From the NCBI GenBank assembly GCA_020328155.1, contig JAIXMX010000013.1, positions 1 through 35,256 of the forward strand: a DNA stretch of 35,256 nt, in the 5' to 3' direction. This DNA is from Candidatus Endomicrobiellum agilis. Its GTDB lineage: Bacteria; Elusimicrobiota; Endomicrobiia; Endomicrobiales; Endomicrobiaceae. Of this stretch, positions 1 through 35,256 are shown piece by piece. The stretch's first letter is position 1, and each line of letters starts with the position of its first letter. A program made the position numbers and the translations under genes. Below the pieces are notes generated by a model. The model was not told the DNA's origin. It did not search any database and saw nothing but the letters and a program-made list of their open reading frames with translations.

Positions 1-67
1 ATCGAACCCGATCGAACCCGCGTAAACAGCTTGGAAGGCTGGAGCACTACCATTATGCTACTCCCGC
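1..67 (-). tRNA. tRNA-Gly (anticodon TCC), 3' end outside window
   Basis: Read on the minus strand, the sequence starts GCGGGAGTAGCATAATGGTA and contains the anticodon loop CTTCCAA, giving anticodon TCC (Gly). The acceptor 5' strand, D arm and anticodon arm look normal. The T arm does not: the 10-mer CGGGTTCGAT occurs twice in tandem (positions 1-20 on the plus strand read atcgaacccg twice), where the normal gene has one copy followed by the closing half of the T stem. The window ends there, so the 3' half cannot be judged. It is preceded by tRNA-Tyr and shares its promoter. Confidence 0.85.
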
Positions 68-79
68 AAACAATAAGTA

Positions 80-162
80 TGGGGGCGGATGGATTTGAAC
101 CACCGAAGGGCAAGCCCGCCAGATTTACAGTCTGGTGCATTAGACCACTCTGCCACACCCCC
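80..162 (-). tRNA. tRNA-Tyr (anticodon GTA)
   Basis: The minus-strand sequence begins GGGGGTGTGGCAGAGTGGTC and ends ATCCATCCGCCCCCA. The two acceptor strands pair over 7 bp (one T-G). The anticodon loop CTGTAAA carries GTA at plus positions 126-128. A long variable arm (GCGGGCTTGCCCT region) marks it as a class II tRNA, as expected for bacterial tRNA-Tyr, and total length is 83 nt. CCA is not encoded: TACTT follows the discriminator A. The Tyr-Gly order matches the tRNA cluster often found upstream of tuf in bacteria, so tRNA-Thr and tuf may follow outside the window (inference). Confidence 0.95.
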
Positions 163-210
163 GCTTTTAAAAGAAAACTTATATATCTATTGTATCATAA
201 TCAACCAATG

Positions 211-240
211 ATTATACAATAAGGATACTGCTGTTGTCAA
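211..240 (-). promoter_or_regulatory. sigma70-type promoter of the tRNA operon
   Basis: On the minus strand TTGACA (plus 235-240) and TATAAT (plus 211-216) are both perfect consensus hexamers separated by 18 bp. The expected start point is near plus 204, about 40 nt before the 5' end of tRNA-Tyr. It is the clearest promoter in the window and fits strong expression of a tRNA operon. Confidence 0.8.
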
Positions 241-278
241 TAAAATATATAACACATCCTAATGCAGAAAAGCCGACA

Positions 279-454
279 ATGAGTAAAATCAAAAACAGTA
301 TGGACAAAACACCAAAATACTTTTCGTTGCAAATTGGATTTTTACAATAAACAGTTTTAAAACAGTTAAAACAGCCGAAAAAATAAAAAAACGACTGAAT
401 CTTCCAAATATAGATTTAATAAGTCAAATAGATATGGATATAGAAAAATATTAA
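279..454 (+). pseudogene. frameshifted remnant, possibly a SPOR-like domain protein
   Basis: Two overlapping plus-strand frames make sense only when joined. One starts with ATG at 279 and gives a segment ending YFSLQIGF before a stop; the other continues as INSFKTVKTAEKIKKRLN and ends at TAA 452-454. The joined pattern (aromatic-x-x-Q-I-G-F-F, then AEKIKKRL) resembles the start of a SPOR peptidoglycan-binding repeat, but this is a weak resemblance over about 50 residues. No ribosome binding site was identified. The rest of the 163-735 gap holds the tRNA promoter on the other strand, then AT-rich sequence without recognisable genes up to the rsmE ribosome binding site. Confidence 0.25.
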
Positions 455-735
455 TATCGCTACTCTAACTATTATTGCTTTGCAAGAAATCGCTGCAAAT
501 CTCCTGAAAAAATACTTAAAAAAAGCATTATTTTCACATTTTTCACTGGGTTATTGTCACAAAAGGATAAGTTATTATTTTTTCATTTGACTATTCTATC
601 CTAGTCATATATAGTTAAAATTGAAAAATAAATTTTTCACAGCTTATTTTGTTACTGTCTCGGACAAACATTTTTATCGTTTCAGGCAGTTTTAAGATTG
701 TGTATAATAATATATATAGTTTAAGGAGATATTTT

Positions 736-1479
736 GTGTCGCATTTCTATGTAAGACCTGAGGATATAAAAGAAAATATTTTCGCCATTAACGGCAAACA
801 GGCACATTATGTGTCCAACGTGCGTCGTTTTAAAACTGCCGACGAAATAATGATTTTCGACGGTATGGGAAACTCTTATAAAGCAAAAATTACTTCTGTA
901 AACAAAAACAAAATTTTAGGAAATATTTTATCTCATTCATATAAGATATCTGACTTTATAGTAAAACTCTACACATCAATACCTAAAGGCAACAGATTTG
1001 AATGGCTTATAGAAAAGTGTGCTGAAATAGGAGTTTCTGAAATCATGCCTATTAAAACTAAAAGAAGCATGCGTGCCGTTTTTTCAAAAAACAAATTAGA
1101 ACGATACGAAAAGATATCTACTGCCGCAAGTTCACAGTGCGGAAGAAACAATATTATGAAAATAAATGAACCTTTAGATTTTAAAACCGCTTGTAAAAAT
1201 GCTTTCACAGATAAAAATTTCATAAGTATTTTACCATGGGAGAGCGAAAACAACAGTGAAAATAAAGTCTTTATAAACAATATTTTTGAAAAAAAAGCAA
1301 AATATAACGGCGGCAGCATTTTTATAGGTCCGGAAGGCGGTTTTGAAAGTGAAGAAGTAGAATTTGCAAAATCGCTCGGCATTCAAACTGTAACGCTTGG
1401 AAACAATATTTTACGACTGGAAACTGCCGCATTCGTTGCAAGCATTCTAACTATGAATTTTCTTGAAAACTTTAAATGA
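736..1479 (+). CDS. rsmE: 16S rRNA (uracil(1498)-N(3))-methyltransferase RsmE
   Basis: RsmE methylates N3 of U1498 in 16S rRNA of the 30S subunit using S-adenosylmethionine. The protein has an N-terminal PUA-like part (HFYVRP at the start, then GKQAHYVSNVRRFK) and a C-terminal SPOUT knot with the family signatures EKCAEIGVSEIMP, IGPEGGFESEEVE and the LGNNILRLETAAF trefoil end. Length (247 aa) is normal. I choose the GTG at 736 because AAGGAG lies 7 nt upstream (723-728) and the protein then begins directly with the conserved HFYV block; an upstream start at 649 would add 29 unconserved residues. A TATAAT at 703-708 could be a -10 box, but no good -35 is visible. The stop overlaps the mtaB start (ATGA), so the two genes are translationally coupled. 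Confidence 0.93.
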   Translation: MSHFYVRPEDIKENIFAINGKQAHYVSNVRRFKTADEIMIFDGMGNSYKAKITSVNKNKILGNILSHSYKISDFIVKLYTSIPKGNRFEWLIEKCAEIGVSEIMPIKTKRSMRAVFSKNKLERYEKISTAASSQCGRNNIMKINEPLDFKTACKNAFTDKNFISILPWESENNSENKVFINNIFEKKAKYNGGSIFIGPEGGFESEEVEFAKSLGIQTVTLGNNILRLETAAFVASILTMNFLENFK

Positions 1480-2696
1480 AAAAGTATTATGTACACACTT
1501 TCGGATGTAAAGTAAATCAATATGAATCGCAGCTCATTTCTGAAAAATTTAGAAACGATAACCTTGAGCAGGTACAAAAACCTGATGAAGCCGATATTAT
1601 TGTCTTTAATTCCTGTACCGTGACAGCAGATGCCGACAAAGAATGCAAATATTTTCTGAGAAAGGCGGCAAAATTACCGAACAAGCCAAGAATAATCCTC
1701 ACCGGTTGCATTGTAAAAAATAAAAACATAAACATCAGAAATCTTTTCCCTAACATTGAAATAATAACGGATAAAACAAAACTTTTCATTGAAAATCAAA
1801 AGCAAACAATTTCAGGTTTTGATAAACGCTCAAGAGCATTTTTAAAAATACAGGATGGCTGCAACAGTTTTTGCAGCTATTGTATAGTTCCGCATGTAAG
1901 AAACACTATTTGGAGCAAACCCGAAAACAAAGTTCTATTAGAAATTGAAAACCTTGTAAAAAACGGCTACTCTGAAATAGTTTTGACCGGAATACATATA
2001 GGGAAATACGACGGCGGATTATCGAACCTTGTTGAAAAAATCACTAGAATTCCTTTAGACTTTAGGATCCGGATTTCATCTTTAGAACTAAATGAGATTG
2101 ACGATAAGTTGATAGACCTCATAAAAACAAATACAGAAAAAATATGCCGACATTTACATATCCCACTGCAGTCCGGTAGCAATGAAATTCTAAAACAAAT
2201 GAACAGGAAGTATTCGACAAAAACATTTGAAGAAAAGATAAATAAAATAATGCGAATTCTGCCCGATTTGGCACTCACCACAGACATTATCACAGGATTT
2301 CCAGGGGAAACAGAAAAACACCACAAAGAAACATGCGATTTTATAAAACGAATTTTGTTTGCAAGATTTCACATTTTTAGATATTCCGATAGGCAGGGGA
2401 CAAAAGCCTCCGCATTTAAAAACAAAGTTCCCACAAATGAAATAAAAAACAGAGCAAAACATCTACTTGAAATAGATTCCGTAAAAAGAAGAGATTTCTT
2501 AAATAAAAACGTAGGAACAAAAAGAAAAGCCGTAAAAATAGGAAAAGACAAGGCTCTTACAGATAATTATATAATCGTTAAAAGACAAAGTGAAGTATGG
2601 GATGCGAAGTATGGAATTAAAAATAAATTACCTGTCGACGAAAAACGGCAGAGTGGGATTTTTGAGATTGAAATTACAGGCACCTCAGAAATTTAA
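1476..2696 (+). CDS. mtaB: tRNA (N(6)-L-threonylcarbamoyladenosine(37)-C(2))-methylthiotransferase MtaB
   Basis: MtaB is a radical-SAM enzyme that adds a methylthio group to t6A37 of ANN-decoding tRNAs. The order of parts is classic: N-terminal UPF0004 domain (YYVHTFGCKVNQYES, with further cysteines in FNSCTVTADAD and LTGC) binding one Fe-S cluster; radical-SAM motif CNSFCSYCIVPHVR near residues 129-142 binding the second; then HLHIPLQSGS and a TTDIITGFPGET segment. At 406 aa it is slightly shorter than typical MtaB (about 430), the C-terminal TRAM region being short. The ATG overlaps the rsmE stop. MiaB and RimO are alternatives, but the N-terminal motif HTFGCKVNQYES favours MtaB. A hairpin follows 27 nt after the stop. 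Confidence 0.9.
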   Translation: MKKYYVHTFGCKVNQYESQLISEKFRNDNLEQVQKPDEADIIVFNSCTVTADADKECKYFLRKAAKLPNKPRIILTGCIVKNKNINIRNLFPNIEIITDKTKLFIENQKQTISGFDKRSRAFLKIQDGCNSFCSYCIVPHVRNTIWSKPENKVLLEIENLVKNGYSEIVLTGIHIGKYDGGLSNLVEKITRIPLDFRIRISSLELNEIDDKLIDLIKTNTEKICRHLHIPLQSGSNEILKQMNRKYSTKTFEEKINKIMRILPDLALTTDIITGFPGETEKHHKETCDFIKRILFARFHIFRYSDRQGTKASAFKNKVPTNEIKNRAKHLLEIDSVKRRDFLNKNVGTKRKAVKIGKDKALTDNYIIVKRQSEVWDAKYGIKNKLPVDEKRQSGIFEIEITGTSEI

Positions 2697-2722
2697 CAAA
2701 ACATATTTATACTAATAATAGA

Positions 2723-2761
2723 AAGCGCTAAATTAATTGAATTTTCAATAACTTAGCGCTT
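2723..2761 (+). terminator. hairpin downstream of mtaB
   Basis: AAGCGCTAA (2723-2731) is a perfect 9-bp inverted repeat of TTAGCGCTT (2753-2761). The inner arms (TTAATTGAA and TTCAATAA) extend the stem with one bulge, leaving a very small TT-rich loop. The downstream strand runs TTATTTATTA rather than a clean U tract, so termination may be modest. It could serve transcripts from either side. Confidence 0.6.
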
Positions 2762-2954
2762 ATTTATTACAGCATACCTGACTATAACTAAAAAATTAAA
2801 TTTATTATCACTCAGATGATTACGGCATATCTAAAAGAAGAAAAGCTACAACAGAGAGGTCGAAGGATAAATGTGGATAGATAACAAAGATATCCTAGTG
2901 ACAAGGATCATGGATAAGAAATCATATTTACAATACTTATCAACTTACTGAAAA

Positions 2955-3225
2955 AGGAATTTAAAACCTTCGGAAGGGTTGCCAAATAGCATATAAGAGT
3001 AAGCTCCGAGACTATGTCGGTTCCAACAATTTGCATCTGATAACTACTCTGAACTCTTAGAGTTTCATACTCTAATCCCAACAGTTAAACGGCTGATTCC
3101 TTATATTGAACTAAAACAAAATTTCAGCAGTCCGTCAAAACTCAGCAAGTTCGGGCTATACTTCTTATACTCAGACCAAGCCAAACATTAGTATTACATA
3201 TATGCGAAATAAAGATATTTTAAAT
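2955..3225 (+). repeat. degenerate dispersed repeat, copy 1 (decayed coding remnant)
   Basis: This stretch is alignable by eye with 6718-6965 and 9695-9942, all in the same orientation. The clearest shared part runs from the CTNTTAGA-like block near 3056 to the TTAGTATTACATATA-like end near 3205. In the plus frame beginning TGT CGG TTC (near 3015) it is open for about 58 codons and includes SELLEFHTLIPTVKRLI. Copy 2 keeps LLKFHAFIPTVK at the same place, so protein-level conservation suggests these are ends of a once-coding gene, now broken by stops and frameshifts. I do not recognise the parent; a transposase tail is one possibility. The rest of the gap 2762-2954 shows no gene. Confidence 0.5.
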
Positions 3226-3242
3226 TCGTTTTAGGACAGAAC

Positions 3243-3611
3243 CTAAATATATATAAAAGATTGTGGTGGGAAAGATACCCCAAAATCATTTAAATTTCTA
3301 CGTGTTTTATATTTTTTGGCAGAGTCTATTTCATAAGCATAGGCAATAGATTTTCCGTTAAAATACTTATAAAATCTTTCTTTGCTAATTCCCGCATTTT
3401 GATGTGTTAGTTTCCATAGGATAGCAGGCGGCTTTTTTATGATAGATTTTACTTTTAATTTCCCGACTATTTTCTTTACAGGGTAAGAGCAGTAAATAAC
3501 TATTGAATTCACATTGTTCTTGGCAAGAATACGCCGATATTCATACTTCTTGGTATTATTAAAAATTCTCTCGACATATTCCGGCTTGATAGATAGTAAA
3601 ATTTTACACAT
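3243..3611 (-). CDS. ASCH-domain protein
   Basis: A small (about 122 aa) protein that is almost entirely an ASCH domain, a PUA-like beta-barrel fold that binds RNA or modified nucleotides. It opens MCKILLSIKPEYVERIF and keeps the ASCH signature K-K-Y-E-Y-R-R at about residues 20-27. I start at the Met at 3611 because the domain begins immediately and no homologous-looking residues precede it; a longer frame to 3680 would run into the PIN gene. It is the last gene of the module I operon, 13 nt after the PIN-GNAT stop. The family includes nucleotide-reading and RNA-cleaving members; which applies here is unknown. Pairing with a PIN protein that also carries an EVE/ASCH-like domain suggests joint action on nucleic acid (inference). 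Confidence 0.7.
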   Translation of the reverse strand: MCKILLSIKPEYVERIFNNTKKYEYRRILAKNNVNSIVIYCSYPVKKIVGKLKVKSIIKKPPAILWKLTHQNAGISKERFYKYFNGKSIAYAYEIDSAKKYKTRRNLNDFGVSFPPQSFIYI

Positions 3612-3624
3612 TCTTATATTCCCT

Positions 3625-5142
3625 TTATAAAAAATTAATATTGGTTTGAGATTCTTTAAGAATAATATTAAATTGTGCATCTGTTATTTTTGTGAAAGGT
3701 CTTGGTCCCTCTCGAGAACATATTATTTCATTATCCCATAAGAAGCCAAGTGTTAGTCTTTTTGTTAAACTTTTTGTATAAATAAATTTTACAACCATAA
3801 GGCGTTTTAAATTTGCAGCAAATTTATCAAGGTCTTCTAACGGAAATACTGTCCTGTTCTGACAATGTCCCAAAAACTCTTCTTTTGACTTAAAATTGAA
3901 AACAATATTAGTAATAATTCCCAAACTTGTTATTACAGAAGAATATTTTTTATTACTTCCATGTTCTCCAATGCGATAAAACAATATAATATCACCCTTT
4001 TTGATGTCCCGCTCAGAAGTCCAAGAAATATATATTTTTTGCAATGCATATTTATGTGGTTCTTTGCCTAAAAAATCGTCTTCGTTCTCCGTATTTAGTT
4101 TTGAATCTGGCAATAGTGTAGTATGATATTTTGAATAAATAGGGAGTACAAATTTCTGTTTATTATATAAAATATTGGGAAAATTTTCTTGGACAGATAA
4201 AGAACTGTCATAACACCCTATTTTTTTCACAAAAACCGTTTCTTCGCCATCCTGAGTTTTTTTCTCGCCAAATTTGAAGAATCCCCAATGAAGAAGCAAA
4301 TCTGACAGAATTTGTAATTCTTCTCTGTTTTCAAACATAGTCAAGTATATCTCTCCGACTCCATATTGAGTAGCATTGTCAAAAATAATTTTAATAAATC
4401 TTTCGCCGAGTCTAAAGCCTGTTGATAGAACCTTAAAAGTTCCTACTTTCAGTCTTTGTTTTCTATTAAATTGTGGAGTTATATTATCATAACTTTCATT
4501 TTCGCCTTCTATTTTCAAATATAAGAAACCCAATATATTATTTTTATCGTCCTTACATATATATACTTCTTCTTCAGATTTTTTGTTAAACCAATAGGCA
4601 AATTTTTTATAATCTTTTTTGAAAGTATCAAAAAATGGTACTGATAAATCTATATTCCCAAATAATTCCTTTTTTACAGCAAGCATTTTATAATCAACGA
4701 GAGTAGGATTAGCTCCTGTCGCTTTTTCAATAAACCGATTGATAGACAACACTTTATCTTTAATACCAATACTTTCCGCTTTACTAATAAGTCTCTTATC
4801 TTCTGTTATTAATAAATCAGCTCTGCCGGAATATACATAAAAAAGTAATGAGTTATCTATTTTATCGTTTTCAGTTTTATCTGTATTTATAAAATTTTTC
4901 AGAAAGTCTTCGGATGGGGCACTCACTACTTTGATATGTTCATAGGCGCTAAGTTTTGCAAGGAGGTTTTCTCGAACAAACTTATCTTTATATTTTTCTA
5001 TTTCTCTTACGGTATAAGGATGGATAATTTTTGTGTAATGTAGTTTATCAAGCCACCTGTAAAGGCAACCTATATTGTAGTTTGAAACTACAGAATTCTC
5101 CCTATGAATAATGATATTTGTATCAAGTAATGCTTTCGGCAT
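3625..5142 (-). CDS. PIN nuclease - GNAT acetyltransferase - EVE/ASCH-like fusion protein
   Basis: About 505 aa with three recognisable parts. The N-terminus (residues 1-140) is a PIN-type ribonuclease domain: MPKALLDTNIIIHRE gives the first acidic residue (D7), VREIEKYKD the second, and an ENDKIDNSLL...LLITEDKRLI block the C-terminal acidic residues. Residues about 150-310 look like a GNAT acetyltransferase (ILGFLYLKIEGE; LKVGTFKVLSTGFRLGERFIK as acetyl-CoA loop; WGFFKFG end). The C-terminal third (KYALQKIYISWTSERDIKKG onwards, with GDIILFYRIGE) resembles an EVE/ASCH PUA-like barrel. All catalytic-type PIN residues seem kept. An alternative start at 5175 adds 11 residues overlapping the upstream gene; I prefer 5142, 4 nt after that gene's stop. 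The biological role is not known to me; a toxin or phage-defence effector is inferred from context. Confidence 0.65.
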   Translation of the reverse strand: MPKALLDTNIIIHRENSVVSNYNIGCLYRWLDKLHYTKIIHPYTVREIEKYKDKFVRENLLAKLSAYEHIKVVSAPSEDFLKNFINTDKTENDKIDNSLLFYVYSGRADLLITEDKRLISKAESIGIKDKVLSINRFIEKATGANPTLVDYKMLAVKKELFGNIDLSVPFFDTFKKDYKKFAYWFNKKSEEEVYICKDDKNNILGFLYLKIEGENESYDNITPQFNRKQRLKVGTFKVLSTGFRLGERFIKIIFDNATQYGVGEIYLTMFENREELQILSDLLLHWGFFKFGEKKTQDGEETVFVKKIGCYDSSLSVQENFPNILYNKQKFVLPIYSKYHTTLLPDSKLNTENEDDFLGKEPHKYALQKIYISWTSERDIKKGDIILFYRIGEHGSNKKYSSVITSLGIITNIVFNFKSKEEFLGHCQNRTVFPLEDLDKFAANLKRLMVVKFIYTKSLTKRLTLGFLWDNEIICSREGPRPFTKITDAQFNIILKESQTNINFL

Positions 5143-5146
5143 AGAA

Positions 5147-5398
5147 TTATTCAATTTGTGTATTTGTTCCATCATCAGCGATTTCTGTATCCTTTCTTTT
5201 TGGTTTTGGAGAGTTTAAAGATTTGGTTACCAATCTTGTTAAGTCCTTACTTATAAAACCTGACGAAGATTTTAATTCTTGTATTATAAACTGATAGTTT
5301 TTTCTCATTACATTTAATATAACTGTGCTTGGAATACTATCGACATTTAATTGAACACCTTTATCATGGATATTCTCTAAAATCTCTCTTTCATTCAT
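5147..5398 (-). CDS. small unrecognised protein coupled to methyltransferase and PIN genes
   Basis: An 83-aa protein starting MNEREILENIHDKGVQLNVD. I do not recognise a family. It is soluble-looking, with no membrane segment or signal peptide. The first 60 residues could be helical, and the tail is lysine-rich then acidic (KPKRKDTEIADDG). Its ATG overlaps the methyltransferase stop (ATGA, 5395-5398), and the PIN-GNAT gene begins within a few bases of its stop. Such double coupling suggests a real gene whose product works in stoichiometry with its neighbours, for example an antitoxin or specificity/adaptor subunit (inference). Confidence 0.5.
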   Translation of the reverse strand: MNEREILENIHDKGVQLNVDSIPSTVILNVMRKNYQFIIQELKSSSGFISKDLTRLVTKSLNSPKPKRKDTEIADDGTNTQIE

Positions 5399-6460
5399 AA
5401 GAAAAACTCCTCATAATTATTCGACACATTTATCCTTTGTTCCGAGAATACTACATATTCAGGGTTAATTTCAATACACAAATAATTTCTTCCAAGATTT
5501 TTAGCGGCGGCGCAAGTAGTCCCACCGCCACAAAATGGATATAATACGATATCGCCATTGCTAGATAACAATTTCAATAATTCTCGTGCTATGTATAACG
5601 GACATACAGCAGTATGTTTATTATCTTCTGTTATTTCGACAGGACTTTCTATTAGGTCTTTTTTTATAGCATTGCCTGTTATTTTGATAATCGTAAACCC
5701 ATTCCTTCTAATTTGATTATTTCGCCCACCTGTCATACCATCATATGTTTCTTTATGAATACCGCGAATTTTCATTCTAAAACTTTCAATTTTGACGAGG
5801 TGTACTTCTTTGACTTTTTTTAACGCACACACTGCATTTTCTTTTTCTTTCAGTGTTAAATTTGATTGGCGGATAGTATCAAAATATTTTCTTCCTACTT
5901 TTGAAAAATTAAAAGTTGTTTTTTATTCTTTCTATTTAAACGACTTAAATATTCATTTAATTTAAAGCAATACTCCTTTATCTTAGCAAAGACAAAAAAA
6001 GGCTTTGTGGACTGTATCAGTTTTCTATTCTCTTGTCTCGGGGTAAGGTTTGTTTTAGTCCGAGTGATTTGATTGATTAAGAAAACTTTGTTATTTTCTA
6101 ATGCCTTAAGAGCAAATTTATATGGAATTAGCGATAAATTACCATTTAGATATTTATATCCCAAATTAAAAACAAGCGCGCCCGTTGTTTTAACTACACG
6201 AGAACATTCATTAAATATTGATAGTAATTTATTCATATATTTTCCTTCCGTTGCTTCATTTCCAATACTATCACAGCCATAATCACGCTGTTGATAATAT
6301 GGCGAGGAAGTAATAGCCAAATCCATACTATTACAAATACTTTTTTAAAGAACGATAAAGCGTCTGAGCAGTGAACCTTATTTACCAAATCATTAATATC
6401 AAAGATATCATTATAATAAGTTTTCGTTGCTAAATTTCTATATACCTGTAATTTTTCCAT
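5395..6460 (-). pseudogene. DNA methyltransferase (beta-class, N4/N6 type), broken by two frameshifts
   Basis: Three frames join into one methyltransferase of about 355 aa. Frame 1 starts at ATG 6460 (AGGA 8-9 nt upstream) and gives EKLQVYRNLATKTYY...VHCSDALSFFKK. Frame 2 gives NSMDLAITSSPYYQQRDYG onward to LNRKNKK. Frame 3 continues NFSKVGRKYFDTIRQSN... to the SAM-binding PFCGGGTT and stops at 5395. Both breaks lie in A6 tracts on the coding strand (plus 6341-6346 and 5919-5924), and one extra A in each restores the frame. Catalytic motif IV comes before the SAM motif, the beta-class order. Key motifs have also drifted: expected TSPPY reads TSSPY, and DPFxGSGTT reads YPFCGGGTT. Either the gene is decaying, or the two breaks are homopolymer errors and only the motif changes are real. 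Confidence 0.8.
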
Positions 6461-6717
6461 TATCACATTCCTGTGTGATGGTAAACAATTGCCTCAACAA
6501 ATATATCCACACATATACCTTGCAATTTTGCGTTCTCATGATAAAATTATATCGTACAGAAATACAAAATACAATATATAATTAAAGAATTATTCGTTTA
6601 AGTAGGAATTAGTACTACGACTGTCAATAATACAAAAAAATCGAAACAACAAGTCAAAATTTGACATATATGAGCGAACAAAGGCGTACGTTGGGAGGTT
6701 GTTGAAAACAAGTAAGG

Positions 6718-6965
6718 ACCTAAGAAACCTTTTAACAGAATTGCCAAAAGGGTTTTTGTAAAAGAAAACTCTAAGACCATTGCAGATATCAAAACAACTT
6801 AACTCTAAACTATTGAAATTCCACGCTTTTATCCCCACGGTTAAATGCTCGATTGCCGATATAGAATTAACAATAATTTTAGTAGTCCGATAAATTTAGC
6901 GGATTTGGACTAATCTTAAACCCAGCAAATAGTTAGTATTACAGATAAATGAAATAAAAGGTTTT
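6718..6965 (+). repeat. degenerate dispersed repeat, copy 2
   Basis: Second copy of the sequence at 2955-3225, same orientation. The plus frame near 6809 reads LLKFHAFIPTVKCSIADIEL, matching LLEFHTLIPTVKRLIPYIEL of copy 1. Just upstream, FNRIAKRVFVKENSKTIAD (about 6725-6785) matches FGRVAK...VSSETMS of copy 1. It ends with AGTTAGTATTACAG..AAATGAAAT like the other copies. Stops and frameshifts make it non-coding now. It lies between the broken methyltransferase of module I and the methyltransferase of module II. Confidence 0.5.
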
Positions 6966-7152
6966 TTCAGTGTAATGTTTATTATGCTGTTGTTTAATGG
7001 TATAAGTTTTATTCCTCAAAATATCAATTTATGCTATGACTTGTAGCGCAATAACTTGAAGGAGATAACAGACTAATTCTTTCAAAAATAAGAAGTGATT
7101 AAAGGTATTCTGTGGTAAATTGTAGCAATTAAGCAAAAACCTAAAAAAACAG

Positions 7153-7262
7153 TTATTTGTTCTCTAATGCTTCTTTAACAATATGTGTGTTTACATCTTC
7201 TTCTCAAGTTATACATGGAAATATCTATTGTCTCTATTTGAGGTTTAATAAGAAAATATAGT
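7153..7262 (-). pseudogene. possible 3' remnant of a decayed gene
   Basis: On the minus strand two short frames join, after one shift, into a peptide-like segment: KPQIETIDISMYNL followed by EEDVNTHIVKEALENK and a TAA at 7153-7155. The end looks like the C-terminus of a real protein, but no family is recognisable and no start is visible. The rest of the 6467-7289 gap contains repeat copy 2 and AT-rich sequence with no other gene. Confidence 0.2.
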
Positions 7263-7289
7263 TTGACAAAAGGCTGATTTTTTATCAAA

Positions 7290-8198
7290 TTAAGTTAATA
7301 TTGATTGTTGTTCGAAGTTTATTCTTTTATTTGCCAAATTAATGTATTCCTGATTTACGTCATAACCTGCAAAATTGCGATTTGTTCTTATTGACGCTAA
7401 CGCAGTTGTTCCACTACCCATAAACGGGTCAAGAACAACATCGTTTGTAAAAGAATAAAGCTTGATTAGACGATATGGCAATTCTATTGGAAAAGGTGCC
7501 GGATGTCCAACACGTTTGGCGCTTTCTGCATTCATAGTCCATATTGATTTTGTCCACATCATAAATTCTTCTTTTGTTATAGTGTTTTGTTTAATGGACA
7601 ATTCCTCTTTTGCCCTTTCTCTCTTGTAGTTACCTTTTGAAAAGATTAAAATATATTCGTGTATGTCCCGTAAAATTGGGTTTGCCGCACTCTTCCAACT
7701 TCCCCAAGCGGTTGATGGACTTGCACTTGATTTTTTGTTCCAAATAATTTCACCGCGCATATTAAACCCAATTCCATTCATTATTTGCGATACATAATCA
7801 GACAAAGGAATATAGGGTTTGCGTCCCAAATTTGCGATATTGATACAAGCGCGCCCGCCATTTACTAAAACCCTGTAAGTTTCACTAAATGTTTCTTTTA
7901 ACAAATTTAAATATTCTGTTAATGATAAATCCTTATCATATTCTTTTGAAACATTATAAGGCGGAGATGTAATCATTAGATGTACCGAATTGTCCGGTAT
8001 TTCTTTCATATCAGTGCAAGAGCCTAAAATAATTTTATTAAGATATTTTTGAGGGAACTCATTTGTTTTGTCGGATATACTTTTCGTTTGTTGGAGTTCT
8101 TTATATAATTTCGAATTATAAAATTTTTCAGAATTATGATTTATTCTGCCGCTTGTGCCGAAAGTGCTGGTCTGAGTTCCATTTTTTTTATTTTTCAT
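7290..8198 (-). CDS. type II DNA methyltransferase (beta class, TSPPY)
   Basis: A 302-aa S-adenosylmethionine-dependent DNA methyltransferase, the modification half of the restriction-modification pair. Catalytic motif IV TSPPYN sits at residues 77-82 and the SAM-binding motif DPFMGSGTT near the C-terminus (257-265), the beta-class order. The centre holds the target-recognition region with GEIIWNKKSSASPSTAWGSW. Motif TSPPY occurs in N4-cytosine enzymes and in some N6-adenine enzymes, so the modified base cannot be fixed from sequence alone. The ATG overlaps the stop of the endonuclease gene (ATGA). Unlike the methyltransferase of module I, all key residues are intact. Recognition sequence unknown. 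Confidence 0.85.
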   Translation of the reverse strand: MKNKKNGTQTSTFGTSGRINHNSEKFYNSKLYKELQQTKSISDKTNEFPQKYLNKIILGSCTDMKEIPDNSVHLMITSPPYNVSKEYDKDLSLTEYLNLLKETFSETYRVLVNGGRACINIANLGRKPYIPLSDYVSQIMNGIGFNMRGEIIWNKKSSASPSTAWGSWKSAANPILRDIHEYILIFSKGNYKRERAKEELSIKQNTITKEEFMMWTKSIWTMNAESAKRVGHPAPFPIELPYRLIKLYSFTNDVVLDPFMGSGTTALASIRTNRNFAGYDVNQEYINLANKRINFEQQSILT

Positions 8199-9058
8199 AC
8201 TAAACCTCTTATGAGGTTTAAAAACTTTTCTGCCTTTTGTTCGTCATAGCTTTCTTTGCTTGATATATTTATAAACTCGCCAAGCTTCTTTTTGGGTATC
8301 ATTGATGAGAAGTAATTTAATTTGTCTTCTAATACTTCTTTTGTCTGTTGCTTAAGTAAAGATAAATTTTTTATAGTTAAAAACCCATTACCAGACGTTT
8401 TTTCAATAAAAGAAATACTAGTCGGTCTTGGGTTTAAAGACCAAAAACTTTGTACAGCTCCGGAGTTTTTTAAAAAATCTACTTTATGACTGTAATTTTC
8501 TGTAATGGGACTATTGCCTATAACAATAATTGGTATATTTGACGACGATATCCCGGAAACTCTTATGTTTATTGATTTTCCTATTGCTTTCAACATAGAG
8601 TCCGAACGCAATAAAGAAGGATTGCCTTTGTGAGTTTTGTAATCCCCAATAAATTTAATTTTGCCAGATTCATACTTATAGTTTGAAATGACGCTCATTT
8701 TGATTTCAAAAATTAATTTTACATTTTCTGGTACCTGTTTTTTTGAATTTGTAGTGCAAAAAGCCAAATCAGCTTCAGATCTTCTAGATAATCCAATTTT
8801 TTCACATTCTACGCCGTTAATTGCATAAAACCCAAGAGATCGAGCAATAGGAGTAAAAATATCTTTTGTCCATTTTTCTGTGAATTGCCCAATTAAAGAA
8901 TTTCTTGCTTGTAAAGCTTGCCCCTTGGCATTTTCGGTTTTTGGGACATATGCATAATAACCCGAATGTAAGTGATAGAATAGCTGCTCCGGTGTGGCAT
9001 AATTTTGTAATGCAGTTGTAAAAAATTGCAATTCCGACAACCTATCCCATAAGTCCAT
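8195..9058 (-). CDS. type II restriction endonuclease (PD-(D/E)xK)
   Basis: A 287-aa protein immediately upstream of, and overlapping, the intact methyltransferase. A PD-(D/E)xK nuclease core is visible: SEADLAF gives D97 and LIFEIKMS gives E118-x-K120. That arrangement, with the gene order R then M sharing an ATGA, supports a type II endonuclease that cleaves unmodified DNA at the site protected by its partner. The N-terminus (MDLWDRLSELQFF) follows a good ribosome binding site (AAAGGAGAGG about 8-10 nt before ATG). Full length and open, so probably functional. I cannot assign an isoschizomer group. Possible promoters upstream were not clear. Confidence 0.75.
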   Translation of the reverse strand: MDLWDRLSELQFFTTALQNYATPEQLFYHLHSGYYAYVPKTENAKGQALQARNSLIGQFTEKWTKDIFTPIARSLGFYAINGVECEKIGLSRRSEADLAFCTTNSKKQVPENVKLIFEIKMSVISNYKYESGKIKFIGDYKTHKGNPSLLRSDSMLKAIGKSINIRVSGISSSNIPIIVIGNSPITENYSHKVDFLKNSGAVQSFWSLNPRPTSISFIEKTSGNGFLTIKNLSLLKQQTKEVLEDKLNYFSSMIPKKKLGEFINISSKESYDEQKAEKFLNLIRGLV

Positions 9059-9429
9059 TGACTAACCTCTCCTTTCCCATCAAAACAAAAAAGCGAGCAG
9101 TTTTCATGATACTTGCGAGAGTATAATAACCGTCGCCTTATGCGTCCCAATTAAGGAACCTAAGCAAAACAAGCGATTATTCCAGACTCACAATGATTTC
9201 AAAGATATTAGCTCTGAAATATTCATCTATACTCGTTAGTCATGACTCCAAAATAATCTATTTAATTTTTCAACAACAATCTAAATCTAGCATTAAAAAT
9301 ACGATAACAAATCTCAGTAATTTGGAAATTTGTACGACATAGTCAGTTTCATTCTGATACAGGATTATATAAAATAATGTGATAATCCGGTAATAATCAT
9401 CAATACAGACAAAACTCATGAAAAATATT

Positions 9430-9657
9430 TTATGACGAGAGATAATCTCTCACTTTACCCAAATAGTAAAAGTTTTCAACTCCGCTACTTACTGGTAATC
9501 TCACAAAATGCTTCGCATTCTCGTTCCCATCACAGAACTCGTGATTCTTAATCGTCTCGCCGGCCCCTTCCCCGCAGACAGCGAGAGAACAATTGCGACG
9601 ACAACAAATAAAACATATGCTTTCCATGCGGCTTGCCCGACTGATTATATAAAGATT
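9430..9657 (-). pseudogene. GC-richer patch, possible remnant of a membrane-anchored protein
   Basis: About 170 bp here is visibly richer in G and C than the flanks. On the minus strand one frame gives a membrane-like segment (AYVLFVVVAIVLSLSAG) and, after a shift, a second frame gives GAGETIKNHEFCDGNENAKH and further residues to a stop at 9430. Joined, they could be a signal anchor followed by a short extracytoplasmic part. No family is recognised. It may be a decayed gene or an unrelated insertion. The remainder of the 9059-9951 gap shows only repeat copy 3. Confidence 0.25.
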
Positions 9658-9694
9658 TTAATTTTTTATACAATAACATAAGTTAAATTTTTGG

Positions 9695-9942
9695 GAAGAA
9701 TGTGTTTAACAATCTACATACTACATAAAAAAACTCCGGAAACTGTCTGAAGTTACAACAATTCGTATCTGCTATTACTCCGAATTACTAGAATTCTACG
9801 CTTACTCATACTGTTGAATGATTAATTGCTGATATAGAACCAAATGCTAATTTTAACAGTGTATTAAATTCAGCGGTTTTGAGTTATACTTCTTGTACTT
9901 AATCGTTAGTACTTACATATAAATGAAATTAAAAATATTTTA
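9695..9942 (+). repeat. degenerate dispersed repeat, copy 3
   Basis: Third copy of the sequence at 2955-3225 and 6718-6965, same orientation. It reads KKLRKLSEVTTIRICYYSEL then LEFYAYSY in one frame (near 9730-9805) and VE*LIADIEPN in another, matching SELLEFHTLIPTVKRLI of copy 1 with frameshifts. It ends with GTTAGTACTTACATATAAATG, like the ends of copies 1 and 2. It separates the restriction-modification pair from the HEPN gene plus CRISPR locus. Confidence 0.5.
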
Positions 9943-9951
9943 TATTTAAGT

Positions 9952-10848
9952 TTAAGATAGCAATTTAAGCGGCGGTCTGGTTGATTCTACTTTGTCGCTA
10001 ATTTGACATATTGCCGCTTTTAAAACTTGGAAACATATTTTTGCCGTATGCTCATCTGGCTGAAACCTTGACGACTTTTGTTTACATGGATGGATATAAT
10101 TTCTAAAATCCCGGAGAACATGACTAAACTTTTTCACATCTTCAAGTATAAAACCTAATTCACAAGCAGTATCGATACTTTCGCCTAGCTTCCATTTAGG
10201 AAAAGGTTTAATTTTATTATCGCTGTCTTTTTGAGCAGAATCCGCCTGATTAAATTTTTCTGGATATTTAATCATAATACTTAACAGCAATCCTTCCAAT
10301 ACACTACCACACATAAATATAGTAGATAAATTTGCTTTAGAGTGCATACACTTTTTTATTTCTTCTATTCGCTCAGTTATTATTTTTTGCAATAACGAAT
10401 CAATGTTAAGATATTTTAGATTTATATCTTCAAATTCTTTATTCAGAAACTCATTTTCACTATCAGTTATCTTACTATCAACATTTCTTTTTAAAAAGCT
10501 ATCTGTCGAATCTACAAATATTATCTCTTTATCTTGTCTTACAACTAACCAACCATCAAACGAAATATATTTATTGAAATCTGCGATTAGGGAATCTAAT
10601 TTATCAAATTCACCAACAAAGTTAATAGGAGCAAATACATTCCTAATACACTTACATAAATTAGGGGTGTTATTGATTTGTTTTAATTTGTCTTCTATAT
10701 ACCACCAACGAGAAGGGAATCCTTTACAGTAAGTATCGTTGAATCCGAAAGCATTAAAAAATTCTACTAATTTTGGACCACTTCTATATTTTATTTTTTC
10801 GTTAATAAGTTCTCTTAAATATTCTAATGTTTTTTGATTTAACTGCAT
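9952..10848 (-). CDS. AbiJ-like protein with C-terminal HEPN RNase motif
   Basis: A 298-aa protein. The N-terminal half (LRELINEKIKYRSGPKLVEF, then FNDTYCKGFPSRWWYIEDKL and KCIRNVFAPINFVG) resembles the AbiJ N-terminal domain found in abortive-infection proteins. The C-terminal half is helical and ends with RDFRNYIH (R246-x6-H253), which fits the R-x4-6-H active-site motif of HEPN ribonucleases. The predicted role is a defence RNase that harms the host or phage transcripts on infection; this is family-level inference, not shown here. A ribosome binding site (AGGAG at 8-9 nt) precedes the ATG. Only 34 bp separate the start from the oldest CRISPR repeat, leaving little room for a private promoter, so transcription may come through the array. 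No frameshifts. Confidence 0.65.
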   Translation of the reverse strand: MQLNQKTLEYLRELINEKIKYRSGPKLVEFFNAFGFNDTYCKGFPSRWWYIEDKLKQINNTPNLCKCIRNVFAPINFVGEFDKLDSLIADFNKYISFDGWLVVRQDKEIIFVDSTDSFLKRNVDSKITDSENEFLNKEFEDINLKYLNIDSLLQKIITERIEEIKKCMHSKANLSTIFMCGSVLEGLLLSIMIKYPEKFNQADSAQKDSDNKIKPFPKWKLGESIDTACELGFILEDVKKFSHVLRDFRNYIHPCKQKSSRFQPDEHTAKICFQVLKAAICQISDKVESTRPPLKLLS

Positions 10849-10882
10849 ACTGTTTATCTCCTAACCGTTTAACGATATACAG

Positions 10883-13800
10883 ACTTCAATTCACGTGCCT
10901 ACACAAGGCGCGACGAAATTCAAGCGACCACTTTTGAGGACGAGCTGGATTTCAATTCACGCGCCTACACAAGGCGCGACATGCCCCAAATCTATAGGAT
11001 TGCCGCCGGGCAAAATTTCAATTCACGCGCCTATACAAGGCGCGACCCCGATATTAGGCAATTTTTGTTTGACAGAAAAATATTTCAATTCACGCGCCTA
11101 TACAAGGCGCGACTCTCTCTTTTATAAATGTTAAATACTGATAATCCATTTCAATTCACGCGCCTATACAAGGCGCGACAATTATGATAAACGAGGTGAG
11201 CGAGCAAAGACTTATTTCAATTCACGCGCCTACACAAGGCGCGACGGACGAGGCCTTTAACGCTAAGAGAGCCAAACTAATTTCAATTCACGCGCCTACA
11301 CAAGGCGCGACCGAAGCCGCACAGAATTTGCAATGGGATAGGCAGATTTCAATTCACGCGCCTACACAAGGCGCGACTTAGGATTTGTTTACAAGGATTA
11401 TCCAAATCAATACATTTCAATTCACGCGCCTACACAAGGCGCGACGAACTACATCGGTCTATTTTAGAAGACTATAACAATTTCAATTCACGCGCCTACA
11501 CAAGGCGCGACGAGACTATATCCGCAAATGGCGGACGTATTTAAAATTTCAATTCACGCGCCTACACAAGGCGCGACTATATAACTTCGGCTCAGTATCC
11601 TTATCCCACCCATTTCAATTCACGCGCCTACACAAGGCGCGACAAGCACTGCCCAGCCCCATTGACCCAGTAGGGATATTTCAATTCACGCGCCTACACA
11701 AGGCGCGACATGGATTTAACGATAGAGCGGCAGTACAAGAAGCCATTTCAATTCACGCGCCTACACAAGGCGCGACACGTGGGCGTATTAACGATAAACA
11801 ATGCAGCGCCCATTTCAATTCACGCGCCTACACAAGGCGCGACTGTAAATAAAGGCATATCCGCAGCCACAGGACTTGATTTCAATTCACGCGCCTACAC
11901 AAGGCGCGACCGGCACATTTACGCAAGTATGGCAAGAGGACGTAAATTTCAATTCACGCGCCTACACAAGGCGCGACGTATCTTACCCGAAAGAGACAGA
12001 CGCTACAACCAATTTCAATTCACGCGCCTATACAAGGCGCGACAGAAATTACTGTAGGTGATGAGGCTCTAGTAGGCATTTCAATTCACGCGCCTATACA
12101 AGGCGCGACAACATAAAAAGCTAAAGCTTTTAAACCGGGCTGTATTTCAATTCACGCGCCTATACAAGGCGCGACCCTTAAAACAATCCCAAGGGCAATG
12201 GCAAGCTTTGATTTCAATTCACGCGCCTATACAAGGCGCGACGGTACTATCGGATGCGAAGCAGACGGAACCTTACATTTCAATTCACGCGCCTATACAA
12301 GGCGCGACTGATAGGACTTTTAATACTCCGAAAGAAGCAAAAATTTCAATTCACGCGCCTATACAAGGCGCGACAATCTTAGACAGAACGGATTTCATGT
12401 TATAATATAATTTCAATTCACGCGCCTATACAAGGCGCGACCTGGCTGGGATGGCCAGATATATGCGACAGTTGTATTTCAATTCACGCGCCTATACAAG
12501 GCGCGACACTACTGTTAAGCCTTTGCCGTTATTTACAATTATTTCAATTCACGCGCCTATACAAGGCGCGACGATTAATGCGTTGCCTTTGTGCGGGATT
12601 GATTTAATTTCAATTCACGCGCCTATACAAGGCGCGACTTGAGAAATATTTGGAACGGTGCAAGTTTTGGAGCATTTCAATTCACGCGCCTATACAAGGC
12701 GCGACCCACACAAGCACACGGCTGATTTTCGGAATTTCTATTTCAATTCACGCGCCTATACAAGGCGCGACATGAATGTGTGGGAAAGCGACGCAGAAAC
12801 ACAGCAATTTCAATTCACGCGCCTATACAAGGCGCGACAAGAATGGCGTGGGAAGAAATTAAACGAGGGATGATTTCAATTCACGCGCCTATACAAGGCG
12901 CGACGCCCACTGGTCTTCTACCTGAGGATATATATAAGTTATTTCAATTCACGCGCCTATACAAGGCGCGACTTTAAAATGATGTCGGAATCTGCGAAGA
13001 AGTTTGATTTCAATTCACGCGCCTATACAAGGCGCGACCTTTGCAGAAGGCGGAGCTATCAAGAGACTGCCCATTTCAATTCACGCGCCTATACAAGGCG
13101 CGACGTTTCGCAATATAGGCTGTAATTTGATTGTAAGCATTTCAATTCACGCGCCTATACAAGGCGCGACTGCGTTAAAGGTTACCTCTTTGTCAATATC
13201 AGCATTTCAATTCACGCGCCTATACAAGGCGCGACCAAACGTAAGCTGATAATCGTCCCCGCCGTACGATTTCAATTCACGCGCCTATACAAGGCGCGAC
13301 TAAAGTAAAGTGTTAAGGATTTATGAGATTATCGATTTCAATTCACGCGCCTATACAAGGCGCGACGCAAGGTGTGGGACAATCGCGTATGCCTTTACAG
13401 ATTTCAATTCACGCGCCTATACAAGGCGCGACAATTTATGCAAACCGATGAGCGACCCGAACTTGTGATTTCAATTCACGCGCCTATACAAGGCGCGACG
13501 GCGTTTATAACGCATGCGTGTTTAGCCGCCAAAATTTCAATTCACGCGCCTATACAAGGCACGACAAGATAGAACCCGCGCATTTAACGAAGATTTAGCA
13601 TTTCAATTCACGCGCCTATACAAGGCGCGACTATACGGAAGTATTGGCTGAAATGTTGCCGATGGATTTCAATTCACGCGCCTATACAAGGCGCGACTAT
13701 ACGGAAGTATTGGCTGAAATGTTGCCGATGGATTTCAATTCACGCGCCTATACAAGGCGCGACATGCAGTTGAAAGCTACTTGGCGCATTTAATCGCAAT

Positions 13801-16800
13801 TTCAATTCACGCGCCTATACAAGGCGCGACTATTGTGGACATAGAGTTACAGCCAATACCTGGAGATTTCAATTCACGCGCCTATACAAGGCGCGACGAG
13901 GCAGGCGAGACAAGTAACGCCAGAGGGACCCATTTCAATTCACGCGCCTATACAAGGCGCGACACGGAAAGCAGGCTAGGGCAAGCGGAGCAGGCTCATT
14001 TCAATTCACGCGCCTATACAAGGCGCGATGGAACATTTGGCAAGGGAACTTGTTTTATTAAAAATTTCAATTCACGCGCCTATACAAGGCGCGATTGGCG
14101 GAGCCTGTAATGGGAAAATGGTCAATAGTAATTTCAATTCACGCGCCTATACAAGGCGCGATGGACTACAGGTAGTCCTCAAGGTAACATGTCAGATTTC
14201 AATTCACGCGCCTATACAAGGCGCGATATTATATGTCAGAGTGACAAACGAGGCGGACAATATTTCAATTCACGCGCCTATACAAGGCGCGATGTACTCG
14301 AAAAAAATAATCGGTACGTGCCGGAAAATTTCAATTCACGCGCCTATACAAGGCGCGATCGTAAAGCTTGCCTGTAAACGCAAATTCTAAAACAATTTCA
14401 ATTCACGCGCCTATACAAGGCGCGATAGGACGGGGGGAAAAATGAAAATAAAAGAATGGATTTCAATTCACGCGCCTATACAAGGCGCGATGTGTTTGCG
14501 TGATTAGTAAACGAAGCGGTTAATTTATTTCAATTCACGCGCCTATACAAGGCGCGATCAGTACGGAAAAATACACTCGTGAATCTGTGAAATTTCAATT
14601 CACGCGCCTATACAAGGCGCGATACCAAGTAAAACATTGCAAGTATGCACACCATTACATTTCAATTCACGCGCCTATACAAGGCGCGATGTAGGCAGAG
14701 CCGAAGATACTACGTTTATGCGAGATTTCAATTCACGCGCCTATACAAGGCGCGATAGCCCATATACAGCTGGTCTAACTGCTACATTAGGATTTCAATT
14801 CACGCGCCTATACAAGGCGCGATTAGCAAAAATGAGAGAGCTTAGCGAGCGGCTGAGAATTTCAATTCACGCGCCTATACAAGGCGCGATTAAGTTTCCT
14901 TACAACCTTTGTTGCGTGTTTCTTAATTTCAATTCACGCGCCTATACAAGGCGCGATCGCCCTGTTTTGTATTGATGATACTTTTGACCCCATTTCAATT
15001 CACGCGCCTATACAAGGCGCGATTTTGTCAACAGTTCAAGTTCTCTTTGTCTATACTATTTCAATTCACGCGCCTATACAAGGCGCGATAAAAAAATACA
15101 GGAGTTAGAAGAAGAACTAAACGATTTCAATTCACGCGCCTATACAAGGCGCGATATTTCCTTCGTCTAAAATGCGTTTAATTTCTTTTATTTCAATTCA
15201 CGCGCCTATACAAGGCGCGATTTTCCCTATAAAGGATGTCCGTTTACAACTGTGAATTTCAATTCACGCGCCTATACAAGGCGCGATTATGGCGCACGAT
15301 ATAGTGGCGGTGAAAGGAAAAATTTCAATTCACGCGCCTATACAAGGCGCGATTTTGCTGTCATTCTCTCGTCAAACCATTTCTTGAAAATTTCAATTCA
15401 CGCGCCTATACAAGGCGCGATACTGTGGTAGATGTTACGGGCAATACATTTGATGAATTTCAATTCACGCGCCTATACAAGGCGCGATCTGCCCAAAGGT
15501 AGCGGCGTCCAACGCGGCTGTAGATTTCAATTCACGCGCCTATACAAGGCGCGATCTGGTTATGTTTTTCTTCTTCTTCTTCCAGCAGTTTAAATTTCAA
15601 TTCACGCGCCTATACAAGGCGCGATCGTACTCTTGTAAAACGCCCTCGCGAAATCCAGGGATTTCAATTCACGCGCCTATACAAGGCGCGATTAAACTAT
15701 CGTCGCCTATCATGTTTCCCGTATCGGGATTTCAATTCACGCGCCTATACAAGGCGCGATGTTCCGGTCGGGGAAGGGAAAGCCGTAAGAGTAACCATTT
15801 CAATTCACGCGCCTATACAAGGCGCGATCAGTGCCATCGGCCGAGTTTAAAACAACATCGGGCGATTTCAATTCACGCGCCTATACAAGGCGCGATCTTA
15901 TTGCATTCTGCGTGCGCTTTTGCCACCACAATTTCAATTCACGCGCCTATACAAGGCGCGATATCTGAAATTCCGAAAATTAAACGGGTGTTTATATATT
16001 TCAATTCACGCGCCTATACAAGGCGCGATGAATATTGGTGTGCTTAATCATTTTGCCAAAATAATTTCAATTCACGCGCCTATACAAGGCGCGATCTTGT
16101 CAACTACTACCTGCCTTTTCTTTTCTTAACATTTCAATTCACGCGCCTATACAAGGCGCGATACCACATGGTGCGGTTTTTTTTTATTGTTGACCTTATT
16201 TCAATTCACGCGCCTATACAAGGCGCGATCGTTTACAAATATAGGGTGTAATTTAGTAATCGCCATTTCAATTCACGCGCCTATACAAGGCGCGATGTGA
16301 TGTTGTACTACGGGCAAAAGCGTTCATTTACATTTCAATTCACGCGCCTATACAAGGCGCGATCACAGTAGATAAGTTACGGGCATATAACCATTGCATT
16401 TCAATTCACGCGCCTATACAAGGCGCGATAATTCTGAAACGGGCAGTTGTATCCATTTGGTTGATATTTCAATTCACGCGCCTATACAAGGCGCGATAAT
16501 CTACTGTCTCTGCTCTTCACACCAAAGTGAGCATTTCAATTCACGCGCCTATACAAGGCGCGATACGCTACTAATAGGATTTTTGCTGTAACTGATAAAT
16601 TTCAATTCACGCGCCTATACAAGGCGCGATACCCCATCAATGCGTTACGTTGCGCCTACGCTGAATTTCAATTCACGCGCCTATACAAGGCGCGATCCCG
16701 TTTGTCGCAAAACAGAACTACCGTCGGCAAATTTCAATTCACGCGCCTATACAAGGCGCGATATTACCTGTTAACCAGCCCTGTATATCCGTGTTAATTT

Positions 16801-19800
16801 CAATTCACGCGCCTATACAAGGCGCGATCCCTAAATCCTGCTGAGCGGCGTTGGGAGCAAAAATTTCAATTCACGCGCCTATACAAGGCGCGATCAGAGC
16901 CAAGCACAATCTCAGCTGCGCACAAACAAATTTCAATTCACGCGCCTATACAAGGCGCGATGGCAGACCAGACGTTTACCTGTGCTAACCCTACGATTTC
17001 AATTCACGCGCCTATACAAGGCGCGATTATCCATCTAACTCCACCATCTTCCCAAATAAATATTTCAATTCACGCGCCTATACAAGGCGCGATCTCAGCG
17101 GCGTACTGTTCCGCCATTTGCGGATACATTTCAATTCACGCGCCTATACAAGGCGCGATTACGGCGCATTTAAAAAGTTTGTGAGAGGCGAAATTTCAAT
17201 TCACGCGCCTATACAAGGCGCGATTATGCTGGCTTTCGGCACAAAAGGAATTTTAGACATTTCAATTCACGCGCCTATACAAGGCGCGATCAACAAGATG
17301 CGGCAGAGGAACAAAATCCGTACGATTTCAATTCACGCGCCTATACAAGGCGCGATATGATGGATTTAACGTGGGAAGACGCAGAGAACTATTTCAATTC
17401 ACGCGCCTATACAAGGCGCGATGGGCAACGAGTATCGAACCTATCGGCGTGGCGGATTTCAATTCACGCGCCTATACAAGGCGCGATTATCGAATGTTTA
17501 CAAAATTATCGGTACGGAGAAATTTCAATTCACGCGCCTATACAAGGCGCGATCAGCGTTAACACCTGCCCACCCGCCTGCGGCGCATTTCAATTCACGC
17601 GCCTATACAAGGCGCGATTTAACGTCGCTTGGGTCTGCACCTCTAAAACAAACATTTCAATTCACGCGCCTATACAAGGCGCGATCACCCTCTTTTTTAC
17701 TAGCCGACGGGGAGACGCCATTTCAATTCACGCGCCTATACAAGGCGCGATACAGGATATTTATCCTCATTTGTCCCAAGAAGCCATTTCAATTCACGCG
17801 CCTATACAAGGCGCGATGTTGCAGTTCCGCCAATGCATTCACTCGCTCCGTATTTCAATTCACGCGCCTATACAAGGCGCGATTACTTCGGTCTCATTCG
17901 TGATGACGATAGGCTTAATTTCAATTCACGCGCCTATACAAGGCGCGATACCCGCTTCTCTGGCTCTTTGCATCATATTAACGGATTTCAATTCACGCGC
18001 CTATACAAGGCGCGATCGTATGCGGGTGCGGGCGGCGATGCCGAGACAGCATTTCAATTCACGCGCCTATACAAGGCGCGATAAGCGTATTTTACCGAAT
18101 TGCCTAACGTTTTTATATTTCAATTCACGCGCCTATACAAGGCGCGATGATGAAATATACTGATATACCGAAGTGCCGCACAATTTCAATTCACGCGCCT
18201 ATACAAGGCGCGATTAAACATGCTTTTAGAGTTGGCCATAGACTCGGCATTTCAATTCACGCGCCTATACAAGGCGCGATAACTTTTATCCAGACTCGAA
18301 GAATATTTAAGTAAGATTTCAATTCACGCGCCTATACAAGGCGCGATAAGACAAGATAAAAGAGTTGAGCGAAACGTTTCCATTTCAATTCACGCGCCTA
18401 TACAAGGCGCGATTGTAAGTTTTTCCGGCGGACAGAACTTAGAACTAATTTCAATTCACGCGCCTATACAAGGCGCGATCATTTGGTATTTCTCTGCTTC
18501 GTCGCCTGTGGCTAATTTCAATTCACGCGCCTATACAAGGCGCGATCTGTTACGGTTCGTAGTTTAAGTTTTTACGCTAGAATTTCAATTCACGCGCCTA
18601 TACAAGGCGCGATACAGTAGATAAGTTACGGGCATATAACCATTGCATTTCAATTCACGCGCCTATACAAGGCGCGATCTCGGGAGTTTCTATCCCTGCT
18701 GCTCTAGAATAGATTTCAATTCACGCGCCTATACAAGGCGCGATTTGCTGTGTTAATATCCAACGCGTGCCCGTCAATCGATTTCAATTCACGCGCCTAT
18801 ACAAGGCGCGATCGTTCCGACAATGATTTCCGACAACCCGTCTTTAATTTCAATTCACGCGCCTATACAAGGCGCGATAACAGCAAAATCATGCCAATCC
18901 TTTTTTGCGTAAATTTCAATTCACGCGCCTATACAAGGCGCGATCTGTTCGTACTTCAGGCTGTCTCTTAGGTTTCCAATTTCAATTCACGCGCCTATAC
19001 AAGGCGCGATAAGAAGGAAAAAGAGCTGTGAGTAAGCTTAAGAGATTTCAATTCACGCGCCTATACAAGGCGCGATCAACTAATGCAACGTTAAGCCCTG
19101 ATAAGTATCCATTTCAATTCACGCGCCTATACAAGGCGCGATGTCGGCCAAAAAATCCAAGCCTCTATGCTTCCCCATTTCAATTCACGCGCCTATACAA
19201 GGCGCGATTTACATGGATGTAATTAAGGCATCAATGGTAAACATTTCAATTCACGCGCCTATACAAGGCGCGATTCTTTTTTGCCGGGCGGCAATCAACA
19301 AGACTTGGATTTCAATTCACGCGCCTATACAAGGCGCGATTCATTGGACGTATCGGCGGTATATCGAGGGGCGCATTTCAATTCACGCGCCTATACAAGG
19401 CGCGATCCAGACTAGCGTGGGTAGCTATTCTTTTAAATACATTTCAATTCACGCGCCTATACAAGGCGCGATTCACTCGGCTCACTCAGCAACTTGCCCA
19501 GAGAAAAATTTCAATTCACGCGCCTATACAAGGCGCGATGAGGAAATAAAAAAGATGTTAGCCTAACGGCTTATTTCAATTCACGCGCCTATACAAGGCG
19601 CGATCGCCAGGGTTGTCAAAAGCTGTAGGTGCCAAACTAATTTCAATTCACGCGCCTATACAAGGCGCGATGAATCATCTCTGGCGCAGTAATGCACTAT
19701 CGAAATTTCAATTCACGCGCCTATACAAGGCGCGATGGCTGGATTAAATAGGTAGAGATTATGCCGAAACCATTTCAATTCACGCGCCTATACAAGGCGC

Positions 19801-20465
19801 GATCTGTCGGGGGATGGTGCTGGGGCGCCACCGCAACAATTTCAATTCACGCGCCTATACAAGGCGCGATGAATCATCTCTGGCGCAGTAATGCACTATC
19901 GAAATTTCAATTCACGCGCCTATACAAGGCGCGATAAGAAATGAAGCTGTATGGCAACCCCCCGAAATGATTTCAATTCACGCGCCTATACAAGGCGCGA
20001 TAGCCAGCCCAGATGGCAGAGGCTAGCTTGCCAGAATTTCAATTCACGCGCCTATACAAGGCGCGATGAAATGGATAAAGTTAGGTTGGAAACTTAGAGC
20101 CATTTCAATTCACGCGCCTATACAAGGCGCGATGCTGGATTAAATAGGTAGAGATTATGCCGAAACCATTTCAATTCACGCGCCTATACAAGGCGCGATC
20201 CGGTTATAAAGAGGGAGTTTTGCAAGAGTACGAAATTTCAATTCACGCGCCTATACAAGGCGCGATGTGCATGTAACACTAGAAGAGTCTGTAGAGTTTA
20301 ATTTCAATTCACGCGCCTATACAAGGCGCGATGTGAAAAAGATAATCTGCGACGATAAAAAGAAAAATTTCAATTCACGCGCCTATACAAGGCGCGATGC
20401 ACAGACTATATCGGAGGCAAACGTGGAAGAATCATTTCAATTCACGCGCCTATACAAGGCGCGAT
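10883..20465 (-). CRISPR. type I-C CRISPR array, 145 repeats and 144 spacers (hand count)
   Basis: 32-bp repeats with spacers of about 33-36 bp (mean unit 66.3 bp). In transcript orientation (minus strand) the repeat starts RTCGCGCCTTGTATAGGCGC (R is G or A) and ends GTGAATTGAAAT. CGCGCC/GGCGCG forms the 6-bp hairpin with loop TTGTATA, and the last 11 nt would be the crRNA 5' handle, as in type I-C. The leader is at the high-coordinate end next to cas2, so new spacers enter at 20465 and the oldest are near 10883. The oldest repeat is degenerate at two sites (one in the stem). Repeats fall into blocks: loop TTGTGTA with first base G (repeats 1-2, 6-17 counted from the low end), loop TTGTATA with first base G (3-5, 18-47), and loop TTGTATA with first base A (48-145, from 13998). 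Repeat 41 (13534-13565) has one private change. Several spacers recur (see findings). Open frames full of SIHAPIQGAT or FNSRAYTRRD are translations of repeats, not genes. Confidence 0.98.
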
Positions 20466-20657
20466 AGTACGACAAAAACTAATTATGAATTCAATATATT
20501 TTTTATAAATTTTGCGAACTATCTATTTTCGTCGTAATATTATTAACACATTCTTAATTCTCATTCATTTTTCAATGTGCGATACTAATGAATAATCCTC
20601 GATTACATATAATTCGCATTATTAAAATTTATCAAAAAAAATATATGTCCACTATTG
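20466..20657 (-). promoter_or_regulatory. CRISPR leader
   Basis: The 192 bp between the cas2 stop and the first (leader-end) repeat is very AT-rich and open of genes, as a CRISPR leader should be. It must carry the array promoter and the signals used for spacer integration. I could not single out convincing -35 and -10 boxes. Short open frames on the plus strand here and across cas2 are antisense artefacts. Confidence 0.7.
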
Positions 20658-20948
20658 CTATATTATCAACGTTCCATGTAAATCAACAGGTTCCTTACAG
20701 CCATAATGCTCTATTTTCCTTTTCCAATTTGAACCAAGCATATAAAACCTTATACTGTCTCTTTTTAAGTCTGCAATATTCAATAATTTATCCTTTAAAA
20801 AAACCCACTGAGTAGGATCGACTTCACATTCAAAAACTGAAAATTGAACCCTTTGTCCATAGTCCAAACATACTTTAGAAACCCTTCTTAAACGTCTTTG
20901 CCCTCCTACATCGACAGTACTTATGTCATAGCTTATCAAAACTAACAT
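20658..20948 (-). CDS. cas2: CRISPR-associated endonuclease Cas2 (type I-C)
   Basis: A 96-aa protein of normal Cas2 length. The first strand LVLISYDIST carries the conserved Asp (D8), and FSVFECEVDPTQW and a short C-terminal strand complete the ferredoxin-like fold. Cas2 dimers bridge two Cas1 dimers in the spacer-integration complex; catalysis by Cas2 itself is dispensable for integration in studied systems. It is the last gene of the cas operon, 8 nt after cas1, and lies nearest the leader. Confidence 0.95.
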   Translation of the reverse strand: MLVLISYDISTVDVGGQRRLRRVSKVCLDYGQRVQFSVFECEVDPTQWVFLKDKLLNIADLKRDSIRFYMLGSNWKRKIEHYGCKEPVDLHGTLII

Positions 20949-20956
20949 AATTTATC

Positions 20957-21991
20957 CTATTTCCAAATAAACGGTGGATATGCATCAATATCCCCTCTTA
21001 TATACCTAGCAAAAAGCAAAGCCTGTGCATGATATAAAAGCCCTATATGTATAGTCTCTTTCAAGAAAGGATGAAATATTTCTTCCTCTTTCCTCTTTCT
21101 ATATGAGTCTATAACAACCTTTTTATTATCATCTTTCATTATTACTCCACCGCTCGGAGATTCTGAAAAACCATCAGCATCGATTTGAGATAGATTGATT
21201 AAAGTAAGAACCAATCTATCAGCTATTACAGATCTAAATTCTTCCATCATATCTAAAGCCAAACTCGGTCTGCCGGGTCTATCTTTGTGTAAGAACCCAA
21301 CTTGAGGATCTAATCCGACTCCTTCCAATGCTGACGAAACATCATGCGCCAATAAAGTATATACAAAAGAAAGAAGACAATTAACTCTGTCTTTCGGAGG
21401 ACGCCTGTTTCTATCGGTCATAAAAAACTTTTCTTTGCGATCTAATATCAGTTCATTAAAGACACTAAAATAAGAACCAGCAGCATCGCCCTCCATGCCA
21501 CGTAATACATCTACATTCTCAGCATTAAAAGTATTATCAATTGCTTTGTGTAAACCATAAGATACTTGTTTCAGTCTATCAGAATTAGGTATTTTCTCTT
21601 CATGATCCCTTAATGCTCTGTTTATTACAGTTCTTGAATTATTTAACTTTCCAAGTAATATTGATCTGGCTGTTTCCAGACAAAATTTTTCATCATCTGA
21701 ATATCTATATTGCTGTTTTCTCAAAAGAACATTGCCTGAAATAGGAGATTGTACTTTTGCTATAAATTTTCCATACTCTGTAAAGTAGCTCACAGAAACA
21801 TCATTTTCGGCACACAATCCTAAGAGAAAAGGTGAACATAAAACATTCCCAAAACAAACCATCGAATTAATCAGATGAATTGGCGCTCTAAATAATTCTT
21901 TACCCTGTAAACTAACTACAATATTCTCGCGCTCTTTTGATACATATGTTCCTTGCGTTGAAATACAAAGCGTACTAAATAGTTTCTTCAT
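20957..21991 (-). CDS. cas1: CRISPR-associated endonuclease Cas1 (type I-C)
   Basis: 344 aa, normal for Cas1c. The integrase metal site is visible: E167 in RGMEGDAAGSYF, H235 in VGFLHKDRPGRPSLALD and the acidic residues just after it (LALDMMEEF). Cas1 with Cas2 cuts and joins prespacers into the leader-end repeat. The start overlaps the cas4 end by 17 nt, indicating coupling. The frame is intact, in keeping with the many identical recent repeats, which imply active acquisition until recently. Confidence 0.96.
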   Translation of the reverse strand: MKKLFSTLCISTQGTYVSKERENIVVSLQGKELFRAPIHLINSMVCFGNVLCSPFLLGLCAENDVSVSYFTEYGKFIAKVQSPISGNVLLRKQQYRYSDDEKFCLETARSILLGKLNNSRTVINRALRDHEEKIPNSDRLKQVSYGLHKAIDNTFNAENVDVLRGMEGDAAGSYFSVFNELILDRKEKFFMTDRNRRPPKDRVNCLLSFVYTLLAHDVSSALEGVGLDPQVGFLHKDRPGRPSLALDMMEEFRSVIADRLVLTLINLSQIDADGFSESPSGGVIMKDDNKKVVIDSYRKRKEEEIFHPFLKETIHIGLLYHAQALLFARYIRGDIDAYPPFIWK

Positions 21992-22613
21992 TATTTATAA
22001 CTTCTTTTAAATATTCCTTTATAGATTTTTTGCTTCCAAACATTTCGGGCAAACATAATTCTTTAAATGAACAATTATTGCATTTTTTTGAATATTCAGA
22101 TTTTGGTGTTTTTTCACTATCAACTAAATCATGAAATTCTTGAGCAAGCGCAGAAGTTTCGTCTCTTAAAGATTTATCAAACTCAACATTTAGACGATTG
22201 CGAGTTTTCCCATAAAATATCGCACCACTTTCTATCGCAATATTCATCATATCCTCAAGACACATAGCCTGCGCACAAAGCTGGACTTTATCTGTATTAT
22301 TATCTTTCGCCTTACCGATTTTATATTCAACAGGGAACGGAATTAATTTACTCCCAGATTTATGAAATTCCACAATATCGCTCTTCCCTATTAAACCAAG
22401 TTTATAAGACTTAAGATAAACATCGCGTTCAATAATTACGCCTTTTTTATGCTCTATTTTTTCTGTGTGAACTTTATCGTGCATAACAATTCCTTTTGCC
22501 GTAAAGAAATTGTCTGCCCATTGTTGTTCAATAAAAAGTAAGGCACATCTGCGTTTGCAATAAGACAGCTGGTATAATCCTCTTATATGAAGCAAATCAT
22601 CTTCACAATACAT
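21975..22613 (-). CDS. cas4: CRISPR-associated exonuclease Cas4 (type I-C)
   Basis: 212 aa. Four-cysteine Fe-S cluster ligands are in place: SYCKRRC near residues 19-23 and CNNCSFKELC near the C-terminus. The RecB-type nuclease core is seen as FPVEYKIGKAK (E-x-K) followed by the Q-rich QLCAQAMCLED helix. In type I-C systems Cas4 trims prespacers and ensures they are taken next to the right PAM and inserted in the right direction. It starts 4 nt after cas7 and overlaps cas1. Confidence 0.95.
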   Translation of the reverse strand: MYCEDDLLHIRGLYQLSYCKRRCALLFIEQQWADNFFTAKGIVMHDKVHTEKIEHKKGVIIERDVYLKSYKLGLIGKSDIVEFHKSGSKLIPFPVEYKIGKAKDNNTDKVQLCAQAMCLEDMMNIAIESGAIFYGKTRNRLNVEFDKSLRDETSALAQEFHDLVDSEKTPKSEYSKKCNNCSFKELCLPEMFGSKKSIKEYLKEVINNEETI

Positions 22614-22617
22614 TAAC

Positions 22618-23469
22618 TTACCAACCTTGAATTATTTCCGCCTTTAAACCTTTTATGGATTCCACAGTTCCATTTTCTAAATCTTTTTCATTTTCTATAT
22701 TGCCATTATTGTCAATTTTAACTGAATTGTGAACTTTCGCTGAAGAGTACTGTCCAGATGATGAATTATGCTCGAACCAAACAACTTTTAATATTTCCAT
22801 ACTTCCTTCTGGGCGTGCTGAAGAAGCGTCATTTTCAAACAGTTTCGGTAATATATCTTTTATAACGTTAGAATCTTCATTACTAAAACCAGTCTTTTCC
22901 GCTAGCTGAGGATTCATAGCTCCATAAAAAACATATATCGCTTCCCTAATCCAATGCTTCATTCCCATCCTATCAGACGACATGCCTTCGTCATCTGAAT
23001 CACTACCTTTTTTATTACTTTTACCATTAACACTTTTTGTTATTTGGTCACTAACAATAGTTATCGACTCTTTGCTAAAGGCAGATTGAATTGTTAGAGG
23101 ACCTCTAATTCCTATAGAACTTCCTTTTTCATAAGCAAAAACTTGTCCGAAAGTACGAACGTCCATCCATTTTTCGCAAGCTTGTTTAGAAAAATCAGAA
23201 GTTTTATTTATTTTACCTATTTCTCCATCTGCCCTTTCCTGCAAAGAACCATACTTATCTTTTTTATAATCATCAGATTGAACAAAAACACCTTTATTCA
23301 TATCTAATAGTCTGTTTCTTATTTTTCTTTTAATGCATACGTCCGTTACTTCACCAATTCCATCTGCCAATGTTCTCGGCATATTTTCATTAAGAGGATC
23401 TCCATTGGGATTAGCATTTTTTACTTTAAATACAACTACAAAATCAATTTTTTTATTTAACAATGTCAT
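22618..23469 (-). CDS. cas7: Cascade backbone protein Cas7 (Csd2, type I-C)
   Basis: 283 aa, typical for Csd2. The N-terminal strand FVVVFKVKNANPNGDPLNEN and the PRTLADGIGEVTDVCIKRKI segment are hallmark family features of the RRM-like Cas7 fold. Several copies of Cas7 coat the crRNA spacer in the type I-C Cascade. The ATG overlaps the end of cas8c by 17 nt. A central polar stretch (SNKKGSDSDDEGMSS) probably forms a flexible loop. Confidence 0.95.
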   Translation of the reverse strand: MTLLNKKIDFVVVFKVKNANPNGDPLNENMPRTLADGIGEVTDVCIKRKIRNRLLDMNKGVFVQSDDYKKDKYGSLQERADGEIGKINKTSDFSKQACEKWMDVRTFGQVFAYEKGSSIGIRGPLTIQSAFSKESITIVSDQITKSVNGKSNKKGSDSDDEGMSSDRMGMKHWIREAIYVFYGAMNPQLAEKTGFSNEDSNVIKDILPKLFENDASSARPEGSMEILKVVWFEHNSSSGQYSSAKVHNSVKIDNNGNIENEKDLENGTVESIKGLKAEIIQGW

Positions 23470-25372
23470 TTGAACACTCCTTTTCTTTTTTATTTTGTAT
23501 CGCAGCTTTCCTTTCTTCTTCTATCGTTTTTAGTTGATGAAAATAACCTAATAAATATAAACCTGTTAATTTTGAATTATTTTCAAATTCTTCTATTGAA
23601 GTAAATTTATCTTTAATATCTACTATTGTTTTATCTATCCAATATCCATTTCCATTTACTCTCTTTTTATAAGCATCATTAAACTTTTCATATAAAAATT
23701 TCCAAGTTTCAAAGGGTTTTATAGAAAATTGACGCATCAATCTTTGAGCATTAGTTAGTCTTATTGCCTCTTTTGTATTACTATTTTCTTTATTTTGTTT
23801 TAATAATGCGCTTTTTTCAGCATCATCAATCACAGCTAATAATCTTCCATAAAGATAGTTTCTGTCCTTGCAATTTTCGTCAACACTCATTAAATAATCC
23901 TCCTCTTTTTTATTCTCATCGTATAAATGATTGCCCTTATATATTGAACAAGCAATTCTTAAGACTGTCTTCCATTGATTATTATTTAAGGCAACGGGGT
24001 TTGAAGCCTTTTCAATAAAATGTTTTTCTATATATTCTGGGATATTTTTATTTTCTAAATTTTCTAAAACACTTGGCATTAAATCTCTTATCAACTTACT
24101 TTTTATTTTCTGCTCATTTTTTTCAACCGAAAATTTATCTTTTTTATAAAAATATACAGTAGCTATCGTATTTATTGATGGAGTTCCATAAAAATACTGA
24201 TATTCTTCCTTTTGATTATCTTTATTTTTTATTTTTAAAAACTGCTGCCAATAATATTTTTTATGCCAATTTTTTATACTATTAAGATACTTTGAACCTT
24301 GTAACTCTTTATAGTATGTAATACTGGCTCTACCTTTATTTTGGACTATCGCATCTACTTCCAAAATTATAATATTCTTATTCTTATTTTCTTCAAATTG
24401 TTTAAAATCTATATTAAGCCCTTTCATTCCTTTAGCAAAATCTTGCCCAAAAACTTGACCGACACTTCCGCCTTTCCCATCAACTGTAAATGCAACTATT
24501 ACTTGAGGGAAATTGGTACGATATGCCTGCTTTCTTTTTTTAGAAATAAGCCATTCTAATGTGTTATGCGCTTTTTGAGAAACATAAAAATCAATATTTA
24601 ATGCTTCCTCTGGTCTTTCAAATCTTCCATCCCAAATAAAATTGCCGAAATCTGGGCAAGCAATAAGTTTAGAGCCTCCAAGTATCGACGGGTACTTACT
24701 ATTATCTATAATACATCCAGCGCTTCCCGTTATATAACAGACATTTTTAGCGGTTTCGCTTACTGATAAAGCTTTATTTACATTATTATTTTTTTTATTA
24801 ACTTTAGATTCCTTTATATCACCGTTTTTCTCTTTTTGTATTTTTGTTATCAGAAAGTTTATCCAAGAATTTTGAATAGATTCATTTTTCCATGTTTCGT
24901 TATCCTTATCACTTCCTACTATCCATCTAACAAATATATCGTCTTGTTTAAAACTTTTTTTACCATTATTTTTGATTGTCTTTATATGTTCTTTCAAATT
25001 ATATTTCTCTAACAATATTTTAAGCAAATCATTATTACTAACAAATTTATTAACAGCTTCAATATACTTGTTATTGTTTTTTTCAAAATAAGACCAGTCT
25101 TTTAATTGCTGTCTATATTTATCAGTATATTGCTTAATATTAACAGAAAGTCCCCATAAACAGTTATTATAATAGGTAGTTTGAACTATAGTATCTGCGT
25201 CATCTGCATCATATACATAGTTCACATCTTCTATTTCCCCGCATTCATTTAAAGACACTTCTATATCTACATCTTTACGAGTATGCGCAACAGGCGCAAT
25301 CATAAATCCATCTTCTTTTGCTGTTTTAAAACAATTTTCATAAGTCTCATATAATCTTTGAAACCAACTCAT
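23453..25372 (-). CDS. cas8c: Cascade large subunit Cas8c (Csd1, type I-C)
   Basis: 639 aa. The N-terminus MSWFQRLYETYENC is the characteristic Csd1 start, and the C-terminus ends in the LTGLYLLGYFHQ helix common to the family. Cas8c recognises the PAM and recruits Cas3; in type I-C an internal translation start in this gene often yields the small subunit Cas11c. A start inside this frame for Cas11 is plausible but I could not pick one with confidence. The ATG overlaps the TAA that ends the ancestral cas5 frame (TAATG; see the cas5 entry). Confidence 0.94.
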   Translation of the reverse strand: MSWFQRLYETYENCFKTAKEDGFMIAPVAHTRKDVDIEVSLNECGEIEDVNYVYDADDADTIVQTTYYNNCLWGLSVNIKQYTDKYRQQLKDWSYFEKNNNKYIEAVNKFVSNNDLLKILLEKYNLKEHIKTIKNNGKKSFKQDDIFVRWIVGSDKDNETWKNESIQNSWINFLITKIQKEKNGDIKESKVNKKNNNVNKALSVSETAKNVCYITGSAGCIIDNSKYPSILGGSKLIACPDFGNFIWDGRFERPEEALNIDFYVSQKAHNTLEWLISKKRKQAYRTNFPQVIVAFTVDGKGGSVGQVFGQDFAKGMKGLNIDFKQFEENKNKNIIILEVDAIVQNKGRASITYYKELQGSKYLNSIKNWHKKYYWQQFLKIKNKDNQKEEYQYFYGTPSINTIATVYFYKKDKFSVEKNEQKIKSKLIRDLMPSVLENLENKNIPEYIEKHFIEKASNPVALNNNQWKTVLRIACSIYKGNHLYDENKKEEDYLMSVDENCKDRNYLYGRLLAVIDDAEKSALLKQNKENSNTKEAIRLTNAQRLMRQFSIKPFETWKFLYEKFNDAYKKRVNGNGYWIDKTIVDIKDKFTSIEEFENNSKLTGLYLLGYFHQLKTIEEERKAAIQNKKEKECSNDIVK

Positions 25373-25452
25373 TATTTTACCTCCGCATTTCCAAACATAT
25401 TTTCATATTCCGTATCAACGTTTAAAATATTGTTATCTAAAGCATATTGATT

Positions 25453-26115
25453 TTATTGCTGCATCAGTTTAATAACTCTTTCTTTTATATTATTGTTTTT
25501 ATCAGTAAAATCAATTATTCCATTTTTCATATCAGCATTTAACCAGATTCTCGCTACCAATTCTTTTTTCCCAGTTTCGTTTGGATAACCAAAATTATAA
25601 AACATAGAGCCAAAAGACAATAAATTATTATCATAATAACCGTCGCTTTCTCCAAATTTACAAGGCTCAACATATCCTTGACACTCGCGAGTTCCAAGAA
25701 AAATATCTCTTCTGCCGCCTTTTTCAAGCGAACGTTTAGCTATTTCAAAATGTTTCCCATCGTTTTGATCTTTTTTAAGTTCAGGCATATTTTCATTCCA
25801 TTCAAAATGCGTCTGCACTTGATATTCGACATCCTTTAAATATGTGTAGTAATACAGTCCGCCATTACCTCCACGATATTTTAAAGTTCTCACACCTTTG
25901 GTTTCCATTTCTATAGACTTCATAACACGAACTTTATCTATAACCCAAATAAATGTCGGTTTCCAATAAATTGATTCTGTAATACCTTTAACCGCCTCAT
26001 AAGTAGGAATTTGATATGAACATTTTTCTCCGCCCAATTTTGTAATCGGGTCAGTAAATAATGCAAACTTTCCCCATACTTTAAACTCTATTGTGTTTTT
26101 GGGAGTATTACACAC
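25453..26115 (-). CDS. cas5c: Cas5 (type I-C, pre-crRNA endoribonuclease), C-terminus cut by in-frame stop
   Basis: In type I-C, which lacks Cas6, Cas5 cuts pre-crRNA at the base of the repeat hairpin and caps the 5' handle. Here 220 aa: IEFKVWGKFALF starts the RRM fold, Y39 (PTYEAVKG) and K121-H122 (DGKHFEIAKRS) correspond by position and context to the catalytic Tyr/Lys/His of characterised Cas5c, and GGRRDIFLGTRECQGYVEPC is the conserved core. A TAA at 25453-25455 ends the protein after LMQQ. The same frame then stays open for 26 more codons (NQYALDNNILNVDTEYENMF and following) to a TAA that overlaps the cas8c ATG, so the ancestral gene was probably about 247 aa. The missing part is the tail; the visible catalytic residues remain. 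The start overlaps the cas3 stop by 8 nt. Confidence 0.93.
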   Translation of the reverse strand: MCNTPKNTIEFKVWGKFALFTDPITKLGGEKCSYQIPTYEAVKGITESIYWKPTFIWVIDKVRVMKSIEMETKGVRTLKYRGGNGGLYYYTYLKDVEYQVQTHFEWNENMPELKKDQNDGKHFEIAKRSLEKGGRRDIFLGTRECQGYVEPCKFGESDGYYDNNLLSFGSMFYNFGYPNETGKKELVARIWLNADMKNGIIDFTDKNNNIKERVIKLMQQ

Positions 26116-28558
26116 ATATGCCTCCTTTATCTAATGTTGTTTCCTCCGTAATACCAAAGTTTTTATCATAATAGCAATCGCTTATACTATAAATATCCAA
26201 ATCATTATTTATTCGTTTTATTTGTTTTATCGCGGTTAAACCTTTAAATTGATTTGGATAGATATTGACACTATATTTGTGAAGTTCCTTTATAAGTTTA
26301 TATTTTTCTTTAAAATCAAGTTTGTTTATTTTATTTATTTCACCAATAATATCACGGACTCGTTCTACTTCAATGCAGACAGGACTTGCAATACCATCTA
26401 TAACTTTAAAATTATCTGAAGCCGTTTTAAAAGATTGAGTTAATATCAAATCATTCTCGTTTTTTTGTTTCTTATTTTCAGATAACAAATCTAACAAATT
26501 ATTTTCATGGTCAATACGATATTTCATTTCTTTTTCTTGCTTCCAAAATAAATGATCATAATAAGCATTCATCATTTTAGTGTCTAACAAATCTATATTG
26601 GGAAATTTTTTTAAAATATCTTTTGTTATTTTTTTACCATTTTCAATATATGGTAGTGTTTTTATATTTTCGTCAAAATTATAGATATGTAGTTCGCCTT
26701 TTTGTGATGCTCCGTTCTTGTCTTTTAACTTCCCATTTCTATTTATTCTTCCTGCCGCCTGAATAATTGAATCTAATCCTGCTAATGAGCGAATTCCACA
26801 ATTAAAATCAATATCAATGCCTGCTTCTATAACTTGTGTAGAAACAAGTATTATTTTCTGTTTCGTATCCAATTTATTTTTTATTTGTTGCAATACTGCC
26901 TTTCTATGAATTGGCATCATTCTTGCGCTTAAATGATACAGGTGTAATTCCTTATTTGTTTGATTATTAATAATTTGAAAAATTTCTTTTGCAGATTTAG
27001 TAGTATTACACACAACTAAACAATTATTATTTTTATCTGCAAAATCAATTGCCTTTTTTGTTATTGCTTCATTGCTATACGGTTCAGTATTGCCTTTTAA
27101 TTCAGGTATAATTTCAACTCTCTTAAGAACGTTTGCTATAATATCTCTATTCTTAACTATATTACTATTTTCAGATATTTTTAGACTGCCATTTTTTTCA
27201 TTCACTCTATCCAATAAAGGTTGAGTTGCGGTGCATAATACAACTGTAGTATTACAAAAATCAACCAAATAATTTATCGCATTGTTAAATAAGTGAACGC
27301 ATTTTATTGGAAGCGCTTGTATCTCATCAAAAATAATTATTGAATTTGCCAATTGATGAAGTTTCCTTATGTCGGTAGTTCCGCGTCCAAACAGAATTTC
27401 TAAAATCTGTACATTTGTCGTAAATATAATAGGAATATCCCAACTTTGCATATAAAGTTCAGTTTGATTAAATTCTTCTTTAGTATCATTTGATGTTTGA
27501 GATATATTAGAATGATGTTCTAATATTATTTCCCCTTTATCAGATTTATCTGTTTCAACTATTTCTCTTATTGTACCAGCATTCTGTTCAACTATTGTAG
27601 TAAAAGGAATACAATAAATTATTCTATCAGCATTATACCTCTTTGCCATCTCAACGGCAAATCTAAAACTTGCAAGGGTTTTACCGCCGCCTGTAGGCAC
27701 TTCAAGCTTATAACATCCTTTTTGATATGTTTGTCCGGCAGTGGCACAATCATCAGAAATATGCTTCCTTATCTCTTTTATATCTTGTGAAGATTTATTT
27801 TCATCATTAAGTCTATTTATTTCTTTTTCTAATTTTTCTAAAATTATATTCCAATTGACAGGTTTCTTTTCAACTTCTTCTCCGCGCTCAAAATCTGCGC
27901 TGTTTGTATGATCTGCGTCAATAAGACAACTCAACAAAAATCTTGCAAGCATTCCATATGAAAATGTTCTATATATTTCATTTTTATTAGATTTTTCGTC
28001 TATTTCATCTTTGATTTGTTCAACTTCAGATAACAAATCATTATTATTGACAGCATTATTTATCTTATCTACAATGTCTTTTTCTATGTTTTTCTTTATG
28101 TCTTTTATTGAGACAATTTCTTTATAATAATATTCTTTGTTCAATCTTTTATCAAAAATGTTCTTACCATATATGTCAATCATATCAATCAGCCCAGAAT
28201 GATGAGAAACACAACAAAGTTCAATCAGTTCAAACAAAAAACCTTTTAATTTATTATCGTCTTTAAATTTACTATCGTCTTTAAACTCATTGAAATATTG
28301 AGCGCCAGCAGTAGAATGATCTATCTCCCCTTTGCTTATACGTCTTGGATTCCCCAGTAAATACTCTTGGAATAATTTTGAATATTTTCCTAAATCATGT
28401 AACAATCCTAAACAATATCCTATATTTTTCATTCCGATTTTTGAAGCGTTGTTCCGAGACATCTCAGCAACTTTAGTCAAATGTTCTTTCAATTCTTGTT
28501 TTTTATCATCTTTAGATAAATGAGCGTAAAACGATGAAGATTGATCTTTAGGAACCAT
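26108..28558 (-). CDS. cas3: CRISPR-associated helicase/nuclease Cas3 (type I-C)
   Basis: About 816 aa. The N-terminal HD nuclease shows H13, H26 and the LLHDLGK pair (H54-D55), then SHHSG. The SF2 helicase follows: Walker A VPTGGGKTLASF, DEIQ box (IIIFDEIQALP), TATQPLL motif III, and a C-terminal VSTQVIEAGIDIDF...AAGRINRNG motif V/VI region. Cas3 is recruited by Cascade to shred target DNA. I choose the ATG at 28558 because GAGGGAGG lies 7 nt upstream of it; an ATG at 28585 would place that site inside the gene. It is the first gene of the operon. A promoter must lie just upstream in AT-rich sequence, but no box is clearly best. Confidence 0.95.
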   Translation of the reverse strand: MVPKDQSSSFYAHLSKDDKKQELKEHLTKVAEMSRNNASKIGMKNIGYCLGLLHDLGKYSKLFQEYLLGNPRRISKGEIDHSTAGAQYFNEFKDDSKFKDDNKLKGFLFELIELCCVSHHSGLIDMIDIYGKNIFDKRLNKEYYYKEIVSIKDIKKNIEKDIVDKINNAVNNNDLLSEVEQIKDEIDEKSNKNEIYRTFSYGMLARFLLSCLIDADHTNSADFERGEEVEKKPVNWNIILEKLEKEINRLNDENKSSQDIKEIRKHISDDCATAGQTYQKGCYKLEVPTGGGKTLASFRFAVEMAKRYNADRIIYCIPFTTIVEQNAGTIREIVETDKSDKGEIILEHHSNISQTSNDTKEEFNQTELYMQSWDIPIIFTTNVQILEILFGRGTTDIRKLHQLANSIIIFDEIQALPIKCVHLFNNAINYLVDFCNTTVVLCTATQPLLDRVNEKNGSLKISENSNIVKNRDIIANVLKRVEIIPELKGNTEPYSNEAITKKAIDFADKNNNCLVVCNTTKSAKEIFQIINNQTNKELHLYHLSARMMPIHRKAVLQQIKNKLDTKQKIILVSTQVIEAGIDIDFNCGIRSLAGLDSIIQAAGRINRNGKLKDKNGASQKGELHIYNFDENIKTLPYIENGKKITKDILKKFPNIDLLDTKMMNAYYDHLFWKQEKEMKYRIDHENNLLDLLSENKKQKNENDLILTQSFKTASDNFKVIDGIASPVCIEVERVRDIIGEINKINKLDFKEKYKLIKELHKYSVNIYPNQFKGLTAIKQIKRINNDLDIYSISDCYYDKNFGITEETTLDKGGICV

Positions 28559-29021
28559 TGTAAAACCTCCCTCTACACAAGTCATTTTAATATATTTGTT
28601 AAATAGAAAACAAAGATTAGCAATACTTTTTTCATTTTTTTCAAATAATTTTAATCTTCGCCCCCACGTGAGGCACGGCTATATTTTCTAATCGTTTCTG
28701 TATCTATTTTATTGACGATTGCCGGCATTTTCAAAAAAACAACATTTAATCATTTCCACGTCAGTTTTTGCCAACGATAACTGCTCGCTTACTGTTCTAA
28801 GTTCAATCTTTACTAGCGACGTGTCGTTTTTGTTCATATTTCGACTTACAGAGAATTAATTTTTTTTCTTTATACAATTACGTTTCGTGGCAAAATAACG
28901 CAACATAACGAGATATTTCGGCTTGCCATATGACAAACCGACGGAAAAACTGCTGCGGCAACTGATACAATACATATCTTTCATGCATTTGTCGTAAGTT
29001 TGACAACCTGCATTATAATGT
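28559..29021. other. gene-poor gap upstream of cas3
   Basis: Apart from the cas3 ribosome binding site and presumed operon promoter at the left edge, I see no open or rebuildable gene. The GC content rises around 28660-28850 and 28890-28990, which may reflect decayed coding sequence, but no family could be read in any frame. Confidence 0.4.
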
Positions 29022-29445
29022 TTACTTCAAAAATTCGGAGACGGTATATGCGATGTATTTTGCGGCTTTCGGCAGGGCAGTTTCGTCAATATTGAAATTA
29101 TTATGATACCAAGAGTATGAGGTTTGTTTATTTTTTGAAGTGCCTATATAAAAAATTGACGGAGACTACATGCAAATACTCCGAAAAATTTTCCTTAGTC
29201 TAGATGGTTTATCTAATGTTTCAACACTATTTTCACCATAAAATTCTGTTGCTGTCCTGACGCACGCTTCAGCAATCTCGGGAGCTATTTATTACAGGAT
29301 TACCTATTTCATCATAATCAGCAATACATTTAACTTCGTAAACCGTTTCCATAGTTTTGAGTTTTCTCAAAACACTTGCCTTCTTGCTTCGCTGTTAAAA
29401 CTTATCACTGTATCATCTGCTGTTGTATTTGACATATTTAACATT
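29022..29445 (-). pseudogene. decayed M20-family amidohydrolase (aminoacylase/hippurate hydrolase-like), C-terminal part
   Basis: Several minus-strand frames join into the C-terminal half of an M20D metallopeptidase. In order: TADDTVISFNSEARRQ (from about 29440), KLKTMETVYEVKCIADYDEI, APEIAEACVRTATEFYGENS, ENFSEYLH (the usual G-x-E-D-F-x-x-Y-L motif, damaged), FYIGTSKNKQTSYSWYHNNF, and finally NIDETALPKAAKYIAYTVSE ending at TAA 29022-29024. At least four frameshifts are needed, so no product can be made. The N-terminal half was not found. The 29446-29826 stretch has nothing recognisable. Confidence 0.75.
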
Positions 29446-29826
29446 TAGAGCAGATATCCAGCTAGGCTAGGGAACTCAAATAATATGATAAATTTCCTGT
29501 TTTCTCCTTAAAAACTGCTGTTATTATTAGTAATTAAGGTGCGAGAAGATTGTTTTTCATCGTAGTTTTTCTTTGTCGGCTGATGTGATAAGAAGTTAGA
29601 ACAATAGATTTATTTATCGTAACGATTTTTTTGCTCTTGAAAGATATTGTTGTTAGCGTATAGAACAACAGGTGCTTTTTTTATTTGTCATTCCTGAGTG
29701 CCGTTATTGGGAGTCTGCTTTTTCTGAACGTTAATTCGAGAGAACTCAATTCTAATGGAATATACGATTATAAATTTTGGAAAAATTGAAGGCGGTAAAG
29801 CGTACAATATAGTACTCTATCTTTTC

Positions 29827-30672
29827 CTATCTTACTTGCTTTAAAGCATAACAAATATTTTCCGCAATATCGCTTGCAATAACGCCCGTCGTACCTTTAT
29901 CTCTTTCAGCAATCTCGCCTGCAAGTCCATGAATAAAAACCGCAAATTTTACAGCTTCAAATACATCGTCCGTAACATTCACAAAAGAAGATATTATTCC
30001 GCTCAACACATCACCGCTCCCCGCAGTCGCCATTGCCGGAGTACCGGTATTATTTTCATATTTCTCTTTACCGCAAGACACAAGAGTATTGCTGCCTTTG
30101 AGAACGCAAATAAGAGAATTTGCTTCTGCAAAATCTGCAGCTACTTTTTCCCTATCATTTTTTATTACAGCACTTTGTATATTTAAGAGCTTAGAAAATT
30201 CGCCTAAATGCGGCGTTACTATAAGTTTAGCGTTTGCCATTTTAAGTTCACCCGCAATACCGTTAAAGCAGGCAAGTCCGGAAGCATCTAAGATAACCGG
30301 TATGTCAACAGCAGAAATAATCTCCTTAATGAATTTGCATAGCATACTGTTATTCGATTTTAATCCTGGTCCTATGACAATAGAAGTAACTTTTCTGGAT
30401 TTAACAAAATCAAGAATATCTGGTGCAGTTCTATATACAAAAAATATTATTTCAGGTTTTGACATTGCGCATGCTTGACTTAGAAAATTATCTCTGACAG
30501 CATAAGTCACAAGTCCCGCGCCAGAACGCAATGCCCCCAAACAACACAATATACCCGCTCCGGGCATGAGTTTAGAACCTGCTATCACCAAAACATGACC
30601 ATAGTTATATTTATGGCTATCAGGTTTTCTTTTTAATTTTAGGACAAAGTCTCTAATTTCTTGTTTTTTCAT
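29827..30672 (-). CDS. nnrD: ADP-dependent (S)-NAD(P)H-hydrate dehydratase NnrD
   Basis: 281 aa forming the C-terminal (carbohydrate kinase-like) domain of the YjeF family. It repairs damaged hydrated NAD(P)H, using ADP or ATP. Signatures: YNYGHVLVIAGS near residues 23-34, GAGILCCLGALRSGAGLVTYA, VIGPGL, TPHLGEFSKLL, and the nucleotide-binding TAGSGDVLSGIISSF followed by AVFIHGLAGEIAE. The N-terminal epimerase half (NnrE) that is fused in many bacteria is not here. It starts 8 nt after acpS and forms an operon with it, an association seen in many genomes. Confidence 0.93.
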   Translation of the reverse strand: MKKQEIRDFVLKLKRKPDSHKYNYGHVLVIAGSKLMPGAGILCCLGALRSGAGLVTYAVRDNFLSQACAMSKPEIIFFVYRTAPDILDFVKSRKVTSIVIGPGLKSNNSMLCKFIKEIISAVDIPVILDASGLACFNGIAGELKMANAKLIVTPHLGEFSKLLNIQSAVIKNDREKVAADFAEANSLICVLKGSNTLVSCGKEKYENNTGTPAMATAGSGDVLSGIISSFVNVTDDVFEAVKFAVFIHGLAGEIAERDKGTTGVIASDIAENICYALKQVR

Positions 30673-30680
30673 AACATTTT

Positions 30681-31016
30681 TTAAGAGACGATGGCAACAG
30701 CCGCGACATATTTATCAGTATGCGCCAGAGATACATCTATTTTTTCACATTTTTTATTTTTAATGTAAACCTGCGGTTTTCCATCTTTAGCATTTCTAAC
30801 CGAAATATCGGTAATGGCAAGCTTTTTATTTTTCGCACTTAACGCTTTCCAAACAGCTTCTTTTGCCGCAAAGCGCGACGCCAAACACTGAGCAGCATTT
30901 TTTTTTGCAAGTGAATACGATATTTCTTCTTTTGCAAAAACGCGTTCTAGATGCTTTTTATTTTTTATATATTTGACAAATCTTTTAACTTCTTCAATAT
31001 CAATGCCTATATTCAT
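30681..31016 (-). CDS. acpS: holo-[acyl-carrier-protein] synthase AcpS
   Basis: 111 aa, slightly short for AcpS (about 120). It transfers 4'-phosphopantetheine from CoA to the serine of acyl carrier protein, activating it for fatty-acid synthesis. The Mg-binding motifs are present: IGIDIEEVKRF at the start (Asp near residue 6) and RFAAKEAVWKAL in the middle (Glu). The end VSLAHTDKYVAAVAIV is the conserved C-terminal strand. It heads a two-gene operon with nnrD. Upstream, 31017-31814 has no gene. Confidence 0.94.
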   Translation of the reverse strand: MNIGIDIEEVKRFVKYIKNKKHLERVFAKEEISYSLAKKNAAQCLASRFAAKEAVWKALSAKNKKLAITDISVRNAKDGKPQVYIKNKKCEKIDVSLAHTDKYVAAVAIVS

Positions 31017-31814
31017 ACAACATATCCAATTTTGATACGATTATTATCAAAAACGGCAAACAAACTTATAGCAGCCACAGCTTTTTTTTACTGCTTTTTT
31101 CTATGATAAAAACCAAATATAAATTCACAACCTTCATTATCTAATAATGTTATACAACCGAAACATCCGTCTTTACGGATCCTTTTCCGATTAAGATATT
31201 TAATTACAACTCGCTAAGAAAAAACAATAATAACACCTATTAAATAACACAGGCAAAGATTTGACGACAGAGAACGGACAAACAATCTGATTCTTCAAAA
31301 GCTTAGCTTTTTATAATGACAGATACACTCTCCACCAATAAAAACAACAATATTTCGCTCTACGACTTTGTCATTCTCAAACAACTGCTAGCATACTGTG
31401 TGCCATTCTCGCCAAAGCGAACATTCACTTTTTAAACAGTTAAAAATAACATTATGGCAGGACGTCTGTTTTCAAAGTTGCGATACGACAAAGATTTAGC
31501 GGCATATAACAATAAGCAACTGAATTTTTTAAAGGATTTACTTTTTTAAAATGACAGACAACAACCTAGCAGCTACACTCCCTCTATGTCCTTAGAGGAT
31601 AATATGGTTTCGAGTAAACTTCAGTCCAATTTCGGCTATCTGTTTTCGCAGTTACAACACGCGACAATGGCATACACCATAACGCTCTCAAACAATCCAA
31701 AGTCTTCAATTCAAATTGTTCCGAACTGCCAACTACTTTTCTCCCACCTATTTCTACTAGCGTATCCTTCAGGCAACAAAACTTCCGGCAGAGAGGGAAA
31801 AAGACAAAATTAAA
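31017..31814. other. 798-bp gap between glmS and acpS without recognisable gene
   Basis: AT-rich with many stops in all frames. A 75-codon open frame at 31586-31813 (plus) has no good ribosome binding site or familiar features, and I do not call it. Two short segments (near 31311 and 31543) share a TTTTTTAAAATGACAGA-like phrase and may be old duplicates. The gap presumably contains the acpS promoter and the glmS transcript end. Confidence 0.4.
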
Positions 31815-33644
31815 TCATTCAACTGTGACGGATTTAGCAAGATTTCTAGGCTGATCTACATCACAGCCGAGAAGAACTGAAATGTAGTAAGCCAAAAGTT
31901 GCAACGGAATTACAGTCACAAGCGGCGACACAAACTCATCAGTTTCAGGAACATAAATTACATAATCGCTTTTATTTCTAATTTGTTTGTCAGATTTGCT
32001 TGCCACAGCTATAATAGTCCCGCCTCTAGCTTTTGCCTCTTCTATATTTGAAATCATTTTTTCATATACTTTGCTTTTAACAGCTATTGCAATTATTGGC
32101 ATAGACTCGTCAATTAAAGCTATTGGTCCATGTTTCATTTCGCCAGCGGCATAACCTTCGGCGTGTATATACGAGATTTCTTTAATTTTTAATGCGCCCT
32201 CTAATGCCACGGGATAATTCACATGCCTTCCCAAATATAAGAAATTCTTTTTATATGCAAAAATTTTCGCGAGGTCACAAATGGATTTCACATTTTGCAA
32301 AAAACCGTTGATCTTTAAAGGAACTTCCCACAGCTCTTTTAAATATTTTTTTAACTCCCCAAGTGCAACTGTTCCTCTTTTATACGCCCAATCCAAAGCA
32401 AGTATATAGAGAACTGTAATCTGTCCTGTAAAAGCCTTTGTGGATGCAACTCCTATTTCAGGACCGCAATGCGTATAAATTACATGCATGGCTTCGCGAT
32501 TCATACTTGAACCTACAACATTGCATATTGCTAGAGTTTGACAACCTTTGCTTTTTGCAAGCCTTAAAGCCGCCAGAGTATCCGCAGTCTCTCCGGATTG
32601 CGAGATAACCACAACTAAAGTTTTTTCATTTAAAATAATATCTCTGTACCTGAACTCGGAAGCAATATCAACTTCTGTCGGTATTTTTGCAAAACTTTCA
32701 AATAAAAATTTTGACACAAGTCCGGAATGATACGATGTTCCGCAAGCTACAATATAAATATCCGATATACTCCTAACATATTCTTCTTTGAAATCAACTT
32801 CTTCAATACAAATTCTTCCTTCATCCGGATAAATTCTTCCTCGAAAAGTATTTTCTATTATGTGCGGCTGTTCAAATATTTCCTTCAACATAAAATGCTT
32901 ATAGCCATTTTTTTCAGCCTGTTCGGTATCCCATTGTATGTTTTTTATTTCTCTATTTATCATATTGTTTTCAGCGTTTTTTATAATTACTTTCTCCGAA
33001 GTAATCTCTGCAATATCGCCGTTTTCAAGAAAAATCATTTCGCGCGTGTAAGGAAGCAATGCCGGAATATCAGAAGCTATAAAATTTTCGCCATTGCCAA
33101 CACCTATAATTAGAGGGACGTCTTGTCTTGCGCATATTATTTTGTCAGGTTCATTTTTACACATTATTCCAAGCGCATAAGAGCCTCTAACCCTATCTAA
33201 AGTTTTTTGAACGGCATTAAGTAGATCATTTTTATAATGTTTTTTTATAAGATGTGCTATTACTTCCGTATCAGTTTCAGATTCAAATTTCTGCCCGTCT
33301 TTTTGAAGTTCAGCTTTTAACTCGCTGTAATTTTCTATTATTCCATTATGCACGACAACGACAGTCTTTGTAGGATCTGTATGCGGATGAGCGTTTTTTT
33401 CGGACGGTTTCCCATGCGTAGCCCAACGCGTATGTCCTATGCCTATATTTGCGATGATAGGATTTTTTTTAAGCATCGATTCAAGATTGCATAGCTTTCC
33501 AACACTTCTTCTCACCTGCAGTTCCTTGCCGATGACAACAGCAATACCGGCGGAATCATATCCTCTATATTCAAGTTTTTTCAAGCCTTTAAATATCACA
33601 TCCACAGCATTCTTTTTCCCTGTATACCCAATAATTCCGCACAT
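31815..33644 (-). CDS. glmS: glutamine--fructose-6-phosphate aminotransferase (isomerizing) GlmS
   Basis: 609 aa, normal length. It makes glucosamine-6-phosphate from fructose-6-phosphate and glutamine, the first step towards UDP-GlcNAc for peptidoglycan. After Met removal the N-terminal Cys of MCGIIGYTGKK is the glutaminase nucleophile; EYRGYDSAG, GHTRWATHGKPS and VVHNGIIENY are conserved parts of that domain. Two SIS sugar-isomerase domains follow (ACGTSYHSG, VVISQSGETADTLAAL; then GRHVNYPVALEGALKIKEIS and HAEGYAAGEMKHGPIALID), and it ends NLAKSVTVE as usual. I start at the ATG 33644, so that Cys is residue 2; an upstream TTG would block the active site. It begins 4 nt after pdxJ. No glmS ribozyme is evident in that tiny space. 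Confidence 0.97.
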   Translation of the reverse strand: MCGIIGYTGKKNAVDVIFKGLKKLEYRGYDSAGIAVVIGKELQVRRSVGKLCNLESMLKKNPIIANIGIGHTRWATHGKPSEKNAHPHTDPTKTVVVVHNGIIENYSELKAELQKDGQKFESETDTEVIAHLIKKHYKNDLLNAVQKTLDRVRGSYALGIMCKNEPDKIICARQDVPLIIGVGNGENFIASDIPALLPYTREMIFLENGDIAEITSEKVIIKNAENNMINREIKNIQWDTEQAEKNGYKHFMLKEIFEQPHIIENTFRGRIYPDEGRICIEEVDFKEEYVRSISDIYIVACGTSYHSGLVSKFLFESFAKIPTEVDIASEFRYRDIILNEKTLVVVISQSGETADTLAALRLAKSKGCQTLAICNVVGSSMNREAMHVIYTHCGPEIGVASTKAFTGQITVLYILALDWAYKRGTVALGELKKYLKELWEVPLKINGFLQNVKSICDLAKIFAYKKNFLYLGRHVNYPVALEGALKIKEISYIHAEGYAAGEMKHGPIALIDESMPIIAIAVKSKVYEKMISNIEEAKARGGTIIAVASKSDKQIRNKSDYVIYVPETDEFVSPLVTVIPLQLLAYYISVLLGCDVDQPRNLAKSVTVE

Positions 33645-33648
33645 AGTT

Positions 33649-34383
33649 CTAGCCCTTGCCAATAAGTCCTTTCATATTTTTGACAGCCGTTCCAAGACCA
33701 GTAAATACCGATTCCGCTATAATTGAAAAACCTATGTTAAACTCGTTCATGCCCGGGACTTTGCAGATTCGTTCTATATTATCATAATCCAGTCCGTGAC
33801 CGGCATTTAATATAAGTCCTTTTTGTATCGCTTCACGCGATGCTTCGGAAATCTTTTCCATTTCTTCTTTAAACTCAGCAGAAGCTATTCCATTCTCCTT
33901 AAAAAACTTTGCATATTTTCCTGTGTGAAGTTCTACCATATCGGCATTTATCTCGCTGCAGGACAGCACTTGCTCCGTATCTGCATCGATAAACATACTT
34001 ACAATAATTCCCACTTTTTTAAGTCTTGCTACAACACTTGCAAGTTTATTCTTATGGGTTTTAACGTCAAGCCCGCCTTCCGTGGTAAGTTCTCGCCTTT
34101 TTTCAGGAACCATACACACAAAATCCGGCTTTATATCTAAAGCTATTTCAACTATTTCTTCGCTTGCAGCCATTTCAAGATTCAACTTTGTTTTAAGCGA
34201 TTTTCTTAACTCGTAAACATCTCTATCCTGAATATGTCTTCTGTCTTCCCTCAAATGTACGGTTATACTGTCCGCTCCGCTCTTCTCGCATATCAACGCA
34301 GCTTTAATTAGAGAAGGAAAATCCTCTTTTCTTGCCTGCCTTATTGTTGCTATATGGTCAATATTTACACCAAGTTTTATCAT
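33649..34383 (-). CDS. pdxJ: pyridoxine 5'-phosphate synthase PdxJ
   Basis: 244 aa TIM-barrel enzyme that condenses 1-deoxyxylulose-5-phosphate with 3-amino-2-oxopropyl phosphate in the DXP-dependent vitamin B6 pathway. Family signatures: LGVNIDHIATIRQAR at the start, GADSITVHLREDRRHIQDRD, NLEMAASEEI, PDFVCMVPEKRRELTTEGGL, VELHTGKYA, and LNAGHGLDYDN before NEFNIGFSIIAESVF. Complete. It lies in one operon with glmS and points to a retained B6 biosynthesis step. Confidence 0.97.
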   Translation of the reverse strand: MIKLGVNIDHIATIRQARKEDFPSLIKAALICEKSGADSITVHLREDRRHIQDRDVYELRKSLKTKLNLEMAASEEIVEIALDIKPDFVCMVPEKRRELTTEGGLDVKTHKNKLASVVARLKKVGIIVSMFIDADTEQVLSCSEINADMVELHTGKYAKFFKENGIASAEFKEEMEKISEASREAIQKGLILNAGHGLDYDNIERICKVPGMNEFNIGFSIIAESVFTGLGTAVKNMKGLIGKG

Positions 34384-34759
34384 CTTATTTAAATACTCCC
34401 AGCAACTCTCCCTTTTCCGCTCTCAAGATGAGAAAGAAAAAAACAGAGGAAGATATTTACAGATTCCATCTACAAACTACCGCCGTCATTTACTTAAAAA
34501 AAACTCCAAACCAAGTTTAACCTGACGACACCTAATAATCGATGAGTTCCTTCGCTAAAAGGTTGAATTTTCAAATCAATACTCAATTACGACTATATCT
34601 ATCGTCCTGCTTTCTCCTTCAAAAGCAGAGAAAAAGGAAGTCAACACAGCAATTGCTTCCATAATTTCCAAAACACTCGTTCTCTGTTTATTCTGTCAGA
34701 ACTGCTCGCTTTATACCGCGGACGACAAAACAGCTGTAAAGAGTAAGAAAAAAACATCA
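34384..34759. other. gap between glmM and pdxJ without recognisable gene
   Basis: The 376 bp have no convincing gene. On the minus strand a segment around 34580-34680 reads EIMEAIAVLTSFFSAFEGES before stops, which could be a trace of a decayed gene, but it matches nothing I recognise. The pdxJ-glmS promoter should lie at its low-coordinate end. Confidence 0.35.
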
Positions 34760-35256
34760 TCATCCGCAGGACTCAATCTCTTTTTCGATACTATCAGCTA
34801 AATTTTCCGCTATTATTTCAATTTCTTTTATATCTTTTCCCTCAACCATAACCCTCAAAAGATTTTCCGTACCTGAATATCTTACAAGTATGCGTCCATT
34901 TACGCCGAGAAGTTTCTCATAGTCTTTAATAAGCTTATAAGATTTTGAAAGTTTTTCAATAGGAATCCTTTTTGAAACTTTTTTATTTACGAATATCTGA
35001 GGGAATTTCTCAATCACGTCTATAAACTCCGACATCTTTTTATTTTCTTCGCTTAACGCTGCAAGAAGCATAACCGCACTCAAAAGCCCGTCGCCCGTAG
35101 CCAAAATATCTTTGAATATAAAATGTCCCGACTGTTCTCCGCCAAATATCGCCTTATATTTTTTCATATCCTCCACAACATACTTATCGCCGACTTTTGC
35201 GGATATTACTTTTATCTTTTCCCTTTTCATCGCCTGCAAAAATCCTATGTTTGCTA
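34760..35256 (-). CDS. glmM: phosphoglucosamine mutase GlmM, C-terminal part (runs off window)
   Basis: The visible part (about 165 codons) is the C-terminal third of an alpha-D-phosphohexomutase, which converts glucosamine-6-phosphate to glucosamine-1-phosphate, the step after GlmS. Seen: SNIGF-like ANIGFLQAMKR at the window edge, GGEQSGHFIF (the sugar-binding E-x-S-G-H motif), the TGDGLLSAVMLLAAL helix, and the phosphate-binding RYSGTENLLRVMVEG loop. The frame stays open upstream to the window end, so the ATG at 35239 is internal, not the start. Location next to glmS-pdxJ groups two consecutive steps of amino-sugar synthesis. Confidence 0.93.
   Translation of the reverse strand, partial: ANIGFLQAMKREKIKVISAKVGDKYVVEDMKKYKAIFGGEQSGHFIFKDILATGDGLLSAVMLLAALSEENKKMSEFIDVIEKFPQIFVNKKVSKRIPIEKLSKSYKLIKDYEKLLGVNGRILVRYSGTENLLRVMVEGKDIKEIEIIAENLADSIEKEIESCG

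Follow-up and report, generated by a model that had tools for sequence, protein, structure and literature searches.

Layout of the locus

The window analyzed here is the whole stretch of 35,256 nucleotides, and the genes under study lie on its minus strand. Three of them are present as open reading frames (ORFs): an ASCH protein of 122 aa (3243–3611), a PIN-GNAT-EVE protein of 505 aa (3625–5142), and a small ORF of 83 aa (5147–5398). Next to these, at 5395–6466, is a region related to N6/N4-type DNA methyltransferases. The spacings given in the original prediction were confirmed, with a 13-nt gap between the ASCH and PIN-GNAT-EVE genes, a 4-nt gap between the PIN-GNAT-EVE gene and the 83-aa ORF, and an ATGA overlap toward the methyltransferase region. 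There were 34 promoter-like sites (shuffles: 26.2, sd 5.1) and one terminator-like site (shuffles: 1.9); a tRNA was the sole Rfam match at the gathering threshold. Among the ten window ORFs scanned with Pfam, none was an AAA_17 gene. A restriction-modification (R-M)-like pair with an open-frame methyltransferase was also observed in the window, at 7290–9058.

A methyltransferase pseudogene and a recombination joint

The region 5395–6466 consists of three ORFs in different frames, two of which hold parts of PF01555. Its DNA aligns over the full length with intact genes, interrupted by gaps of one base near 6334 and 5919, and is 78–81% identical to four copies of an R-M pair with an N6/N4 methyltransferase. 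One open-frame copy of this methyltransferase is found in the same genome as the window (G000:C16), from which the window copy differs in its broken frames, changed motifs, and cut following gene. Both catalytic motifs are substituted: TSPPY is replaced by TSSPY and DPFCGSGTT by YPFCGGGTT. The following gene encodes 373 aa and, given its position, is probably the restriction enzyme; Pfam gives no clear family for it. About its first 23 codons are left beside the remnant, and no companion restriction gene was found there apart from these. Since the frame breaks lie in or near A/T runs, they are possibly sequencing errors; even then, both motifs would be substituted and the 373-aa gene would be cut. 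The original prediction had counted a working methyltransferase as part of the system. With no intact ORF, two frame breaks, and both catalytic motifs changed, we rejected it as a functioning component and consider the region a pseudogene.

The 83-aa ORF matches two different sources. Its start matches the start of the 373-aa gene located after the intact methyltransferase in relatives, while the rest corresponds to the end of a different small protein. In the DNA, homology to the methyltransferase/373-aa gene pair stops at about 5330, and homology to the G005 locus begins at about 5320; the meeting point of the two, at 5320–5330, marks a recombination joint. Judged by these matches, the 83-aa ORF seems not to be a conserved gene but a chimera across the joint, a by-product of recombination. 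The small gene had been predicted to be part of the system; as a conserved component it was rejected because its matches are partial and come from two sources. Given the recombination joint, the tight coupling of the methyltransferase and the 83-aa ORF to the pair is best read as a by-product of that joint rather than as a sign of one operon. Thus, the spacing of the four predicted genes stands, whereas the single system does not, since two of its pieces are a broken methyltransferase and a chimera. In conclusion, there is no four-gene operon of the kind proposed, and the live part of the locus is the two-gene pair of PIN-GNAT-EVE and ASCH. A false four-gene system can therefore be struck off, and the case demonstrates that the look of a tight operon can arise from a recombination joint together with a pseudogene.

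The PIN-GNAT-EVE protein and its ASCH partner

The PIN-GNAT-EVE protein, scanned as the ORF 3625–5175, matched the PADLOC model PDC-M11A (PDLC04422) at 2.6e-185 over positions 14–515. Its domain order is PIN (about residues 1–140), GNAT (152–310), and EVE/PUA-like (about 325–501). An AlphaFold2 model of the protein had a mean pLDDT of 87.3. Structure comparison with VIA-align reached the GNAT and EVE parts of the model, with the PIN part outside it, so that two of the three folds are shown. Residues 152–310 have a GNAT fold (Z 14.7, rmsd 2.7 over 152 residues to Naa60), and residues 328–499 have an EVE/PUA-like fold (Z 13.9, rmsd 2.3 over 139 residues to ZmASCH, the match consisting of four entries of this one protein). 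The Pfam scan of the window protein returned neither an EVE nor a GNAT family match. Pfam EVE matched 11 of 54 relatives, the window protein not being among these; a Pfam GNAT family was listed for 0/54, and for this reason the GNAT assignment is one of fold alone. The PIN_3 and PIN_4 matches to the window protein had E-values of 0.012–0.013, below the curated cut-offs, and PIN_3 was matched at E 0.01 or better in 21/54 relatives. Acidic positions are strongly conserved: D7, D93, D96, and D115 are invariant (54/54), and E47 is present in 53/54. Weak PIN matches combined with acidic residues, and GNAT and PUA/ASCH-type folds in the model, bear out the PIN/GNAT/PUA-like fusion of the original prediction, and the fold match to ZmASCH does so for the PUA-like nature of the C-terminal domain.

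The ASCH protein, scanned as the longer ORF 3243–3680, matched PADLOC PDC-M11B (PDLC04425) at 4.8e-44, and a profile built from 32 ASCH sequences matched ZmASCH (Zymomonas ZMO0922) at 8e-22. Both matches agree with the stand-alone ASCH partner that had been predicted. ZmASCH belongs to the same ASCH family by profile and is the closest solved relative found. Its residues Y47, K53, and S128 correspond to Y40, K46, and S118 of the window protein, as paired from the printed profile alignment. Y40 and S118 are present in 32/32 ASCH sequences, whereas the K53 equivalent is kept in only 12/32, and a nuclease role of the window ASCH is putative. A K..E.R motif (K21, E24, R26) is likewise present in 32/32. 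Both genes of the pair have open frames and are under purifying selection, with dN/dS values against three genus relatives of 0.14–0.17 for PIN-GNAT-EVE and 0.09–0.12 for ASCH.

Survey of homologous loci

We surveyed the best 80 of 301 confirmed homologous loci. ASCH directly follows PIN-GNAT-EVE in 74 of these 80; among the 74, one is fused to the PIN-GNAT-EVE protein and one is fused to an HNH domain. An AAA_17 gene is found in 37 of the best 80 (Pfam AAA_17 8.1e-17 for one representative). A methyltransferase lies within 4 kb in at least 18 of the best 80, and none was found within this distance in 62/80 by a motif and cluster screen. The count is a lower bound, because it comes from this screen and the full 4 kb upstream was present in 60/80 loci only. 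Eleven of the 18 loci were identified by Pfam scans or family searches and seven by clustering with scanned members (L052, L053, L057, L095, L101, L114, L118). Four of the 11 (L044, L046, L047, L071), and also L045, were assigned through the G region of the same contig. Dropped from the methyltransferase count were L061 (aminoglycoside acetyltransferase), L076 (radical SAM), L115 (gamma-glutamyltranspeptidase), L107 (no family), L100 (not scanned, opposite strand), and L083, L089, and L098, in which the motif lies inside the PIN-GNAT-EVE protein itself. The presence of AAA_17 and that of R-M showed no clear correlation (median p 0.625) with 21 loci labelled as R-M, i.e., the 18 loci and L051, L054, and L072, which have type I genes; the window and L031 were labelled by hand.

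Several upstream neighbours of the homologous pairs are restriction or abortive-infection genes (20 chosen neighbours were scanned, which is not a census), in agreement with the defence setting of the original prediction. Relatives are also found in phage genomes and on plasmids. The prediction was open to challenge from pairs occurring mostly without a methyltransferase and away from defence genes; the former was found by the motif and cluster screen of the best 80 of 301 loci, and the latter was not.

Pairs beside unrelated R-M types

In Endomicrobiaceae, a methyltransferase lies within 4 kb of 8/9 pairs, compared with 0.71 expected under random placement, a null that ignores defence islands (P about 1e-9; G005 and G034 inherited the same R-M type). 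When the window's own genome was removed, the count was 7/8 (P about 1e-8). G097, which has weak PIN-like pieces only, was left out of this test. Three of the nine copies are damaged, with internal stops in G012 and G024 and a cut in G034. The R-M genes next to the pairs include a D12 methyltransferase with an AlwI-type enzyme, C5 methyltransferases with a HaeIII-type or a Bpu10I-type enzyme, and type I systems; an N6/N4 methyltransferase adjoins the pair in G005 and G034, and in G050 the pair sits between the HsdM and HsdR genes.

In the phylogenetic tree, the window, L044, L045, L046, and L071 form one clade (SH-aLRT 100), and their R-M neighbours differ. Moreover, the DNA homology of the pair begins within 9 nt of the PIN gene start codon in 5/6 comparisons. 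From these comparisons, the pair looks like an exchangeable cassette that settles beside unrelated R-M types. The pair had been predicted to sense the methyl mark of its partner; close relatives adjoin unrelated methyltransferases (N6/N4, D12, C5, type I), which argues against such reading. R-M adjacency need not mean function, because defence genes cluster in islands.

Proposed explanation and its rivals

The reading that we favour, with a probability of about 0.6, is that PIN-GNAT-EVE and ASCH form an exchangeable toxin or abortive-infection cassette carried along with R-M loci. Its EVE domain, like ASCH, would bind RNA, most plausibly tRNA, through a base or end feature, and the GNAT domain would acetylate that feature or its amino acid. 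The PIN domain would cut RNA, and translation would stop once the effector is released. ASCH would restrain the effector or shape its RNA binding. In Endomicrobiaceae, the cassette would be swapped as a unit starting at about the PIN gene start codon and would land beside unrelated R-M types; the window methyltransferase and 83-aa ORF would be debris of such an exchange. Given the unrelated R-M types among its neighbours, the cassette may serve as a second defensive layer alongside R-M. This reading is grounded in two of three folds, catalytic-type residues, family identity, purifying selection, the pseudogene, the joint, the R-M association, and the boundary. We infer toxicity, the antitoxin role, the RNA target, and the link to R-M failure. 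Modelling of a natural fusion of PIN-GNAT-EVE and ASCH (L065) for a contact failed (pTM 0.41). We regard as unlikely the stronger proposal of a universal plug-in guard, in which one cassette would stand beside type I, several type II, and type III R-M whatever their methyl mark, and would fire a tRNA-directed shut-off when the adjacent R-M fails or is blocked.

Four other explanations were weighed. It is barely credible that the four genes are one modification-sensing restriction or toxin system, in which the methyltransferase marks self DNA, EVE and ASCH read, and PIN and GNAT act. The tight gene spacing and the methyltransferase near the pair in 8/9 Endomicrobiaceae genomes would fit it, but the methyltransferase is broken twice with both key motifs altered, the 83-aa ORF is chimeric, close relatives have methyltransferases of unrelated types as partners, and a methyltransferase was not found within 4 kb in 62/80 loci (best 80 of 301). 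Very improbable, too, is an acetylase/deacetylase toxin-antitoxin, in which ASCH would erase the acetyl mark set by GNAT as YqfB does on N4-acetylcytidine. YqfB is an ASCH amidohydrolase, and excerpts of its description report that the K21A, T24A, and R26A mutants are inactive and that Glu74 is also important (PMC6972931). K21, E24, and R26 of the window family look equivalent to these positions by eye and numbering; so matched, the K and R are kept. However, the proposed Thr nucleophile (position 24) is Glu in 32/32, and ZmASCH is a weak ssRNA nuclease according to excerpts of PMC5615036.

Two further explanations concern the role of the pair beside R-M. It is possible, though not what we favour, that the pair is an ordinary toxin-antitoxin carried along by mobile R-M loci, whose maintenance it would aid, and that it plays no specific part against viruses. 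Exchange as a unit and relatives on plasmids and in phage genomes are consistent with such selfish addiction, and R-M loci of an intracellular symbiont are reportedly mobile elements, going by the title of Zheng et al. 2016. On the other hand, the PIN-fused form is among the PADLOC defence candidates and, in excerpts of PMC7641849, is reported with R-M and CRISPR loci; moreover, addiction and defence roles are not mutually exclusive. We are more doubtful of a PrrC-like R-M guardian, which the complete R-M complex or host methylation would keep silent and a phage block of restriction would release. Excerpts of PMC12707154 present PrrC and PARIS as guardians of R-M and provide a precedent. The pair does occur next to R-M loci or within them, in G050 between HsdM and HsdR, and with several R-M types as neighbours, the trigger of a guardian would be general. 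Nevertheless, for most loci of the survey (best 80 of 301) the search within 4 kb turned up no R-M gene, relatives also occur in phage genomes and on plasmids, and the R-M adjoining the pair in the window is dead, though the R-M-like pair at 7290–9058 is present; the link to R-M is one of position, and contact with an R-M subunit is hypothetical. For the favoured cassette, exchange between unrelated R-M types makes a guard-type role directly testable.

Comparison with known systems

To our knowledge, the PrrC and PARIS proteins differ from PIN-GNAT-EVE/ASCH; the likeness is that of toxin-type genes positioned with R-M, the link here being position alone. A nearer likeness is GevT/GevA of Escherichia phage PhiR47_2, a GNAT-EVE and ASCH pair in the same gene order, termed toxin and antitoxin by record annotation only. 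GevT aligns at 34% over residues 164–516 of the window query ORF; in contrast to the window protein, the aligned part has no PIN domain, and the carrier is a lambda-like phage. No paper on GevT/GevA was among the matches listed, and one may exist. A literature search on "PDC-M11" found no paper, and excerpts of an archaeal survey using PADLOC candidates name PDC-M05, not PDC-M11.

The original prediction knew of no described mechanism combining these parts. The pair had already been predicted, however: predicted toxin-antitoxin systems composed of PIN-GNAT-EVE and ASCH, located near type I R-M, are described in excerpts of Bell et al. 2020 (PMC7641849), where Iyer et al. 2013 is cited, and in PADLOC the pair appears among the defence candidates under the name PDC-M11. 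An AAA_17 ATPase gene has been described as frequent in (PIN)-GNAT-EVE/ASCH systems and does not define them. The window differs in having no AAA_17 gene, and the Endomicrobiaceae pairs differ in lying beside several type II R-M families in addition to type I. The domain order, the ASCH gene directly downstream, the defence-rich setting, and matches to both PADLOC models are shared. By these sequence features, the window pair is a member of the already catalogued (PIN)-GNAT-EVE/ASCH type of predicted toxin-antitoxin systems.

Gene layout and the recombination joint

Our ORF reading placed four features on the minus strand: an ASCH protein of 122 aa (3243-3611), the 505-aa PIN-GNAT-EVE protein (3625-5142), an 83-aa ORF (5147-5398) and a methyltransferase sequence (5395-6466). 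The spacing reported in the original prediction (a 13-nt gap, a 4-nt gap and an ATGA overlap) was the same in this reading. The four-gene defence operon that it proposed is false, and the appearance of one is explained.

The methyltransferase region 5395-6466 is broken across three frames. It shares 78-81% DNA identity with open-frame methyltransferase genes at four places in the window's family, Endomicrobiaceae (G020, G013, G005 and G000:C16, the last in the same genome), and alignment to the G020 copy revealed single-base gaps near 6334 and 5919. The four copies carry the motifs TSPPY and DPFCGSGTT, while the window has TSSPY and YPFCGGGTT. The dN/dS of the three window pieces against the four copies was 0.08-0.27, compared with 0.05-0.07 among the copies (NG86, with dS near saturation). 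Judged by its sequence, the window methyltransferase is a pseudogene.

DNA comparison showed that homology to a pair formed by the methyltransferase and a 373-aa gene extends to ~5330, while homology to the G005 locus begins at ~5320 and continues to 3243. The 83-aa ORF is a chimera: its first ~23 codons correspond to the beginning of the 373-aa gene, whereas past these it resembles a 67-aa ORF of G005 and the end of a 97-aa protein of G034. From gene position only, we infer that the 373-aa gene, which has no clear Pfam family, is a restriction enzyme.

The limits of the pair as a cassette were compared pairwise, counting from the PIN start codon. Homology to the window pair begins at -1 in G020 and G050, -8 in G064, -9 in G034, +6 in G012 and -178 in G005. 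It ends at +1896 to +1899 in G005, G012 and G050, the ASCH stop being +1899, at +2022 in G020 and at +999 in G034; in G064 it consists of short pieces only.

Three decayed copies of one sequence (3019-3226, 6802-6958 and 9752-9946) flank the defence modules in the same orientation, ~67% alike to the first, and G005 has three matches to a small ORF related to them. These copies may have served as recombination sites. A second methyltransferase at 7290-9058 (PF01555, 6e-49) overlaps a 287-aa ORF that matched nothing in Pfam, PADLOC or NCBIfam; the two may form a restriction-modification (R-M) pair whose restriction enzyme is undescribed. A 298-aa protein (9952-10848) has a weak DUF4145 match and a partial match to an Stk2 model (5.7e-12). 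At 10895-28585, a repeat-rich stretch resembles a long CRISPR array, and a set of cas genes comes after it; the Cas2 of this set matches the Cas2c model, and its other genes are type I-C by eye.

Identity of the PIN-GNAT-EVE/ASCH pair

With slightly longer ORFs used in the scan, the 505-aa protein matched PADLOC PDC-M11A (2.6e-185) and the ASCH protein PDC-M11B (4.8e-44); Pfam gave sub-threshold PIN and ASCH matches only. Among 54 relatives of the 505-aa protein, Pfam identified PIN_3 in 21 and EVE in 11, with no GNAT family among those listed. In a structure model built from 54 sequences (mean pLDDT 87.3), residues 152-310 resemble GNAT enzymes (Z 14.7), the PIN part lying outside the part compared, and residues 328-499 resemble the ASCH fold (Z 13.9), the matched entries being four of one protein, ZmASCH. 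The PIN acidic positions D7, D93, D96 and D115 are unchanged in 54/54 sequences, and E47 in 53/54. The ASCH family profile also matched ZmASCH (8e-22); the residues mutated in the ZmASCH study (PMC5615036), Y47, K53 and S128, have counterparts in the window ASCH (Y40, K46 and S118). Purifying selection acts on the two genes, with dN/dS against genus relatives of 0.14-0.17 for PIN-GNAT-EVE and 0.09-0.12 for ASCH.

Neighbours of the pair

The PIN-GNAT-EVE protein or its remains occurred in 9 of the 149 family genomes searched, the window's own counted and G097, with weak PIN-like pieces only, left out. Damage is seen in three of these copies, as internal stops in G012 and G024 and as a cut in G034. 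A methyltransferase lies within 4 kb of the pair in eight, the exception being G064; for the window pair, the nearest is the pseudogene. Random placement expects 0.71 such genomes (P about 1e-9; 7/8 and P about 1e-8 with the window genome excluded), figures to be read with defence islands, rounded genome sizes and the common descent of one R-M type in G005 and G034 (83% over 1,536 bp) in mind. The R-M types vary: a D12 methyltransferase with an AlwI-type enzyme in G012, C5 methyltransferases with a HaeIII-type enzyme in G020 and a Bpu10I-type enzyme in G049, N6/N4 methyltransferases in G005 and G034, a D12 methyltransferase close to the remains in G024, and a type I system in G050, where the pair sits between the HsdM and HsdR genes. 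In the tree, the window protein clusters with those of four homologous loci, L044, L045, L046 and L071 (SH-aLRT 100), apart from L103 (G064) and from the G049 protein, whose branch is very long; label changes numbered at least 16 for R-M and at least 13 for AAA_17.

The general survey covered the best 80 of 301 homologous loci. ASCH directly follows PIN-GNAT-EVE in 74; the others are two contig ends (L071, L081), three loci with another gene there (L083, L096, L105) and L100, where none was found. The replacing proteins (315-374 aa) form one cluster, and the one member scanned had no Pfam match. Among the 74 are two natural fusions, of ASCH with PIN-GNAT-EVE in L065 (5320-7236) and of ASCH with an HNH nuclease domain in L057 (3162-4259); HNH-cluster genes lie near the pair in seven loci. 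An AAA_17 gene is present in 37/80 loci, within 60 nt upstream in 33. A methyltransferase lies within 4 kb in at least 18/80, a lower bound given by a motif-and-cluster screen with 4 kb of upstream sequence in only 60. Twenty upstream neighbours scanned included type III Res, D12 methyltransferase, NgoFVII, PD-(D/E)XK, AbiTii and HNH genes, a NotI-like gene just below its cut-off, and some genes with no evident defence role. In phage psiM100 (L003, 3569-6861), an annotated inserted fragment (3569-6361) contains the greater part of the PIN-GNAT-EVE gene as well as a 252-aa and a 107-aa gene, which by eye look HATPase-like and STAS-like; ORF5, the ASCH gene, falls outside the fragment and is annotated as common to phage psiM2.

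Function and comparison with known systems

Sensing of a mark made by a partner methyltransferase, as originally suggested, is disfavoured, because the partners change while the PIN-GNAT-EVE protein stays alike. The most likely role would be that of an ASCH-controlled effector of the toxin or abortive-infection type with RNA, probably tRNA, as its target, a reading drawn from what GNAT and PIN toxins do as classes (Bell et al., PMC7641849). The pair might instead guard R-M, as PrrC and PARIS are described to do (PMC12707154); its position beside R-M agrees with such a role.

Bell et al. 2020 (PMC7641849) present GNAT-EVE proteins as predicted toxin-antitoxin systems: many have a PIN domain at the N-terminus, nearly all are accompanied by an ASCH gene, and an AAA_17 ATPase is frequent. 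The form with PIN occurs close to type I R-M and CRISPR, and the PIN-less form is common in prophages; according to the authors, experiments had characterised none of the modules in these systems. Phage PhiR47_2 carries a PIN-less pair that its record annotates as GevT toxin and GevA antitoxin, for which no paper was among the literature matches listed. Given this description and annotation, the window pair belongs, by its sequence, to a known kind of predicted toxin-antitoxin system.
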